Below are positions 1-64,000 of a stretch of 64,000 bases of DNA, piece by piece. The notes beneath the pieces were generated by a model that was not told where the DNA came from, searched no databases, and saw nothing but the letters and a program-made list of their open reading frames with translations. Location of the stretch: NCBI RefSeq assembly GCF_018402285.1, contig NZ_JAGYJH010000003.1, positions 620,001 through 684,000 of the forward strand, written 5' to 3'. This stretch comes from Hyphomonas sp. Its GTDB lineage: Bacteria; Pseudomonadota; Alphaproteobacteria; Caulobacterales; Hyphomonadaceae. Both the position numbers and the translations under genes were made by a program. Position 1 is the stretch's first letter; each line of letters begins with the position of its first letter.

Positions 1-915
1 GCGACGGCGTCGATCGCGCTGGTGGTCGATCCGACGTTTGGCTATCCCTATGGCGGCTATCCTTTCATCATGCGCTGGCTTGTAACGGTCGAAGCGATGG
101 CGCTCGCGATCGCTATTGTTCAGAGTGTTTTGGGCCTCAGAAAAGAGCGTGACCTCGCCATCAAGGCGGATCTCGTCGCAACCCGCGAACGCCTTCGATT
201 GTCGCTCGCGCTTGCAGACAGCCAAAGGGCTTACTCTCGCGCGCAGCGCGCAGCAGGACAATATATGCGCCGCTTGCAAACCGTGAGTCATGACATTTTG
301 CAGCCACTTCAGTCTCTGAAATCTACGCTGCGGGAGAAGCCCTCAATAACCGACGAGCAGGCTGAGAGACTCGAGGAAGCGTTCGATTACCTGGAGGCGC
401 TGGCGCGCCAGAATCTGCAGTCCCATCATGACCATACGCGCGTGGCGGCGCAGGCTCAATCGAGCGGATCGGACAACATCCCGATTGCCACGGTGATCAG
501 CACTGTTGCGACCATGTTCGCGAACGACGCGGCGGCGAAAGGCGTTGAATTGTTGATTCACAGCGCTGACGAGACAATTTCTGTCCCGCACCCCGTTCTA
601 CTTATGCGGGCTATCAGCAATCTGGTATCCAATAGTTTGCAACATGCCACGGGCAACAGGATAGACATCTCTTTTGACTGCGACCAAACAGGCACCTGGG
701 TGTCGGTCAGGGATCAGGGGCCTGGCATGTCCGCCGACGCGCTTCGGGATATGCTGGATTTCGGAAATCGCGGCGCTGTATCGCACGGATCCGGCTTTGG
801 CCTGGCAATCGTGCAAGACGCAGCGCGAGAAATGGGAGCAGAGCTTGAGATACACTCCACGGAGAGCGGCGGTACAACGGCGAAACTCTCATTCATCAAC
901 TCGCCAAACCGTTGA
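1..915 (+). CDS. Sensor histidine kinase, C-terminal part (5' end outside window)
   Basis: The frame is open from the first base, so the gene starts upstream of the window. What remains begins with a hydrophobic stretch (last membrane span), then a coiled-coil-like segment, then a kinase core. The phospho-acceptor motif SHDILQPLQSLK has its His about 90 residues after the in-frame GTG at base 22. The ATPase part shows an N box (AISNLVSNSLQHA), a G1 box (DQGPGMS) and a G2 box (GSGFGLAIV). No receiver domain follows. A membrane sensor upstream and phosphotransfer to an unlinked regulator are expected for this architecture. The signal cannot be inferred because the sensor region is missing. The kinase call is firm. 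Confidence 0.85.
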   Translation, partial: ATASIALVVDPTFGYPYGGYPFIMRWLVTVEAMALAIAIVQSVLGLRKERDLAIKADLVATRERLRLSLALADSQRAYSRAQRAAGQYMRRLQTVSHDILQPLQSLKSTLREKPSITDEQAERLEEAFDYLEALARQNLQSHHDHTRVAAQAQSSGSDNIPIATVISTVATMFANDAAAKGVELLIHSADETISVPHPVLLMRAISNLVSNSLQHATGNRIDISFDCDQTGTWVSVRDQGPGMSADALRDMLDFGNRGAVSHGSGFGLAIVQDAAREMGAELEIHSTESGGTTAKLSFINSPNR

Positions 916-1041
916 CTGGTGCTGAGTGTATTCGAATTTGTTGTTTGTTTCTCATAGTAGCGAATTATCGAATATTGGCAGCGTTCCTAAAGTCCTCTTT
1001 GCGAGCAAAAAGAGACATAAAAATTAAAGCGTGTTCGACCG

Positions 1042-1143
1042 GAATGGGCCAGGCTGGCTCCCACCAGAAGAATCCGGGACCGGCAGGGTTGATCCGATCG
1101 TGCCGTCCGGCAGGCTCACCGCCGACGAGGCCGAAGATCGCGG
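1042..1143 (+). repeat. Dispersed ~100-bp repeat, subfamily A, copy 1
   Basis: Begins AATGGGCCAGGCTGGCTCCC, has GACCGGCAGGGT in the centre and CAGGCTCACCGCCG then CCGAAGATCGC at the end. It shares the block CGTGCCGTCCGG with the copies at 4318 and 5051. It occupies most of the non-coding stretch between the kinase and parD (916-1370), where I see nothing else. Confidence 0.75.
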
Positions 1144-1370
1144 ATAGAAGTCATTGATACTGCGGCGCCGCAAGAGCGCTCGCGCCAAGCAATGTGTAAG
1201 TTATCCCGCAACCGCTAGCTGTTCAAACATACCGAGCGACCTCTCCGATCCAAGACGGCGAGCAGACTGGACCAAGCGGTCCAAGCCGACCGAAAATTCT
1301 CGCCCAGGATGCTCTAAAACGTGCTATAGAACACCAATAGTATGATTTTTGCGCCCGAAGGAGCCCAGCC

Positions 1371-1622
1371 ATGACCACCGTCCGAAAGACCATTACCCTC
1401 ACCGATACGCAGAATGACTGGATCAAGGCGCAGATCGACAGCGGCGCTTACACGAACGACAGCGAAGTGTTGCGCGACCTGATCCGCAAGGCGCAGCAGG
1501 AAACTTCCGAGATCGAGGCTATTCGCGCGGCGCTCATCGAAGGCGAGAGAAGCGGCCTCAGCGCGCGCGGGCCCGAAGAGATTCGCGCAGCGGTGAAGAA
1601 GCGGAAGCCCCTGAATGGTTGA
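1371..1622 (+). CDS. parD: ParD-family antitoxin
   Basis: An 83-residue protein opening TTVRKTITLTDTQNDWIKAQI, the ribbon-helix-helix DNA-binding fold of ParD antitoxins, followed by a charged C-terminal tail (EEIRAAVKKRKP) of the kind that wraps the toxin. A Shine-Dalgarno GAAGGAG lies 7 bases before the ATG. The stop overlaps the toxin start by 8 bases, so the two are translationally coupled. ParD proteins neutralise ParE and repress their own promoter. A TATGAT at 1341-1346 could be the -10 box. The family call is strong. Confidence 0.9.
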   Translation: MTTVRKTITLTDTQNDWIKAQIDSGAYTNDSEVLRDLIRKAQQETSEIEAIRAALIEGERSGLSARGPEEIRAAVKKRKPLNG

Positions 1623-1917
1623 TGGCCGCTATCACTTAACCCAGGCGGCCGATGCGGACCTCGAACGCTTGTACGAGTGGGGCATTGATCGCTTCGGCGT
1701 GAATGCTGCGGACGAATATTATGATGGGCTGACTGCACGCCTGGCGCAGATCGCGGGTACTCCGCAGCGATGGCAGGAGGTCGATCATATCCGCGCTGGC
1801 TATCGCCGCTCGGTGTATGTCGCGCATTCTGTCTATTTCCGGGTCGAGGCCCGTGGCGTCTTGATCGTGCGCGTCCTCGGGCGCGAAAATCCGCAAACCG
1901 GTCTTCCGAATGACTAA
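1615..1917 (+). CDS. parE: ParE/RelE-superfamily toxin
   Basis: A 100-residue protein with the ParE pattern: an N-terminal TQAADADLERLYEWGIDRFG helix pair, GLTARLAQIAGTP, then a C-terminal beta core RRSVYVAHSVYFRVEARGVLIVRVLGR. ParE toxins characterised so far poison DNA gyrase. The target of this one cannot be read from sequence. It starts inside the parD stop region (8-base overlap), the standard antitoxin-first order. The length is normal and no lesion is visible, so the module looks functional. Confidence 0.9.
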   Translation: MVDGRYHLTQAADADLERLYEWGIDRFGVNAADEYYDGLTARLAQIAGTPQRWQEVDHIRAGYRRSVYVAHSVYFRVEARGVLIVRVLGRENPQTGLPND

Positions 1918-1925
1918 CCGATGAT

Positions 1926-1981
1926 CAGGGCAGCCCGGTCTTCGGTATGCCACGCCGATATGAGGCCGGACTTCGCCGAAA
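1926..1981 (+). repeat. Dispersed repeat, subfamily B, partial copy
   Basis: Carries only the right half of the element: GGGCAGCCCGGTCTTCGGTATGCC followed by GAGGCCGGACTTCGCCGAA in two blocks. It aligns well with the right half of the copy at 11028. It lies immediately after parE. Confidence 0.55.
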
Positions 1982-2049
1982 TCGGTCACAGCGTGACCCT
2001 TGATTATTGCCCTTGACCGGGGAGCGAGACGTGCGCTTCTACTTTTCCA

Positions 2050-2832
2050 ATGCTCGATCATAACAACACCACAGTCCTAATCACGGGCGCTGGCTCAGGC
2101 ATCGGCAAGGCGCTCGCTGAGGCGTTTGCTGCGCGTGGCGCGTTTGTGGTGCTAGCAGATGTGGACGCAGCAAGTGTCCACGCGGTCGCGGCCGAGATCG
2201 GAGCAAACGCGCTGCCGGTCGTTGTCGATCTCGTGCATCCCGAAGCGGCGGCAGAGACAATCAACAAGGCGTTCGCTTGGCGTGGACGGCTCGATCTTGT
2301 CTGTTCGAACGCGGGTATAGGACACCACAAGAAGATCAAGAACGAGCTCCTTGGTCCTGAAACAGAGCGCCTGTTCGCGGTGAATCTTTTCGCTGCCGTT
2401 CGTATTGCACAGGCATATCTGCGCGCAATCGAGACAAGCGGCGCGCGCGGACGCCTGATGATTACCGGCTCGGAGAACTCCCTCTCCCTACCGGCGGCGG
2501 TGCGGGGGCGGGGATTGGGCCTCTACGGCGCAACCAAGCATGGCGTTCTGATCATGGCAGAGTGGCTCCGCGACGAAAATGACGGCGCGCTTGACGTCCA
2601 CGTCCTCATGCCAGGAGCGGTCTACACCCCGCTCATTGCCCGGGGGCTGCCCGATCCCGCAGAGGCCCCGCCGGAACTCGGGCTCATCACGCCCGAGCGC
2701 TGCGCAGAGCTTGCACTGAAAGGCATGGACCTGGAACTCTTCTACATTCCCACGCACGCTCACATAGCCGATGACATGCAGCCGCGCCATGAAGGCGTCG
2801 CAGTCGCACTAAAAGCGCTCGGCCTTCGCTAA
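2050..2832 (+). CDS. SDR-family NAD(P)-dependent oxidoreductase
   Basis: A classical short-chain dehydrogenase of 260 residues. The cofactor loop TGAGSGIGKAL is at residues 11-21, VLADVD closes strand 2 (an Asp, favouring NAD), and CSNAG is the NAG motif. The catalytic Ser lies in MITGSENSLS and the catalytic pair in LYGATKHG (YxxxK). The C-terminal half holds a substrate-binding MPGAVYTPLI segment. It stands alone, with no co-directional partner close enough for an operon, so the substrate is unknown. The 2833-3088 spacer downstream holds only a GCGGGCC/GGCCCGC hairpin at 3036-3062. Confidence 0.88.
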   Translation: MLDHNNTTVLITGAGSGIGKALAEAFAARGAFVVLADVDAASVHAVAAEIGANALPVVVDLVHPEAAAETINKAFAWRGRLDLVCSNAGIGHHKKIKNELLGPETERLFAVNLFAAVRIAQAYLRAIETSGARGRLMITGSENSLSLPAAVRGRGLGLYGATKHGVLIMAEWLRDENDGALDVHVLMPGAVYTPLIARGLPDPAEAPPELGLITPERCAELALKGMDLELFYIPTHAHIADDMQPRHEGVAVALKALGLR

Positions 2833-3088
2833 CAACGGTTCGACTGGCTTAGTCGCTCGTTTTCCTGGCGCTATTGCCCTACCTGTACCAGCAGCTCACC
2901 ATCGCCGGTAGCGGCCGTTGTCTCAGTTGAGGGCCTGCCTCCGACTTGGTTGCGTTGCTACAAGGCGTAAACTCAAGATCAACGCGACCCAAGGCATGTT
3001 CTCACTTGTTCGGCCGGGCGCAAGGCCTCAGGGTAGCGGGCCTGCAGACTTTAAAGGCCCGCGATACTTGCCCTTGAGGAATACTCCA

Positions 3089-3685
3089 ATGCAGGCTTCG
3101 CGCCACAGACGTCTACAACGTGAAAGGGATTTCACGGGCGACCGACTGACGAGCTTTCAACAGGTGTTCCTCAGGCACGGGCTTCCGGGACTGGTCCTTG
3201 CACTGACCTTGCTCGCGATTCCAGGGCTCCACACGGTATTTGTCGGGGGAATCCAGCGCGGACTTCACAATCCCTTTCCTTATGCGGCCCTCTTCCTTCT
3301 GACGTTCCTGATCTTGAATGTTTATGTATGGCGGATCGATCGGTGCTGGAGCCTGTCGAGGTTTGGTTGGGTCCTCTATCTCGGCGCGCTCTCGTTCTGG
3401 GAAGAGTGGTTGTTCCGGCTGGCCGTTCCCACGATCCTGGAAAGTTCGGGTGCTGCAGCCTGGCAGGCGTCGACGTTCAGCGCTCTGGTATTCGCAGGCG
3501 CGCACTATTTTACGCTACGCTGGAGGTTGCGGTGGTGCATAGCGGCGTTTCTGGGCGGACTGCTGCTCAGCCGACAAATGCAATTGCATAACGACCTGTT
3601 GCTGGTTGCAGCGCTTCATTGGATCGCCACGCTTGTGAACACTCCCCGACCGCCAGGAGTTTCTGCGGAACGTGCAACGGCTTGA
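3089..3685 (+). CDS. CPBP-family intramembrane metalloprotease
   Basis: A 198-residue membrane protein. The three signatures of the CPBP (CAAX protease and bacteriocin-processing, Rce1-like) family are present in order: the double-Glu motif WEEWLFR, a second block FAGAHYF with the His ligand, and ALHWIATLVN with the last His/Asn. Several hydrophobic spans surround them. Such enzymes cleave within the membrane, and in bacteria some process peptides or confer immunity to them. The frame is open further upstream, but the ATG at 3089 is preceded by GAGGA at an 8-base distance and is taken as the start. Confidence 0.82.
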   Translation: MQASRHRRLQRERDFTGDRLTSFQQVFLRHGLPGLVLALTLLAIPGLHTVFVGGIQRGLHNPFPYAALFLLTFLILNVYVWRIDRCWSLSRFGWVLYLGALSFWEEWLFRLAVPTILESSGAAAWQASTFSALVFAGAHYFTLRWRLRWCIAAFLGGLLLSRQMQLHNDLLLVAALHWIATLVNTPRPPGVSAERATA

Positions 3686-3688
3686 TCA

Positions 3689-3801
3689 ATGGGGCCGGAT
3701 TAAAACAGGTTGGCTCCGATGATCGATTTCGGCGTCTGGCTGGATCGACGCAGTCCTGCCGCTTAGTCACGTCATCAGCGCCAGGCGCAATCTCGCCGGA
3801 A
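3689..3801 (+). repeat. Dispersed repeat, subfamily B
   Basis: Contains CAGGTTGGCTCCGATGATCG then TTTCGGCGTC, closely matching the copy at 6927, and ends with CTCGCCGGAA. About nine extra bases split the initial GGGCC-AGG. It sits directly after the CPBP gene. Confidence 0.65.
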
Positions 3802-3822
3802 GTTGCCCTTCGCGGAGCACCT

Positions 3823-4254
3823 TCAGCGTTTCTCCTGCTGACTCCTGCACCACAGCAGGTAGCCTTCAAACGTCTTCGCGATCGGCGCCAGTGATCCGTT
3901 CAGCAATTGCTCCAACCTGTGAAGTTCTACGTCGTAAACCTCGCCAGTTCTGAGCGCATAGAGTACGACGCCCTCGCCTTCAAAGCCGGTTAAAGCGACG
4001 AAACCGGCCGGCACGCCCAACTCATCTTGTGCGTACTGCGTCGCGTCAGCGATCTGGTCGGGTTCGTTGAGGTCATACCAGCCACGGCACGTCGACGCGC
4101 CGAAGCTGGTATAGAAATGCGCTAGCTCGCTGTTGGCCGGGATGCCCAAGTCCTGCAGCAGCGCGGCCGTCTCGGACCGCGCGCCTTCGACAAATTGCCG
4201 GTAACGCGGCGTGCTGTTGGACTTGAGCCAGCGCTCTACTTCGGGTGCGAACAT
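3823..4254 (-). CDS. SMI1/KNR4 (SUKH)-family protein
   Basis: A 143-residue soluble protein. The segment SELAHFYTSFGAST near residue 45, the following RGWYDL, and VALTGFEGEGVVLYALRTGEVYDVELH near residue 90 follow the SUKH fold (the 'LP.dy..f...NGg' and 'tGEVydv' blocks). SUKH proteins are commonly immunity proteins for polymorphic toxins, also found as orphans. No toxin gene lies beside it here. It is one of the few minus-strand genes in the left part, flanked by repeat copies on both sides. The family call is moderately sure; the partner toxin is unknown. Confidence 0.7.
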   Translation of the reverse strand: MFAPEVERWLKSNSTPRYRQFVEGARSETAALLQDLGIPANSELAHFYTSFGASTCRGWYDLNEPDQIADATQYAQDELGVPAGFVALTGFEGEGVVLYALRTGEVYDVELHRLEQLLNGSLAPIAKTFEGYLLWCRSQQEKR

Positions 4255-4317
4255 GGGTATTTGCGCCTCTACTTCACAATGGCCTTTGGCGCCCCAAGCG
4301 GGTGGCGCCGGCTATTC

Positions 4318-4420
4318 TGGGCCAAGTCGGCACCCACCGTCAGAGTCCCGGACCGGCAGTGTCGATCCAATCGTGCCGTCCGGAGTCCTCACCGCCGCCA
4401 GGCCGGAGGTCGCCGAACCA
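4318..4420 (+). repeat. Dispersed repeat, subfamily A, copy 2
   Basis: GGGCCAAGTCGGCACCCACC at the start, CGGACCGGCAGTGTCGATCC in the centre, then AATCGTGCCGTCCGG and CAGGCCGGAGGTCGCCGAA. It lies between the SUKH gene and the small membrane protein at 4514. Confidence 0.75.
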
Positions 4421-4513
4421 GGTCGGCCGATCGCATCTTCTATTAACAGATAAGATTCAACGACTGTCTTATGCTGCATGGCAGCCACAGCGTTTTCACG
4501 ATGGAACTCACAT

Positions 4514-4738
4514 ATGATCGTATCGTTTCTGGACGCAAAACTGGTCTTGCCGATGATGGGGCTTGTTGTGTTTGTCGGCGCCCTCTTCTTTAGTCGGCAT
4601 CGCGACAAAGTCCGGCGAAATTCTCTGAAAAAGGACGCTAACGGCTTATACACTTGGACGGACTGGCCCGGTGGACCGCGAAGCTCCTACACGGACCCGT
4701 CGAGACCCGGTGGAAAATGGGACAGAGAGGGCGAGTAA
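4514..4738 (+). CDS. Small single-span membrane protein, unknown function
   Basis: A 74-residue protein: one hydrophobic span (LVLPMMGLVVFVGALFF), then a basic cytoplasmic-type stretch (SRHRDKVRRNSLKK) and an aromatic, Gly/Pro-rich tail (YTWTDWPGGPRSSY). The distribution of charge suggests N-out/C-in. An in-frame ATG 36 bases upstream is possible, but this start has a GGA element at normal spacing. I do not recognise a family. It sits between two repeat copies as a one-gene unit. Confidence 0.55.
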   Translation: MIVSFLDAKLVLPMMGLVVFVGALFFSRHRDKVRRNSLKKDANGLYTWTDWPGGPRSSYTDPSRPGGKWDREGE

Positions 4739-5050
4739 AGTGCCTTTGATGGCAGACCATTGCGTGATGACCGGATCCGGCGCCACCTGTTCTGCCACCG
4801 ACTTGACCACGAACACTATGGCAAACGTGCCTCGCTCGATCATGTGGCGCAGCTCGTGCGGGAGATTGCGCTCTGAGACTGCTCTGTCGCGCGTCCGCTC
4901 TGCGCAGGATGCTCGGGCAGAACTGACCGGGTAGTCATCCCTGAAGTTAAACGGCTTCAGAACTGGGATCTTGGGACCGATATGCGGGCCGAAAACATCC
5001 CCGTTTCTTCAAACCCAACATTCGCAGAACCAATTACGACAGGCAGCTTC

Positions 5051-5150
5051 GGGCCAGGTAGGCTCCCACCAGAAGATCCGCGACTGGCAGGGTCGATCCA
5101 ATCGTGCCGTCCGGCAGGCTCACCGCCGCCGGGCCGAAGATCGCCGGGCC
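5051..5150 (+). repeat. Dispersed repeat, subfamily A, copy 3
   Basis: GGGCCAGGTAGGCTCCCACC, GACTGGCAGGGTCGATCC, AATCGTGCCGTCCGGCAGG, CTCACCGCCG and CCGAAGATCGCCGG in order. It is the clearest subfamily A copy beside 1042. It fills part of the 4739-5243 gene-free stretch, where nothing else was supported. Confidence 0.8.
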
Positions 5151-5243
5151 TTAACTGAATGCCTTTAATTTGCATTCGCTTGTTATTCAAACGAAAGCCA
5201 GTTTCAAAGATGATATGCGAAGAGACGGCGATGGTGCGGATTC

Positions 5244-5477
5244 ATGGACAAGGTTCTTAGAGGCTTTTTGACCGTCCTGGACGCGGTAGGCACGATAGCG
5301 ATGTCGATTGTCGTGCTCGGCGGCGCCTTGTTCGGTGCATGCTTGGCCTGGTTTGTTCTGGGTGCCATGGAAACCGGGCCAGTCTGGCGCATGACTGGTA
5401 CGGTGGGGGCCGGACTGATCTCGGGCTTTCTGTCTTGGGCCATCTTGAACATCGCAGCGTTCTTCAATGCAGACTAA
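5244..5477 (+). CDS. Small two-span membrane protein, unknown function
   Basis: A 77-residue protein of almost entirely hydrophobic residues, with two membrane spans (about residues 10-42, dense in Gly/Ala/Val, and 50-74). It has no catalytic motif and no similarity that I recognise. GGCGATGGTGCGG precedes the ATG, a weak ribosome site. It forms a lone unit between repeat copies at 5051 and 5680. Its length and clean hydrophobic pattern make a real gene likely. Confidence 0.55.
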   Translation: MDKVLRGFLTVLDAVGTIAMSIVVLGGALFGACLAWFVLGAMETGPVWRMTGTVGAGLISGFLSWAILNIAAFFNAD

Positions 5478-5679
5478 ACCTGGGCCCACAAGAGGCTGGC
5501 CAGGTCGGGGACCCGGGTGTTGAAGCAGGGGACGCTCCCTCGCTTCCAGATAATCTGGAACGCCGGATCCAGGGCCAGCGCGACGAATGGGACGGATGCT
5601 GTTTATGAATGGATCGCAAACCCTGATGCGAGCCCACGGGATTAACCAGCCATCTGCCAAAGGCAGACCGACAGTGTCA

Positions 5680-5757
5680 AAAGGGCCAGATCGGCTCTGA
5701 TCGTCATCGTCGGCAACAGGCAGTGTCGCTCCAGTCCGGTCATCTGGCCAGGTTTCG
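5680..5757 (+). repeat. Dispersed repeat, subfamily B
   Basis: AAGGGCCAGATCGGCTCTGA, then CAGGCAGTGTCGCTCCAG and TCCGGTCATCTGGCCAGG. The tail is shorter than in other copies. It lies in the 5478-5886 spacer, which holds nothing else I can support. Confidence 0.6.
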
Positions 5758-5886
5758 AAGGCGCGCTCGATTTCCCCGCCGTACGCTGATACCTTCGCAA
5801 CCGCTTGAACGGGCTGGATGCGGCGCCGACAGATCCGGAACCAGGCAGCTCAATGCTTGTCGACTGTGGAGGGGCAAGGAGGTCAA

Positions 5887-6882
5887 ATGAGTACCCGGAA
5901 CTTGCGCTGGACGATCATCGCCCTCACGGCAACAGCCTGTGCATCGTCGGCGCCAGCAATCCGCGATACAACCGCAACGCCTGCCTGCGAAATCTCGGCG
6001 CCCGACACCGCCTGGCTGAACACGTCTTTGGCGGCCGTGCGCGAAGCGGCGCTCGGACTGGGCGGCGACATCCGGCTCGACCAGACAGAAATCATAGTCT
6101 TCGATGCAAGTTGCACCCTGATCGTTGCGCCAACCGGCGAACGCAGCTTCACCGCTCATGACGGCATGGTTTCGCTCCCGATCGGGCGCACGCCAGCTGT
6201 CATAACGTCTTTCGCAGCGCCATCGGCAGATCCCGGAGGCGCCTATTTCGTCATGGCCCTGCCAAGCATCTGGGAATCGGCCGGCTTCAAGAGTGAAATC
6301 TCGGTGCACGATTTCACACTCGGTGTCTTCGCTCATGAAATCAGCCATGTGTGGCAACTGCCGACCTATTTTCAGTCGATCCGGAGCGTGACTGGCGTCG
6401 AGCGCCTGCCCGCGCCGGTAGATGATGACATGGTGCAACGCATCTTTGGAGAGGATGAGCGGTTTCAGCGCGGCGTTGTCGCGGAGATTGAAGCCTTCAG
6501 ATGGGCAGCCCGGCAAGAGGATCCGGAGGCGGTTGGCCGCCTTGCCCGCGAGGCGCTCGGACAATTGCGCGAAAGATGGAAGACGCACTTCACCGGCGAC
6601 TATCGCGCCCTCGCCGAGGTTCAGGCGACCTTTCTGACGCTTGAGGGATCGGGCCAATGGTTCGCCTTGCGAGCCCTTACTGCGTCGCCTTCCGGGCCGC
6701 GTCTTGAACCTGACCTTGCTCTGCGTGCTTTTGGTCAACGTGGCGCAAAGTGGTCGCAGGATCTCGGCCTTGCTCTTGCAGCTGTGCTGGACCGGCTCGA
6801 TCCTGGCTGGCCATCATCCGTCTACGGTGCCGACGATATGTCCCTGATCGATCTGCTGGACAATGCGCTGGCGCAGCCCTGA
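5887..6882 (+). CDS. Exported HExxH putative zinc metalloprotease (lipoprotein-like)
   Basis: 331 residues. The start is fixed by a near-perfect AAGGAGGT four bases upstream of the ATG. The N-terminus has Arg residues, a short hydrophobic run and LTATAC, which fits a lipoprotein signal with Cys at about residue 18. The segment GVFAHEISHVWQL carries HExxH, the zinc-binding motif of metallopeptidases. Downstream Glu-rich helices (VVAEIEAFRWAA and ALAEVQATFLTLEGSGQW) could supply the third ligand. The ordered helices and lack of transmembrane spans suggest a periplasmic enzyme. No family name is certain. Confidence 0.65.
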   Translation: MSTRNLRWTIIALTATACASSAPAIRDTTATPACEISAPDTAWLNTSLAAVREAALGLGGDIRLDQTEIIVFDASCTLIVAPTGERSFTAHDGMVSLPIGRTPAVITSFAAPSADPGGAYFVMALPSIWESAGFKSEISVHDFTLGVFAHEISHVWQLPTYFQSIRSVTGVERLPAPVDDDMVQRIFGEDERFQRGVVAEIEAFRWAARQEDPEAVGRLAREALGQLRERWKTHFTGDYRALAEVQATFLTLEGSGQWFALRALTASPSGPRLEPDLALRAFGQRGAKWSQDLGLALAAVLDRLDPGWPSSVYGADDMSLIDLLDNALAQP

Positions 6883-6926
6883 GCGTGGCCGACAAGACGC
6901 CTATCGGAGGGCTCTATGTCAGGAAA

Positions 6927-7021
6927 GGGCCAGGTTGGCTCCGACAATCGGTTTCGGCGTCGGGCAGGGTCGCCTCAGTCCGGTCATTCGGCTGTTTCAC
7001 CAGCACCCTGCCGGACTTCGT
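6927..7021 (+). repeat. Dispersed repeat, subfamily B
   Basis: AAGGGCCAGGTTGGCTCCGA, TCGGTTTCGGCGTCGGGCAG, AGTCCGGTCATTCGGCTG and CCCTGCCGGACTTCG. GGCAGGGT and ACCCTGCC inside it can pair. It lies between the metalloprotease and the gene at 7148. Confidence 0.75.
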
Positions 7022-7147
7022 CAACACTGACCTACAGAAAGCCGGTTCCATCTGAAGGCTCCGGCCCGTGCCAGTGACGGCCAGGCACATCAGGTCAGTC
7101 TTGCCACAATACTAGCGTTCTGCAGGAACATCGGGATAAGCTTGGGC

Positions 7148-7810
7148 ATGGACCGTTTTGCACCAACCACAAGCGACTATGGCCTGCTGGCCATGCCCCT
7201 GGAGCAAGCCGCAGCCGCCTATGCCGTATTCTGGGCTGATGCGCCGGTCGTCATGACCCGGTCTGACCTTCAGGGCAGCCCGGAAGACCTCTTTGCACAT
7301 CTGGAACCGCTGAGCATGGCGCTCGATCGAACCCTGCTTGTTGCCAACGGCCAAAGCTGGACCAGCTATTTTGCCAATGGCCTGATCGGATCGGATGTCT
7401 TCCTGCCGGTGTCCCGGATGGCGGCAGCGCGCGGATGTACTGGCTTGCGTGTCGTCAGATCACGCACGGCGACCATATTCGAGGCCTACGAAAGCCCGGA
7501 ACGCGGCGGGAATATCCTCAACTCCCGACGATCCATTTGTGCTGCGCGCGAGGGAGGTTGGGAATTCAGATCCTCGGGCGAGCCTTACGCGTTTGAAGAC
7601 CTCTCCCGCTACGAGGCCAAGCGCGTCAGGGATCGGTTTACGCCCGAGCATCTGGATGACCTTCTTGCGGGCCTGGGCGCGCCGTTGAGTCCACTGCCAG
7701 AGGACCAGAAGCTTGACGCCATATTGTTCGCCCACGAAGCAACCGCGTCGCATCTTGCGCGGTGGAGTTATGCGGAAGTGCAGGCTGGGCTGCCTTGGAA
7801 GAGGGGCTAG
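7148..7810 (+). CDS. Conserved hypothetical protein
   Basis: A soluble protein of 220 residues. The ATG at 7148 is preferred over the TTG two codons upstream. The central part reads as a folded domain: SWTSYFANGLIGSDVF, GCTGLRVVRSRTATIFEAY, then NILNSRRSICAAREGGWEF and PYAFEDLSRY, with RVRDRFTPEHLDDLLAGLG near the end. I believe this pattern recurs in uncharacterised proteins from several bacterial groups, but I cannot attach a function. It has no membrane span or signal peptide. A recombinase remnant follows directly, so this end of the unit may have been rearranged. Confidence 0.6.
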   Translation: MDRFAPTTSDYGLLAMPLEQAAAAYAVFWADAPVVMTRSDLQGSPEDLFAHLEPLSMALDRTLLVANGQSWTSYFANGLIGSDVFLPVSRMAAARGCTGLRVVRSRTATIFEAYESPERGGNILNSRRSICAAREGGWEFRSSGEPYAFEDLSRYEAKRVRDRFTPEHLDDLLAGLGAPLSPLPEDQKLDAILFAHEATASHLARWSYAEVQAGLPWKRG

Positions 7811-7899
7811 ACTTCGGCCCTTGCATGTCAAGCACAGACGCAACCTTGCTGCCTTCTATGCGCGTCGAAGAGCCGATGCTTGCGATCGTGGCCACCCGT

Positions 7900-8139
7900 C
7901 TCAGAGCGGAAAGGCGCTCAGGAGCCAGGGTGCCAAGGGTGGCCTCGATCGGGCTGAACCCTGCAACCTATGGCACGCACTCGCTCAGGCGCACCAAGGC
8001 CGCCCTCATTTATCGCAAGACCGGCAATCTTAGGGCTGTCCAGCTCCTGCTCGGACACACAAAGCTTGAGAGCCCAGTCAGGTATCTGGGCGTGGACGTT
8101 GACGATGCGCTGGAAATCTCGACGGGCATCGATCTGTGA
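7900..8139 (+). pseudogene. Tyrosine recombinase/integrase, C-terminal remnant
   Basis: The last ~65 codons match the end of a phage-type integrase: IGLNPATYGTHSLRRTKA gives the HxxR box, LRAVQLLLGHTKLES gives the LGH box, and VRYLGVDVDDAL carries the nucleophilic Tyr. The N-terminal arm-binding domain and the first catalytic Arg are missing, and the reading frame upstream (from about 7762) does not look like an integrase. It is therefore treated as a 5'-deleted fragment. It lacks a start signal. It lies inside the repeat-rich left part. Confidence 0.75.
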
Positions 8140-8292
8140 AAATCCGGAGGGGCAGGAAGCGAACTTACCTGCCGTTCCATTCTCGGTTCAAAACAGGCGC
8201 CGTCTCGCCGGAATGAGACATTTGAATTTTATTTTTGCAAACGACGGATCAAGCTGTCTGTCTCGTTAAATTCGAAACACAGAGAGCCAGCC

Positions 8293-9690
8293 ATGCCTCA
8301 AACTCTTGCCGCGTCGATTGCCGTCAACCGCTTCGGGCTGGGTGCCCGGCCGGGTGAGCTTGATGCGGAAATCACAGACCCGAAAGACTGGCTGGCGCAG
8401 CAACTGACGCGCACGACGAGCTTCACGCTGCCCCCGGGCGGTTTGCCGACCACCCGCAGCGCCGCCGAAGCGCTCGGCAGCTATCTTGAAGACCTGAAGA
8501 AAAAAACGGCAGGCAAAGCGGGCAAGATGAGCCCGGATGAGCAGGAAGAGGCCATCCTAAAGCCGCTCCAGAAATTACGCGAAATCCTGATCGCCGAAAT
8601 CGAGGCGCGCACCCTTCGCGGGCTCACGACCGAGGCGAGTTTCGCGGAGCGTCTCGTCCTGTTCTGGTCGAACCATTTCACGGTTTCTGCGAACAAGGCA
8701 GTCACCATTCCCTTTGCCGGGGTATTCGAGCGCGAGGTGATCCGGGCCGGCCTGACGGGCACCTTCGCCGACCTGCTGGTCGCCTCGACCCGGCACCCCG
8801 GCATGTTGCTCTATCTCGATCAGGCCCAGTCGATGGGGCCGAACTCGAAAGCCGGAAAACGCCGCGACAAGGGTCTCAACGAGAACCTCGCCCGCGAAAT
8901 CCTTGAGCTGCAGACCCTCGGTGCGCAGGGCGGCTTCACTCAGGCGGACGTCACAGAGTTTGCCAAGGCGCTTACCGGCTGGTCGCTCGCGGGCGGGCGC
9001 ACCAGGCTGCTTGTCCCCGGCGCAGACCCGGGCGACTTTATCTTCGTGGACCGCTTCCACGAACCTGGCACCCGCACGGTGATGGGAAAACGCTACAGCG
9101 CGGACGACGAAGGGCAGGGCGAAGCCATCCTGCGCGACCTCGCCAAGCATCCCTCCACGGCGCAACGCGTTGCCATGAAACTCGCCCGGCATTTCATATC
9201 AGACAAGCCGCCTGCTTCTGCCGTCGAGGCGCTGGCGAGAAGTTTCCGCACCAGCGGTGGCCGCTTGCCGGCGCTGCACGAGACACTGATCTCGCTTGAA
9301 GAGGCCTGGAATCCCGAGGCGCAGAAGTTCAAGTCTCCCAATGAGTTCTTCCTGTCCGCCCTGCGTTTCACGGGTCTGCCCAAAGTCGAGCGCAAGGCCA
9401 TCACGGCGGCTTACGGCCTGCTCGGGCAGGTGCCCTATCAGGCGCCGTCGCCTGAAGGCTGGCCGGATGATGCGGCCAGCTGGGCAGGGCCAGACGCTGT
9501 GATCAAGCGCGTCGAGTGGGCTCAGGCTCTTGCCGACAGGCTGGGAAACAAGGTTCGTCCCGAAAATCTAGCGCGATCCGCACTCGGCCCGGCCCTGTCA
9601 GCAGCAACGGCCCAGAGCATCGCCCGCGCAGAAAGCGCCTCGCAAGGGCTGACACTCGCCCTGATGAGTCCCGAATTCCAGCGCCGATAG
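8293..9690 (+). CDS. DUF1800-domain protein
   Basis: 465 residues. AASIAVNRFGLGARPGELDAE at the N-terminus is the typical DUF1800 opening. FAERLVLFWSNHFTVSANK, LNENLAREILELQTLG and DVTEFAKALTGWSL are the conserved core blocks. FHEPGTRTVMGKRY and VAMKLARHFISDKPP follow in family order. DUF1800 genes are almost always followed by a DUF1501 gene, as here 8 bases downstream. The pair is common in bacteria, but its biochemical role is not established. No signal peptide is evident. Confidence 0.92.
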   Translation: MPQTLAASIAVNRFGLGARPGELDAEITDPKDWLAQQLTRTTSFTLPPGGLPTTRSAAEALGSYLEDLKKKTAGKAGKMSPDEQEEAILKPLQKLREILIAEIEARTLRGLTTEASFAERLVLFWSNHFTVSANKAVTIPFAGVFEREVIRAGLTGTFADLLVASTRHPGMLLYLDQAQSMGPNSKAGKRRDKGLNENLAREILELQTLGAQGGFTQADVTEFAKALTGWSLAGGRTRLLVPGADPGDFIFVDRFHEPGTRTVMGKRYSADDEGQGEAILRDLAKHPSTAQRVAMKLARHFISDKPPASAVEALARSFRTSGGRLPALHETLISLEEAWNPEAQKFKSPNEFFLSALRFTGLPKVERKAITAAYGLLGQVPYQAPSPEGWPDDAASWAGPDAVIKRVEWAQALADRLGNKVRPENLARSALGPALSAATAQSIARAESASQGLTLALMSPEFQRR

Positions 9691-9697
9691 GAGGCCC

Positions 9698-10915
9698 ATG
9701 ATGACCCTTCCTCTGATGACGCGGCGCGCGGCGCTGATGGCGGGCGGCGCCATGTTCCTTGCGGGATCCGCAGGCGCCCTGACCATTTCCCGGCAGGCCG
9801 CAGACCGCAAGTTCGTCCTCGTCATCCTGCGCGGGGCAATGGACGGGCTAGCAGCCGTCGCCCCCTATGGCGACGCGCACTACAGCGCCTTGCGCGGCAA
9901 GCTCGCGCTGGCGCCCCCGGGCGAAGCCAGCGGAGTACTTCCGCTTACGGATGGATTTGGCTTGCATCCCAACCTTGCCTTTCTCTACGAACAATGGACA
10001 GGTCGCGAGCTCGCCATCATACCAGCCTGCGCGTCGCCTTACCGGGAGCGCTCGCACTTTGACGCCCAGGACGTGCTTGAGACAGGCGCTGCAGAAGTTT
10101 TCGGGGCAAGCGACGGCTGGCTCGGCCGCGCGCTGACAGCCCTGCCTGCAGACTTGAAACGCGAAGCAGTGTCCATCTCGGGATCGCTGCCGCTTGTGCT
10201 GCGGGGATCGCCCTTGGCGACCAGCTGGGCGCCCTCCTTCGCGCCGTCTGCCAGCGAGGACACACTCAACCGCTTGATGGACCTCTATGCAGGCGACGCC
10301 CTGCTGGGCCCGGCGCTCGCCTCCGCCATCGAGACGAATGCGATCGCCAGTGCGTCCGGCATGGACGGTATGGACGGCAAGGCCCGGCGCAATGGCCCCG
10401 GCGCCTATAAAGGTCTTGCGGAAGCGGCGGCGCGGCTACTGTCCGCCGAAGGCGAGCCCGCCGCCGCCGTGCTGTCGTTCGATGGCTGGGATACCCATGC
10501 CAACCAGGGCGCCGCCAATGGCCAGCTCGCCCTTCGCCTCGCCGGACTCGATGCGGCCTTGCGCGAGCTCAGGAACGGGCTCGGCGCTCATTGGCCCAGA
10601 ACGGTCGTGGCGGTGGTCACCGAGTTTGGTCGAACGGTCGCCGAAAACGGAACCGGCGGCACCGATCATGGCAGCGGCAGCGCCGCCTTCCTGCTGGGCG
10701 GTGCGGTGTCGGGCGGAAAGTTCGGCGGCGACTGGCCCGGACTGGCGCCCAAAGCGCTGTTCCAGGGCCGCGACCTCGCGCCGGCAAACGACATCCGGTC
10801 GGTCTTCATGGCGGTGCTGCAAGACCATTGGGGCGTGGACCGGGACACACTTGGCCGGATCGTCTTTCCAGATGCGATTGGGGTGCGGTCAATTTCGGGC
10901 CTGTTACGGGCTTGA
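9698..10915 (+). CDS. DUF1501-domain protein, Tat-exported
   Basis: 405 residues. The N-terminus MTRRAALMAGGAMFLAGSAG is a twin-arginine-type signal, so a folded protein is probably exported by Tat. The body shows the sulfatase-like DUF1501 features: FVLVILRGAMDGLAAVAPYGD, GFGLHPNLAFLYEQW, HFDAQDVLETG, FDGWDTHANQG and VTEFGRTVAENGTGGTDHG. AGGAGG sits just before the ATG, with a second ATG one codon later. It follows DUF1800 in the same unit and probably forms a functional pair with it. Confidence 0.92.
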   Translation: MMTLPLMTRRAALMAGGAMFLAGSAGALTISRQAADRKFVLVILRGAMDGLAAVAPYGDAHYSALRGKLALAPPGEASGVLPLTDGFGLHPNLAFLYEQWTGRELAIIPACASPYRERSHFDAQDVLETGAAEVFGASDGWLGRALTALPADLKREAVSISGSLPLVLRGSPLATSWAPSFAPSASEDTLNRLMDLYAGDALLGPALASAIETNAIASASGMDGMDGKARRNGPGAYKGLAEAAARLLSAEGEPAAAVLSFDGWDTHANQGAANGQLALRLAGLDAALRELRNGLGAHWPRTVVAVVTEFGRTVAENGTGGTDHGSGSAAFLLGGAVSGGKFGGDWPGLAPKALFQGRDLAPANDIRSVFMAVLQDHWGVDRDTLGRIVFPDAIGVRSISGLLRA

Positions 10916-11027
10916 CTATCTCCGCAACGGGCTTCGCCATGCGAAGGGTCATCCGGAATAACTCGACTGTCAGGTAAAGAAAAAACCAGCTCCGGGGCTC
11001 CGACTGGTTACAGCTCCCGCAGCAATG

Positions 11028-11124
11028 CGCCTGGCTGGCTCCCATCGTCATTGTGGGGGACCGGCAGGGTCCCTTCAATCCGGTCATCGCAATGCCCCAC
11101 CACCTAAAGGCCGGGCTTCACCGC
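11028..11124 (+). repeat. Dispersed repeat, subfamily B
   Basis: GCCTGGCTGGCTCCCATCG, GGGACCGGCAGGGTCCC, TTCAATCCGGTCATCGC and AGGCCGGGCTTCACCGC. GACCGG and CCGGTC in it can form a stem with a 15-base loop. It lies in the 10916-11373 gap after DUF1501; nothing else is supported there. Confidence 0.75.
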
Positions 11125-11373
11125 AAGTCGCACCGCTGCCGCTTCCTGAGTATCTCTGACGCTCTGCAAACCAAGCCTGCGTGATGCAAGGAATTGGATT
11201 GAGATGCGATGACGCTGCGGAGGCCATGGCCTGCATAGAGGCTTTCGCGCGGCGCGCGTGAAGTTTGAGAGCGGCACTATACCGGCTGATAACCAGATTG
11301 CGGCGCTCTGACGCGCCAGACAGTCTGCGCCGGCTAGGCGTGCGTAAAGAGGGCAGCTTTAAGGAGACATTCA

Positions 11374-11529
11374 ATGAGTGAGATTTATTCGAGACGCCTG
11401 CTGGCCAGCATGTACATGCACCAGGCTCGCATGTTGTATGAGGATGGCCAGAGGAAGGCTGCAAGAGGGCTTCTGGTCAAAGCCATGGCCATGCTCGTCC
11501 TGCCGGTAGCGGCCCCCAGCCGGCACTGA
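11374..11529 (+). CDS. Small protein of 51 residues, unknown
   Basis: A short frame opening MSEIYSRRLLASMYMHQARM and ending VLPVAAPSRH. It is preceded by AAGGAG eight bases before the ATG, one of the best ribosome sites in the region. The sequence is a helical, Arg/Lys/Met-rich stretch followed by a hydrophobic Ala/Leu segment. I recognise no family. The strong start signal in an otherwise empty spacer is the main support. It may be the only gene of its unit. Confidence 0.45.
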   Translation: MSEIYSRRLLASMYMHQARMLYEDGQRKAARGLLVKAMAMLVLPVAAPSRH

Positions 11530-11725
11530 TACCGGTACGCGCGCACCGCCGCTGAAACAATCGGGTTCCCGGCGGCCGCCAGGCGCGCAGCAGTCACCGG
11601 GGGCCTCAGGCGCCAATACCCTGCGGATTGATGCAAGTTCGCCCACGCCCGATTGCACGGCGGGGAAGAGCCTTGGGCACATGCCGATCAGGACACTGAC
11701 TATTTTTGCAAAAAGGAACAATCAG

Positions 11726-12367
11726 ATGGCGACAGTTCTGATCATCGGGGCCAGCAGCGGAATAGGGCTTGCAACGACCCGACTGGCGCTGGAACGCGGA
11801 CATTCGGTCGTAGCCTTTGCGCGTTCGGCAGGCCAGATAGCTCTCCAGCACGCAAGGCTCAGGAAACTGGTCGGAAATGCGCGCAAAACCGATGACGTCC
11901 GGCTCGCGCTTGCCGGCGTGGACGCGGTCATCCAGACGCTCGGCGTACCTGCGAACACCCGCATGATCACGGGTCCGGTCGACTTGTTCTCCACCGCAAC
12001 GACAACACTCCTGCCTCTTATGAAAGAACTCGGGATCCGCCGGTTGATTAGCGTGACGGGTTTCGGCGCCGGGGAAAGCCGTTCCAGCATAGCGCCTTTG
12101 CAACGGCTCGGATTCAACCTCGTATTCGGCCGTGCCTATGGCGACAAGGATCTTCAGGAGCAGCTGATCACGCAAAGCGGTCTCGACTGGACCATCGTTC
12201 GGCCGGGTGTCCTGATAAATACGCGCAAAGTCGGGCGGTACCGCGTGCTGGTTTCCCAGCAGAACTGGCGCAACGGGATTGTCTCGCGCAGCGATGTTGC
12301 CGATTTCCTCGTCAGGCAACTCACTGACGAAACCTGTCTCAAGCAGGCGCCAGTGCTTGTAAGGTGA
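11726..12367 (+). CDS. NAD(P)-binding protein, NmrA/atypical SDR type
   Basis: A Rossmann-fold protein of 213 residues. TVLIIGASSGIGLATTRLAL at the N-terminus is the dinucleotide-binding loop, SVVAFARS ends strand 2 with an Arg that favours NADP, and GVDAVIQTLG and LISVTGFGAGES are the later strands. The YxxxK pair of classical SDRs is absent, while LDWTIVRPGVLI is typical of NmrA-like and SDR_a5 proteins. These act as oxidoreductases or redox sensors. The start follows AAAAGGAA. The gene ends just before the CIA30 gene, 89 bases away, so the two may be co-transcribed. Confidence 0.82.
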   Translation: MATVLIIGASSGIGLATTRLALERGHSVVAFARSAGQIALQHARLRKLVGNARKTDDVRLALAGVDAVIQTLGVPANTRMITGPVDLFSTATTTLLPLMKELGIRRLISVTGFGAGESRSSIAPLQRLGFNLVFGRAYGDKDLQEQLITQSGLDWTIVRPGVLINTRKVGRYRVLVSQQNWRNGIVSRSDVADFLVRQLTDETCLKQAPVLVR

Positions 12368-12456
12368 TAGTGTGGGGCCAGCTTCAAACAGTCTGCCTGA
12401 ACCGTGCTGGTTGGGCAGATTTATTCCGCAGACGAAAGGTTTGTGTATTTAAACTT

Positions 12457-13041
12457 ATGCGACGCCTCATAATGGTTTTCTTCGCTGCGCTAACCTGTAT
12501 GGTTTCAGGAATGACCAGTTCCGCTTCGCCGAAAAAAGCAACCATCTCACCTTTGGTCACCTTTCAGTCGCCGGAAGAGGCTCGCGCCTGGCGAACCGTC
12601 AACGACGATGTCATGGGCGGCCGCTCTCTGGGCGGAAGTGTTGTCGAGGCAGGGCAACTTGTCTTTACCGGGCTGATCAACACCAACGGAGGAGGTTTCT
12701 CTTCGGTGCGCCGCCAGTTAGAGCCCGGCGCGCTGGAAGGTGGCCGGGCCTTGGTTCTTTCGGTAAAGTCCGATGGACGTGCCTACAGGCTGATCGCGCA
12801 AACCGACGCCCGTTTCAGGGGCCGTTATGTTTCGTATCAAGCGCCGATCCCGGTAAGCGAAGTGGGCGAGTGGGCGACTGTCCGAATTCCCTTGAGCGAT
12901 TTCGCACCCACTGTTTTCGGCCGCAGCGTTCCGGCCAGTGAGTTTGTGCCCGCGCAGGTTACCGAGCTTGGCGTCATCATTGCAGACAATGTCGATGGCA
13001 ACTTTGCGATTGCCGTCAGATCAATCAGCGTCGAACGTTAG
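12457..13041 (+). CDS. CIA30-family protein, exported
   Basis: 194 residues. A signal peptide (RRLIMVFFAALTCMVSGM) is followed by a beta-rich domain matching CIA30, related to carbohydrate-binding jelly rolls: WRTVNDDVMGGRSLGG, FTGLINTNGGGFSSVRR, LVLSVKSDGRAYRL, FAPTVFGRSVP and ELGVIIADNVDGNFAI. In mitochondria CIA30 helps assemble complex I. Bacterial homologues are of unknown role and the signal peptide places this one in the envelope. The start is the ATG at 12457 or the in-frame one five codons later. It is probably co-transcribed with the preceding NAD(P)-binding gene. Confidence 0.82.
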   Translation: MRRLIMVFFAALTCMVSGMTSSASPKKATISPLVTFQSPEEARAWRTVNDDVMGGRSLGGSVVEAGQLVFTGLINTNGGGFSSVRRQLEPGALEGGRALVLSVKSDGRAYRLIAQTDARFRGRYVSYQAPIPVSEVGEWATVRIPLSDFAPTVFGRSVPASEFVPAQVTELGVIIADNVDGNFAIAVRSISVER

Positions 13042-13162
13042 GTCTTACTTTGGTCGGCTGCTCGCCGCGAGTGCCGTGAGTTAAGCTTTGGGCCAGGTCA
13101 TCAGCAGGCTGGGGTGCTGCTACCCGGCGAAAGATCGCCGAACTCTGGCGAAACGCAACACC

Positions 13163-13495
13163 TCAAACTACGAGGTATTTAAAGAGCCAGTAGCCTGAGA
13201 GCCAGAGTGTTGCATAGGCGGACACAAGTCCGATGCGTCCCCGCATGACCCCCTGAACCAGCGTTCTGTGTTCTCGTCCCGCGGCGAAATAAACCGTCAG
13301 CAGGTAGACCGAGAAAAGACCGCCAAAGCCGCAAGCAAAGAATGCAACATCGCCGATGATCGAGAGCGGGGTCGCGCCGTCGATGAGCACTCCGGCGAGC
13401 GGCAGAAATGACAGCATTACCCAGAAGCCCAGGACAGGCGCGGCATACATCCAGAGAAGTAAACGGCCGACGCCGCTATGGTTCAAAGTCGTCAT
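13163..13495 (-). CDS. Small multi-span membrane protein, unknown
   Basis: 110 residues with three to four hydrophobic spans (VGRLLLWMYAAPVLGFWVML, PLSIIGDVAFFACGFGGLF, VYLLTVYFAA, LVSAYATLWLSGYWLFKYL). A clear ribosome site AAAGGAG stands seven bases before its ATG on the minus strand. No motif points to transport or catalysis. It forms a lone minus-strand unit between repeat-like sequence on both sides. It is real by start signal and hydrophobic pattern; no family is recognised. Confidence 0.6.
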   Translation of the reverse strand: MTTLNHSGVGRLLLWMYAAPVLGFWVMLSFLPLAGVLIDGATPLSIIGDVAFFACGFGGLFSVYLLTVYFAAGREHRTLVQGVMRGRIGLVSAYATLWLSGYWLFKYLVV

Positions 13496-13646
13496 GGTCG
13501 TGCTCCTTTAGCTTACTCTCTGATACGGTCGGCAAGTCCAGGTGGACCTCAGTCAAACCTGTGGTCTGCTGCCGCAGCGTCGCCGGAATGCTCCGAGAGT
13601 GACCGTCGACGACAGGCAGGGGCGGGTTCGGGCTTCAGACCGGCTC

Positions 13647-13748
13647 AAATGGGCCAGGTTGGCTCCGATCTACGTCGCTGACGACCGGCAGCGTCACATC
13701 AATCCTGTCATTCGACCGTCTCACGCAAACCAGGCTGGAGACCGCCGA
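13647..13748 (+). repeat. Dispersed repeat, subfamily B
   Basis: CAAATGGGCCAGGTTGGCTC, GACGACCGGCAGCGTC, ATCAATCCTGTCATTCG and CCAGGCTGGAGACCGCCGA in order. It occupies the spacer before the EamA gene. A weaker relative with only the two ends (GGGCCAGG and GATCGCCGAA) lies at 13090-13143. Confidence 0.7.
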
Positions 13749-13863
13749 TTGTGGTCGCTCGACCAAAGCGATTGTCTCGCGATGATCATTCCGGAGGGAT
13801 CGCGTCGGATCACGATTCAGCTTTGGTTGCTGTCCGGGCTTGCTCGGGCCGGATTAGCCAGAA

Positions 13864-14727
13864 ATGATGTCGGCGATGCGCCTGTGCCTGTTGACTGCCC
13901 TGACGATGCTAGCCTTTGCCGCAAACTCGGTGCTGAACCGTTGGGCGGTGGGAGCAGGTCACATTGAAGCTGTGGACTTCGCCTTCGTGCGGGTCGTGGC
14001 GGGGGCAGCAACACTCTCGGCGTTGCTTCTTTTGCAGCGTGGCGCGCTGGTCTGGCCGGGGCGGCAGGGACGGGTTGCCGGGGTGCTCGGGCTCGCGGTC
14101 TATCTCATCGGATTTTCGTTAGCGTATCGTGGGATCAATGCGGGAACCGGGGCGCTGGTTCTGTTCGGCACGGTGCAAGTCATGATGTTTGCGGGCGCGC
14201 TCAGGTCGGGCGAAGCACTTCCGGCGCGGCGCTGGGCAGGTGCCGGACTTGCACTTGTTGGCCTGGCCCTGATTGCGGCGCCGGGGGACAGCGGGGTGGC
14301 GCTTGTGCCGCTTGGGTTGATGGCGGCGGCCGGGATCGGCTGGGGGGTCTATTCCCTGGCAGGGAGGCATGCCACCGATCCGCTGGCAGAAACGGCATGG
14401 AATTTCGTTCTTGCTGCGCCGCTGGTCCTGCCGCTGTGGCTGATCGCCGGGGACGGCGCGCCGGACGCGGTCGGGGTTGCACTGGCCGCGGTGTCGGGCG
14501 CGGTCACCTCGGGTCTGGGCTATGCGCTCTGGTACAGGATATTGCCCGCGCTGGGGGCCGGGCGGGCAGCGGCGGCGCAATTGACGGTGCCGGTGATTGC
14601 TGCGCTGGGCGGGGCGATCCTCTTGGCCGAGGTCCCGGGGCCACAGTACTGGCTTTCTGCGGCTCTGGTCTTGGGCGGAGTGGCCCTGGCAAGTCTGCCG
14701 GAACAGAGGTTCTTTTCCAGGCGATGA
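13864..14727 (+). CDS. EamA-family (DMT superfamily) transporter
   Basis: 287 residues with about ten membrane spans arranged as two EamA halves. The N-terminal half shows NSVLNRWAVGAGHIEAVDFAFVRVVAG, the second half AAAGIGWGVYSLAGR, SGAVTSGLGYALWYRILP and LTVPVIAALGGAIL, which are typical EamA blocks. Family members export amino acids or other metabolites; the substrate cannot be called. Three candidate ATGs lie within the first five codons. It is a one-gene unit with repeat copies before and after it. Confidence 0.87.
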   Translation: MMSAMRLCLLTALTMLAFAANSVLNRWAVGAGHIEAVDFAFVRVVAGAATLSALLLLQRGALVWPGRQGRVAGVLGLAVYLIGFSLAYRGINAGTGALVLFGTVQVMMFAGALRSGEALPARRWAGAGLALVGLALIAAPGDSGVALVPLGLMAAAGIGWGVYSLAGRHATDPLAETAWNFVLAAPLVLPLWLIAGDGAPDAVGVALAAVSGAVTSGLGYALWYRILPALGAGRAAAAQLTVPVIAALGGAILLAEVPGPQYWLSAALVLGGVALASLPEQRFFSRR

Positions 14728-14745
14728 AGGGTATGTCCAGTCGCC

Positions 14746-14839
14746 GCATTGGCCCTGATCATCGATGGCCGCGACTGGCAGGGTCTCTTCAATCCGGTCA
14801 TAGGGCTGCCAAGCGTGCACCCGACGGCAGTTCGCCGAC
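14746..14839 (+). repeat. Dispersed repeat, subfamily B
   Basis: CATTGGCCCTGATCATCGAT, GCGACTGGCAGGGTCTC, TTCAATCCGGTCATAGGG and GCAGTTCGCCGACA. The centre closely matches the 11028 copy. The left arm is shorter. It follows the EamA stop by 18 bases. Confidence 0.65.
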
Positions 14840-14936
14840 AATAGACGCCCGCCGACTTATCCGGAGTGTCAGCAGTGGGCGCGCAACGAGACTATCAGAT
14901 TGAGCCTCACCTAGGCCGGACATCGACCCTCGTCAG

Positions 14937-15242
14937 TCATGCAGCCTTCAACGGTTTCGCACGTTTGATTCGCGTCTGCTCTTTTGGATCATGCATAACC
15001 TCCCAGAGTTCCGTCCGACGTTGCACGTTCAACCAGAAATCCGGGCTGTTGGAAAAAACTCGCGCAAGTATCAAAGCCGTTGCCGCAGTAACATTGCGCT
15101 TGTTATTGCACAGCTCGTTGACATGCTTGCGTTGCACACCCATCGCCTCTGCAAGGGCGCTCTGGGTCAGACCGAGCGGCTCCATGAACTCCTCGATCAA
15201 GATCTCGCCGACCGAAGCCGGCTTGCGTTTGGTCATCAACAT
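14937..15242 (-). CDS. higA: HigA-family antitoxin
   Basis: 101 residues. The opening KRKPASVGEILIEEFMEPLG and LTQSALAEAMGVQRKHVNELCNNKR form the helix-turn-helix of HigA/VapI antitoxins. LARVFSNSPDFWLNVQRRTELW is the conserved C-terminal block. It neutralises HigB and represses the operon. It lies 24 bases downstream of higB on the minus strand, the reversed order (toxin first) that is characteristic of hig modules. Confidence 0.93.
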   Translation of the reverse strand: MLMTKRKPASVGEILIEEFMEPLGLTQSALAEAMGVQRKHVNELCNNKRNVTAATALILARVFSNSPDFWLNVQRRTELWEVMHDPKEQTRIKRAKPLKAA

Positions 15243-15266
15243 ATCGCCTGTCCTTCCCGTCTGAAC

Positions 15267-15563
15267 CTATCTGTAACTATGATCGTCCAGGTAGACGTTC
15301 GAGGCTTCGCCCCGCGCGCCATCCCACTGAAAAATCAGCCGCCACTGACGGTTGATGCGGATCGAATGCCAGCCCTCGAGATTGCCGCGCAACTTTTCGA
15401 AGTGGTTGCTCGGTGGCACCCGAAGATCTTGATCCGTCACGGCGTCATCGATCATTTGGAGCTTCCTGAACAATCGCCGATCAATATCAGATGGAATTCT
15501 CCGAGACGACACATCGTCGACGAAGAAGTCGTGTAACCACCCATCCCGGAAGCTGACAATCAA
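15267..15563 (-). CDS. higB: HigB-family toxin
   Basis: 98 residues of RelE/HigB type: FRDGWLHDFFVDD, IDRRLFRKLQMIDDA, DLRVPPSNHFEKLRGNLEG, HSIRINRQWRLIFQWDG and ASNVYLDDHSY are the blocks of the family, and the Arg/His-rich core is intact. HigB cleaves ribosome-bound mRNA. The start is a TTG; an in-frame TGA directly precedes it and AAGGTG lies six bases upstream, so this start is well determined. Confidence 0.93.
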   Translation of the reverse strand: MIVSFRDGWLHDFFVDDVSSRRIPSDIDRRLFRKLQMIDDAVTDQDLRVPPSNHFEKLRGNLEGWHSIRINRQWRLIFQWDGARGEASNVYLDDHSYR

Positions 15564-15574
15564 TCATTCACCTT

Positions 15575-15609
15575 GTGGTAAATGTACCACTCCATGGGTC
15601 ACCTGTCAA
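15575..15609 (-). promoter_or_regulatory. higBA promoter with embedded operator palindrome
   Basis: On the minus strand TTGACA (15609-15604) and TACATT (15586-15581) stand 17 bases apart, an excellent sigma-70 promoter. The -10 box lies inside the perfect inverted repeat GTGGTA-N4-TACCAC (15575-15590). Binding of HigA there would block polymerase, the usual hig autoregulation. The higB TTG begins 12 bases further on. Confidence 0.75.
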
Positions 15610-15799
15610 TCGGCTGAGGCGCGCTCAATCAGTTCTTGCCTCATCGCTAGAACGACTTTTCGGGATGATGCCCCCCCTATCCGAATCATCAGCCGGCTGA
15701 AATGGGCCAAACGCGGCCGACTGACCAGGCGGTAACGTATGACTGTTGTCGCCCTCAAAAAAGACATCCAGCTTTCGGTCCCTGATAGCTCGACCGATC

Positions 15800-15965
15800 A
15801 ATTCGGTGCCTGCTACAGGCCCCCCCCTGTCTGTTGAAGATCTGCTATCACGGGGTTGCAGAGGGGAGCCCGTCCCCCCCCAGGGTCACGAGCCCGCGTG
15901 GGAGCAAGGGTCCCCTCTGCGTGATGTTTAACCTGAACAGTTGCTTGGGACGGCAGATCCCGCAT
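15800..15965 (+). ncRNA. Candidate IS110 bridge RNA
   Basis: The non-coding stretch upstream of the transposase is highly structured. ACAGG/CCTGT forms a small hairpin at 15815-15830. A long stem pairs ATCAC (15847-15851) with GTGAT (15921-15925), then, after a six-base bulge GGGGTT, GCAGAGGGGA (15858-15867) with TCCCCTCTGC (15911-15920), enclosing about 43 bases. A third hairpin GGGA/TCCC lies at 15947-15961. IS110-group elements encode a bridge RNA of comparable size in this position that carries target- and donor-binding loops. The boundaries given are approximate and the function is inferred from context. Confidence 0.5.
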
Positions 15966-15987
15966 GACATGGACAGGAGCTTTCACC

Positions 15988-16911
15988 ATGCCAGAAATTA
16001 TTATTGGGTGCGACCTCTCTCGTGCCTGTCTTGACCTTCACATCTTGCCGGACGGCCTTGCCAGCCGGATCGACAACTCCCCTGAAGTCATTGAGGAATG
16101 GGTTGCCAGCCTGCCTCCCGGATGCCGTGTCGTCTTCGAGGCCACAAGCGGTTGCGACACGGATCTCATTGCCGGACTTTGTGCCGGCGGCGTAGCTTAC
16201 AGCCGGGTCAATCCGCGCCAGGCCCGCGAGTTTGCCCGTGCCCTTGGCGTCCTCGCCAAGACCGATCAGGTCGACGCCCGCATCCTTGCAGAAATGGGCC
16301 TGCGCCTCGACCTTGCCATCACCGTCACGCCTGATCCGTCCCGCATACAGCTGGCCGACTACCTGCGCCGACGTCGACAGCTGGTCGACATGCGCAAGGC
16401 CGAAAAGGTCCGCCGTCACAGCGCCGGCCAGCGAGATATCCTCAAGGATATCGACAGCCTGATCCGCATCCTCGATCGCCGGATCGAAGCCATGGACAAC
16501 AAAATCAGAAACCTGATCGAAGAGGATGAGGCCCTGGCCGATGACGCCCGGCTTCTTGCAGCCGTTCCCGGCATCGGACCAACCGTGCTCGCCACCCTGC
16601 TTGGCGAACTGCCAGAGCTTGGCAGACTCGACAGGCGAAAGATCGCCTCCCTTGCCGGTCTTGCGCCCCATGCACGCGAAAGCGGGACGTGGCGCGGGCA
16701 ACGCCGGATATGGGGCGGACGACGAAAGGTCCGCGAGGCCCTCTATATCGCGGCACTCTCGGCATCCCGGCGCATCCCGGCTCTGATCGCAATGCGACAA
16801 CGCATGAAGGAGAAGGGCAAGGCGCCCAAGACGATCCTCATCGCCGTCGGACGACAGCTCCTGGTAATCCTCAACGCGATGATCAGAAACCGAACTCCTA
16901 TCGCTCTATGA
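15988..16911 (+). CDS. IS110-family transposase (DEDD recombinase)
   Basis: 307 residues from an ATG with AGGAG at an 8-base distance. The N-terminal RuvC-like DEDD domain shows IIGCDLSRACLDLH (first Asp), CRVVFEATSGCD (Glu) and VLAKTDQVDARILAE (the Asp pair). A coiled segment follows. The C-terminal transposase_20 domain is recognisable from LLAAVPGIGPTVLATLLGE, RKIASLAGLAPHARESGTWRG and GRRKVREALYIAALSA, and includes the conserved Ser region. Full length, with no stop or frameshift, so probably active. IS110 enzymes recombine DNA guided by a bridge RNA from the element's flank. Confidence 0.95.
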   Translation: MPEIIIGCDLSRACLDLHILPDGLASRIDNSPEVIEEWVASLPPGCRVVFEATSGCDTDLIAGLCAGGVAYSRVNPRQAREFARALGVLAKTDQVDARILAEMGLRLDLAITVTPDPSRIQLADYLRRRRQLVDMRKAEKVRRHSAGQRDILKDIDSLIRILDRRIEAMDNKIRNLIEEDEALADDARLLAAVPGIGPTVLATLLGELPELGRLDRRKIASLAGLAPHARESGTWRGQRRIWGGRRKVREALYIAALSASRRIPALIAMRQRMKEKGKAPKTILIAVGRQLLVILNAMIRNRTPIAL

Positions 16912-16936
16912 GGAACACAGTTGCCCCCGCAAGCTA

Positions 16937-17400
16937 TCAAGACAAGTATCCCTTCAACATTTTCGATGCCTGCGCGACCATGATGTCTGCCGATGCTGGC
17001 AAGGCGACCTGGTCAACAATCCACCTATGGGTAAGCGCATCCGCGGTATCGACGAGAAGCGTGGCTTTGAGTTCAGCTTCTTTGACATGTTCCGAAAGGA
17101 CCTTAGCAACAAGAGCGATGATTCTGGAGCGCAGAGCTTTGATCCGCTCGCGCTGGGCGGACGAAATCGGGACCTCGCCGGCAAGGACGCGATGAAGGCG
17201 CGGATCATCTTGATGCAGGCGAATGAACCCAAATACCAAAGCACGGACAATGTCATCAATTTCCAAGCGCCCAGAAAGTCCGTTGGCCGCATCTGCCAGC
17301 ATGGCTTCCCCAGCGGCCAGATGCCGGTCGATGATCACTGCCAGAATGGCCTGTTTGTCCGGGAAGTATTCGTAGACGGACCCGAGCGCCTGTTCCAGCA
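16937..17400 (-). pseudogene. TetR/AcrR-family regulator, 5'-truncated
   Basis: The ligand-binding part is intact to its stop (GEAMLADAANGLSGRLEI, FIRLHQDDPRLHRVL). Reading upstream, the frame continues through GSVYEYFPDKQAILAVIIDR, which is the end of a TetR helix-turn-helix, and then runs into unrelated residues (LTPHPHPPPCPLLEQAL). The rest of the DNA-binding domain is gone. An internal GTG at 17338 could start a 133-residue fragment, but this could not bind DNA. The break near 17400 is a deletion or rearrangement junction between the IS110 and bcsA. Confidence 0.75.
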
Positions 17401-17492
17401 GCGGGCAGGGTGGCGGGTGAGGGTGAGGCGTTAACGCGGGAGGGCGAGCGGTTTACCGGGTGTATGAATCCGGGCTGCAGGTTTACACACTG

Positions 17493-17508
17493 CTATCCGG
17501 AAGGATAG
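17493..17508 (+). promoter_or_regulatory. Hairpin CTATCC-GGAA-GGATAG in the bcs leader
   Basis: A perfect 6-bp stem closed by a GGAA (GNRA-type) tetraloop, 70 bases before the bcsA start. It may be a leader RNA structure. No known riboswitch pattern was recognised around it. Confidence 0.35.
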
Positions 17509-17543
17509 GAATTTAGTCCAAACTTCATGGCTGGCGGGCACAT

Positions 17544-17568
17544 GCTGGTAACTGGTTAAGTTACCAGC
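17544..17568 (+). promoter_or_regulatory. 25-bp palindrome at the bcsA ribosome binding region
   Basis: GCTGGTAACT-GGTTA-AGTTACCAGC is a perfect 10-bp inverted repeat with a 5-base centre, ending 10 bases before the bcsA ATG. The likely Shine-Dalgarno (AGGT, 17569-17572) lies against its 3' arm. It can be a repressor operator or an mRNA hairpin that controls bcsA translation. It is not followed by a T-run, so it is not a typical terminator. Confidence 0.6.
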
Positions 17569-17578
17569 AGGTCCGCCC

Positions 17579-19777
17579 ATGGCACGTGAAACGACATCAC
17601 GGCAGATCCCTCTGCAGGTCGCCCGGTTTGCGTCACTGAAAACGGTGAGCGGGCTGGCCGCGCTGTGCCTGATTGCCATTGTTGCGGCCGCGCCCGTGCC
17701 GGATGCAATCCAGGCGCAACTCTGTATCCTGACGATTGCAACCTATTTCGTGATGGGTTGGCTGCGCCCAACGGGCGGGCCGTTTCGCGTGTTCGTGGCG
17801 CTGCTCATCATCTTCACCAGCACGCGCTACATGATCTGGCGTGTCACGGAGACGATGCCGTCAGACTCGGCGCTGTCGATCGCGGGGGGCATCTTCCTGC
17901 TCGGGGCAGAGAGCTATGGCTATGTCCTTCTGCTTCTGTCCACATTCCTGTCGGTTGACGTTTACAAACGCCCGCCCCGGCCTGCGCCGGTATCGGCGAG
18001 CCGGTCGCCCACGGTCGACATTCTGGTGCCGAGCTATAACGAGCCCGATGAATTGCTGGAAGTGACACTGACGGCCGCGCTGAATGTCATTTACCCGGCA
18101 GGCCGGATGAATGTTTATCTTCTCGACGATGGCGGGACGGTGGCCAAGCGGGCACACGCAGACCCGGTCAAGGCGGCGGAAGCGGCAGAGCGGCATGAGC
18201 GCCTCAAGGCGATGTGCGAGCGCCTGGGCGCGCACTATCTGACGCGGGAAAAGAACGATCACGCCAAGGCCGGAAACATCAACGCCGCGCTGGCCAGGAC
18301 CAGCGGCGAGCTGATCCTGATCCTCGACGCCGATCACGTCCCTTCGGCGGATATCCTTGTGCGGACCGTGGGGTATTTTGTTGAAGACCCCAAAGTCTTC
18401 CTCGTCCAGACGCCGCACTTTTTCCTCAACCCCGATCCGCTTGAGCGCAATCTGGGCACATTCCGCGAGATGCCCAGCGAGAACGAGATGTTCTATTCGG
18501 TCATCCAGCGCGGGCTTGACGGGATCAATGCGTCGTTCTTCTGCGGGTCGGCGGCCGTGCTGCGGCGCGAGCTGATCATGGAGATCGGCGGCATTCAGGG
18601 CGATACGATCACGGAGGACGCGGAGACCGCGCTGGAGCTTCACGCGCGGGGCTATCGAAGCGTCTATGTAGACCGGCCCATGGTGGCGGGTCTTTCGCCC
18701 GAGACATTCTCCGGTTTCATCGTTCAGCGGATGCGCTGGACACAGGGGATGATCCAGATCTTCCTTCTGAAGAACCCCCTCCTCAAGAGGGGGCTGACGC
18801 TTTCGCAACGCATCGGCTATCTCAATTCCTGTTTTTACTGGTTCTTCCCGCTGGCGCGGCTGACGTTCATCCTCGCGCCGCTGCTCTATCTGCTGCTGGG
18901 CGTGCAGGTCTATGTTGGCGACTTCTCCGACTTCCTGATCTATGGCCTGCCGCATATCGTCGGTGCCCTGATGCTCTCGTCGATCCTTTACGGGCATACG
19001 CGCTGGGCATTTGCCTCCGAACTTTATGAAGTTGTCCAGTCGATCCATTGTTCGGGTGCCATTCTCCAGGTGCTGCGCAATCCCCGCGCGCCGAGTTTTG
19101 CCGTGACGCCCAAGGGCGAGAATCTGAGCGAGAACTTCATTTCACCTCTGGCGCGGCCGTTTTACGTCCTCATCGCGCTGGTCGGGCTGGGGCAGGTGGC
19201 GGGGCTGGTGCGCCTGTTTGTGGATCCGGTCGGCGCCGGTGTCATCACGGTGCTGCTGCTATGGAACACCTTCCACCTCCTGCTGCTGATCGCCGCCCTC
19301 GGCGTATTGTACGAGCGCTCGCAGCAGCGCTCTTTCCCGCGATTTGAAATCAGCCGGGACGTTCGCCTGGCGCAGGCGGGCCGGGACGTAGCCGCGCAGA
19401 TGACGGATGTGTCGATCACCGGCATGGGCTGTCTCATCCCCAACGGCGCGGGCGGGCAGGTCAGCGTCGGCGACATGCTGACCGTGGATGCAAGGGAGCT
19501 GGGCGCGTCGAGTGCCTCGATGCTCAAGCTCAAGGTGCTTTCGGTATTCGATGCGCCCGAAGGCCAGAAGCTCGGCCTGAGCTTCGTCATCGAAACCCGC
19601 GAGCAATGGGCCGTTGTCGTCACCCTGATGTATGCGCGCAGCGAGAACTGGAAACAGTTTCGCGATACCCGCGCCAATGCCAAAGATATGGGCGCGAAAA
19701 TCGCCCGTCTCATCCAGTCCAGCCTTTTTCAGGCGGTCAGCCACATCCGCGTCATTACACGGGAATTACGCTCATGA
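17579..19777 (+). CDS. bcsA: Cellulose synthase catalytic subunit (UDP-forming)
   Basis: 732 residues. N-terminal membrane spans lead to a GT2 glycosyltransferase domain: VDILVPSYNE (~145), the LDDGG site (~181), ILDADHV (~246, the DxD), TEDAET (~344) and QRMRWTQG (~381, the QxxRW motif). Further spans follow. At ~580 a PilZ domain carries RSQQR (RxxxR) and DVSITGMG (DxSxxG), the cyclic-di-GMP-binding residues, so activity should need c-di-GMP. BcsA polymerises UDP-glucose and extrudes the chain across the inner membrane. Its stop overlaps the bcsB start (ATGA). Confidence 0.97.
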   Translation: MARETTSRQIPLQVARFASLKTVSGLAALCLIAIVAAAPVPDAIQAQLCILTIATYFVMGWLRPTGGPFRVFVALLIIFTSTRYMIWRVTETMPSDSALSIAGGIFLLGAESYGYVLLLLSTFLSVDVYKRPPRPAPVSASRSPTVDILVPSYNEPDELLEVTLTAALNVIYPAGRMNVYLLDDGGTVAKRAHADPVKAAEAAERHERLKAMCERLGAHYLTREKNDHAKAGNINAALARTSGELILILDADHVPSADILVRTVGYFVEDPKVFLVQTPHFFLNPDPLERNLGTFREMPSENEMFYSVIQRGLDGINASFFCGSAAVLRRELIMEIGGIQGDTITEDAETALELHARGYRSVYVDRPMVAGLSPETFSGFIVQRMRWTQGMIQIFLLKNPLLKRGLTLSQRIGYLNSCFYWFFPLARLTFILAPLLYLLLGVQVYVGDFSDFLIYGLPHIVGALMLSSILYGHTRWAFASELYEVVQSIHCSGAILQVLRNPRAPSFAVTPKGENLSENFISPLARPFYVLIALVGLGQVAGLVRLFVDPVGAGVITVLLLWNTFHLLLLIAALGVLYERSQQRSFPRFEISRDVRLAQAGRDVAAQMTDVSITGMGCLIPNGAGGQVSVGDMLTVDARELGASSASMLKLKVLSVFDAPEGQKLGLSFVIETREQWAVVVTLMYARSENWKQFRDTRANAKDMGAKIARLIQSSLFQAVSHIRVITRELRS

Positions 19778-21948
19778 AGTCTTTCGTCTGTTCTGCCGCC
19801 ATTGCGGCGACGCTCGCTTTGTCGCTCGGCCAGGCCCCGGCCTATGCCCGCCAGCCGGTTGCCGAAGAAGCGACGCTGGACATTTATGCCCGCTACCGGG
19901 AAAATCCCCGGGTTTCGACCGAGCGCCTCGAGAACGGTCTCTGGCGCGCCCGCCTGCCGCTGGCGGCGCTGCGCGCGGGGCCCGGCGCCATTCACCTGGC
20001 GGGCTCCTATGCGAGCGAGGAAGTGTCCTTCGCGGTTGCCCCGCAGGCTGACATAAAGGAAGCGCGGGTCATCCTGCGGCATGTCAGCGGGCGCTCCCAG
20101 CAGGGACAAAGCCCGCAGATCCGGCTCGGCATGAATGGCCAGTTCATCGGTCAGCTTGACGGCGTGACAGAGCGGGCCGCTGCGATCAACGAGGTCGTGC
20201 TTGACCCCTTAATGCTGCGGGCTGGCTATAACGCACTGCGCATTGATGCGGTTCAGCGCTACACGCTCGACTGCCAGGACAACAGCGCCGCCGAGCTGTG
20301 GACCGAGATCGACACGTCTCGCTCATATGTCGAGATCATCTATGCGCGCCCGCAATTTGCCGCGACGCTGGCCGATCTGGGCGCGGTGGTTTCTGCCGGT
20401 GTCGGCGGGGTCGACAAGCTCGGCATTCTGACGCCCGGGGCAGATGCCGAGACCCTGCGCTGGGGCGCGCTGGCCTCGCAGGCCGTCGGTAACCGGCTGG
20501 GCTACCGGCTTCCGGACATCTCGATGCTCTCCGCCCTTGGTCGGGATAGTGACGGGGACGGGCAGGATGTCATCGCCTTCGGTACGCCCCAGCAGCTTGC
20601 AGGGCTTGCCCCTGCCGGTCTTGCGGCCCTCAGGGAAGGCGACTCCTGGCTCTCCATCGGTCCCTCGCCGGCGGACCCGTCGCGGTTCCTGATCATTGCC
20701 GCCGGACATACGCCGGAGGCGATCGAAGGCGCGCTGCGCACCCTGGCATCGGACGGCTTCCCGCTCTCGGCCACCCCTTCGGCCATCATCAAGGCGTCGG
20801 ACGTGCCCGGGGCTGTCGCAAGCGGCGGGCGTCTGCCGCTGCGCGCCGATTCCAGATATGTGTTCCGCGATATTGGCCTGGATGGCGCCGCCGTTCTCGG
20901 TCAGGAGCAGGGCAGTGCCCGGCTCTCCTTCGCGCTTCCGGCAGATGTCCGCTTTGATGCAGATGAAGACGCGATCCTGATGCTCGACTTTGCCTATGGC
21001 GCCGGGCTTGATGATCGCTCCGTGGTCAACATTCTCGTGAATGGCGCGTTTGAGCGGGCCGTGCGCCTGACCAATTCCGATGGCGAAGTCGTACCTGGCT
21101 ATGAAGTTGAATTGCCGGCCAGTTCGCTGCGCCCCGGCTGGAACTCGGTGGATTTCCAGGTGGAACTGTCGTCTCCGCAACAGGGGGCGTGCGCGGCCGG
21201 TAACGCCCGCAATCTCGCCTTCACCCTGAAGGGCACCTCGACCCTGACCCTGCCGCCGGCCGGCCAGTTTGCCGAGTTGCCAAACCTCGCCCTGCTGCGC
21301 GAGGCCGGTTATCCCTTCACCGGGCTTGAGGACGCGCCGATGACGATCCGGGCGGCGGACGCGTCTGCCGAGACGATGGCCAGTGTCTGGACGCTGGCAG
21401 CACGCCTTGGGCAGATCAACGGAACAGTCTTTACAGAAACGGATTTCGGGATCGGGCTCGACCTGCCCGATGCCAACACGCTGCTGGTCGGCGCGCGGCC
21501 GCAGCTCGGCGGCTTCCAGCCACTGCAGACGCTCAAACTGCCTGAAGCGGGCGGGTTCAGCCGTCAGCTGAACCTGGTGGACCTTGGCGACAACGGCCTG
21601 CTGGCCGGCGGCGAATCTCCCGCGCATGACGGGCGTCTGGTCATGGTGGTCACAGCAGAAACCGATGCGCAACTGCTGGCCTCTGTGCGCTCCCTGGTCG
21701 AGCCGAGCCATTGGAGCCAGCTCAATGGCGGCGCCGCGGTGTGGCGCGAAAACGCTGCCACACTTGTCTGGGCGCAGGCAGATGCCGGCTTCACGCTCGG
21801 CAGAAGCCCGTCGGTTGAGCGGCTGCGCATCGCCGGGCTCAGTGGCTCCTGGGCCTGGATCTTCTCGATCGCCACGATCCTGTTCGCCATGGCTGCCGGC
21901 CTCGCCCTGATCGCACGTCACATGCGCAAGCAGATCGGCGGCAAGTGA
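19774..21948 (+). CDS. bcsB: Cellulose synthase periplasmic subunit BcsB
   Basis: 724 residues. A signal peptide (FVCSAAIAATLALSLGQAPAYA) leads a large periplasmic part of alternating carbohydrate-binding and flavodoxin-like domains: QIRLGMNGQFIGQL, MLRAGYNALRIDAVQRYTLDCQD, IAFGTPQQLAGL, VVNILVNGAFERAVRL and LRPGWNSVDFQVEL are BcsB blocks. The last span WAWIFSIATILFAMAAGLAL anchors it beside BcsA. BcsB guides the nascent glucan and is required for catalysis. The start ATG overlaps the bcsA stop, and GTGA at the end overlaps the next start. Confidence 0.94.
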   Translation: MKSFVCSAAIAATLALSLGQAPAYARQPVAEEATLDIYARYRENPRVSTERLENGLWRARLPLAALRAGPGAIHLAGSYASEEVSFAVAPQADIKEARVILRHVSGRSQQGQSPQIRLGMNGQFIGQLDGVTERAAAINEVVLDPLMLRAGYNALRIDAVQRYTLDCQDNSAAELWTEIDTSRSYVEIIYARPQFAATLADLGAVVSAGVGGVDKLGILTPGADAETLRWGALASQAVGNRLGYRLPDISMLSALGRDSDGDGQDVIAFGTPQQLAGLAPAGLAALREGDSWLSIGPSPADPSRFLIIAAGHTPEAIEGALRTLASDGFPLSATPSAIIKASDVPGAVASGGRLPLRADSRYVFRDIGLDGAAVLGQEQGSARLSFALPADVRFDADEDAILMLDFAYGAGLDDRSVVNILVNGAFERAVRLTNSDGEVVPGYEVELPASSLRPGWNSVDFQVELSSPQQGACAAGNARNLAFTLKGTSTLTLPPAGQFAELPNLALLREAGYPFTGLEDAPMTIRAADASAETMASVWTLAARLGQINGTVFTETDFGIGLDLPDANTLLVGARPQLGGFQPLQTLKLPEAGGFSRQLNLVDLGDNGLLAGGESPAHDGRLVMVVTAETDAQLLASVRSLVEPSHWSQLNGGAAVWRENAATLVWAQADAGFTLGRSPSVERLRIAGLSGSWAWIFSIATILFAMAAGLALIARHMRKQIGGK

Positions 21949-24461
21949 TCAGGCCGGTCGCTTCCCTGCGCGGCTGTCTGGCCGGCGCCTGCGCCATGCT
22001 CGCTCTGGGCATGAGCGCGCAGGCTGCGCCGGATATGAAGCGGGAAGGGGTATTCTCCATTGGTATTCCTGCAGCAGATATGGCCGTGGATGCCGGGCCG
22101 GCCCCTCTGACGCAGGCAGAGCCGGGCGGGGAAGATATCAACGCCGTCTGGGTGCTGGGGACGGAAGGAAAATGGGAAGAGGCCGCCGGCCGCCTGGAGG
22201 CTCTGCGCGGTCGGTATGGCTTCTGGCAGGCGCCGGCCGGCCTGGTGGAGTTCATTTCATCCGGACAGCGGGAACAGAAGCTGCGCGCAGCGCTGGCCGC
22301 CGAAGACTGGAGCGGTGTGCTCAGCTTTCTGCCGCCCCCGCCCGCGCAGGGGTGCGAGCGGCCCGATCATCTCTGGGCCCGGGCCGGTTCGCTGCAAGGG
22401 GTGGAAGATCTGCCGGGCCTTGAGGCATTTTATATTCGTGAGCTGACTATCTGCCGCGATACCGCGCAGGTCGCCGCGCTGGCAGTGCGCGCCGCCGGGA
22501 CGCTGAACGCAGAGGGCCTCTCTGCTCTGGTGCAGCTGCCGTCCCTCTCCGGCAGCGATGTGCCGGAGGTCCGCAAGGCCCATGCGGGGCTGGTGCAGGC
22601 CAAAGCCCGGCTGGAATTTGCCGCGGCAAAGGCTGCGGGCGATGCGGACGCGGCAAGTACCATCGCTGAGCGCTCGGGGGATGCCGCCCTTCTGGCTGAG
22701 GCGGGCTGGCTACTTCTGGAAACAGATGCCGCCCGCGCGGCCACGCATTTCAGCAAGGCGCTGGCGCCTGCTGACGACGCAGCCACGCGCCGCGGCCTCA
22801 TCCTGGCTGCTCTGAAGCAGCAGGACTTTGCCGGCGCCCGCTCGGTCATTTCCGCTGCGACCACCAGCCATCCCTATACAGACCTTCTGGCTCAGGCAGA
22901 TCTGGGCGAGGCGCGCCTGCTTCGCGATCATGGCCAGGCCCGGCGCGCCGCCGACATGGCAGGCCGGGCTGCACGGCTTGACCCCGCCCTGGCCGCCGAG
23001 GCCGAAGCAATCAGTGGCGGCGCCCTGCTGGATGCCGCCGGAGCTGCTTATGACAGCGGTGATTTTGCCGGCGCTTTTGCCTTTGCCCGCAAAGCCGCGG
23101 CCTATCCGTCGGTGCGCCGCGCAGCCGACATGCGCGCTGCCTGGGCTGAGCTTCAGACGGGCGATGCCAGCGGCGCCGCCACGTCGTTCAGCATCCTTTA
23201 CCGCGCGGTGCCCGATGAGGAGGCTGCGGAAGGTTTTGCCCTCGCCGCGCAGAAGGCAGGAAAGCTGGGGTCGGCCGAAGCTGTCGCCCGCGCGGTTGGC
23301 GGGCCGCTCGGCCAGAAAGTGCAGGCCCAGTATGCCTCTGCAGCCTTCTATACAGGCGATTATCTGACCGCCCGTGCGCTGGCGCCCGAAACCTATGCTG
23401 CCCTGGGCGGAATAGAGCGCACCCTTTACCGCCAGACGCTGACCCTGCGCGAGCAGGACGGCGCGCCGGGCGAGAACAAGATGACCGGGCTTGCTTCTGT
23501 CACCTCCGTTGAAGCCGTGCGTGGCACGAGCCGGTATGAAGCGGGCCTTACCCTCTACAAGATCGACAATGGCGGCGCCGGCGAGGAAACCTTCGCTGCC
23601 CCCCACCTTGCCTGGACCAGGGAAGGGGAGACCAGCCTTGCCGCACGCATCGGCCTGATGCCAGTCGGCAGCGCGCCAGGGGCTGAGGTCACCGGCGAAG
23701 TGGCCGCCGTTCGCAGTTTCGGTAAGCACAGCGCCGAAGTGCGGGCCTATGTTCGCCCGCGAACAGACAGTCTGCTGTCTTTCTCCGGCAATGCAGATCC
23801 GGCGGGGGCCGATACTGGCCCCGTCGCCGAGACCGGCGCACTGGTGCGCGGACGGTTCGATGCCGGCGGGGGGCGCGCGGTTCAGGCAGAAGTGTCCGCC
23901 GCCTCGATCGAAGGGCGCGGCAGAGTTGAGAATACCATGGTTTCGGCAGGCCTGTCCGCATCGCAGGCCATCGGCGCGAAGGGCTTTGACTATCTGGTCA
24001 CCGGCCCGTTCTACCAGTTCCAGGCCTATGACCGGAACACCAACTTCTATTCGGCAGGCAATGGCGGCTATTTCAGCCCGCAGCAATTCCATCGCGCCGG
24101 CTGGTCGCTGAACGCCCGGACGCAGGCGCTGAAGGACTGGATCGTGAAGGCAGACGCGGCGCTTGCCTATGAAGATGTCCGCGAAGATGCCGGTGTTCAG
24201 TTCCCGGTGCTTTCCGGCCCGGCCACAGCGCTCGGGGGCGGCTCAAGTGCGGGCCTTGCCGGCTCGCTCGATCTCTCGCTGGCCCGCAAACTCAGCCGCG
24301 ATGTCATTATTTCTGCCAATGTGTCGGTCACCGCGTCCAGGGCATTTGAAGATGTCCGCACCGGGATCGGCCTTGTCTGGGTGCCCGGCGGGCGCGCAGC
24401 GCTTGTGCCGTCAGACCTTGCCACAGATCCCTTCTCACCTGGCTCCTGGATTCGGCCATGA
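21945..24461 (+). CDS. bcsC: BcsC-like outer-membrane cellulose export protein
   Basis: 838 residues from a GTG overlapping the bcsB stop. A signal peptide (ACAMLALGMSAQA) precedes an Ala-rich TPR-like helical region (about 100-480; DAARAATHFSKALAP, GQARRAADMAGRAARLDP), then a beta-strand-rich C-terminal part with the BcsC signature around DRNTNFYSAGNGGYFSPQQ and alternating strands to the end. It is shorter than enterobacterial BcsC (over 1100 residues) because there are fewer TPR repeats. It is expected to form the outer-membrane pore with a periplasmic scaffold. The assignment rests on position and the barrel signature. Confidence 0.85.
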   Translation: MIRPVASLRGCLAGACAMLALGMSAQAAPDMKREGVFSIGIPAADMAVDAGPAPLTQAEPGGEDINAVWVLGTEGKWEEAAGRLEALRGRYGFWQAPAGLVEFISSGQREQKLRAALAAEDWSGVLSFLPPPPAQGCERPDHLWARAGSLQGVEDLPGLEAFYIRELTICRDTAQVAALAVRAAGTLNAEGLSALVQLPSLSGSDVPEVRKAHAGLVQAKARLEFAAAKAAGDADAASTIAERSGDAALLAEAGWLLLETDAARAATHFSKALAPADDAATRRGLILAALKQQDFAGARSVISAATTSHPYTDLLAQADLGEARLLRDHGQARRAADMAGRAARLDPALAAEAEAISGGALLDAAGAAYDSGDFAGAFAFARKAAAYPSVRRAADMRAAWAELQTGDASGAATSFSILYRAVPDEEAAEGFALAAQKAGKLGSAEAVARAVGGPLGQKVQAQYASAAFYTGDYLTARALAPETYAALGGIERTLYRQTLTLREQDGAPGENKMTGLASVTSVEAVRGTSRYEAGLTLYKIDNGGAGEETFAAPHLAWTREGETSLAARIGLMPVGSAPGAEVTGEVAAVRSFGKHSAEVRAYVRPRTDSLLSFSGNADPAGADTGPVAETGALVRGRFDAGGGRAVQAEVSAASIEGRGRVENTMVSAGLSASQAIGAKGFDYLVTGPFYQFQAYDRNTNFYSAGNGGYFSPQQFHRAGWSLNARTQALKDWIVKADAALAYEDVREDAGVQFPVLSGPATALGGGSSAGLAGSLDLSLARKLSRDVIISANVSVTASRAFEDVRTGIGLVWVPGGRAALVPSDLATDPFSPGSWIRP

Positions 24462-25873
24462 CCTCTCAGACGATCTCTCCTTCCTTTGCCGCCCTGAAGC
24501 GCAATGATCCGGTTCTGGTGCGCGCGCTTCAGGCCGTCACCTTCGGCGGGCTGGTGCTGGGGATGTTGCTCTATGCTTTCATTGCGGTACGCAGTGATGT
24601 GGCCGCCAGCCATCGCCATCTTGCCGATGCGGCGTCCGCTGGCCAGCTCGCTGCCGAGGCAGAGCTTGCCCGTATCGATGCGGCCGCTGAACGCGCCCTG
24701 CCACTGGTGGCTGGAACGCTGGGCGCGGATGTTTCCGCCAGCGCGCTGCGCGCGGCCAGAAACAAGGTTGGCGAGATCCTTGCCTCGTCTCCGGTTTCCG
24801 CCATTGCGGTGATGGATGGCAGGGGCGGGGTTATCTCCGTATTCGGGCAGATGCCTGCCGATGCGGTGGGCCGTCTGGCGCCGCCCGCCCAGAGCCAGAG
24901 GGCAGGGCGTGAGCTCTTGCAGCTTGATTTCGCCAGCATTTCCAGCCACCGGGCTGCGTATTTCAGCGCTGTGGAGCTGTCTTCCGGGGCACGTGTCCCG
25001 GTCGTGTTCATTCTGCGCGCCGGCGCCTTTCGGGCCGCGCTCGATGCGGCGCCCCCGGCAGCGCGCGGCGCGCGGGCTGCGCTTCTGAATGTGGATGGCG
25101 CGATCGTCCTGTCCAGCGCGCCTGGGAAGGACGGATTTTCCGCGGCAGACGGATCGCTCGCCACGCGCGCTGCCAATGGGCAGCGTCTCTATACGGAAGA
25201 GACACTTGTCAGCGAAGAAGTGGCCGGCGCAGAGCAGGGCACCCTTCTGGAATTCCGGCCCGTGGCCGGTGGCCGCCTGCATCTGGCCTATATTGGCACC
25301 GAGCCATCGGTGCAGAGCGCAATTGCTGCCCGGCAGTGGGAATTCCTGGCGCTCGCCGGGGCCACGCTGCTGGCGCTGGTCCTGGCGCTGTCGCTGATCC
25401 AGAATGAATGGCGCCGGGAAGATCGCGATACCGAGGATCTCAACCTGGCGCTGGCCCAGGCCAGGGCAAGCAGCAACCTGCTGGACGCCGGGGTGATCGA
25501 CTGGTCGGTCGCCGACGGACGGGTGACCTATTCTGATGGCTGGGCCGAGCGGTTTGCCCGCGGATTGAAGCCTGCATCAGAAGAGGCTTTTGACTGGATT
25601 GCCCGCATCCATCCCGAGGATCAGGCAAGCGCCCGCGAAATTTACCAGCTGATGCTGGACGGGGCTGCGCAGGATATCGAACACCGCATCCGTGTCCGTC
25701 TGCCTTCAGGCTTGTGGGTCCAGGTCCTGGAACGGGGCCGGATGATCGGGGATGCCGAGGGGCGCCCCGCCCGGATCGTTCTGGTCCAGACCCTGGAAGC
25801 GGCCGATGGCGGCGCGCTCAAGCAAGCCATCAGTGGGCTGACCGATAGAAGGGTTCAGGCAGCCACCGGATAA
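24458..25873 (+). CDS. Membrane sensor with periplasmic domain and PAS, no output domain
   Basis: 471 residues whose ATG overlaps the bcsC stop. A first span (ALQAVTFGGLVLGMLLYAFIAV) is followed by a ~240-residue periplasmic domain (VSAIAVMDGRGGVISVFG is a Cache-like strand pattern), then a second span (WEFLALAGATLLALVLALSLI), a short linker and one PAS_3-type domain (GVIDWSVADGRVTYSDGWAERF, WIARIHPEDQASA, IRVRLPSGLWVQVLERG). No kinase, GGDEF, EAL or methyl-accepting domain follows. Coupling to bcsC suggests it senses something for cellulose synthesis by protein contact. bcsZ and bcsD are absent from the operon. Confidence 0.7.
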   Translation: MTSQTISPSFAALKRNDPVLVRALQAVTFGGLVLGMLLYAFIAVRSDVAASHRHLADAASAGQLAAEAELARIDAAAERALPLVAGTLGADVSASALRAARNKVGEILASSPVSAIAVMDGRGGVISVFGQMPADAVGRLAPPAQSQRAGRELLQLDFASISSHRAAYFSAVELSSGARVPVVFILRAGAFRAALDAAPPAARGARAALLNVDGAIVLSSAPGKDGFSAADGSLATRAANGQRLYTEETLVSEEVAGAEQGTLLEFRPVAGGRLHLAYIGTEPSVQSAIAARQWEFLALAGATLLALVLALSLIQNEWRREDRDTEDLNLALAQARASSNLLDAGVIDWSVADGRVTYSDGWAERFARGLKPASEEAFDWIARIHPEDQASAREIYQLMLDGAAQDIEHRIRVRLPSGLWVQVLERGRMIGDAEGRPARIVLVQTLEAADGGALKQAISGLTDRRVQAATG

Positions 25874-26067
25874 GCGCCCGCGTGAAGGGTCTGTCCAAAG
25901 GGGGAAAAACCGGATGCAAAGGCGTGCATGCAGTCAGCAAGGGGCCGCCCACCGACCGCGCGCCTTCAAATCACAAGCATAAAGACAAGACTATAGATTT
26001 TCGCCGCTCCGGTTTCAGGCCGGCTGGCAAACGAGCTTCTCTGCTGCGGGCCACAGGCGCCGGAGAT

Positions 26068-27387
26068 CTAAACAGCCTTCCGGAGCCGTCCGGTGATGCG
26101 CAGTGCGTTCTCCTCGATAAGGCCAGCGGCTTGTTCGACATAACCGGCTGCGCTGCCGGGCAGCGCTTCTACGGCCCTGGTTACGCCGCCCCTCCTGGCG
26201 ACACACTGGTCCACAAGTTCCTCTACCCGTTTGCGGACATCGGCCGGGCGGTAACTGACTGCCTTTGCAATGGCATCCCAATGATGCGCGCCCACCTCGC
26301 CCGGCTTGCGTCGCTTCCCGGCGATATTCTGGGCGAAGTACTGAACGACATTCGGCCAGGGGAGGACGGTGGACACATCGTAGAGCGGCGCGAGACGCGG
26401 CTCTGCTCCTACAGGCAGAAGGAGGGAGTAGTTTTTCGCGTGGGCGTCGGTGTTGGCGACGAGAATGTTGAAGATCGTCTGATCGAGCAATGAGAGGGCA
26501 TCGGCTGGCGGCAGCTGACGGCCTGTCCGCAGCAGGGTTGCCAGATCGGGCCCTGGCCTTGTGCCGCGCTCATATTTTCGTCCGGGCGGGATACCATTTG
26601 CCTGGGCGAAATCTTCCTGATGTATCCGTTGCAGCGCGCCCGCCCGGCCGATGCGCCGGTCATAGCGCAGCACGCAGATTGCTTTCTGCCCGCCTGCAGG
26701 AAGGATCGACGCTTCGGCTGCAGGGATGCCGACCGCCCGCGCGAGGCGCAGGCAGTAGGTCTCGTTCTCGACGATACCCGGCAGGATGGGATTGCCCGGT
26801 TTGAGGATAACGGTCGAGGGCGCGCCGTGGCGCGGGACAGCCAGAACATCACCGTCGGCCGGCAGCCTCAGAACAGGCGTGCCGCCGGCGTCGAGCACGG
26901 CGAGCGCCGATTTCTTCTGCCCGCCTGCGAGGGAGAGCCGGACGCCTTCTTCCCCGGCAAGAAAGGGACGATGTTGCAGGTCATCGAAATGGCGTTCCAG
27001 GGCGGCTTCAGGATCGGCTTCCTGGTAGAACTCTGTGAGCGGGGTATAGGTCCACGCCGCCGGCTCGGAGGGCGCGCCGAAAGAGAGCGCGCCGGCCGTG
27101 TCCCCGCCGATCTCGTTGAGGATGGCGAGCGTGTCTGAACGGTCGAGCCCCAGGGAGCGGGTCAGGATGGACAGCTGCTCTTCTTCGGGAAGGAGATTGG
27201 CGAGCCAGGGGGAGATCACGTCAGACGGGTAGGGCGCCTGCCGGAGAGGCAGGGTAAGGGACAAAGGGAAGGCGCCCTGGGTGGCCAGCCATGCAGACGT
27301 ATAGGCAAAGCCCAGCGCCCCGTCCTCTGCAACCTTAACATCGCCGACGTGCAGCGCGTCAAACCAGACCGGCACGGCCTTGCTCAT
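26068..27387 (-). CDS. hipA: HipA-family serine/threonine kinase toxin
   Basis: 439 residues. The N-terminal couple_hipA domain (PVWFDALHVGDVKV, FPLSLTLPLRQAPY, WLANLLPEEEQLSIL) is followed by the kinase: LSLAGGQKKSALAVL (P-loop-like), STVILKPGN, YCLRLARAVGIPAAEASIL, then the catalytic NTDAHAKNYSLLL and metal-binding APLYDVSTVLPW. HipA of E. coli phosphorylates glutamyl-tRNA synthetase and induces persistence. Its start overlaps the hipB stop by four bases. All catalytic residues are in place, so it is probably active. Confidence 0.93.
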   Translation of the reverse strand: MSKAVPVWFDALHVGDVKVAEDGALGFAYTSAWLATQGAFPLSLTLPLRQAPYPSDVISPWLANLLPEEEQLSILTRSLGLDRSDTLAILNEIGGDTAGALSFGAPSEPAAWTYTPLTEFYQEADPEAALERHFDDLQHRPFLAGEEGVRLSLAGGQKKSALAVLDAGGTPVLRLPADGDVLAVPRHGAPSTVILKPGNPILPGIVENETYCLRLARAVGIPAAEASILPAGGQKAICVLRYDRRIGRAGALQRIHQEDFAQANGIPPGRKYERGTRPGPDLATLLRTGRQLPPADALSLLDQTIFNILVANTDAHAKNYSLLLPVGAEPRLAPLYDVSTVLPWPNVVQYFAQNIAGKRRKPGEVGAHHWDAIAKAVSYRPADVRKRVEELVDQCVARRGGVTRAVEALPGSAAGYVEQAAGLIEENALRITGRLRKAV

Positions 27388-27683
27388 GTGTAGTCACCCA
27401 GATCATACCCGCCGGGCCTGACGGCGGCAGGCTGGGAGGCGCCGTCTTCCCGCTCCTCAAGCAGGTCGCCCGCGCTGACCCGCAGGGCGGCGGCGATCCT
27501 GCAGAGGGTGGTCAGGCGCAGATCACGCTGGCCGGTTTCTATCAGGGACAGCGCTGATGTACTGATGCCGCTGAGACGGGCGAGCTCATGCAGATTCAGG
27601 CCGCGCGCCCCGCGGGCTGCGCGGATCCGGCCTCCGGTCCTGATGAGGCGGTCCTGGTCTGTGTCGTGAGGCATTCCGATCAT
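27384..27683 (-). CDS. hipB: HipB-family antitoxin, XRE-type regulator
   Basis: About 99 residues. RIRAARGARGLNLHELARLSGISTSALSLIE is the Cro/XRE helix-turn-helix, followed by LTTLCRIAAALRVSAGDLL. Longer frames reach 27716, but that region carries an operator (27688-27705), so the ATG at 27683, or the one at 27674, is the likelier start. HipB binds HipA and represses the operon. The acidic C-terminal tail (EEREDGAS) ends in an unusual GGYDLGDYT. Confidence 0.85.
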   Translation of the reverse strand: MIGMPHDTDQDRLIRTGGRIRAARGARGLNLHELARLSGISTSALSLIETGQRDLRLTTLCRIAAALRVSAGDLLEEREDGASQPAAVRPGGYDLGDYT

Positions 27684-27687
27684 CCGG

Positions 27688-27705
27688 TTTATTGCATTCG
27701 GTAAA
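27688..27705 (-). promoter_or_regulatory. hipBA operator O1
   Basis: TTTATTGCATTCGGTAAA, first of three related 18-bp sites with TTTA...TAAA ends, directly upstream of the hipB start. Confidence 0.65.
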
Positions 27706-27737
27706 AGTACGGCCATATCAGCCTCAGGACAACTTGT

Positions 27738-27755
27738 TTTACCGAAATCAATAAA
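27738..27755 (-). promoter_or_regulatory. hipBA operator O2
   Basis: TTTACCGAAATCAATAAA; read on the other strand it is TTTATTGATTTCGGTAAA, nearly identical to O1. Its centre lies exactly 50 bp from that of O1. Confidence 0.7.
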
Positions 27756-27787
27756 ATTTGTCCTGTCGGGCGCAGTGAGAAGGATAA

Positions 27788-27805
27788 TTTATCTAAATCG
27801 ATAAA
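27788..27805 (-). promoter_or_regulatory. hipBA operator O3
   Basis: TTTATCTAAATCGATAAA, with perfect TTTATC/GATAAA arms. Its centre lies exactly 50 bp from that of O2. The rest of the spacer up to 28037 holds nothing I can name. Confidence 0.65.
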
Positions 27806-28036
27806 TGCGGCCCGGTTCCAGCGCATCTCGCGAAGAGCATGATCATGATCTGAGAATTGTCTCGCATCTCAGATGCGCGAAAATTGCATGGCTCTCTATT
27901 TGGTCGGTGAGACAACTGACGCCAGACGCGCGCATCAGCACGCGAAGGCCGGTGAGTTGATCCAATCCGGTTTCAGTTTAACCTTTTAGACCATTCGGAC
28001 ATCTGGCTGTAGCATTTGATGTGCTTTGGTGGCGAC

Positions 28037-28588
28037 ATGGAAAACCGCGCCAAGATGCAGAGACCAGAGATGCCGGACGAGTTTATCGACCTCGAATACG
28101 ATCTGCATCGTGTCGAGGCCAGCCGGGGTGTTCTCGAGCTCGCGGTCCGGCAGCTTCGGGCGTTTGCGCTTTGCCTGATGTCCAGCCGCACTGAAGTCGA
28201 TGACATGGTGGAAGACACGCTGATGCTCTTCCTGGCGGAGGACCGCATCCTTCGCGAGAGTGATGCCTGCTTTGCCGAACTGCTTGATGTGTTCCGCCGA
28301 GTGCATGGGCGGGCGATGCTTATCCAGGGCGCGCGGCCCCCGCCCGAGAGGCAATATGCCGGCTATCTGCAGCTTCCGATGCCTGAGCGGGAAGTTGCTG
28401 CCCTCGTCATCGGCGGCGGCATGACGCTGCATCTGGCGGCAGGTCTGCTGAAGATACCAGCGCAGGAGGCAGAGCGCCTCCTCGACAGCCTTCGCCGGCG
28501 GCCTGGTTCGTCCAGTCTTCCGGAGTGGCCATTCCTTCGGGCAGGGTCTACTGATCAAGCTTCGCATCGGGACGGCGACCCGGTCTGA
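28037..28588 (+). CDS. Degenerate ECF sigma-factor-like protein
   Basis: About 183 residues. The N-terminal part resembles sigma region 2 (VRQLRAFALCLMSSRTEVDDMVEDTLMLFL), including the DDxVxDTL block of ECF factors. The later part resembles region 4 (LPMPEREVAALVIGGGMTLHLAAGLLKIPAQEAERLLDSLRRR). The linker is short and region 2.4 is not obvious, so promoter recognition may be lost and it may act as an anti- or pseudo-sigma. The ATG at 28037 has GGTGG before it; earlier starts exist. The hybrid kinase begins 29 bases downstream, suggesting one operon. An antisense frame of similar length has no recognisable domain. Confidence 0.6.
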   Translation: MENRAKMQRPEMPDEFIDLEYDLHRVEASRGVLELAVRQLRAFALCLMSSRTEVDDMVEDTLMLFLAEDRILRESDACFAELLDVFRRVHGRAMLIQGARPPPERQYAGYLQLPMPEREVAALVIGGGMTLHLAAGLLKIPAQEAERLLDSLRRRPGSSSLPEWPFLRAGSTDQASHRDGDPV

Positions 28589-28616
28589 CATTCTATTCGG
28601 AAGAGCTGGGGAAAAT

Positions 28617-31298
28617 GTGGCTGGAGAAAGTGCATTTTTCCAGGATCATCCTGATCCTCAGCTGATCGTTGATCCGGAAACCCGGAAAATTCTGGCGGCC
28701 AATGGCGCGGCATCGGCCGCTTACGGATATGATGTTGCTGCATTTCCGGCGCTTTGCCTGGAAGACATTGATGAGGCAGGGGCGCAGTTCCGGCTCGATA
28801 TGGCCGAAGGGCCGGAAATCCGCAATCACCGGCGCTGCGATGGCGAAATCTTCAGTGTCCGGGTCCGGCAGCGTAACTTTCAGAAAGATGGGCGCAAGGC
28901 CGTGCTGCTCGTCATTCAGGACATCGCGACCCTTGTCGACTCTCTGGGGCCTGACAGGGAAAAAGCCGAAGAAGGCCTCGCGCGCCGGCAGGAACAGGAG
29001 GTCAATCTCAGGGTCGCACAACGCCTGCTGAAGATCGGCTTCTGGAAGTATGAAATCGGCAACAGGAAGCTCGTCTGGTCGCCAAGCCTCTATGACATGG
29101 CCGGTATCCAGCCACACGAATTCGACGGCACACTGGAAAGCTATGTAAAAATTCTTTATGCAGATGATCAAGATCAGGCGGCGCTCGCGGTTCAAGCGCT
29201 CGACAGCCCCGATGTTACCTACCATGCGTTCGAGCGCCGGATAACCCGCAAGGACGGAAGCATCATCTACGTAAAGGGTGTCGGTGAACGCACGCAGACC
29301 TATTCTGGCGATGTCATAACAGGCGTGGTGCAGGATGTGACCGCTGAAAGGCAAAGGGAAGGCCAGCTTCGCCTGCTTGGCGCCTCGATCGAAAGATTGA
29401 ACGACATTGTCGTGATCCTGCGCGTTGATCCCTCCCTTCCCGGAACAGATGCGCCGATTGTGTATGTCAATTCGGCGTTCGAGCGGATTACGGGATATTC
29501 CCAGAAGGACATGATCGGGCGTCCGCTTTCCTTTATCCTTTCATATGCGGAGCCAAAGATTGACCCGCGCGCAATGGAGTCGACGCTGAATTCCGGGCAG
29601 TCATTGCGGCTGGAGCTGGTTGGTCCGGTTACGGCAGACAAATGGACAACCTGGGACGTTGAGCTCCTGCCTGTTGCCGACGTCCATGGAAAGTATTCGC
29701 ACTGGGTGGCAGTTGCCCGGGACATTACCGACCGGCGTCTGGCAGAAAAGCGCGCTGCCATCAATGAAGACCGGTTCCAGCTTGTCAGCCGCTCGACGGC
29801 TGATGTTGTCTGGGAGTGGGATGTCATCACAGACACGTTCGTCTGGAGTGAGGCCTTTGACAAACTGACGGGCACGCCTGGCGCCCACCTTGAAGTCGAA
29901 TTCGACGCCTGGAGCCGTCGGGTTCATCCCGAAGACCGCAGCCGGGTGGTTGCAACATTGCGTCAAACGGTTTCATCTCCTTTCTCGCAGAGCTGGTCGG
30001 ACGAATACCGGTTCCTGCGCGACGATGGAAGCGAACGAACCATCCTCGACCGGGGTTTTGTCGTTCGGGATGATACCGGGCGCGCGGCACGGATGATCGG
30101 CACCATGATCGACCTTACCGAACGCCGGGCCAGCGAGCAGCGGACCAGGGAGTCCGAGCGGCTCGAGGCTGTGGGCCAGCTTACCGGCGGCGTTGCGCAT
30201 GATTTCAACAATCTGCTCACGGTCATTCTCGGGAACAGCGATATTTTGCGGGACAAGCTGGAGGATCCGGCGCTTCGCAGGATGGCGGAGCTCATCCATC
30301 TGGCGGCAAGCCGGGGCTCAGACCTGACGCGCCGCCTGCTGGCATTTGCGCGTCGTCAGCCGCTCAAGCCGCAGCGTGTCTGCCTGAACGAGAGGACAGG
30401 CTCGGTTCATGCGCTTTTGCGCGGCGCGCTCGATGCCCGCATCCGCGTGCGCCACGCTCCGTCGAGCGATCTTTGGGGCGCGCAGGTCGATCCCGGCCAG
30501 TTTGATGTCGCCATACTCAATCTTGCGTTCAATGCGCGCGATGCAATGCCGGACGGGGGAACGCTCAGCCTTTCAACAGAAAATCTGCGCGTACGCGGAC
30601 GTTCCGGGATGGAGCGGGAAGGGGTACCTGCCGGAGACTATGTCTGCGTCACCGTAAGCGATACCGGGACGGGTATGACGGAGGAAACCCTGCGCCGGGC
30701 CTTCGAGCCCTTTTTTACGACCAAGCCGGCGGGCAAGGGCAGCGGCCTTGGCTTGAGCATGGTGTATGGATTTGTTCGCCAGTCCGGCGGACATGTGCTG
30801 ATCCTGTCCCAGCCCGGAGACGGCACGGCGGTAAGACTATTCTTCCCCAGAACGGCTTTGAAAAAGCAGGATGACGCCTTGCCTGCGCCAGAGCCTTTGG
30901 AGGCGCGCGGTCCTGAGACGGGAAGTGTGCTGATTGTAGAGGACGACCCGCTCGTGCGCGAGCATGCCGCCCATAGTTTCGAAGCGCTGGGCTATTCTGT
31001 CTGCCTGGCAGCCTCGGCAGCCGACGCGCTGGAAATCCTCGAAACAGGACCGGACATATGCCTTCTTTTTACGGACGTTATTCTCGGAGAAGGAATGAAC
31101 GGGATCGAGCTTGCAGCAGAAGCCGGGCGCCGGCGGCCGGAGCTGAAAATCCTCTACACATCCGGCTACGTTCCCGGAGACTACGGGGTAGGCAGCCCGC
31201 TTGAAAAGGGCGCGGAAATGCTTCGCAAACCCTATGATCGGGAAGAACTTGTCAGGAAGCTGGGCCGCCTCAAAAAAAGCCCGCCATCAGGACATTAA
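28617..31298 (+). CDS. Hybrid sensor histidine kinase, four PAS domains and receiver
   Basis: 893 residues with no membrane span, so a soluble sensor. Four PAS units cover about 1-110, 130-240 (WKYEIGNRKLVWSPSLYDMAG), 250-375 (IVYVNSAFERITGYSQKDMIG) and 385-500 (WEWDVITDTFVWSEAFDKLTG). The H box GGVAHDFNNLLTVI (His ~526), the N box AILNLAFNARDAM (~632), DTGTGM and GKGSGLGLSMVYGF complete the kinase. A receiver from ~770 (VLIVEDDPLV, LLFTDVILGEGMNG, RKPYDREEL) ends it. It starts at a GTG. Its stop overlaps that of the convergent response regulator. Confidence 0.93.
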   Translation: MAGESAFFQDHPDPQLIVDPETRKILAANGAASAAYGYDVAAFPALCLEDIDEAGAQFRLDMAEGPEIRNHRRCDGEIFSVRVRQRNFQKDGRKAVLLVIQDIATLVDSLGPDREKAEEGLARRQEQEVNLRVAQRLLKIGFWKYEIGNRKLVWSPSLYDMAGIQPHEFDGTLESYVKILYADDQDQAALAVQALDSPDVTYHAFERRITRKDGSIIYVKGVGERTQTYSGDVITGVVQDVTAERQREGQLRLLGASIERLNDIVVILRVDPSLPGTDAPIVYVNSAFERITGYSQKDMIGRPLSFILSYAEPKIDPRAMESTLNSGQSLRLELVGPVTADKWTTWDVELLPVADVHGKYSHWVAVARDITDRRLAEKRAAINEDRFQLVSRSTADVVWEWDVITDTFVWSEAFDKLTGTPGAHLEVEFDAWSRRVHPEDRSRVVATLRQTVSSPFSQSWSDEYRFLRDDGSERTILDRGFVVRDDTGRAARMIGTMIDLTERRASEQRTRESERLEAVGQLTGGVAHDFNNLLTVILGNSDILRDKLEDPALRRMAELIHLAASRGSDLTRRLLAFARRQPLKPQRVCLNERTGSVHALLRGALDARIRVRHAPSSDLWGAQVDPGQFDVAILNLAFNARDAMPDGGTLSLSTENLRVRGRSGMEREGVPAGDYVCVTVSDTGTGMTEETLRRAFEPFFTTKPAGKGSGLGLSMVYGFVRQSGGHVLILSQPGDGTAVRLFFPRTALKKQDDALPAPEPLEARGPETGSVLIVEDDPLVREHAAHSFEALGYSVCLAASAADALEILETGPDICLLFTDVILGEGMNGIELAAEAGRRRPELKILYTSGYVPGDYGVGSPLEKGAEMLRKPYDREELVRKLGRLKKSPPSGH

Positions 31299-31996
31299 GG
31301 CGTTCTGGCGACGATCCTGTATCCGATACCGCGCGCGGTTTGCAGAGCCTGCCCTGCGCCAGGATCGAGTTCTTCAAACTTGTGCCGCAACCGGCTGACA
31401 TAGGTTTCGAGGACCTTCTCTCCTTCCTTGTAGGGGCGGCCAAAGGCGTGAAGATAAAGGCCGTCTCGGCCGACGGGCTTTCCGGCAGCAGCAATAAGGG
31501 CATCCAGGAGACGGGCTTCGGCATGCGTGAGGTCTGTCCGGGATGAGCCCAGCTGCAGGACATGCTCGGCTGCCAGATATTCGATATTCCCGATCTTGAC
31601 GAGTGATCCTCTGCCCTCAATGGCGGGCAATGGGGCTCGCCGCAAAATCCGGCTGGCCCGGGCATGCAGTTCCCTGGCGCTGGTGGGTTTGAGGACGTAG
31701 TCATCGATGCCGCGATTGATCAGATCAGCGCGAAAGTCCGGGTCGCCCCAACCCGACAGCATGATGATCGGGACATCGCTGATCTCCCGGATTTCAGTGA
31801 GTATCTGTGAGCCGGATGCGTCGGGAAGCTGGAGATCGAGGATGACACAGTCGACGGCAAGGAAGCGCGGCGAAAAGAGGAAGGGCTTGAGGGCCGCAAA
31901 GGAGTCAAACGCATGGAACGCGTCGGCCGGCTCTGGCCAGCCGAGGGTTATGGTTTCGAGGACCATGGGGTCGTCATCGACCAGCACTATGCGCAT
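31295..31996 (-). CDS. OmpR/PhoB-family response regulator
   Basis: 233 residues. A receiver domain opens RIVLVDDDPMVLETI, has its phospho-Asp in CVILDLQLPDASG and the conserved Lys in DDYVLKPTSAREL. The winged-helix effector runs from ~135 to the end (LTHAEARLLDALIAAAGKPVGRD, KVLETYVSRLRHKFEE, ARGIGYRIV), with an atypical insert YLHAFGRPYKEG where most members have a shorter loop. It faces the hybrid kinase tail to tail, their stops overlapping by 4 bases. Whether the two signal together is an inference. Confidence 0.93.
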   Translation of the reverse strand: MRIVLVDDDPMVLETITLGWPEPADAFHAFDSFAALKPFLFSPRFLAVDCVILDLQLPDASGSQILTEIREISDVPIIMLSGWGDPDFRADLINRGIDDYVLKPTSARELHARASRILRRAPLPAIEGRGSLVKIGNIEYLAAEHVLQLGSSRTDLTHAEARLLDALIAAAGKPVGRDGLYLHAFGRPYKEGEKVLETYVSRLRHKFEELDPGAGQALQTARGIGYRIVARTP

Positions 31997-32555
31997 TGCC
32001 TGCTCCGGTTTCGACCGGTTTCTGAAAACCCGTCAGCGCTGAAGGCGGTGGTGTAAAACTGTGCAGCCTCAGGTTTACAGAGGAATAACATTCTTTGCCG
32101 GATTCTGCGCTTTGGCAAAATCACCCATATGGGGGGTCCAGAAACCGCGCCGGCCGGGAACCTGTTAACAGGACCGCTGAATAATTTATCACTTTATCCG
32201 GACGCGGAGTGGAACTGAATCCTGCCTGCTGCGTATTTACGGGCAGACCGGGAAGACGCGCGGCGAAGCTTCCTCCCCCTACACAGCCCGCATGGCGCTG
32301 TCTTTCCGGTTCGCTTGCGTCGCTTCTCGATGCCATCCGGCACGAAGCGATTGTCTGACCCCGCCACATGCACCTCCCGCGTGCATGCCCGGCGGGTCAG
32401 CGCCTGTCGCAGAAGCGCAGGCGGGTCGAGCGGAACCTGACGGATGCCGTAACCGCGAGGTTGCGGACCTCATCAGAAAGGGAAGGGCCCGGAGCTTTGG
32501 CCGCGTCGCCGGACAATCGGGTTGGCACGTCTCTCAGGCAGGAAGTTTCCGGTAT
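31997..32555. other. Non-coding spacer without identified gene
   Basis: About 560 bases between the response regulator and the efp terminator. It will hold the promoter of the response regulator at its left end. I see no gene with a ribosome site or a family motif, and no copy of the left-hand repeat. Confidence 0.5.
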
Positions 32556-32589
32556 GAAAAAGCCGGTACAGAGCCTCCCGTACCGGCTT
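32556..32589 (-). terminator. Rho-independent terminator downstream of efp
   Basis: On the minus strand AAGCCGGTAC pairs with GTACCGGCTT around a 10-base loop and is followed by TTTTT. It lies about 70 bases after the efp stop. A second stem AACACGCCC/GGGCGTGTT lies between the two at 32609-32635. Confidence 0.8.
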
Positions 32590-32658
32590 GATCCATTGTA
32601 TTGAGACTAACACGCCCTGCCGTCCTGGGCGTGTTTTCCCGGTTCGGCCAGGCAGGGC

Positions 32659-33231
32659 CTAGTCCTTGGCACGCTCCAGATAGGTGCCGTCTTCGGTATT
32701 GATCACGACGCGCGTCCCGACCCCGATATGGGCGGGCACCATGATGCGCACGCCGTTTTCGAGAATGGCCGGCTTGTAGGAGCCCGAAGCGGTCTGTCCT
32801 TTGACAACCGGTTCTGTTTCCACGATCTCGGCAGTGAAACGCGCTGGCAGGCTGATCGAAACCGCCTCGCCGTTGAACATCTGCAGGGTAACGGGCATGT
32901 TTTCCTGAAGGTAGGGCGCGCCGTCACCGACCATGGCACCCGACACGGTGACCTGCTCGAAATTGGCCGAGTTCATGAAGACGAAATTGTCGCCTTCCGG
33001 GTAGAGATAGGTGTGCTCGACCTCTTCGACGAAAGCCTTTTCGAGCTTTTCGGAGGTCTTGAACGTGTTGACGACCTTGATGCCATCGGAAATGCGCCGC
33101 ATTTCGATGGTGGTGGTCGGCGTTCCTTTGCCGGGGCGGAAGGATTCTGCCTTGAGGACGACATAGAGCTGGCCGTCCGTGTATTCGATAATGTTGCCTC
33201 TGCGGATATCCGCTGCGATTTCAACGGCCAT
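32659..33231 (-). CDS. efp: Translation elongation factor P
   Basis: 190 residues, the usual three-beta-barrel EF-P. The N-terminal domain carries the modified loop [18 protein letters not shown] with Lys35 in PGKG, the acceptor for beta-lysine. The centre [19 protein letters not shown] and the C-terminal [40 protein letters not shown] are signature blocks. EF-P relieves ribosome stalling at polyproline. It is divergent from epmA-epmB, so the whole modification system is at one locus. The promoter region is the 133 bases shared with epmA. Confidence 0.97.
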
Positions 33232-33364
33232 GGGGTGTTCCTGAGTTGCGGGAGCGAAACGGCCGCTATATACCGCCTCCGCGCCATTTGGCCAGCCGCA
33301 TGCTGTGGCTTTTCAGTCTGGCCCGGCCGGTCGCGCCCGACCCTTGACCCCTGGAACAGCCCCT

Positions 33365-34408
33365 ATGGACGCATCTGGATGGTGGAATCCTGAGGAACAT
33401 GCCCGCCGCCGTAGCCATTTGCTGGCCCGGGGACAGATCAAGGCTGCCCTGCGCCAATGGTTTGAAGCAGAAGGGTTTCTCGAGACAGAATGCGGCGCCC
33501 TGGTGGTTTCGCCCGGCAATGAGGCCCATCTTCACGCCTTCAGGACCGAGTTTGTGTTCGAGAACGGACAGACCCGTTCTCTTTACCTTCACACCTCCCC
33601 TGAATTTGCCATGAAAAAGCTGCTGGCTGCCGGGGAAACCCGGATTTTCGATTTTGCCCGGGCCTACCGCAACCGGGAGGCGGGCGGGCGCCATGCGCCG
33701 GAATTCACCCTGCTGGAGTGGTACCGCGCGGGCGCGGGCATGGCAGATGTCATGGACGACTGCATCGCGATTGCCCGGACGGCTGCGGCCGCGGGCGCCA
33801 CCCGTCAGCTCCTCTGGAAGGGCGAGGTTTGTGATCCTTTTGCCGAGCCTGAAAAGATGACTGTGGCCGAAGCGTTTGACCGGTTTGCGAAGATCGATCT
33901 GGTGGACTGTCTGGAAGACGCCGGCCGTCTGCGCGCTGGCGCCCTTGCCGCCGGGGTCGGCGTTGCCGAGGGGGCCAGCTGGACGGATGTTTTCTCCGCC
34001 ATTCTTGTCACCCGGATCGAGCCCCATCTCGGCAGGGACTGCCTGACATTCCTCTATCGCTACCCGGTCAGCGAGGCGGCGCTATCCCGGCCCGTACCGG
34101 ATGATCCGCGGTTTGCTGAACGTTTTGAGCTCTACGCCTGCGGTGTTGAACTTGCGAATGGGTACCGGGAGCTGACCGATGCCACTATGCTTGAAGCGCG
34201 CCAGCGCGCCGAGATGGACCTCAAGGAGGCCCTCTATGGTGAAAGGTATCCGCTGGATGAAGGATTTGTTTCTGCCGTTGCGCATATGCCGGAAGCGAGC
34301 GGGGTTGCCCTCGGTTTTGACCGTCTGGTGATGCTGGCAAGCGGCGCTGCCTCGATCAACGATGTGCTCTGGACCCCGCCTGCCGTTTCGCAGGAGCAGG
34401 ACATATGA
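33365..34408 (+). CDS. epmA: EF-P beta-lysylation ligase EpmA (PoxA/GenX)
   Basis: 347 residues, a truncated class II lysyl-tRNA synthetase core without the anticodon-binding domain. Motif 2 is FDFARAYRNREAGGRHAPEFTLLEWY. ALVVSPGNEAHLHAF and LYLHTSPEFAMKKLLAAG precede it, and VALGFDRLVMLASGA is motif 3. It activates (R)-beta-lysine and attaches it to EF-P Lys35. The ATG at 33365 fits the family N-terminus; the frame is open to 33305. Its end overlaps epmB by 4 bases. The gene stands with efp, which makes the assignment firm. Confidence 0.95.
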   Translation: MDASGWWNPEEHARRRSHLLARGQIKAALRQWFEAEGFLETECGALVVSPGNEAHLHAFRTEFVFENGQTRSLYLHTSPEFAMKKLLAAGETRIFDFARAYRNREAGGRHAPEFTLLEWYRAGAGMADVMDDCIAIARTAAAAGATRQLLWKGEVCDPFAEPEKMTVAEAFDRFAKIDLVDCLEDAGRLRAGALAAGVGVAEGASWTDVFSAILVTRIEPHLGRDCLTFLYRYPVSEAALSRPVPDDPRFAERFELYACGVELANGYRELTDATMLEARQRAEMDLKEALYGERYPLDEGFVSAVAHMPEASGVALGFDRLVMLASGAASINDVLWTPPAVSQEQDI

Positions 34409-35454
34409 AGCCGGTCACATTCAGGAGCCCTGAAGACCTTTTGTCTGCCGGTATCATTCCGGCCGGCGACATGGATATGATTGCGCGCGTGGCGGAGCAG
34501 TATGTGATCGCCCTGCCTGCGCCGCTCGCCGGGCTGATTGACAGGTCGGATCCGGCCGACCCGATCCGCGCCCAATATGTTCCGTCAAAGGACGAACTGT
34601 ATACAAGGCCCGGAGAAGTGGACGATCCTATCGGGGACGAAGCGCACAGCCCGGTGCCGGGTATCGTTCACCGCTATCCCGACAGGGTGCTTCTCAAAGT
34701 AACCTCGACCTGCCCGGTCTATTGCCGTTTCTGCTTTCGCCGGGAGCGGGTGGGACCGGAAAAGGGCGCGCCGCTCGGCAAGGCAGAGCTTGAAGCGGCT
34801 TTTGCCTATATCGCGCAGCGGCCTGAAATATTCGAGGTGATCCTGACGGGCGGCGACCCGATGATCCTCTCGGCGACCCGGGCAGGCGAGATCACCCGCC
34901 GGTTTGAGGCGATCGAGCAGCTGAAGGTCATACGCTGGCACACGCGCGTGCCCGTTGCCGCGCCGGAACGTATCACGCCGGACTTTGTCGAAGCGATCCG
35001 GAGCCGGACGAAAGCGGTGTTCGTTGCCGTGCACGCCAATCACGCGCGGGAGTTCACCCCGGACGCGGTCAGGGCAGTCCGGCGGCTGGCAGAGGCGGGG
35101 ATTTCGCTGGTGTCCCAGACTGTCCTGCTACGCGGCGTGAATGACCGTTTTGAGGACCTGGCAGACCTGATGCGCGCTTTCCTGGCCGCAGGGATCAAGC
35201 CCTATTACCTGCACCAGCTGGACGCTGCGCCGGGAACTTCGCATTTCCGGGTGCCGGTGGAGGAAGGCCAGGCACTGGTGCGCCGCCTGCGGGATGAGCT
35301 GTCGGGCCTTGCCACCCCGCACTATGTCGCCGACATACCCGGCGGGGTTTCCAAGGCCGTGATGAACCTGCCCGATATCGAGCGCCGCGGCGATGGCTTC
35401 CGTCTGCGGGGCAGGGACGATGCGGCCTACCTGCTGCCGGGGGAGACCGAATAG
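34405..35454 (+). CDS. epmB: EF-P lysine 2,3-aminomutase EpmB
   Basis: 349 residues of the radical-SAM lysine 2,3-aminomutase family. STCPVYCRFCFRRERVG holds the CxxxCxxC cluster ligands. EVILTGGDPMIL, RWHTRVPVAAPERITPDF and the PLP-binding part near YVADIPGGVSKAVMN complete the family pattern. It converts lysine to (R)-beta-lysine for EpmA. The order epmA-epmB with ATGA overlap ensures coupled expression. EpmC, the hydroxylase of E. coli, is not near. Its 3' end overlaps 28 bases of the convergent membrane gene. Confidence 0.95.
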   Translation: MKPVTFRSPEDLLSAGIIPAGDMDMIARVAEQYVIALPAPLAGLIDRSDPADPIRAQYVPSKDELYTRPGEVDDPIGDEAHSPVPGIVHRYPDRVLLKVTSTCPVYCRFCFRRERVGPEKGAPLGKAELEAAFAYIAQRPEIFEVILTGGDPMILSATRAGEITRRFEAIEQLKVIRWHTRVPVAAPERITPDFVEAIRSRTKAVFVAVHANHAREFTPDAVRAVRRLAEAGISLVSQTVLLRGVNDRFEDLADLMRAFLAAGIKPYYLHQLDAAPGTSHFRVPVEEGQALVRRLRDELSGLATPHYVADIPGGVSKAVMNLPDIERRGDGFRLRGRDDAAYLLPGETE

Positions 35455-36677
35455 GCCTGCTCTTTCTGCTCGCGCGTGCGTCCGCCCGCCAGCAGGAGCA
35501 GCGCCACACACCCGATTGAGGTCGCCTGGCTGGAAAACAGTTCCAGCAACGCGGCAAACAGCCAGCTTGGCAGGGCAGCGCGACGGTCTGCCTGCAGAAG
35601 GATATTGCCCGATCCCTGGCCCAGCAGCTCGGCATTGGCCGCCTCAATCCGGGCGGTCAGATCGTCCCTGCGCTTTGCAAGGCCGAGTTCATTCTGCGCG
35701 TCGCGATAGGGTTTTTGCTCGGTGCGGCCAACCCTTTCGACCTCGGCGATGTAGGCTTCCAGCCCTTCAACCGAGCGGGTTTCGGGAGGAATGCCCTCCA
35801 GCTGGCGTCGCCAGTCCGCGATCTGGGATTCCAGCACGGCCCGGTTGGAACTGGCCGTCTCGATAATGGCTGCAGAGGCTTCGGCATTTCCGCGAATGTA
35901 GATTTCGGTCCCCAGAATCGAGGCGCCGGCGCCGACAAGGGCGAACAGCAAAGCCCGAGCGGCTTCCTTGAAACGCCGGTTGGCGCCGTGCCAGTAGACA
36001 AAGGTAAATCCGCCGAAGGAGATGATTGCGGCGATGACGCCCGCCCAGCCCCAGATGCGGCCCTGAACGGGATCGGCGACCGTCGACGAAAAGGCCTGGT
36101 AGTTTGCAAAACCCGACAGGCCGGCGGCGCCAAGACCTGCCAGCAGGAAAACCAGGGCGAGCGCGCCGATGATCATCCGCTCGCTGCGGCCCCGGCGTTT
36201 TTCCGCTTGCTGCGCTTTCAGGGCGGCGCGCCGCTCGGCGCGTTCGGCCTGGATTTCTTCAGGCGTCGGCAATCTCTGCTCGGGCCTGAGCTGAAGCACT
36301 TTGGCCTCGGTTTTCAGCACGGGATTGGCCGCGCGGGTCACTTCGGTGAATTCAGCATCTATCGGGCCGGGTCGCGTGAGTGCGTCCGCGCGCGGTCCAA
36401 GCGCCAGGGCGTCCCGCACGGCCGGGACCCTGTCTGGCGCCCGGGCGGTCTCAAGCTGCCGGATCAGGTCCCGCAGGGAGCCCTGGTCCCCCGTTCCACT
36501 GCACACATAAGCGTGTTTCTGCCAGTTCAGGATAAGGTTGTTGTCGCCAGATGCGGCGCATTCTTCGTGCAGGGGGCAGGGCAGGCGGGCCTCGCAGGTA
36601 TCCTGGCTGACGTCGTCATCCAGTCCCAGCAACTCGGCAACCCGCTGCAATTCCTTCAATTGGCGCTCGTCGGCCAT
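35427..36677 (-). CDS. Membrane protein with primase-type (CHC2-like) zinc finger, unknown
   Basis: 416 residues from an ATG with AAGGGGGG upstream. Near residues 25-70 CEARLPCPLHEECAASG, then LILNWQKHAYVCSGTGDQGSLRDLI, mirrors the DnaG CHC2 zinc ribbon (CPxH...Y.C..C..GD..). The last Cys of the finger looks replaced (CSGTG). A charged linker (EIQAERAERRAALKAQQAEKRRG) leads to membrane spans at ~170-195, ~215-235 and ~250-270, a coiled region and a last span. No family known to me joins these parts. It overlaps the end of epmB by 28 bases. Confidence 0.6.
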   Translation of the reverse strand: MADERQLKELQRVAELLGLDDDVSQDTCEARLPCPLHEECAASGDNNLILNWQKHAYVCSGTGDQGSLRDLIRQLETARAPDRVPAVRDALALGPRADALTRPGPIDAEFTEVTRAANPVLKTEAKVLQLRPEQRLPTPEEIQAERAERRAALKAQQAEKRRGRSERMIIGALALVFLLAGLGAAGLSGFANYQAFSSTVADPVQGRIWGWAGVIAAIISFGGFTFVYWHGANRRFKEAARALLFALVGAGASILGTEIYIRGNAEASAAIIETASSNRAVLESQIADWRRQLEGIPPETRSVEGLEAYIAEVERVGRTEQKPYRDAQNELGLAKRRDDLTARIEAANAELLGQGSGNILLQADRRAALPSWLFAALLELFSSQATSIGCVALLLLAGGRTREQKEQAYSVSPGSR

Positions 36678-36910
36678 GTCGCCCCCCTTCACATCCGGAC
36701 TTCACGCATAGAGGAAACTGCCTGTCACCGTCACCTGCCTGAGGCAATGCGATCACAAATGCGAATGGAACGCAGTGGAGGCGCATTTTCAACTTTAACC
36801 CCCCGCTGAGACATCTTAATCAGGTATTAAGGCAGCCAACGTGAGATTGCCTTTCCTATATGGGGGAGTGCCGCGCCATATCTGGCCGGCCATGAGAGGA
36901 CTATATTGAA

Positions 36911-37801
36911 ATGATACCGCGTTCCGTCGCGATCCCGAAAAACTGGAAAACGTTTGACGTGCCGAGCTTTTTCTCGGCGTTTGGCTATCCTGTCCTGGGG
37001 GTAGCCCTTTTCACGACCATGGTCCTGCTGGGCGTCTTTGTCAGCGAGCTGACCTTCCACTGGTGGTACCTGCCGACCGCCTTTGGCGTGATCGCCTTCT
37101 CGGTCTTCTGGTGCAATCTCGGCATTGGCCCGATGCACAGGATCCTCCAGCACCGGGCCGGGGAGATGAAATGGCCCGCCCAGGTCCTGACCATGCTCAA
37201 CATCATCATCGCCATGCAGGGCAATCTGCGCGACTGGGTGAACTATCACTCACAGCACCACCGCTTTGCCGACGGCCCCGGCGATCCGCACAATCCCTTC
37301 GAGTCCAAGCGCTGGGCATGGGTTGGCTGGATCCTGTTCCGGGACCGCAAGGATACCGCCCGCCCGATGGCTGCCTGGCTGAAGCAGCACCCCGTGATCG
37401 TCTGGATGGACCGTTTCTACAACGAGATCAGCATCGTCATTCACTTCGTCATACCAGCCGTTATCTATCTGATCGTCTGGGCGGCAGGGGGCTCGCTTGT
37501 CCTCACGGCGCTGCTGCATGCCAGCGTCGTCATTGGCCGTGCGATCCAGTTTCATGCCACCGTTTACGGCATCAACGTGCTCGGACACCTGAAAACGCCT
37601 GTCTGGGCCGACCATCTGATGGCGCTGCTGACGGGCGGGGAAGCCTTTCACGATCATCACCATGACGAGCCCCAGAGCGCCCTGCACCGTCCGCGCAAGG
37701 GCGTCTGGAACCGGATCGTTGACTATAACGGCACGGTTCTGCTCCTTCTGGAGAAGATCGGCTGGGTGAAGGATCTGAAGATCGCCCCGCGCTTCGCCTG
37801 A
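36911..37801 (+). CDS. Acyl-CoA/fatty acid desaturase, membrane di-iron
   Basis: 296 residues with four membrane spans. The three histidine boxes are present: HRILQH after the second span, HSQHHRFAD, and FHDHHHDEP near the end, which bind the di-iron centre of stearoyl-CoA desaturase-type enzymes. RFYNEISIVIHFVIPAVIYLIVW is the span between the second and third. It inserts a double bond into an acyl chain, usually delta-9. No electron-donor domain is fused. It starts at 36911. A terminator follows at 37834, so it is monocistronic. Confidence 0.93.
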   Translation: MIPRSVAIPKNWKTFDVPSFFSAFGYPVLGVALFTTMVLLGVFVSELTFHWWYLPTAFGVIAFSVFWCNLGIGPMHRILQHRAGEMKWPAQVLTMLNIIIAMQGNLRDWVNYHSQHHRFADGPGDPHNPFESKRWAWVGWILFRDRKDTARPMAAWLKQHPVIVWMDRFYNEISIVIHFVIPAVIYLIVWAAGGSLVLTALLHASVVIGRAIQFHATVYGINVLGHLKTPVWADHLMALLTGGEAFHDHHHDEPQSALHRPRKGVWNRIVDYNGTVLLLLEKIGWVKDLKIAPRFA

Positions 37802-37833
37802 GCACCACATAGCCGCAGCATAAAAATTCCCGG

Positions 37834-37862
37834 GCGCCCCTCTTTAACCGGAGGGGCGCTTT
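37834..37862 (+). terminator. Rho-independent terminator after the desaturase
   Basis: GCGCCCCTC (37834-37842) pairs with GAGGGGCGC (37851-37859) around TTTAACCG and is followed by TTT. Confidence 0.75.
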
Positions 37863-37909
37863 CCCATTTGAATGGGTCTGGCTTGGGGCGCTTCAGAGGA
37901 GGACTACCC

Positions 37910-38596
37910 ATGCCCAATTCATCCGACCATTCCAGCGAAGCTGCTGCGAGCCATGCCTATATCCTCCTTGACCGGACAGGATCGATGTCCGCGATCTGGG
38001 AAGAGGCGCTCGGCTCGGTGAACGCCTATGCCGACGGATTGTTCACTCCCGAGGGCGGCCGGCCCCCTGGCGGAGACGACCGGATTACCCTGGCTGTGTT
38101 CGACCATCAGGCCGGTCTGCATTTTGATCTGCTTCGCACGGCGGCGTCGGCCAAAGACTGGAAGCCCGTTACCAGCGCAGAGGCGAGCCCCCGGGGCATG
38201 ACGCCGCTGTTTGATGCGGTGGCCCGGATGGTGGCCCTCGCTGAGGCAGACAATCCCAAGCGGGCGATCCTTGTTATCATGACGGACGGGGAAGAGAACG
38301 CGTCGCGCGAAGTCACCCGGGACGGCGTAAAAGCCGCGCTTGCCAGGGCAGAGGCCCGGGGCTGGGAAGTGGTCTTCCTCGGCGCCGAATTTGCAAAGTT
38401 CACGGACGCAGAGTCCATCGGCATGGCAGCTGGCAAAACCATGGCGATGTCGAAGGACAATCTGGACCGTTCCATGCGTAGTCTCGCCTCCAAGAGCCGT
38501 CGTTACTTCTCTGCCGAAGCCGCCTCAGTGGACTTCACCGAGGAGGATCGCCGGCAAGCGGGTGAAGAAGACGTGAAGCGCCGCAAAGGCAATTGA
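37910..38596 (+). CDS. Von Willebrand A-domain protein, no signal peptide
   Basis: 228 residues preceded by GAGGAGGA. The MIDAS-like motif reads YILLDRTGSMSAIWEEALGSVN (DxTGS variant of DxSxS), then SPRGMTPLFDAVARMV and ILVIMTDGEENASRE, all metal-site blocks of the vWA fold. The body AEARGWEVVFLGAEFAKFTDAESIGMAAGKTMAM is shared almost unchanged with the next gene. No signal peptide or span is seen, so it should be cytoplasmic. vWA domains mediate protein binding; no partner gene is obvious. Confidence 0.88.
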   Translation: MPNSSDHSSEAAASHAYILLDRTGSMSAIWEEALGSVNAYADGLFTPEGGRPPGGDDRITLAVFDHQAGLHFDLLRTAASAKDWKPVTSAEASPRGMTPLFDAVARMVALAEADNPKRAILVIMTDGEENASREVTRDGVKAALARAEARGWEVVFLGAEFAKFTDAESIGMAAGKTMAMSKDNLDRSMRSLASKSRRYFSAEAASVDFTEEDRRQAGEEDVKRRKGN

Positions 38597-38652
38597 TCTG
38601 TCCCCGGACAGGCCGGAAATCCCGCGAAGTCTGAATGCCTGTTCAGTTTCGC

Positions 38653-38686
38653 AAGGGCTGCCCCTCAAAAGGCGGCCCTTTTCTTT
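38653..38686 (+). terminator. Rho-independent terminator between the vWA genes
   Basis: AAGGGCTGCC pairs with GGCGGCCCTT (one G-U pair) and is followed by TTCTTTTC. It separates the two vWA paralogues, so each is transcribed on its own. Confidence 0.7.
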
Positions 38687-38769
38687 TCTATTCCCGATTC
38701 GTGACACAGACGTGCCGCATTCGGGGCGCAGCTTTCCCCCACAAACGCAATTGGGAAGGGACGACCGCC

Positions 38770-39531
38770 ATGAAACTCATTCATTCCATCATCGCTCTGG
38801 CCGCAGGCGCTGCACTGGCCGCGACAGCTTCCGCAAAGGTTCTGCCGGTGAAGCCCTCCAAGGCCGATACCGTGCAGTCCTACATCCTCCTTGATCGCAC
38901 AGGATCGATGTCCGACATCTGGGAGGAAGCGCTGTCTTCGGTCAACGCCTATGCCGGCAGTTTCGCCGCAGATGCTCCGGGGACGGAGATTGCCGGGGCT
39001 GATATAAACACAGCCGTGACAGTCGCCGTTTTCGACTATCAGGATGGCATGCAGTTCGATGTACTGCGCGACAAGGTTGATCCCTCGGCCTGGAAAACCA
39101 TCAGCAATGATGAAGCAAACCCGCGCGGCATGACGCCTCTGTTTGATGCCATCGGCAAGATGATCACGCGCGCTGAAGTCGACAATCCGGAAAAAGCCGT
39201 CATCGTGATCATGACCGATGGACTGGAGAATTCCTCGAAGGAATTCACCCGCGAAGGCGCCAAGGCAGCGCTTGACCGCGCCGAGGCGCGGGGATGGGAA
39301 GTGATCTTCCTCGGCGCAGAGTTTGCCAGCTTCAATGATGCCGAAGCGGTCGGCATGGCTGCTTCCAAGACCATGGCTGTCGGTCAGGGCCGTATGGAAA
39401 GGTCGATGGATTCCCTCGCCCAGAAAGCCCGCGCCTACGGCAAGGGCGCTGCGCCGGCTGTCGAGTTCAACGCTGAAGACCGCGCTGCAGCCGACGAAGC
39501 CGGTGTTCAGGAGCGCAAGGGCGGCAACTGA
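38770..39531 (+). CDS. Von Willebrand A-domain protein, exported paralogue
   Basis: 253 residues starting with a Sec signal peptide (KLIHSIIALAAGAALAATASA). The mature part repeats the neighbour's fold: SYILLDRTGSMSDIWEEAL, NPRGMTPLFDAIGKMI, VIVIMTDGLENSSKE and EARGWEVIFLGAEFASFNDAEAVGMAASKTMAV. The MIDAS-type residues are conserved. It is therefore a periplasmic or surface version of the cytoplasmic gene upstream. The only clear differences are the added export signal and an Asp/Ala-rich insertion near residue 75. Confidence 0.88.
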   Translation: MKLIHSIIALAAGAALAATASAKVLPVKPSKADTVQSYILLDRTGSMSDIWEEALSSVNAYAGSFAADAPGTEIAGADINTAVTVAVFDYQDGMQFDVLRDKVDPSAWKTISNDEANPRGMTPLFDAIGKMITRAEVDNPEKAVIVIMTDGLENSSKEFTREGAKAALDRAEARGWEVIFLGAEFASFNDAEAVGMAASKTMAVGQGRMERSMDSLAQKARAYGKGAAPAVEFNAEDRAAADEAGVQERKGGN

Positions 39532-39599
39532 GCCGGCCCCCGGGGTCTCTCCGGGGAAGGCGCCCGGCTTGCCACGAACGAAGTCACCGTAAGAGAGGC

Positions 39600-39634
39600 G
39601 GCCCGTCCCATCCCCGGGGGCGGGCCTTGCCTTT
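39600..39634 (+). terminator. Rho-independent terminator after the second vWA gene
   Basis: GGCCCGTCCC pairs with GGGGCGGGCC (one G-U pair) and is followed by TTGCCTTTT. Confidence 0.65.
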
Positions 39635-39708
39635 TCCGCTGCGTCACGCTTGCCTTCGAGGGCCGATCCCGCTTCAGGGAAGGGGTTCACAGCAAGCGGA
39701 TTGAGCCC

Positions 39709-40176
39709 ATGAAATATTATGAGGATATGATCGTTGGCACGGTCACCCGGTCCTCGCGCACCTACAAGGTGACCCGGGAAGAAGTCATCGAGTTTGCCTC
39801 CAAATATGATCCCCAGCCATTCCATCTCGATGACGAAGCCGCCGCAAAGACCCATTTCGGGCGCCTCTCGGCCTCCGGCTGGCACACCGGCGCCATGGCG
39901 ATGCGGATGATGGTCGAGACTTGGAAAGACATGGAGCCGACCGCCGGTCTTGGCTCGCCGGGGATTGATGAGCTGCGCTGGGTGAAGCCCGTCTTTCCGG
40001 GAGACGAACTCCGGGTGGAGATGGAGCTTGTCGGAAAGCGCCGGATGAAAAGCCGCCGGGACATGGGTCTCTCCAAATCAAAGCAGACCGTCTACAATCA
40101 GAACAACGAAGTTGTGATGACGATGGTCTCCAACGGGCTGATCCAGGTGCGCGATCCCGAACTCGATACCGAATAG
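39709..40176 (+). CDS. MaoC-family dehydratase
   Basis: 155 residues with a single hot-dog fold. EFASKYDPQPFHLDDEAA carries the Asp-His catalytic dyad, followed by THFGRLSASGWHTGAMAMRMM, the MaoC hydratase signature, and GIDELRWVKPVFPGDELRVEMEL, its second block. It hydrates enoyl-CoA or related substrates. It could serve the acyl-CoA and ethylmalonyl-CoA chemistry of neighbouring genes (thiolase, SDR, ccr, ecm), but the substrate cannot be fixed. It faces the thiolase, with a shared terminator between. Confidence 0.88.
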   Translation: MKYYEDMIVGTVTRSSRTYKVTREEVIEFASKYDPQPFHLDDEAAAKTHFGRLSASGWHTGAMAMRMMVETWKDMEPTAGLGSPGIDELRWVKPVFPGDELRVEMELVGKRRMKSRRDMGLSKSKQTVYNQNNEVVMTMVSNGLIQVRDPELDTE

Positions 40177-40181
40177 CGCAA

Positions 40182-40216
40182 AAGGAAACGCCAGGCCCCT
40201 CGGCCCGGCGTTCCTT
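40182..40216. terminator. Bidirectional terminator between maoC and thiolase
   Basis: AGGAA(A)CGCC pairs with GGCGTTCCT. T-rich sequence lies on both sides, serving the convergent genes. Confidence 0.6.
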
Positions 40217-40236
40217 CAATTCCGTTCGTTATCAGA

Positions 40237-41412
40237 TCAGAGTGCTTCGATGATCGTGACGTTGGCGACGCCGCCGCCTTCACACATCGTCTGCAGGCCA
40301 TATTTGCCGCCGCGCGCCCGCAGGGCGTGGACCAGCGTCGCCATCAGCTTGGTGCCCGAGGCGCCCAGCGGGTGGCCGAGCGAGATGGCGCCGCCATTGA
40401 CGTTGAGCTTGGAGGGGTCGGCGCCGACATGTTTGAGCCAGGCCAGCGGCACGGGCGCAAAGGCTTCGTTGACTTCGTAGAGGTCGATGTCGCCGATCCT
40501 GAGGCCGGCGCGTTGCAGCGCGCGATCTGTGGCGAAGAGGGGCTCTTCCAGCATGATGACCGGGTCACCCGCCGTAACGGTCACATTGTGAATGCGGGCC
40601 AGCGGCGTGAGGTTGTGCGCCTTGATGGCAGCTTCCGAAGCGATCATCACGGCCGAGGCGCCATCACAGATCTGGCTCGCATTGGCCGCGGTCATGATGC
40701 CGTCGTCCATCAGGATCTTGAGGCTGGCCATGCCTTCCATGCTGGCATCGTAGCGGATGCCCTCATCCTTGTCGTGCATCACTTCCTGGCCTTCGCCATT
40801 GCGGCCCCTGATGACGACGATTTCGTTGGCAAACGCGCCGGCCCGGGTGGCGGCGGCCGCGCGGCGATGGCTCTCGACCGAGAACGCATCGAGCTGTTCC
40901 TTGCTGTGGCCATGCTTCCTGGCGATCATCTCGGCGCCGACGAACTGGCTGAAATGCTTGATGCCGAACTTTTCCTTGACCGACACCGGCGTCGGGTCGG
41001 TGGGAATGTCGAACACCTTTCCGGCGCGCGCGTTGATGCCCATCGGGCAGCGCGTCATGCTTTCCACGCCGGCCGCGATCACGAGATCCTGCGTGCCCGA
41101 CAGGATGGCCTGCGCTGCAAACTGGATCGACTGCTGGGACGAGCCGCACTGGCGGTCAATCGTCACGGCAGGGACGGAATTGGGAAGGTTGGAAGCAAGC
41201 ACAGCCGTGCGTCCGATCTGGCCGGCCTGTTCACCGGCCTGCGAGACGCAGCCCATGATAACGTCTTCGATCGCTTTGGGGTCCACGCCGGCTTCGCTGA
41301 CGATGGCGTTGAGAACCTGCGCGCCGAGGTCGCCGGGATGCCATTCGGCAAGGGCGCCGTTCTTGCGGCCACCGGCCGTGCGTTTTGCTGCTACGATATA
41401 TGCGGTCGCCAT
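40237..41412 (-). CDS. Acetyl-CoA acyltransferase (thiolase)
   Basis: 391 residues. The first catalytic Cys is in TIDRQCGSSQQSIQFAAQAI, the His in GGAISLGHPLGASGTKL, and the second Cys in TMCEGGGVANVTIIEAL. GVESMTRCPMG and EVNEAFAPVPLAWLK are further family blocks. It performs reversible thiolytic cleavage or condensation of acyl-CoA. The sequence is of the degradative/acyl-CoA C-acyltransferase kind, and an acetoacetyl-CoA role cannot be excluded. The next minus-strand gene upstream is the nitroreductase, about 90 bases away. Confidence 0.93.
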   Translation of the reverse strand: MATAYIVAAKRTAGGRKNGALAEWHPGDLGAQVLNAIVSEAGVDPKAIEDVIMGCVSQAGEQAGQIGRTAVLASNLPNSVPAVTIDRQCGSSQQSIQFAAQAILSGTQDLVIAAGVESMTRCPMGINARAGKVFDIPTDPTPVSVKEKFGIKHFSQFVGAEMIARKHGHSKEQLDAFSVESHRRAAAATRAGAFANEIVVIRGRNGEGQEVMHDKDEGIRYDASMEGMASLKILMDDGIMTAANASQICDGASAVMIASEAAIKAHNLTPLARIHNVTVTAGDPVIMLEEPLFATDRALQRAGLRIGDIDLYEVNEAFAPVPLAWLKHVGADPSKLNVNGGAISLGHPLGASGTKLMATLVHALRARGGKYGLQTMCEGGGVANVTIIEAL

Positions 41413-41505
41413 GCTCTGTGCTCCTCCTGGCTGAAGCGCTGAGTTTACTGCGCCCTCGGGGCTGCGCCAGCGCTCACGCCGGGGCAGGGGTGAGCAGAAA
41501 TGGCG

Positions 41506-42183
41506 TCAGTCGTCGAAACCGAGAAATACGGCCGCCTCGTCGACAGACTTTCTCCGCGAGACCACGGCATTGGCCGGGAAGCTCTCGTCGGGCCAGCCCA
41601 TCGCCACGCAGGTCTGGATCACCTGATCATCGGGAATGCCGGCCTCTGCGCGCACCACCGGGCTCTGCATGATGCCTTGTGAGTTGATCACGCAGCCCAG
41701 CCCCTTGTTCCAGGCGGCATTGACGAGACAGTTGACGACGCCGCCACAGTCAAACGGGGCGATGTCGCTTCCCTGGATCGAGCGGTCATAGGTTACGACG
41801 ATCGAGACAGGCGCATCGAACTGGCGAAAACCGCGCAGCACCCAGTCCATCCGCTTTTCCTTGTTGTCCCGCTCGATGCCCATCGCCTCGAACAGCTGAA
41901 TGGCGATCTCGATCTGGCGCTTGCGATGGTCGCCCTCATAGCCTGGCCCCATCCGGAATTCCCGGCTGTCGGGAACACCGGCCAGATTGCGCTCCACATT
42001 GCCCTTGCGGATGCGGTCGAGCACGTCGCCGGAGACCACATAGAAGTTCCAGGGCTGGGTATTCAGCGAGGTGGGCGCGCGCATGGCGATCTCGAGAACT
42101 TCCCGGATCAGCGCCCTGGGCACCGGCTTGTTCAGGAACCCGCGGATACTTCTCCGCCCCCGGACAACATCATCAAATTCCAC
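41506..42183 (-). CDS. Nitroreductase-family oxidoreductase
   Basis: 225 residues from a GTG eight bases after GGGGAGG; the longer frame to 42264 adds a non-conserved extension. FDDVVRGRRSIRGFLNKPV is the FMN-binding N-terminus, LEIAMRAPTSLNTQPWNFYVV the second FMN block, and NAAWNKGLGCVINSQGIMQ and VAMGWPDESFPANAV complete the fold. FMN-dependent reduction of nitro groups or quinones with NAD(P)H is expected; the natural substrate is not known. Confidence 0.88.
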   Translation of the reverse strand: MEFDDVVRGRRSIRGFLNKPVPRALIREVLEIAMRAPTSLNTQPWNFYVVSGDVLDRIRKGNVERNLAGVPDSREFRMGPGYEGDHRKRQIEIAIQLFEAMGIERDNKEKRMDWVLRGFRQFDAPVSIVVTYDRSIQGSDIAPFDCGGVVNCLVNAAWNKGLGCVINSQGIMQSPVVRAEAGIPDDQVIQTCVAMGWPDESFPANAVVSRRKSVDEAAVFLGFDD

Positions 42184-42263
42184 GGCCGACGCCTCCCCGA
42201 ACTGTGATAGCTGCCCAGAGCTTAGCGCAGCAGGCCGCGCTGGCATCCCCTGACGCCGGGGCA

Positions 42264-42295
42264 AACAAAAAAGCCCGCTCGCTCGAGCGGGCTTT
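42264..42295 (-). terminator. Rho-independent terminator downstream of the SDR
   Basis: AAAGCCCGCTCG pairs with CGAGCGGGCTTT around two bases, with TTTTTT following on the minus strand. It closes the 3-hydroxyacyl-CoA dehydrogenase-type gene. Confidence 0.85.
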
Positions 42296-42317
42296 CTGTC
42301 AGGCGAGGGGTGAGCGC

Positions 42318-43100
42318 TTAGCGCGGCGCCATGCGGATGGCGCCGTCGAGACGCACATCTTCACCGTTGAAGTAGTTGTTGCGGCACATTTCAGCAGCCA
42401 GCGAGGCATATTCTTCCGGGTTGCCGAGGCGCGGCGGGAAGGGAACCTGCGCGCCGAGGGCCTGCTTGACGGGCTCGGGAGCGGCGGCCAGCAGCGGCGT
42501 GTTGAAGATACCCGGCAGGATCGTGTTGACGCGGATGTTCTCGCGGCTGAGGTCACGCGCGATCGGAAGGGTCATGCCGACAACCCCGCCTTTGGACGCC
42601 GAATAGGCGGCCTGGCCGATCTGGCCATCTTCAGCTGCCACGGAGGCGGTGTTGACGATGGCGCCGCGGTCGCCGCAGGGCAGCGGGTCGAGGCTCATCA
42701 TGCCGGCGGCCGATTTGGCGATGCAGCGGAAGGTTCCGACGAGGTTGATCTGGATGATCAGGTTGAACTTATCCAGCGGGAAATGGTCGATATTGCCGGT
42801 GTTCTTGTCGCGGCTGGCGGTCTTGATGGCGTTGCCGGTGCCGGCGCAGTTGATCAGGATACGCTCCTGGCCGATGGCTGCGCGGGATGTTGCAAAGCCG
42901 GCATCGACAGAGGCTTCGTCGGTGACGTTGACATTGCAGAAGACGCCGCCAAGCTCTTTTGCCAGCGCTTCGCCCTTTTCAGCGTTGAGGTCGAACAGGG
43001 CGACCTTGACGCCGTAGCTGGCCAGTTTGCGGGCGGTTGCCGCGCCGAGACCCGAAGCGCCACCGGTGATGACGGCGGAGATGTTTGAATTGAGTTCCAT
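42318..43100 (-). CDS. SDR-family 3-hydroxyacyl-CoA dehydrogenase-type protein
   Basis: 260 residues. The start at 43100 has GGAGGG upstream. VITGGASGLGAATARKLAS is the cofactor loop, ALFDLNAEKGEALAKELGG shows the Asp that selects NAD, and VNTASVAAEDGQIGQAAYSASKGGVVGM gives Ser and YxxxK. RVNTILPGIFNTPLL and YFNGEDVRLDGAIRMAPR at the end match the type II 3-hydroxyacyl-CoA dehydrogenase (HSD17B10-like) subgroup. It would fit fatty acid or branched acyl-CoA oxidation. A TATAAT at 43143 on the other strand marks the divergent promoter. Confidence 0.87.
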   Translation of the reverse strand: MELNSNISAVITGGASGLGAATARKLASYGVKVALFDLNAEKGEALAKELGGVFCNVNVTDEASVDAGFATSRAAIGQERILINCAGTGNAIKTASRDKNTGNIDHFPLDKFNLIIQINLVGTFRCIAKSAAGMMSLDPLPCGDRGAIVNTASVAAEDGQIGQAAYSASKGGVVGMTLPIARDLSRENIRVNTILPGIFNTPLLAAAPEPVKQALGAQVPFPPRLGNPEEYASLAAEMCRNNYFNGEDVRLDGAIRMAPR

Positions 43101-43165
43101 GGGGCACTGCCCTCCCTGTTTCCGAAAACTGCGAACTTCAATTATAATGACCCTAGGAGAGCGCA

Positions 43166-43567
43166 ATGTCTGACGCAGCGGAAATCATCGAGACGGTCAA
43201 AGGGCAGGGGAACGTATACCTTCCCAAGACCATCCAGCGGAATGAACGCCTGGCCAGGGGCCTGGTCCCCAAGCTTATGCGGCTGGCGGGGAAAGTGCCC
43301 TTTGCCGATGATCTGGCCGCCGCTTACTACGCCGCGCGAGATCCGCGCACACCCGTAAAGGCCAAGGCGGTCCTCTTCGGCGCGGCGGCATATTTCGTGC
43401 TGCCCATTGATATGGTGCCGGATGTGGTTGTTGGCCTTGGCTTTACAGACGACGCGACGGTGCTGGCCACCGCGCTCAGCGTCGTCGGCATGCATGTCAG
43501 GGAGAGCCATCGCTCCCTGGCGCGCAAGCTCCTGAACCTGCCGGAGCCTGTGCGGGACGCTCCGTGA
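43166..43567 (+). CDS. YkvA-family (DUF1232) protein
   Basis: 133 residues. The DUF1232 core is LAAAYYAARDPRTPVKAKAVLFGAAAYFVLPIDMVPDVVVGLGFTDDATVLATAL in two runs, with the P-x-D-x-x-P-D turn between two hydrophobic helices. The family is widespread, small and of unknown function; it may associate with membranes. It starts 22 bases after TATAAT and ends overlapping the next gene (GTGA), so it forms a two-gene operon with the YhhN protein. Confidence 0.88.
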   Translation: MSDAAEIIETVKGQGNVYLPKTIQRNERLARGLVPKLMRLAGKVPFADDLAAAYYAARDPRTPVKAKAVLFGAAAYFVLPIDMVPDVVVGLGFTDDATVLATALSVVGMHVRESHRSLARKLLNLPEPVRDAP

Positions 43568-44202
43568 CGCTCTGGCTGCCGCTTGGGATCGCGGGCCTGC
43601 TGGCAGTTGTCTACGGCTTTACGCTGAGCCGAAGCCCGCCGAGCCCGGCGAAACTTCTCCTGAAGATTTCCGGCATGGTCATTCTGACCGTTGCAGCTGC
43701 CTGGGCGGGCGCGCCGCCGCTGCTGGTCGCGGGGCTTGCGGCGTGCACGCTGGGGGACGCCTTCCTTGCGGGCCGTACCGAGCGCTGGCTGATCCCCGGC
43801 ATGGCCGCTTTCTTCATTGGGCATGTCTTTTACGTTGGCCTGTTCTGGTCGGCCGGTCAGGTCAGCGGCGACCTGATGAACTATCTGGCGCGGGGCGTGC
43901 TGGTATTTGCCGGGGCAGGGTATGTCTTCTGGCTTTCCCCCTCGCTCGGGCCGCTGCGGCTGCCTGTGCTGGCCTATGCAGCGGTCATTCTGGTGATGGG
44001 CGCCGGTGCCATCGCCCTGCCGCCCGGATTTGGCCTCGTGCTCATCGGGGCGCTCATGTTCATCGCTTCCGATGCCATTCTGGCGAATGAATTGTTCCGC
44101 AGGCCAACCGGTGAGACACCGCGCTGGCTGGCGTCCATATCCTTGTGGAATCTGTATTTTTTCGGTCAGATGCTGATCGCCCTGGGCTTTCTTGCAAAAT
44201 AA
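43564..44202 (+). CDS. YhhN-family (lysoplasmalogenase-like) membrane protein
   Basis: 212 residues with about eight membrane spans. ACTLGDAFLAGRTERWLIPGMAAFFIGHVFYVG carries the D and H of the family's catalytic core, and FIASDAILANELFR holds a second Asp-containing block. Homologues hydrolyse the vinyl-ether bond of lysoplasmalogens, but most bacterial ones are untested. The start GTG overlaps the ykvA stop. An attached lipid role is an inference. Confidence 0.85.
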   Translation: MTLWLPLGIAGLLAVVYGFTLSRSPPSPAKLLLKISGMVILTVAAAWAGAPPLLVAGLAACTLGDAFLAGRTERWLIPGMAAFFIGHVFYVGLFWSAGQVSGDLMNYLARGVLVFAGAGYVFWLSPSLGPLRLPVLAYAAVILVMGAGAIALPPGFGLVLIGALMFIASDAILANELFRRPTGETPRWLASISLWNLYFFGQMLIALGFLAK

Positions 44203-44308
44203 TTCACGCAGCCCCCCTTTGTGCTGACACCGAAACTATGCGACAGACGCGGCGGGCCAGGCGCCCCCAACGGCGCCCAGCCTATCTGTGAGGATAGGAG
44301 TAAAACAG

Positions 44309-45475
44309 ATGACCGTGACCACCGCCAAGCCGGCCGTGCGCCCTGCTTGCCCGCATTTTTCGTCGGGCCCCACCGCAAAATATCCCGGTTTCTCGCTGCA
44401 GAACCTTGTCACCGCCGCCCTCGGCCGGTCGCACCGTTCCGGCGACGCCAAGAAGAAGCTGAAAGCTGCGATTGATCGCACCAAGCTGATCCTCGGCATT
44501 CCGGACGACTACCGCGTCGCCATCGTTCCGGCCTCCGATACCGGCGCCGTGGAGATGTGCATGTGGTCCATGCTCGGCGCCAGGCCTGTGGACGTCTTCG
44601 CCTGGGAAGCCTTCGGGCAGGACTGGGTGACCGACGCGGTCAAACAGCTGAAGCTGGCAAACTGCAACACCCATGTTGCCGAGTTCGGCCAGCTGCCTGA
44701 CTTCGCCATGGCCCGCGAAGATGCCGACATCATCTTCACCTGGAACGGCACCACGTCGGGCGTTCGCGTGCGGGACGCGGACTGGATCAGGCCCAACCCC
44801 GACCGGGTGGTCATCTGCGACGCCACTTCGGCCGCCTTCAGCCAGGATATCGCCTGGGAAAAGCTCGATGTGATCACCTATAGCTGGCAGAAATGCCTCG
44901 GCGGGGAAGCGGCCCATGGCATGCTGATCCTCTCGCCCAACGCGGTGAAGCGCCTTGAAACCTACACGCCTGACCGGGCCCTCCCGAAACTCTTCCGCAT
45001 GACCAAGGGCGGCAAGATCGACGAGGAACTTTTCCAGGGCGCCACGATCAACACCCCCTCCATGCTCTGTGTGGAAGACTATCTTCAGGCACTCGACTGG
45101 GTGGAGCGTCTGGGCGGCTGGAAGAAACTGAAAGCCCGCTCGGATGAAAGCCTTGCCATTCTCACAGAATGGGAGGGCAAATCCGACTGGGTCGAGTTCC
45201 TCTGCAAGGACGCTTCGGTCCGCTCGAACACGGGCGTGACCTTCCTGATCAAGGATGCCCGCGTCGCCGCCCTCGATGAGGCCGGCCAGCGCGATTTCAT
45301 CAAGAAGATGATGAAACGTCTGGAGACGGAGAATGCCTGCTTTGACGCTGCCGGTTACGCCAAGGCCCCCCCGGGCCTGCGCATCTGGGTCGGCGGCTCG
45401 GTTGAGCCGTCGGATGTGAAGAAGCTTCTCCCCTGGCTCGACTGGGCCTTCCAGGAAGAAGCGGCAAAGCTTTGA
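44309..45475 (+). CDS. serC: Phosphoserine aminotransferase
   Basis: 388 residues from an ATG with AGGAG upstream. PACPHFSSGPTAKYPGF at the N-terminus, IVPASDTGAVEMCMWSMLG, FTWNGTTSGVRV and the PLP-binding Lys in SWQKCLGGEAAHG identify the alphaproteobacterial/Methanosarcina-type phosphoserine aminotransferase. It transfers the amino group from glutamate to 3-phosphohydroxypyruvate in serine biosynthesis (or serves vitamin B6 synthesis). serA lies downstream with a GNAT gene between. A leader hairpin CCTATC/GATAGG lies just before the ribosome site. Confidence 0.96.
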   Translation: MTVTTAKPAVRPACPHFSSGPTAKYPGFSLQNLVTAALGRSHRSGDAKKKLKAAIDRTKLILGIPDDYRVAIVPASDTGAVEMCMWSMLGARPVDVFAWEAFGQDWVTDAVKQLKLANCNTHVAEFGQLPDFAMAREDADIIFTWNGTTSGVRVRDADWIRPNPDRVVICDATSAAFSQDIAWEKLDVITYSWQKCLGGEAAHGMLILSPNAVKRLETYTPDRALPKLFRMTKGGKIDEELFQGATINTPSMLCVEDYLQALDWVERLGGWKKLKARSDESLAILTEWEGKSDWVEFLCKDASVRSNTGVTFLIKDARVAALDEAGQRDFIKKMMKRLETENACFDAAGYAKAPPGLRIWVGGSVEPSDVKKLLPWLDWAFQEEAAKL

Positions 45476-45531
45476 AATCCGGCGTTCCGGGGTGGCTGTC
45501 CAGCCGCTCCAGGACGCCAGGACTGCAGCCG

Positions 45532-46053
45532 ATGATCCGTCTTCGCCCCGCCACCCGAGCAGACCTGCAACGCCTCCTTCACTGGGATGAGCAGCCGCAT
45601 GTGCAGGGCACAGGCGGGGAGGATGACTGGAACGAATGGGACTGGGAAAACCAGCTCGGCCGGGATGTTCCCTGGCGGGAATTCCTGATCGCGGAGCTGG
45701 AGGGCCGTCCCATCGGCTTTGTCCAGACCATCGATTGCCGGGAAGAGGAAAGCCATTATTGGGGCACAGACTGTCCCGAGCATTCCTGGGCCATCGACAT
45801 CTGGATTGGCGAAGCAGACTGCCTCGGTAAAGGTTATGGCACGCAGATGATGCATCTCGCCTTCGCCCGCTGCTTTGCCCATCCGCTCTGCCAGCACATC
45901 CTGATCGATCCGCTGGCGGACAATATTGCTGCGCACCGCTTTTACCAATCCCTTGGTTTCAAACTGCTCGGGCCGCGTTCGTTCGGCCCTGACCAATGCC
46001 TCGTTTATCAACTCACCCGCGCCGACTGGCGCAATGGAGCCGTAAATGCCTAA
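45532..46053 (+). CDS. GNAT-family N-acetyltransferase (AAC(6')-like)
   Basis: 173 residues from the ATG at 45532. WREFLIAELEGRPIGFVQTI is motif B/D, WAIDIWIGEADCLGKGYGTQMM carries the acetyl-CoA pyrophosphate loop, and DNIAAHRFYQSLGFKLLG closes the fold. The pattern IDxWIGEAxxLGKGxGT resembles AAC(6') acetyltransferases, but this is not proof of aminoglycoside activity. It sits between serC and serA, overlapping the serA start by eight bases, so all three are probably co-transcribed. A protein acetylation or detoxification role is equally possible. Confidence 0.85.
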   Translation: MIRLRPATRADLQRLLHWDEQPHVQGTGGEDDWNEWDWENQLGRDVPWREFLIAELEGRPIGFVQTIDCREEESHYWGTDCPEHSWAIDIWIGEADCLGKGYGTQMMHLAFARCFAHPLCQHILIDPLADNIAAHRFYQSLGFKLLGPRSFGPDQCLVYQLTRADWRNGAVNA

Positions 46054-47641
46054 AGTCCTTATCGGAGACACGCTCTCCCCCGCCGCCGTCGAGATATTCA
46101 AGGCGCGCGGTATCGAGACCGACATAAAGGTCGGTCTTTCCAAGGAAGACCTGATCAAGATCATTCATGAGTATGACGGCCTCGCCGTGCGCTCGGCGTG
46201 CAAACCCGACGCGGATGTGATCGCTGCCGCAACCAATCTGAAAGTCATCGGCCGCGCCGGTATCGGCGTCGACAATATCGACATCAAGGCGGCCACTGCC
46301 AAAGGCGTCGTGGTCATGAACACGCCCTTCGGCAATGCCATCACCACGGCGGAGCACGCCGTCGCCATGCTGTTTGCGGCCGCCCGGCAGATCCCGGCGG
46401 CCAACAATGACACCCAGGCCGGCAAATGGCCAAAATCCGGCTATATGGGGGTCGAGCTCTCCTACAAGACACTCGGCCTCATCGGCTGCGGAAACATCGG
46501 CAGCCGTGTTGCCGAGCGCGCCATCGGCCTCAAGATGAAGGTGGTCGCTTATGACCCCTTTCTGACCGAGGAGCGCGCTGTCGAACTCGGTGTGGAGAAG
46601 GTGGAGCTGGACGGTCTGCTGAAGCGGGCCGACTTCATCACGCTGCACGTTCCGCTGACGGAGCAGACCAAGAACGTCCTCTCGCGCGAAGCGCTGGAGA
46701 AGACCAGGAAAGGCCTGATCCTGGTCAATTGCGCCCGCGGCGGCCTTGTTGATGAAGAGGCGGTGCGCGACCTTCTGGAAAGCGGTCATCTGGCCGGCGC
46801 CGCGTTTGATGTATTTGCTGTGGAACCGGCCAAGGAAAACGTGCTCTTCGGCGCCAAGAATTTCGTGGCCACGCCGCACCTCGGCGCAGCCACGGTCGAA
46901 GCACAGGAGAATGTGGCCCTGCAGGTTGCCGAGCAGATGGCAGATTATATCCTGACCGGCGCGGTCACCAACGCTCTCAACATGCCGTCCGTCACGGCAG
47001 AGGAAGCCCCGCGCCTGAAGCCGTTTGCGAAGCTGGCTGAGAAACTTGGCAGCTTTGCAGGCCAGATTTCCGACTATGGCTATGATGAAGTGGTCATCGA
47101 ATATGAGGGCGAAGTCTCCGAGCTGAACCGCAAGCCGATCACGGCGGCGTTGCTGGCCGGTCTTCTGCGCGCCTCGCGCGGGGACGTGAACATGGTGTCT
47201 GCCCCGGCGATCCTGGCCGAGAGCGGCGTCAAGCTCACCGAGACCAAGACCGAGACCAGCCCCGTCTATGACAGCCTGATCCGCATCAAGGTGAAAACCA
47301 AGCAGACAAAGAACTCCCCTGAGGGCGGCTGGCGCACTCTGGCAGGCGCGCTGATTGCCGGAAAGCCCCGCATCGTCGAAGTGAAGGGCATGGCGCTGGA
47401 AGGCGATTTCTCGCCGGTGACGCTTTATGTGAACAATCTGGACAAGCCCGGCTTCATCGGCGCGCTCGGCCAGATGCTGGGCGAAGCGAAGATCAACATC
47501 GCGACGTTCCATCTTGGCCGTCAGGAAGCGGGCGGGGAGGCGATTGCGCTGATCGGGATTGATTCAACCCCGCCGGCGTCGATGATCGAGAAGCTCGATG
47601 CCCTGCCGCAGGTGCGGTATGCCAAAGTCCTGTCTTTCTGA
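46046..47641 (+). CDS. serA: D-3-phosphoglycerate dehydrogenase
   Basis: 531 residues, the long form. KVIGRAGIGVDNIDIKAA and LGLIGCGNIGSRVAERAIG form the NAD-binding and catalytic core; NCARGGLVDEEAV, the Glu, and HLGAATVEAQENVA supply catalytic residues. An intervening domain (EFEGE-type strands) and a C-terminal ACT domain (VTLYVNNLDKPGFIGALGQMLGEAKINIATFHLGRQ) follow; the ACT domain is where serine feedback inhibition acts in many organisms. It catalyses the first committed step of serine synthesis, with serC upstream. Confidence 0.97.
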   Translation: MPKVLIGDTLSPAAVEIFKARGIETDIKVGLSKEDLIKIIHEYDGLAVRSACKPDADVIAAATNLKVIGRAGIGVDNIDIKAATAKGVVVMNTPFGNAITTAEHAVAMLFAAARQIPAANNDTQAGKWPKSGYMGVELSYKTLGLIGCGNIGSRVAERAIGLKMKVVAYDPFLTEERAVELGVEKVELDGLLKRADFITLHVPLTEQTKNVLSREALEKTRKGLILVNCARGGLVDEEAVRDLLESGHLAGAAFDVFAVEPAKENVLFGAKNFVATPHLGAATVEAQENVALQVAEQMADYILTGAVTNALNMPSVTAEEAPRLKPFAKLAEKLGSFAGQISDYGYDEVVIEYEGEVSELNRKPITAALLAGLLRASRGDVNMVSAPAILAESGVKLTETKTETSPVYDSLIRIKVKTKQTKNSPEGGWRTLAGALIAGKPRIVEVKGMALEGDFSPVTLYVNNLDKPGFIGALGQMLGEAKINIATFHLGRQEAGGEAIALIGIDSTPPASMIEKLDALPQVRYAKVLSF

Positions 47642-47743
47642 AGAGCCAGCAGGATGTGGCCGGGCGTGACCGCCTGGCCACACTTGACGGCGGCAGGGTC
47701 ACGGGCTGATGGCTGGTCAACTGAATGTCATGAAAGGTTGCCC

Positions 47744-48322
47744 ATGCGCCATATTCCCCTGCTGATCGCAACGCTTGCCGCGCTGCCGGGCGCAGCGTCT
47801 GCGCAAGTGCTTGATGAAGCCCGCTTCGGCGTGACGGCGCACAATACCTGCGTCCTCTATTGCGATAACTCGAACAAGGAAGACGGGCCCAATCTCAATG
47901 GCGAGATTGTCCTGAATTCTCCGGATTTTCTGGATCTGGTCTGGAGCCCGCGGCCCTATGCGATGGCCAGCCTGAATACGGCTGGCGACACCAGCTTTGC
48001 GGGGGCAGGGCTCTACTGGAACTGGGATTTTGCCGGCGGCTGGTCGTTTGAGCCGGGGCTTGGCTATGTCGTCCATGACGGGGAGCTGGATTTTCCCTTC
48101 CCGCAGGGCGACCCGCGCAATGATCCTGTCTCGGCGCAGACCGTGTTCCTTGGATCGCGCGACCTCTTCCGGACGAGCCTTGCGCTTAACCGGGACCTTT
48201 CCGGCCCGTGGGGCGTTCAGCTGCTCTTCGAGCACTACAGCCATGGCCAGATTCTCGGCAATGGACGCAACCAGGGCCTTGATAATCTTGGCGTCCGGGT
48301 GATCTACGCGTTCGGCGAATAG
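47744..48322 (+). CDS. PagL-like lipid A 3-O-deacylase (outer membrane)
   Basis: 192 residues. A signal peptide (RHIPLLIATLAALPGAASA) leads a beta-barrel-sized chain. FLDLVWSPRPYAMASLNTAGDTSFAGAGLYW, WSFEPGLGYVVHDGELD and FEHYSHGQILGNGRNQGLDNLGVRVIYAF match PagL; the His-x-Ser pair of the active site is in FEHYSHG. PagL removes the 3-O acyl chain of lipid A and changes outer membrane charge and immune recognition. The assignment rests on that motif. A TGTGGCC-type hairpin lies between serA and this gene. Confidence 0.75.
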   Translation: MRHIPLLIATLAALPGAASAQVLDEARFGVTAHNTCVLYCDNSNKEDGPNLNGEIVLNSPDFLDLVWSPRPYAMASLNTAGDTSFAGAGLYWNWDFAGGWSFEPGLGYVVHDGELDFPFPQGDPRNDPVSAQTVFLGSRDLFRTSLALNRDLSGPWGVQLLFEHYSHGQILGNGRNQGLDNLGVRVIYAFGE

Positions 48323-48409
48323 GCCTCTCGCAAGGGGTGGCAAAAGGCCCCTTGCAATTGGCTGCCGAATGCTGCCCTTGTCGCCGCGGCTTAGGAACGG
48401 AGCATCGTG

Positions 48410-49702
48410 ATGGCAGGTGTCGTGGTCGTCGGGGCCCAGTGGGGCGACGAAGGCAAGGGTAAGATCGTCGACTGGCTGTCCAGCCGCGCCGATGTCGTGG
48501 TCCGCTTCCAGGGCGGGCACAATGCCGGCCACACCCTCGTGATCGACGGAAAAGTGTTCAAGCTGGCGCTTTTGCCTTCGGGGCTGGTGCGCGGGGGCAA
48601 GCTCTCTGTCATCGGCAACGGCGTCGTCGTGGACCCCTGGCACTTTCTGACCGAGATTGAAGGCATCCGCGCCCAGGGCGTTGACGTGTCTCCGGAAAGT
48701 CTCGTCCTGGCCGACAATGCCTCGCTGATCCTGCCCTGGCACAAGGACATCGATGCGGCCCGTGAAGGCGCGCTCGGCGCGGCCCAGATCGGCACCACCA
48801 AGCGCGGCATCGGCCCGGCCTATGAAGACCGGGTCGGCCGCCGCGCCATCCGCGTTGCTGACCTCGCAGACCCTGCCGCCCTCGACCTCAAGATCGAACG
48901 CCTGCTCGCCCATCACCGCCCGCTGCGCGCGGGTCTCGACCTTCCCGAGCCTGATGGCCCCGCCCTGAAAGCGGCGCTTCTGGAGATCGCGCCGCAAGTT
49001 CTGGCCTATGCCCAGCCGGTCTGGAAACTGCTGGACGAGAAGGTCCGCCGGGGCAGCCGCATCCTGTTTGAGGGCGCCCAGGGCGTGATGCTGGACGTCG
49101 ACCATGGCACCTACCCGTTCGTGACCTCGTCCAATGTGGTGGCGGGCAATGCCTCGGCCGGTTCGGGCGTTGGCCCGGGCGCGATTTCCTATGTTCTGGG
49201 CCTTGCGAAGGCCTACACGACGCGCGTGGGCGCCGGCCCGTTCCCGACCGAACAGGACAATGACATCGGCAAGCGCCTCGGCACGGTGGGCCATGAATTT
49301 GGCACCAACACCGGCCGCGCGCGACGCTGCGGCTGGTTCGACTCGGTCATGGTGCGCCAGGCCTGCGCCACTTCGGGCGTCAACGGCCTCGCCCTGACGA
49401 AGCTCGATGTCCTTGATGGATTTGAAGAAATCAAGGTTTGCACGGCCTACCGGCTGAACGGCAAGACCATTGATTACTACCCCGCCGGGCTGACCGACCA
49501 GGCCGCGGTCGAGCCGGTTTACGAGATCCTCAAAGGCTGGAGCGGCTCCACCCGGGGCGCGCGCAGCTGGACGGACCTGCCGCCCGAAGCGGTTGTCTAT
49601 GTGCGCCGCCTTGAGGAACTCGTCGGCAAGCCCTGCGCGCTCGTCTCGACCTCGCCGGAGCGGGAAGACGTGATCCTGATGCGCGATCCGTTTGAGGGAT
49701 AA
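48410..49702 (+). CDS. purA: Adenylosuccinate synthetase
   Basis: 430 residues. [20 protein letters not shown] is the GTP-binding P-loop at the N-terminus, [14 protein letters not shown] and [13 protein letters not shown] are IMP-site segments, [22 protein letters not shown] is the signature, and [12 protein letters not shown] the C-terminal one. It joins IMP and aspartate in AMP synthesis. ATG at 48410 is taken; a GTG one codon earlier is possible. A stem GCAAGGGG/CCCCTTGC (48330-48355) lies between the PagL gene and this one and might end the upstream unit. Confidence 0.97.
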
Positions 49703-49804
49703 GGAGCGCCTTGTCCCGTCGACAAGGGGCCAGAAAGTTCCAAAAAAACGCCAATGGCGGGCCTGAAAACTCCAATAACTCCAACCTCGCTGGCGTGTTT
49801 CGTT

Positions 49805-50326
49805 TCAGAGGCGCGCCAGGATTTCGGCTGCCGCTTCGGCTGGTGAGGTCTGGTCGGTGTCGATCACGATGTCTGCGGGCGGCATCGCGGCCATCGAAGC
49901 GGTGAAGGCTTCTTTCAATTCGCTGAGAAGCTCTGGCGAGCGCAACTTGCCGAACTCTGCGCGGCTGGAGTTGGCGATCCGCTGCATCTGCTCCTGCGCG
50001 CTGACGGTCAGGGCAATGAAGATCATCTCGCCGCCGGAATTTTCCACCAGGGTTTTCACCGCTTGCGGAAAGCCCGGCTCGACGGTGGGTTCGGGCGCGA
50101 AGGTGAAGATCAACGAGCGGTCTTCGGCCACCGCCGCGCTGAACACATCCATCCAGAATTGCTCGCGCAGGCGTATGAAGTTTTCAGAACCAAATGGGAA
50201 GACGCAGGCCACTGCATCGACCACGAGATGATTGTGAAAGAGGGGGAGCCCCGTCTGTCTTGCCAGGTGCCGTGCCACGGTGAGCTTGCCGGCAGCGGCC
50301 TCGCCATAAATGAAGATCAGGCGCAG
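49805..50326 (-). CDS. P-loop kinase-like protein, probable CTG start
   Basis: 173 residues if the CTG at 50326 is the start, with AAGGA eight bases upstream. It would read LRLIFIYGEAAAGKLTVARHL, and GEAAAGKL is a Walker A motif. The next ATG or GTG lies after that motif and would remove it. GLPLFHNHLVVDAVACVFPFG follows the kinase pattern, and a second half with DIVIDTDQTSPAEA ends it. It resembles shikimate/adenylate-kinase-like small ATPases of unknown substrate. It forms an operon with the two upstream minus-strand genes. Confidence 0.7.
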   Translation of the reverse strand: MRLIFIYGEAAAGKLTVARHLARQTGLPLFHNHLVVDAVACVFPFGSENFIRLREQFWMDVFSAAVAEDRSLIFTFAPEPTVEPGFPQAVKTLVENSGGEMIFIALTVSAQEQMQRIANSSRAEFGKLRSPELLSELKEAFTASMAAMPPADIVIDTDQTSPAEAAAEILARL

Positions 50327-50338
50327 GGCGGTATCCTT

Positions 50339-50704
50339 TCAGCGATAAGCCGCGATTGAGCGCACGACCTTGCCTTCGGGGCCGAAGACAAAGGTTTCGG
50401 CCACCAGCTCTTCGCGATGGTTCGTGTAAAGAATGGTGATGGCATCTGACCCGACGAGGATGTCGTCAAGCTCGAAGAAAAGCTGCGGGGCGAGGGCGAG
50501 CGCCTTGGTCCAGTAATCCCGCAGCGTCTTCTTGCCGAAGAGGCTCATGGCTTCGTTCTCCATCACCCGCGCAATGCGCGGGGAATGGAAAATGATCTCC
50601 TCACTATAGTGAGACAAGATGCGCTCGATGTCGCGGTCGTTCCAGGCGGCGAGCCAGTCACGCGCGAAGCTTTCGGCAAAGCTCCTTGTGAGCATGGCCC
50701 TCAA
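50339..50704 (-). CDS. NTF2-like (SnoaL-type) protein
   Basis: 121 residues. FARDWLAAWNDRDIERILSHYSEEIIFHSP is the opening helix-strand of the NTF2-like fold, ALAPQLFFELDDILVGSDAITILY and ETFVFGPEGKVVRSIAAYR complete it. Such proteins bind small hydrophobic ligands or act as isomerases. It overlaps the ccr stop by four bases, so it is translated with ccr. A role in the ethylmalonyl-CoA pathway is possible but not shown. Confidence 0.78.
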   Translation of the reverse strand: MRAMLTRSFAESFARDWLAAWNDRDIERILSHYSEEIIFHSPRIARVMENEAMSLFGKKTLRDYWTKALALAPQLFFELDDILVGSDAITILYTNHREELVAETFVFGPEGKVVRSIAAYR

Positions 50705-51972
50705 GCCTGGCCGTTGACGGCGAGCACGTCTTCTACCGTGCGCAGGCCCGGCTTGGGCGCGGTGACAAGGACGGCCATGTTTCCGGGCAGGTGCTTGTTG
50801 TCGAGCATCTTTTCGTGCGCCAGCGGAATATCGCCCCAGGGGAAGACTTCCGACATGCCGGGGTCAATGCGCCGGTTGAGCACGAGCTGGTTGGCTTCGC
50901 TGGCCTGTTTCAGGTTTGCAAAGTGGGAGCCCTGTACGCGCTTCTGCCGCATCCAGAGGAAGCGCGCGTCCATGGTGAGGTTGAAGCCGGACGTGCCCGC
51001 GCAGATAACCACCATGCCGCCGCGCTTCACCACGAAGACCGAGACCGGGAAGGTGGCTTCGCCGGGGTGTTCAAAGACGATATCGACGTCTTTCTTGCCG
51101 GTGATGTCCCAGATGGCTTTGCCGAATTTGCGGCTCTCTTTCATATAGTCGGTGAACTCCGGCCCGTTGACCTTCGGCAGCTGGCCCCAGCAATTGAAGT
51201 CGTTCCGGTTGATCACGCCCCTGGCGCCGAGGGAGAGCACATAGTCCCGCTTGTCTTCAGACGAGACGACGCCGATGGCGTTGGCACCGGTGACCGCGCA
51301 GAGCTGGACAGCGAAGGAGCCAAGCCCGCCCGAGGCGCCCCAGACGAGAACGTTGTCGGCCGGCTTCACGATGTGCGGCCGGTGGCCGAACAGCATGCGG
51401 TAGGCCGTGGCGAGGGTGAGCGTGTAGCAGGCGCTTTCTTCCCAGGTGAGGTGTTTGGGGCGTGGCATGCACTGGCGGGCCTGCACGCGGCAGAACTGCG
51501 CAAAGCTGCCATCCGGCGTCTCGTAGCCCCAGATACGCTGGCTTGGCGAGAACATCGGGTCGCCGCCATTGCATTCCTCGTCATCGCCGTCATCCTGATT
51601 GCAATGGATGACCACTTCGTCGCCCGGCTTGACGCGGGTGACGCGCTTGCCGACCGCCCAGACGATACCGGAAGCATCTGAGCCGGCGACCTGATATGGG
51701 TCCTTGTGGCTGTCGAAATACGAAACCGGCTCACCAAGCGCAGCCCAGATGCCGTTGTAATTGACGCCTGCCGCCATGACGAGAACGAGCACTTCGTCGG
51801 AGTCGATTTCAGGCACGGGGACCTGTTCGACCTTCATGGCCGTCATCGGTCTGCCATGACGTTCCTTGCGGATCGTCCAGGCGTGCATCATTTTCGGTAC
51901 ATGGAATTCAGGCGGGATCTCGCCCACCTCATAGATGTCTTTCTTAACCCGTCCTGCCGTTTCAGTCGTCAT
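50701..51972 (-). CDS. ccr: Crotonyl-CoA carboxylase/reductase
   Basis: 423 residues, a medium-chain dehydrogenase relative. VKKDIYEVGEIPPEFHVPKMMHAWTI, RHGRPMTAMKVEQVPVP, HCNQDDGDDEECNGGDPMFSPSQRIWGYETPDGSFAQF and VWGASGGLGSFAVQL (NADPH loop) are hallmarks of Ccr. It reductively carboxylates crotonyl-CoA to ethylmalonyl-CoA, the key step of the ethylmalonyl-CoA pathway for acetyl-CoA assimilation. ecm lies only 1.7 kb away on the other strand. First gene of a three-gene operon. Confidence 0.95.
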   Translation of the reverse strand: MTTETAGRVKKDIYEVGEIPPEFHVPKMMHAWTIRKERHGRPMTAMKVEQVPVPEIDSDEVLVLVMAAGVNYNGIWAALGEPVSYFDSHKDPYQVAGSDASGIVWAVGKRVTRVKPGDEVVIHCNQDDGDDEECNGGDPMFSPSQRIWGYETPDGSFAQFCRVQARQCMPRPKHLTWEESACYTLTLATAYRMLFGHRPHIVKPADNVLVWGASGGLGSFAVQLCAVTGANAIGVVSSEDKRDYVLSLGARGVINRNDFNCWGQLPKVNGPEFTDYMKESRKFGKAIWDITGKKDVDIVFEHPGEATFPVSVFVVKRGGMVVICAGTSGFNLTMDARFLWMRQKRVQGSHFANLKQASEANQLVLNRRIDPGMSEVFPWGDIPLAHEKMLDNKHLPGNMAVLVTAPKPGLRTVEDVLAVNGQA

Positions 51973-52128
51973 GGACCTTCCTCCGTCATTCGGGCGGGGG
52001 CGGGCTCGCTCTATGCGGCGTCTTCACAGCCCCGTCCGGCGCGGGCACAGTGGCAAGTGTTGTGAGGCTTCGCAAGGTCAATGTTGCGCTGCACAATCGA
52101 TGTTCCCTTCCCCTGAGGCATTTAAGTC

Positions 52129-53019
52129 ATGACGATCTGCCAGCTGGTTCACCTCAATGGCGCCCTTCTGCCGCTGATGCAGGCGCATGTTTCCCCGCTG
52201 GACCGGGGCTTCCTGTTTGCCCATGCCGCTTATGAGGTGACGGCGGTTTATGGCGGCCGGTTTGTCGATCTGGAGGGCCATATTGCCCGGCTGCAGCGCA
52301 CGCTGGCGGGGATTTCCATTCCCGATCCGCATTCGGCCGAGGGCTGGGCGAGCCTCCACCGGGAGCTGATCGCCCATAATGATCTCGTGGAGGGGCTGGT
52401 CTACCTGCAGGTGACGGGCGGGGCCTATGACGCGCGCGACTTTGCCGGGCCGCAGGCGTTCGTGCCGACAGTGTTTGCCTATGCCGATGCCAGGCCTCTG
52501 ATCGGAGCGGGCGCGCGCGAGGGCATCGCGGCGGTGTTCCTGGAAGACATGCGCTGGAAGCGGCGGGACATGAAAACGACGCAGCTGCTCTCCCAGGCCC
52601 TGGCCTACCGGGCAGCCAGGGGGCACGGCGCCGATACGGCCCTGATGGTTGAGGACGGGTTTGTCACCGAAGCGGCCTCGGCGAATGCCTGGATCGTGAC
52701 GGGGGAGGGTGAGATCATCACGCGCGACCTCTCGCCCGCAATCCTTTCGGGGATTACACGCGCGGGCGTAATGAAGCTGCGCGAGGCGGGTGGGTTTACC
52801 ATCACCGAGCGCGCCTTCACGCCGGAAGAGGCGGTTAACGCCGCAGAAGTTTTCACAAGCTCGGCCGGGGCGATGGTGGCGCCGGTCGTGACGCTGGACG
52901 GGCGGCCTGTGGGCGAGGGGCGGCCGGGGCCGGTGACGCGCAGGGTGCAGCGGCTTTACTATGAGGCGATGGGCGCGGATGTGCCGGTGGCAGCGCCGTT
53001 CGTGTTTGACCGGGACTAG
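52129..53019 (+). CDS. Class IV aminotransferase (D-amino-acid aminotransferase-like)
   Basis: 296 residues. VSPLDRGFLFAHAAYEVTAVYGGR is the family opening. The PLP Lys lies in WKRRDMKTTQLLSQALAYR, equivalent to the D-amino-acid transaminase lysine, and MVEDGFVTEAASANAWIV and FTSSAGAMVAPVVTLDGRPVGEG follow. It transfers amino groups from D-amino acids, or it may be a branched-chain type; the first is favoured by the motif RxDMKxxQLL. It is divergent from ccr. Confidence 0.87.
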   Translation: MTICQLVHLNGALLPLMQAHVSPLDRGFLFAHAAYEVTAVYGGRFVDLEGHIARLQRTLAGISIPDPHSAEGWASLHRELIAHNDLVEGLVYLQVTGGAYDARDFAGPQAFVPTVFAYADARPLIGAGAREGIAAVFLEDMRWKRRDMKTTQLLSQALAYRAARGHGADTALMVEDGFVTEAASANAWIVTGEGEIITRDLSPAILSGITRAGVMKLREAGGFTITERAFTPEEAVNAAEVFTSSAGAMVAPVVTLDGRPVGEGRPGPVTRRVQRLYYEAMGADVPVAAPFVFDRD

Positions 53020-53546
53020 GCGCGGGGCGGTCCTTCCGGATCGATGATTTCGCCTTCTATGATGTCTCCGTCTCCGTCTCCGCCTGCCGGGCCGCCTGGT
53101 CGGGTGAAGGCGGCGCTGAGCTGGGAGCGCACTTCGGAGAACTCGCGCACGGCGATCCGGGCGCTGATTTCGTTGGCAATCAGAGCGATGCCTGCCGGCA
53201 AGGCGATCAGGGCAAGGTCGATGGCGGCGAGCTGCCGCGCGAGCGAGGTATCCCGGAAGAGGGCGAGCACGCCGACCGTGAGGATGAAAATGCCGATCAG
53301 AAGGCCGAGGCGGAAGCCGAAACCGGTGAGCAGGGACGCGCCGGAGATGGCGGTCTGCGCGCCCGCGGCACTGGCCATGCGGCGGCGTTCATAAAGGCTG
53401 ACGGCGAGCATTGCGGCGGTGAGGAGCGCGAGCGCCAGCGGGCTGCGCTGGAAGATCGCCATCAGCGCGGCGCCGGCGGGAAAGGCGAGCAGCGAGGCGA
53501 GGCGCAGGGTGAGCGCGGTCTGGAGGGTGGCGCGGGGCTGGGTCAT
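53016..53546 (-). CDS. Membrane protein with four spans, unknown
   Basis: 176 residues. Four hydrophobic spans are evident (LASLLAFPAGAALMAIF, LALALLTAAMLAVSLY, LLTGFGFRLGLLIGIFILTVGVLAL and LAAIDLALIALPAGIALIA). The C-terminal tail is acidic and Gly/Pro-rich (PGGPAGGDGDGDIIEGEII). The shorter start at 53546 is used because the upstream extension to 53705 overlaps the ecm start. No family is recognised. Its end overlaps the end of the aminotransferase gene by four bases. Confidence 0.6.
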   Translation of the reverse strand: MTQPRATLQTALTLRLASLLAFPAGAALMAIFQRSPLALALLTAAMLAVSLYERRRMASAAGAQTAISGASLLTGFGFRLGLLIGIFILTVGVLALFRDTSLARQLAAIDLALIALPAGIALIANEISARIAVREFSEVRSQLSAAFTRPGGPAGGDGDGDIIEGEIIDPEGPPRA

Positions 53547-53698
53547 GTCTGGGGCACGGGGCTCTGGCGAGGTCCTCTGGTCTGGTGCAGGGTAGGTGGC
53601 AATTGGCGCGGCGGGCTGCAAGTGTGGCAGACGGGCGGCTTGCCAGCCATGAGGCGCTCGGCCATGTTGCGCCGCAGCATAGGGGAGGCCAGAAAACG

Positions 53699-55693
<1,995 letters not shown>

Positions 55694-55776
55694 GTCCAGG
55701 AGTCTGTAGCTGGCCTTGCGGGCCGGGCCGAAAGCAGACTAACGGGGGCGAAGTCAGATGACGGAGCACCCTGCGC

Positions 55777-57165
55777 ATGCCCTCTGCTGCCCCGTTCCAG
55801 CTCGGCTGGGAAGAATGGATCGCGCTAGGTGAGCTGGGCCTGCCCGCCATCAAGGCCAAGATTGACACCGGCGCCAAGACGTCAGCCCTGCATGCCAGCG
55901 TGATCGAGCCGTTCGGGCCCGCCCACGCGCCCCAGGTGCGCTTCCTGATCCAGCCAGATCCGGGTGATCCCTCCCTGGAGATCACCTGCTCGGCCCCGGT
56001 GGTCGACCGGCGCGAAGTTGCCAGCTCCAATGGCGAGCGGGAGCTGCGTTATGTCATCGAGACCCATGCCGGGATGGGCGGGCTCACCTGGCCGATCCAG
56101 CTGACACTGTCGAACCGCGAGACCATGACCTACCGGATGCTGCTTGGCCGCGCGGCGATCCAGCCAAGCTGGATCATTGATCCGAATGCGTCCTTTCTCC
56201 AGCCCGCGCTGAGCTATCAGACCTATCAGGGCCTGCCGCGCCGCAAGCCGGTGAAACGGCCCTTGCGAATTGCGCTGCTGACGCGCGAGCCGAAGAATTA
56301 TTCCTCCCGCCGCCTGATCGAGGCCGCCGAAAGCCGCGGCCATGTGATCGAGGTGATCGATACGGCGCGCTGCTATATGCGCATCGGCGCGGTCGATGCC
56401 GAAGTGCATTATGATGGCGAGGCGCTGCCCCGCTATGACGCTGTGATCCCGCGCATTGGCGCGACGATCACGGACTATGGCATGGCTGTGCTGCGCCAGT
56501 TCTCAAACACCGGTGCCTTCTGTCTGAACACGGCCGGGGCTATCGGGCGCTCGCGCGACAAGCTGCTTGCCCATCAGATGCTGGCGCGGGCGAAGATCGC
56601 CATGCCAATCACGGCCTTTGCCCATAGCCCGAAGGATACCGCCGGGCTCGTGGCGCTCGCGGGCGGAGCGCCGATCGTTCTGAAGCTCCTCTCCTCGACG
56701 CAGGGAAAGGGGGTACTTCTTGCCGAGACCCGCAAGTCGGCCGAGCGGCTGGTGGACGCGTTCCGGGGGCTCGACGCAAATTTCCTGGTTCAGGAATTTG
56801 TCGAGGAAGCCGGCGGGGCTGACATCCGCGCCTTTGTTGTGGGCGGCAAGGTGGTGGGCGCGATGCGCCGCCAGGCAGAGAAGGGGGAGTTCCGCTCAAA
56901 CCTTCATCGCGGCGGCACAGCGAGCGAAGCGCGGCTCACCCCTCAGGAGCGGGATGTGGCCAGGGAGGCAGCCAAGGTTCTGCGGCTGGAAGTGGCGGGG
57001 GTCGACCTTCTTCAGACCAGGGACGGACCGAAGGTATTGGAGGTCAATTCCTCCCCCGGCCTCAAGGGCATCGAGAAGGCGACCGGCAAGGACCTTGCCG
57101 CCCGCATCATCGAACACCTGGAAACGGTCGTGCGTCCACTCTCGCGCCATCGCGAGCCGCTCTGA
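55777..57165 (+). CDS. Fusion of retropepsin-like (RimB-type) protease domain and RimK-type ligase
   Basis: 462 residues. The first ~150 carry GLPAIKAKIDTGAKTSALHA, the DTGA motif of the aspartic, retropepsin-like putative zinc-dependent protease family, then RMLLGRAAIQPSWIIDP. From ~165 an ATP-grasp ligase of the RimK family follows: ALLTREPKNYSSRRLIEAAESRGH, IGRSRDKLLAHQMLARAKIAMP, GKGVLLAETRKSA, FVEEAGGADIRAFVVGG and GVDLLQTRDGPKVLEVNSSPGLKGIE. RimK adds glutamates to ribosomal protein S6, and RimB trims them. Here both activities are in one chain. It ends seven bases from the convergent exporter gene. Confidence 0.88.
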   Translation: MPSAAPFQLGWEEWIALGELGLPAIKAKIDTGAKTSALHASVIEPFGPAHAPQVRFLIQPDPGDPSLEITCSAPVVDRREVASSNGERELRYVIETHAGMGGLTWPIQLTLSNRETMTYRMLLGRAAIQPSWIIDPNASFLQPALSYQTYQGLPRRKPVKRPLRIALLTREPKNYSSRRLIEAAESRGHVIEVIDTARCYMRIGAVDAEVHYDGEALPRYDAVIPRIGATITDYGMAVLRQFSNTGAFCLNTAGAIGRSRDKLLAHQMLARAKIAMPITAFAHSPKDTAGLVALAGGAPIVLKLLSSTQGKGVLLAETRKSAERLVDAFRGLDANFLVQEFVEEAGGADIRAFVVGGKVVGAMRRQAEKGEFRSNLHRGGTASEARLTPQERDVAREAAKVLRLEVAGVDLLQTRDGPKVLEVNSSPGLKGIEKATGKDLAARIIEHLETVVRPLSRHREPL

Positions 57166-57172
57166 CGCCGGA

Positions 57173-58429
57173 TCAGTTGCGGCTGAACAGCCGGCCTTTT
57201 TCCGTCACTAGGATCACGATCAGGGAGGCGCCGCCAAGGGTGGCAAAGCCCAGCGTCAGGGGCACGGTTGTGCCGTCAAACTGCGAACCGATGATCATGC
57301 CGATGATGCTGGAGATCATCGTGGTGGCAAAGCCGTAGGCGGCCGACGCGGTGCCCGCAATCCTGCCGAGCGGCTCCATCGCAAGGGCCGAGAAGTTTGA
57401 CCCCATCATGCCGAAACAGGCAAAGCCGATGGCAAACAGCGGGAAGAACACTGCGAGGTTTTCTCCCCACACAAGCGTTGTCAGCGTCAGTACCAGTGAC
57501 GAGAGAATGAAGGTGAAGAGGGCGATATGGCTGATGCGGCGCATGCCGACCTTCTCGACCAGGCGTGAATTGGCAAAGTTCGAGACGGCAAGCGCGGCGG
57601 CAATGCCGGCAAACCAGTAGGCGAAGGTATCGCCCTGATCGAACACGTCGCGGAAGACCTGTTCCGACGAGGCAATGAACGCAAACAGCGAGCCGAAGAC
57701 GAGGCCTGAGGCCAGCATGTAGCCAAAGCTCACCCGTGTGCGGATGACCTGCAGATAGGCTGCCAGAACGCTTCCGATCTCGAGCGACCGGCGCGCTTGC
57801 CTGGGCAGGCTTTCGGGCAGGCGGAACCAGGTCCACACCAGCATGGCCGCGCCCCAGACAGCGAGCACGATGAAGATGCCCTCCCAGGGGGCGACATAGA
57901 GGATGAGCTGGCCGATGGCCGGGGCGATGATCGGCACGATCATGAACACCGTCATGACGAGGGACATGAAGCTCGCCATGGCGCGCCCGGCGAAAAGGTC
58001 CCGAACCACGGCGGCTGCGACCGTACGGGCGCCCGACGCGAACACCCCTTGCAGGAAGCGGGCGGCCAGCAGCGCCCAGAAGTCGTGCGCGAACACGCAG
58101 AGCAGGGCCGTGAGCGCGTAGCCGATGAGCCCGATGAACAGCGGCGCGCGCCGGCCGAACCGGTCGGTGATCGGGCCCCAGATCAGCTGTGGCGCGCCAA
58201 AGCCGAGCACATAGGCAAAGATGATCAGCTGCTGGCGGTTCTGGTCGCCGCCCTCTGCCGTCAGGCCGGTGGCGCGGGCGATCTCGCTCAAGGCGGGCAG
58301 CATGATGTCGATGGCGATCGCGTTGAGGGCCATGAGCCCGGCAACGATGGCCACGAATTCCACTTTCCGCATGCCTGTCGGCGGGGGCGCGTGAAGGCCC
58401 CCGGCCTCGCCCGCTTCACGTCCATCCAT
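57173..58429 (-). CDS. Bcr/CflA-family multidrug efflux MFS transporter
   Basis: 418 residues with twelve spans. MRKVEFVAIVAGLMALNAIAIDIMLPAL is the N-terminal span with the family Asp, QLIWGPITDRFGRRAPLFIGL is the MFS loop 2-3 motif (GxxxDRxGRR), and VAAAVVRDLFAGRAMASFMSL is motif C-like. It expels drugs or peptides with proton exchange. The frame reaches 58603, but the start at 58429 gives the usual length. A 12-bp sequence TCCGGCCAAAAA is doubled at 58449-58475 in the leader. Confidence 0.9.
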   Translation of the reverse strand: MDGREAGEAGGLHAPPPTGMRKVEFVAIVAGLMALNAIAIDIMLPALSEIARATGLTAEGGDQNRQQLIIFAYVLGFGAPQLIWGPITDRFGRRAPLFIGLIGYALTALLCVFAHDFWALLAARFLQGVFASGARTVAAAVVRDLFAGRAMASFMSLVMTVFMIVPIIAPAIGQLILYVAPWEGIFIVLAVWGAAMLVWTWFRLPESLPRQARRSLEIGSVLAAYLQVIRTRVSFGYMLASGLVFGSLFAFIASSEQVFRDVFDQGDTFAYWFAGIAAALAVSNFANSRLVEKVGMRRISHIALFTFILSSLVLTLTTLVWGENLAVFFPLFAIGFACFGMMGSNFSALAMEPLGRIAGTASAAYGFATTMISSIIGMIIGSQFDGTTVPLTLGFATLGGASLIVILVTEKGRLFSRN

Positions 58430-58640
58430 CCGTCCGGTCTTTCCAACATCCGGCCAAAAATCCGGCCAAAAATCTGGCGAGCGCCTGGAGACTGCCGGTC
58501 CGCCCGTCAACTTGGCCGCCTTTTGGACCCATAATTCGCGCTTGGCCAGAGTCGGCTGCAAACAAATTCGCGGCAGCGGATAAAATCCTTGCCAATTGTA
58601 CACTTAAGGGGGCTCTGGGGGGATGATAGGGATCAAATCC

Positions 58641-60224
58641 ATGAAACAAAAGACATTCCGGACCGCGCGCTGGGTCGGCCTTGCCGCCGCCAGCATGATT
58701 GCCCTTCAGGCCTGTGGTGGTGGAGGCGGGGGCAGCACAAGCCCGCCGCCCCCTCCGCCTCCGCCGCCCCCGGCGGCAAACCGGCCACCGGTGATCTCCT
58801 CGGCCGCGAGCGTCAACATCAATGAAGGCGTGACCGGCGCAGTCTACACTCTCACGGCAACCGATCCGGACGGCGACACGCTGACCCGCGAGATGCTGGC
58901 GGGCGGGGATTCTGCCCGGTTCAGCTTCAATGCCAGCACCGGCGTGCTGTCGCTCGGCGCCGCGCTCGACTTTGAAGCGCCCCAGGACGCCAATGGCGAC
59001 AACACCTATGAGGTCAGCTTCCGGGTGAGTGACGGGCGCGGCGGCACGGACACGCTGGCCGTGCAGATCCGGGTGCAGGATGTCGACGAGACAGTGACCG
59101 GCATGGCGCTGCGCCGGGTTGGAACCGGTTTCACCGCGCCCCTCTATGTGGAAGGTATTCCGGGTACGGACCGGGTCGTTGTTCTTCAGAAGGGCGGCCT
59201 TGCCCGCGTGCTGAACCCCGATACAGGGACGATCGAAGGCGTCAACTTTCTGGATGTCTCGGGCAGTGTGGCAACCCAGGGCGAGCAGGGCCTGGTAGGC
59301 ATTGCCTTCTCTCCGAATTTCACCACCGATCGCCGGGTCTATGTGAACCTCACCAATACCTCCGGGAATACCGAAATCCGCCGCTATCAGACGGTCATCA
59401 ACAATCCGTTGGTCGTCGATGTGTCGACCATGGATGTCATCCTGACGATTACCCAGGTCGACGCCTTCCACAATGGCGGCTGGCTGGGTTTCGGCAATGA
59501 TGGTTTCCTTTATCTGGCGACCGGCGACGGGGGCGGGCGGACAGCGAACGCAGAACTGAACGCCCAGAACACCGCCTCCCTGCTCGGCAAGATCCTGCGG
59601 ATCGATGTGTCGGGCGATGATTTTCCCGGCGATGCCAATCGCGATTACCGCATTCCTTCGGGCAATGCGTTTCCAGGGGGGGCAGGCGGGGCGCCGGAGA
59701 TCTTTGCGATCGGTCTGCGCAATCCCTGGCGGTCGAGCTTTGATCCCCAGACCGGCGACCTCTTCATCGCCGATGTCGGTCAGTCGGCCCGTGAGGAGAT
59801 CAACCGGATGCGACCGGGCGATGCAGGCGTCAATTATGGCTGGGCCGTGCGGGAGGGCACTGCCTCCTATACCGGTGCCGACTCTGCCAGCTTCACACCG
59901 CCTGTGGCCGAATACAGCCACAACACAACACCCAGCCTCGGCCGCTCGATCACCGGGGGCTATGTCTATCGCGGCAATATCGGCCCGATCCGCAACCACT
60001 ACATCTTCGGCGACTTCATCAGCGGCAATGTGTGGTCGGTGCCTGTCTCCTCGCTGACGGTTGGCCAGACGCTGGCGTCGAGCCAGTTCACGCGGCTCAA
60101 TGATGATCTGGTGCCCGACGCAGGCACGCTCAGCTCGATATCGAGCTTTGGCCGGGGCAATGACGGAGAGATCTACATCGTCTCCTATGGCGGGAGCATC
60201 TTCCGCATCGAGGGCGCCCCGTAA
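58641..60224 (+). CDS. PQQ-dependent-sugar-dehydrogenase-like lipoprotein
   Basis: 527 residues. The N-terminus ends in a lipobox IALQAC, followed by a Gly run and ten successive prolines. A cadherin-like domain (residues ~50-150; INEGVTGAVYTLTATDPDGDTL) precedes a six-bladed GSDH-type beta-propeller: LGFGNDGFLYLATGDGGG, LLGKILRIDVSGDDFP, EIFAIGLRNPWRSSFDPQTGDLFIADVGQSAREEINR and GVNYGWAVREG. Family members oxidise sugars with PQQ. The catalytic His-containing HNGGWLGFG is present. A start at 58623 is possible. Confidence 0.85.
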   Translation: MKQKTFRTARWVGLAAASMIALQACGGGGGGSTSPPPPPPPPPPAANRPPVISSAASVNINEGVTGAVYTLTATDPDGDTLTREMLAGGDSARFSFNASTGVLSLGAALDFEAPQDANGDNTYEVSFRVSDGRGGTDTLAVQIRVQDVDETVTGMALRRVGTGFTAPLYVEGIPGTDRVVVLQKGGLARVLNPDTGTIEGVNFLDVSGSVATQGEQGLVGIAFSPNFTTDRRVYVNLTNTSGNTEIRRYQTVINNPLVVDVSTMDVILTITQVDAFHNGGWLGFGNDGFLYLATGDGGGRTANAELNAQNTASLLGKILRIDVSGDDFPGDANRDYRIPSGNAFPGGAGGAPEIFAIGLRNPWRSSFDPQTGDLFIADVGQSAREEINRMRPGDAGVNYGWAVREGTASYTGADSASFTPPVAEYSHNTTPSLGRSITGGYVYRGNIGPIRNHYIFGDFISGNVWSVPVSSLTVGQTLASSQFTRLNDDLVPDAGTLSSISSFGRGNDGEIYIVSYGGSIFRIEGAP

Positions 60225-60245
60225 GGCGCCCTCATCCGGTAGCGG

Positions 60246-60818
60246 TCAGGGCGCGGGCCGCTGGATCTGGCCGGCCAGGTTGAAGATCACCTGATCGGCA
60301 TCGAAGAAGGCCACATCGTCCGGCTTCGGACCTTTGCCCATCACGATTTCGGCGCTGGCGACATAGCTCGTCTGCTCGCGGTAATTGATCGGACCATCCC
60401 AGAAGGGATCATAATAGCTGAACCGGCCATACCGCACCCGGCGGTAGGGATCGTAGAAGTACGAGGCCCGCGGCCCGAAAAAGCGGTAGTTCAGATGGAA
60501 ATGATCATAGAAGGGCGAATAGGCTGCGCCCGAAGGAATGACCCGCGTGCTGGCGTCAGTGTCCCGGCGCACGACGCGGAAATGGTCAAACCCGTTCTGC
60601 TTGGTGATCTCGGCGGCGCGGAAGAGGAGATAGGTCTCCACCGTCTTCCGGTCGGTCAGCGAGTTGCCCGAGAACTCCACCTGGTAGCGGTTGTCCTCGA
60701 TCTTCATGTCCGAAAAGCCGCGATCGGAACTGGTCGCCTGCTGGTAAGGCGTGGCGGTGGCGCACGCCGCGGTAAAGGCGAGCGCAGCAATGGCGGCGAC
60801 TAGGCTAAGGCGTTTCAT
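60246..60818 (-). CDS. CC0125/CC1285-family lipoprotein
   Basis: 190 residues from an ATG at 60818. RLSLVAAIAALAFTAAC is a lipoprotein signal with Cys at about residue 19. TPYQQATSSDRGFSDMKIED and NRYQVEFSGNSLTDRKTVETYLLFRAAEITKQNGFDHF are the two blocks of this family, named from Caulobacter genes. Function is unknown; it should be tethered to the periplasmic side of a membrane. The family supports an alphaproteobacterial origin. Its end faces the sugar dehydrogenase. Confidence 0.88.
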   Translation of the reverse strand: MKRLSLVAAIAALAFTAACATATPYQQATSSDRGFSDMKIEDNRYQVEFSGNSLTDRKTVETYLLFRAAEITKQNGFDHFRVVRRDTDASTRVIPSGAAYSPFYDHFHLNYRFFGPRASYFYDPYRRVRYGRFSYYDPFWDGPINYREQTSYVASAEIVMGKGPKPDDVAFFDADQVIFNLAGQIQRPAP

Positions 60819-60923
60819 GGCAACGGCCTCCTGGAGTTTCTCATCACTATATAGTGTGACTCCACGAATATGAACGCCAGCCAACAGGCAAGTTCACAAC
60901 ACTGTGACGTGGGCCGATCCCGA

Positions 60924-61518
60924 TCACGATCCCGTGGATTTCAGTTTCCGGGCGACATGGCCGCTGTCGACGCAGAGGACGAGCACCGTGACGAGACAGA
61001 TCCCTGCAACCGCTGCAGGCAGCAGGGTGAAGCGGTCTTCCGGCAGGAGCAGCCAGATCGCAAAGACGGCCAAAACCCGGATCACGGCATGGGCAATGAA
61101 CGGCGCCGGCCGGCCATACGACCAGCCGAACACCGGCCAGTGGCCCGACATTCCGATGGCGATCAACAGCGGGGCCAGCGCATTGTCGGTCCACATCGCC
61201 GCAATCGCGCCGGGCCAGAAAAGCAGCATCGCGCCCATCGCCATGAGCACGGCGCCCTGGTCGGGCACTTTCACTTTCATAAAGGGGTTACGGAAGATCG
61301 CCGCCAGCGCGACCGCGACAGGAATGATCGCTCCCGACATCACCTGCGCAATGAACGTCCAGCTCGCTTCGCTGATCCGGCTGCCAGGCATCACAAGCAA
61401 ACCCGGGCATATCGCGCCTGCCAGTGGTACCGGCCAGCCTGCCCGGGTTTCAGCATAAGCCTACGGGCGGGCGGCCTTCAGACCGGCTTCGATCTCAGTG
61501 AGCGTGATCGGGCGTCAT
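60924..61518 (-). pseudogene. DUF7010-like membrane protein, 5' part decayed
   Basis: The intact frame (TTG 61400 or ATG 61391, to 60924) has four spans and HWPVFGWSYGRPAPFIAHAVIRVLAV, typical of DUF7010 proteins. Family similarity continues upstream (GWPVPLAGAICPGLL) in frame, but no start exists there. An ATG at 61518 with GGAGG begins TPDHAH, shifts frame, then reads EIEAGLKAARP, a TAG, and AYAETRAGW. One frameshift and one nonsense codon thus seem to separate the ribosome site from the rest. A shorter protein from 61391 remains possible. An 11-bp inverted repeat AAACCCGGGCA/TGCCCGGGTTT lies at 61399-61450. Confidence 0.6.
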
Positions 61519-61597
61519 TTCGTTCCTCCAATTACTTTGAAATACAGAGTAAGTGGATTAATCAAGGGTGTGACGCCAGAAATTCAGTTCGGGTTGT

Positions 61598-62212
61598 TCA
61601 AACCCCTACAGCCAGCATCGCCTGATAGGCAGACCTGGCTGTCACGCGGTCCAGCCAGGACTTCGTGGCCGGCCGGTTGGCCAGCCCGCCCTGCGCGTCG
61701 GTCATCACAATCTGGAAGCCCATCAGGCAGTCTGCCGCCGTGAATGTATCCCCTGCAAAGTAGGCATGCTTCGACAGGTGCGCCTCGATATGCGCGCCGA
61801 CCTTTTCGCGTTCGCCGGCGATCATCTGCGCCACCGGACCGTCCGTGATTCCGGCCATGCCGGTATAGAGCGCCAGCAACCCGGGCAGGAACACGGCGCC
61901 CTCGGCCGAGTGGACCCATTCCAGGTAGCGCGGAAAGTCCGCAGAGTCCGGCTTTGGATGCAGCGTGTGGGCGGCGTCGAACTTCGCCAGCAGGTATTCT
62001 GCAATCGCCCCGGTCTCGGCAATCACGACATCGCCGTCTTCCAGCAGCGGCGACTTGCCGAGCGGATGGATAGTCTTCAGGTCCGGCGGCGCAAGCCGCG
62101 TTGTCTCGTTGCGCTTGTGGTGGACAATCTCGTGCGGCACGCCGAGCTCAAGGAGGAGCCAGACGATGCGCTGCGAGCGCGAGGCGTTGAGATGATGCAG
62201 TTTGAGGGCCAT
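61598..62212 (-). CDS. Glutathione S-transferase
   Basis: 204 residues. LKLHHLNASRSQRIVWLLLELGVPHEIVHH is the thioredoxin-fold N-terminus with a Ser in the catalytic place, HPLGKSPLLEDGDVVIAETGAIAEYLLAKF the glutathione-binding block with the E-S/T pair, and a helical C-terminal domain follows (FAGDTFTAADCLMGFQIVM). It conjugates glutathione to electrophiles or serves as an isomerase. The start is the ATG at 62212. The aldehyde dehydrogenase terminator lies just upstream. Confidence 0.92.
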   Translation of the reverse strand: MALKLHHLNASRSQRIVWLLLELGVPHEIVHHKRNETTRLAPPDLKTIHPLGKSPLLEDGDVVIAETGAIAEYLLAKFDAAHTLHPKPDSADFPRYLEWVHSAEGAVFLPGLLALYTGMAGITDGPVAQMIAGEREKVGAHIEAHLSKHAYFAGDTFTAADCLMGFQIVMTDAQGGLANRPATKSWLDRVTARSAYQAMLAVGV

Positions 62213-62234
62213 CGGGAATTTCCTCTGTATCCGG

Positions 62235-62272
62235 ATAAAAAAGAAGCGGCAGCTTCATGAGGCTGCCGCTTC
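62235..62272 (-). terminator. Rho-independent terminator downstream of the aldehyde dehydrogenase
   Basis: GAAGCGGCAGC (62243-62253) pairs with GCTGCCGCTTC (62262-62272); on the minus strand TTTTTT follows. It separates the dehydrogenase from the GST gene. Confidence 0.85.
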
Positions 62273-62296
62273 GGTTATCTTGCTGCCAAGCGATGA

Positions 62297-63727
62297 TTAC
62301 GCCGCATTGTAGCCGATCACGGCTTTCACTTCGAGGAACTCCTCGAAGCCATGCTCGCCCCATTCGCGGCCATTGCCCGACTGGCCATAGCCGCCAAACG
62401 GCGCGGAGAAGTCCGGGCGGGCGCCGTTGACGAGGATCTGGCCGGCGCGGATGCGGTTGGCAATGGCGTGGGCTTCCTTGTCCGGGCCCTGAACATAGCC
62501 GGCGAGACCGTAGACGGTGTCGTTGGCCATCTCGACGGCCTGGTCGACCGTGTCATAGGGCAGGATGCAGAGCACAGGGCCGAAGATTTCCTCGCGCGCG
62601 ATGGTCATGTCATTGGTGACATTCGCAAACACGGTCGGGCGGGCAAAGTAGCCCTTGTTGAAGCCTTCAGGGCGGCCGGGGCCACCGGCAACGAGGGTTG
62701 CGCCCTCTTCGATGCCCTTCTGGATGAGATCCTGGACCTTCTGGTACTGGTTGGCGTTGGAGATCGGGCCGATGGCGCCGGGCGCCGCTTCGGCCGGCAT
62801 ACCGACCTTCACCGATTCAGCCGTTGCCTTGGCAATCGCGATGGCCTGGTCCTGCTGGTCCTTCTGCACGAACATCCGCGACGGGGCGTTACAGCTCTGG
62901 CCGGTATTGGTCATCATGTTCATGATGCCGCTGGACACGGCCTTCTGCAGATCGGCCGTAGGCAGAACAATGTTCGGGCTCTTGCCGCCGAGTTCCTGGG
63001 CAACGCGCTTGACGGTCGGGGCAGCCGCCTGGGCCACCAGAACGCCGGCGCGGGTCGATCCGGTGAAGCTCACCATGTCGACATCGGGGTGTGCCGACAT
63101 CGCCGAGCCGACGCCCGGGCCGTCGCCGTTCACAAGGTTGAACACGCCTTTGGGCACGCCGGCCTCATGCAGCACTTCTGCGAAGATCATCGCGTCGAGG
63201 GGGGCAATTTCAGACGGTTTCAGAACCATCGTGCAGCCAGCAGCGATGGCCGGAGCCACCTTGCAGGCGATCTGGTTCAGCGGCCAGTTCCAGGGCGTGA
63301 TGAACGCGCAGACGCCAATCGGCTCCTTGCGCAGCAGGGTGGTGCCTTTCAGCTCCTCCCATTTGTAATCGCGCAGGATGGCAGCGGTGGTGGCGAAGTG
63401 GCCCATGCCCGAAGGCACATGCGCGGCATTGGCGAGCCACATCGGCGCGCCCATCTCATCGGAGATGGCCTTGGCAAGGTCGGGCATGCGCTTCTGAAGA
63501 CCGGCTGTGATCTTGTCGAGGAGGTCTGCGCGGTAGTCCACGCTCGTCTGCGAGAAGCTCGGGAAGGCGCGCTTGGCAGCGGCGACAGCCTTGTCGACAT
63601 CGGCGGCCGAGCCGATGGAAATCACGGCAAAATTCTCTTCGGTCGCCGGGTTTTCGACTTCCAGCGTGCGCGGCGTTACCGGATCGACCCATTCGCCGTC
63701 GATATAGAATTTGAGGAATTGTTGCAT
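62297..63727 (-). CDS. Aldehyde dehydrogenase (NAD(P)+)
   Basis: 476 residues. FYIDGEWVDPVTPRTLEVENPAT is the N-terminus, PIGVCAFITPWNWPLNQIACKVAPAIAAGCTMVLKPSE the cofactor-binding block in two runs. The catalytic Glu is in AQELGGKSPNIVL and the Cys in NTGQSCNAPSRM. SGNGREWGEHGFEEFLEVKAV closes it. It oxidises aldehydes to acids. The substrate cannot be read. Starting codons before 63727 (frame to 63802) lack the family pattern. Confidence 0.95.
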   Translation of the reverse strand: MQQFLKFYIDGEWVDPVTPRTLEVENPATEENFAVISIGSAADVDKAVAAAKRAFPSFSQTSVDYRADLLDKITAGLQKRMPDLAKAISDEMGAPMWLANAAHVPSGMGHFATTAAILRDYKWEELKGTTLLRKEPIGVCAFITPWNWPLNQIACKVAPAIAAGCTMVLKPSEIAPLDAMIFAEVLHEAGVPKGVFNLVNGDGPGVGSAMSAHPDVDMVSFTGSTRAGVLVAQAAAPTVKRVAQELGGKSPNIVLPTADLQKAVSSGIMNMMTNTGQSCNAPSRMFVQKDQQDQAIAIAKATAESVKVGMPAEAAPGAIGPISNANQYQKVQDLIQKGIEEGATLVAGGPGRPEGFNKGYFARPTVFANVTNDMTIAREEIFGPVLCILPYDTVDQAVEMANDTVYGLAGYVQGPDKEAHAIANRIRAGQILVNGARPDFSAPFGGYGQSGNGREWGEHGFEEFLEVKAVIGYNAA

Positions 63728-63825
63728 GGGCCAGGGCCTCCCTTGAGCGCGTCTTAAATGGACATCTTCCTTACTATAGGAGAGGCAGAGGCGTTTCGCC
63801 ACTCCTGACGCGGGGGGAGGGGGCG

Positions 63826-64000
63826 ATGGGGCAGACTGAAAACCAGCGCTTTTTCAGGCACTGGCGGAGACATGACATGCATACGCGGCTGGAACTGATG
63901 CTCACGCCGGATTGGGGGACTGGGCAGAACCGGAACAGAACCAAAAAAGTGGCCTTCGACGCACCGGTCTTTGAGGAGGCGATGCGGGCCTGGAAATGCG
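63826..64000 (+). CDS. Hypothetical protein, start only (3' end outside window)
   Basis: A frame of at least 58 codons from an ATG preceded by a strong purine run (GGGGGGAGGGGG). It opens MGQTENQRFFRHWRRHDMHT and continues TRLELMLTPDWGTGQ, with no stop before the window ends. No family is recognisable from this much. It diverges from the aldehyde dehydrogenase. Confidence 0.5.
   Translation, partial: MGQTENQRFFRHWRRHDMHTRLELMLTPDWGTGQNRNRTKKVAFDAPVFEEAMRAWKC

What the first reader, a model, noticed from the sequence alone, without database searches (positions are those of the whole stretch)
1042..14839. Cassette-like array: same-orientation ~100-bp repeats between single-gene units
At least nine clear copies of one imperfect element (near 1042, 3689, 4318, 5051, 5680, 6927, 11028, 13647, 14746), plus a half copy at 1926 and a weaker one at 13090, occupy the spacers of the left part. 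All read in the same orientation although genes lie on both strands. They share, in order, GGGCCAGGTTGGCTCC, a variable spacer, GACCGGCAGGGTC, TCAATCCGGTCAT, CTCACCG and AGGCCGGA..TCGCCGAA. The genes between them are the kind found in mobile arrays: ParDE, HigBA, a SUKH protein, a CPBP protease and small membrane proteins. I saw no clear copy right of the IS110. This looks like an array of recombination units, or a repeat invading such an array.
Basis: partly seen in the sequence, partly recalled or inferred. Interest (0 to 1): 0.78.

Follow-up and report, generated by a model that had tools for sequence, protein, structure and literature searches.

The report
Integron-like gene-cassette array in Hyphomonas
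A bacterium carries rows of small exchangeable gene units separated by one repeated DNA site, much like an integron but without the integron parts that were tested for, and the likeliest driver is a very small recombinase that also occurs in many other bacteria.

Summary
The repeats are real: nine full copies and a half copy, all on one strand. Genome-wide, the 19 copies above 25 bits lie in two clusters; this one has 11 of 11 co-oriented. The element was found in 16 of 37 Hyphomonas genomes and in none of 24 of other families. Over 68 loci, 99 of 103 neighbouring copies share orientation. Cassettes, window ParDE and HigBA among them, recur beside different neighbours, and shared sequence begins at one box, TCGCCG|AAAnnnGnCATT: mean identity 0.58 before it, 0.90 after. 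Two cassettes are present in one species and absent in another between the same flanks. A ~214-aa tyrosine recombinase sits in such arrays; in seven copies its 3' flank ends at that box and different sequence follows. The window keeps a C-terminal remnant (7918-8136). Searches found no integron integrase, attC cores or fold. I read it as an integron-like cassette system built from other parts. That the small recombinase drives it is inferred. Blocks of the repeat often do not travel with their cassette, so the order of events is unresolved.

The parts
1033..1156 (+). repeat copy 1 (model 3-125); its 3' box (TCGCGG here) is the left edge of the ParDE cassette
1143..1978 (+). ParDE cassette (ParD 1371-1622, ParE 1615-1917) with its own short variant site; same unit in G022, G014, G011 with unlike sequence on its left
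1931..1990 (+). half copy (model 65-124), the 3' site of the ParDE cassette; shared with G022 up to TCGCCG, different after it
3693..3812 (+). repeat copy
4308..4424 (+). repeat copy
5038..5147 (+). repeat copy; central block 88% identical to that of copy 1, 5' ends unlike
5672..5771 (+). repeat copy
6916..7027 (+). repeat copy
7918..8136 (+). C-terminal remnant of the small tyrosine recombinase (residues 140-214, 92% identical to the G014 copy)
8140..8210 (+). 3' flank of the recombinase unit (hairpin, then TCTCGCCG at 8203-8210); insertion-site-like edge, next unit begins at 8211 with GAATGAGACATT
8211..11129 (+). unit with DUF1800 and DUF1501 genes, up to the end of the next repeat
11019..11129 (+). 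repeat copy
13090..13140 (+). possible internally deleted copy: GGGCCA ... TCGCCG only
   Evidence: read; not listed by the model
13638..13760 (+). repeat copy
14744..14848 (+). repeat copy; left edge of the HigBA cassette (TTCGCCG|ACAATAGACGCCC)
14838..15709 (+). HigBA cassette (genes on -), 92% identical unit in G022:C57; ends in a tail plus GGGCCA at 15692-15709, the rest of that site is missing beside the IS110

Best explanation
This is part of a gene-cassette array kept by site-specific recombination. Each unit is a gene or small gene group that opens with a head of the form AAAnnnGnCATT and closes with a ~120-bp site. The site has two inverted end boxes, GGGCCA and TCGCCG, around a ~85-bp block. 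Shown by comparison: units are present, absent or moved between Hyphomonas species, and junctions fall at the 3' box TCGCCG| (left edges of shared cassettes, right edge of the recombinase unit, one two-unit difference). Inferred: exchange is catalysed by the ~214-aa tyrosine recombinase (open frame 227) encoded in the arrays, a catalytic domain without the usual N-terminal core-binding domain, whose 3' flank acts as the home insertion point; units probably move as excised circles, and the 5' box is a second place of exchange. In this genome only a C-terminal remnant of that gene was found, so this array is probably a relic or is served in trans.
For: Clustering and orientation (99 of 103 neighbouring pairs). 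Sharp edges of conservation in 78 copies. Left-junction test, 15 pairs from 8 cassettes (six pairs are ParDE): 40 nt before the box 0.58 identical, after it 0.90; right edge of the recombinase unit, 7 copies in 21 pairs: 0.82 before, 0.51 after; unrelated 40-mers 0.51. ParDE starts at the same base in four genomes; window and G022 also share its 3' site up to TCGCCG and then diverge. Two cassettes present in G022 and absent from G011 between the same flanks. The same cassette is followed by an ordinary repeat in G014 and by the recombinase unit in G022, switching at GGGCCACG. The four recombinase copies of 95-100% identity (G014, G022, G024, G010) all lie between repeats; in G024 these are 7 and 3 kb away, one of them a partial copy of E 0.002. 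The left end upstream of the gene fits the repeat's first 41 block positions, 0 of 5000 shuffles, in each of the 3 copies tested. Repeats and recombinase (fragments counted) in 37 genus genomes: 9 both, 7 repeat only, 3 recombinase only, 18 neither, Fisher p 0.009; with only the six full-length copies of at least 88%, p 0.043. Catalytic R, HxxR, H and Y line up with 4a8e and 5hxy in weak matches, E 0.003.
Against: No recombination has been observed; the evidence is comparative and the named array-bearing records are metagenome-assembled. Of 13 shared-cassette pairs only two have a downstream block at least 0.85 alike (one of them over 45 positions) and none an upstream block; two others reach 0.76 (one downstream, one upstream) and one 0.74. 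So the integron rule that the site travels with the gene upstream of it often fails, and exchange at the 5' box or of the block must be added. Seven of 16 repeat-bearing genus genomes have no recombinase hit of the kind counted; G029 has the gene but no repeat better than 0.005, G012 a 60% copy and no repeat. Apart from its last 8 bases the recombinase's 3' flank resembles the repeat no better than shuffles. Of six full-length copies three (L194, L195, L198) show no GGGCCA in the 220 bases read upstream and L076 has CGGCCA. Outside the genus the repeat was not found beside the recombinase.
Confidence: 0.62

Rival explanations
1. The repeat is a short non-autonomous relative of a small-recombinase insertion element (MITE-like). 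The block GGGCCA...TCGCCG is what moves, into spacers of an already variable island; the genes are not mobile cassettes.
For: The central block (m27-m106) is linked within itself and unlinked to m3-16 and m114-125; the 15 block pairs of at least 84% identity have mostly unlike ends; the recombinase unit shares the left 41 block positions of the repeat in 3 copies, and the ordinary block and the recombinase unit replace each other behind the same gene.
Against: Genes themselves change neighbours with junctions at the box; near-uniform orientation within arrays is not expected of independent insertions.
Confidence: 0.2
2. An ordinary integron array (cluster of attC lacking integrase) whose attC sites have diverged.
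For: Array layout, unit size, toxin-antitoxin cargo, inverted outer boxes (read).
Against: attC cores in the end 45 bases of 165 copies: top strand 1 and 0, bottom 0 and 1, shuffles about 4 each; both together 0, where shuffles give only 0.1. No consensus pair over 99 copies; nine copies folded singly show no shared structure to the eye and one z-score of -2.5, the rest -1 to +1, on each strand. No integron integrase in 42 genus genomes at E<=1e-30, though no control genome rang.
Confidence: 0.06
3. Units are shuffled by ordinary homologous recombination between the repeats.
For: The repeats are direct and close together.
Against: Random copies are only about 60% identical; junctions gather at one box at the end of the repeat; the GST cassette on C5 sits beside TTCGCCC with no repeat detected upstream.
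Confidence: 0.06

Closest known systems
Integrons (IntI, attI, attC cassette arrays; CALIN)
   Same: Arrays of ~1-kb units, a repeat per unit in one orientation, toxin-antitoxin cargo, insertion beside a tyrosine recombinase gene, junction at a fixed box at the 3' end of the site.
   Different: No IntI found, attC cores not present beyond chance, no consensus fold, main gene on the repeat's strand in 33 and opposite in 31 of 64, exchange at the 5' end too, recombinase without core-binding domain. Integron features are recalled, not looked up.
Small simple tyrosine recombinases (FimB/FimE size, Xer-like catalytic domain)
   Same: About 214 aa; best NCBIfam match NF040815 (XerA type), 63.8 bits against a cut-off of 220, aligned only from profile position 96 of 263. 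The FimB/FimE size is recalled.
   Different: FimB/FimE invert a promoter (recalled); no cassette array is known to me for them.
IS-derived MITEs
   Same: Short copies share an end box and the left part with a recombinase-coding unit.
   Different: Copies lie in clusters, co-oriented, and the genes between them are exchanged.

Membership tests
Integron | integron integrase IntI | tested here: not met
   0 of 42 genus genomes at E<=1e-30, 0 over cut-off; no control genome rang, so sensitivity is not proven. Looser search of the own genome: five matches, none over the cut-off.
Integron | attC cores RYYYAAC and GTTRRRY | tested here: not met
   0 of 165 copies have both in their end 45 bases, on either strand; single cores no more than 1 of 165, shuffles about 4.
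Integron | attC single-strand hairpin | tested here: not met
   RNAalifold: 0 pairs over 99 copies, one strand, on a sequence-fitted alignment without the outer ends; single folds of nine copies on both strands, compared by eye; end bases show no pairing covariation beyond shuffles.
Integron | array of units with co-oriented repeats | tested here: met
   99 of 103 neighbouring pairs.
Integron | insertion site beside the recombinase gene | tested here: met
   7 of 8 Hyphomonas copies with this 3' flank end at the box (five TCGCCG, L194 TCGCCA, L091 TCGCAG) and different sequence follows; the eighth, L085, is cut short before the box. The 60-62% copies in G002 and G012 and the fragments in G011 and G028 were not part of this count.
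Tyrosine recombinase | catalytic domain with R, K, HxxR, H, Y | tested here: met
   R, HxxR, H, Y in register with 4a8e and 5hxy, HxxR, H, Y with 5jjv, all weak matches; K assigned by eye only. Pfam PF00589 over its cut-off for the G014, G022 and G024 copies.
Mobile cassette system | observed excision or integration | not testable with these tools
   needs an experiment or reads across circular junctions.

The most novel reading that the evidence does not exclude
A second kind of gene-cassette platform, independent of integrons: a ~200-aa tyrosine recombinase whose own 3' flank ends in GCC|AAnnnGnCATT captures gene units at that edge; it forms long arrays in Hyphomonas, while the same recombinase family and edge are scattered through proteobacterial chromosomes and plasmids.
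Probability: 0.42. Interest if true: 0.93.

Novelty: new variant of a known kind. Interest (0 to 1): 0.82.

Why it matters
Integrons are the standard example of a gene-cassette array in bacteria. A cassette array with a different site and probably a different, minimal recombinase would show that cassette capture evolved more than once. It would also suggest a role for a widespread class of small integrases (405 of 72,556 plasmid records at E<=1e-30) for which my literature searches gave no account, and would give a testable system for how genes are stored and shuffled.

Tried and rejected
attC-like folding, covariation and core motifs: no support. The repeat pattern in viral contigs: 0 stretches, with a pattern that recovers only 30 of 166 known copies. 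The window array in plasmid records: no match in 'near' mode. The repeat beside recombinase homologues outside the genus: nothing better than E 0.05. Synteny across the array: of ten genomes examined, own included, seven lack a match to the right flanking gene; in G061 the two flanking genes are 498 and 1139 kb along the contig and in G018 on different contigs, so no empty site could be read. Right half of the recombinase unit compared with the repeat: not better than shuffles apart from the box. Other copies of the G349 recombinase flank: one more at 97% over 59 bases, that of the second recombinase copy, and eleven weak matches not followed beyond reading the boxes in some. Literature: seven searches of the held library listed no description of this system; subscription papers are mostly missing and no preprints are held. 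PMC8138268 was seen in passages only; the other papers only as search listings.

Dropped before counts: the L083/L085 pair (one member not matched by the search string) and the L108 and L123 copies of the GST cassette; L279 (HigBA in G011, 94% over the genes) did not align at the left edge; hits under 45% identity; copies under 95 positions or at least 90% alike (143 of 166 kept); intervals outside 300-2200 bp (69 of 95 kept); the median is over 95 co-oriented intervals of 100-6000 bp; homologues not reaching residue 205.
Full report
WHAT IS THERE. Nine full copies and one half copy of an imperfect repeat lie at 1033-14848, all on +. A motif scan independent of the model finds seven of them and one match elsewhere in the window; 0 of 100 shuffles had eight. 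Seventy-eight copies, own and from the genus, show that conservation starts and stops sharply; the unit is about 123 bp. The window is position 620001-684000 of a 1.47-Mb contig; the flanking gene at C3:600393 has an 88% identical counterpart in the one-contig genus genome G016, so this is chromosomal DNA of the genus. The genus is Hyphomonas by the titles of records whose contigs equal those of my handles in length, such as G014.

DISTRIBUTION. In the own genome 19 copies reach 25 bits: 11 at C3:608-635 kb, all +, and 8 on contig C5, + up to 24 kb and - beyond 27 kb (150 of 2130 first-look candidates were scored). Of 37 genus genomes 16 have a match at E<=1e-9; 24 genomes of other families in the order have none better than 0.003. 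Fourteen are titled Hyphomonas or Hyphomonadaceae; 13 bear other names but belong to the records behind G022, G024 and G011, most of them by equal contig length; three (two of Acidobacteria bacterium Ga0077551, one Rhodospirillaceae bin) I did not place. Viral contigs: 0. In 68 loci (1.09 Mb, 166 copies at E<=0.01) 99 of 103 neighbours share orientation; over 95 co-oriented intervals of 100-6000 bp the median gap is 1048 bp. Loci were chosen because they hold copies, so density is biased, orientation not. Of 69 intervals of 300-2200 bp, 36 hold one predicted gene, 22 two, 6 more, 5 none; the main gene is on the repeat's strand in 33 and opposite in 31 (a crude gene caller of my own).

EXCHANGE AND JUNCTIONS. 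The window ParDE unit occurs in G022, G014 and G011 (90-93%), HigBA in G022 (92%) and its gene part in G011 (94%); other window genes recur elsewhere in the genus. ParDE begins at the same base in four genomes with unlike sequence before it; window and G022 share its own 3' site up to TCGCCG and then part. Over 15 pairs from 8 cassettes (not independent: six are ParDE) the 40 nt before the box are 0.58 identical, the level of random repeats, and the 40 nt after it 0.90. G022 carries two units that G011 lacks between flanks alike at 92-93%; the right junction is again at TCGCCG, though the third site in G022 is degenerate and was recognised by eye. The GST unit on own contig C5 follows TTCGCCC with no repeat detected upstream, which looks like a secondary site.

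AGAINST A SIMPLE RULE. Over 13 shared pairs two have a downstream block at least 0.85 alike, none an upstream block; two others reach 0.76 and one 0.74 (95% of random pairs lie below 0.73). In one pair the block downstream in one copy is 0.86 like the block upstream in the other, as a circle cut at one box and joined at the other would give; it is a single case. Linkage within the repeat agrees that the block is separate: m27-m106 is one unit, unlinked to both ends. So the 5' box GGGCCA is probably a second place of exchange.

THE RECOMBINASE. A tyrosine recombinase of about 214 aa (open frame 227) lies between repeats in G014, G022, G024 and G010 (95-100% identity); in G024 the nearest copies are 7 and 3 kb away and the latter is partial. 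Full-length relatives at 88% are in G029 and G033; the window has residues 140-214 only, at 92%. In seven copies the 3' flank, a hairpin and about 35 further bases, ends at TCGCCG (L194 TCGCCA, L091 TCGCAG) and different sequence follows: 0.82 identity before, 0.51 after, the level of unrelated sequence; in an eighth, L085, the flank is cut short. Upstream of the gene three copies have the repeat's left end (0 of 5000 shuffles each); L194, L195 and L198 do not. The right half shows no likeness to the repeat beyond the box. In G014 a cassette is followed by an ordinary repeat, in G022 the same cassette by the recombinase unit, switching at GGGCCACG. Co-occurrence in 37 genomes: Fisher p 0.009 with fragments counted, 0.043 with the six full-length copies only. 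NCBIfam and PDB matches are to Xer-type catalytic domains; the best NCBIfam alignment lacks the first 95 profile positions.

BEYOND THE GENUS. Homologues at 36-68% identity occur in 12 of 288 other genomes of the class sample at E<=1e-15 and in 405 of 72,556 plasmid records at E<=1e-30. The loci fetched from the class sample lack the repeat; of the plasmids four were read, by annotation, and show the gene among unrelated neighbours. Yet 7 of 19 flanks of divergent homologues (two of the 19 from this genus, four from plasmids, two from one genome) contain GCC-N6-8-GnCAT against a shuffle rate of 0.024; I set the pattern after seeing some of these flanks, so this is not a blind test. The pattern GCCRAWAGCGGnCATT, drawn from the same edge, has 30 hits in 289 class genomes, ten of them in one genome (G072) without the recombinase, against 6 for its reverse; it is found in 5 of 13 genomes with the recombinase and 14 of 276 without, p 0.0007, and not in the own genome. 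This suggests, without proving, that the edge belongs to the recombinase family at large.

NOT AN INTEGRON BY THE TESTS. No IntI in 42 genus genomes (no control genome rang), attC cores not above chance, no fold. It works like an integron but fails the membership features tested.

CONFIDENCE. That gene units are exchanged at this box I hold at about 0.8; that the small recombinase does it, about 0.6. I label it a new variant of a known kind (cassette platforms); if step 1 of the next steps succeeds it would deserve to be called categorically new.

Noticed in passing
window 15692-15963: The HigBA cassette ends in a tail plus GGGCCA, after which the site is missing just before the IS110 gene (15964-16911); the IS110 may have inserted in or beside a repeat.
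   Followed up: partly
G000 contig C5, about 24-27 kb (L040): Repeat orientation flips from + to - within the second cluster.
   Followed up: no
G072 (class sample): Ten copies of GCCRAWAGCGGnCATT in one genome without a recombinase match at E<=1e-15; possibly another array type.
   Followed up: no
L287 4001-4700 (Escherichia coli IncY plasmid): Recombinase homologue at 60% followed by a hairpin and GTGCC|AACAGCGGACATT, the same edge as in Hyphomonas.
   Followed up: partly
L184 and L201 (G349): Two recombinase copies share their 3' flank to GTTAGCC and then differ; the one in L184 is bounded by inverted GGCTAACAATC / GATTGTTAGCC.
   Followed up: partly
window 44250-44302: serC leader (RF00517), 50.2 bits.
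   Followed up: no
window 5818-6882, 7142-7810, 13163-13495: Array genes without a Pfam, NCBIfam or PADLOC match at 0.001.
   Followed up: no
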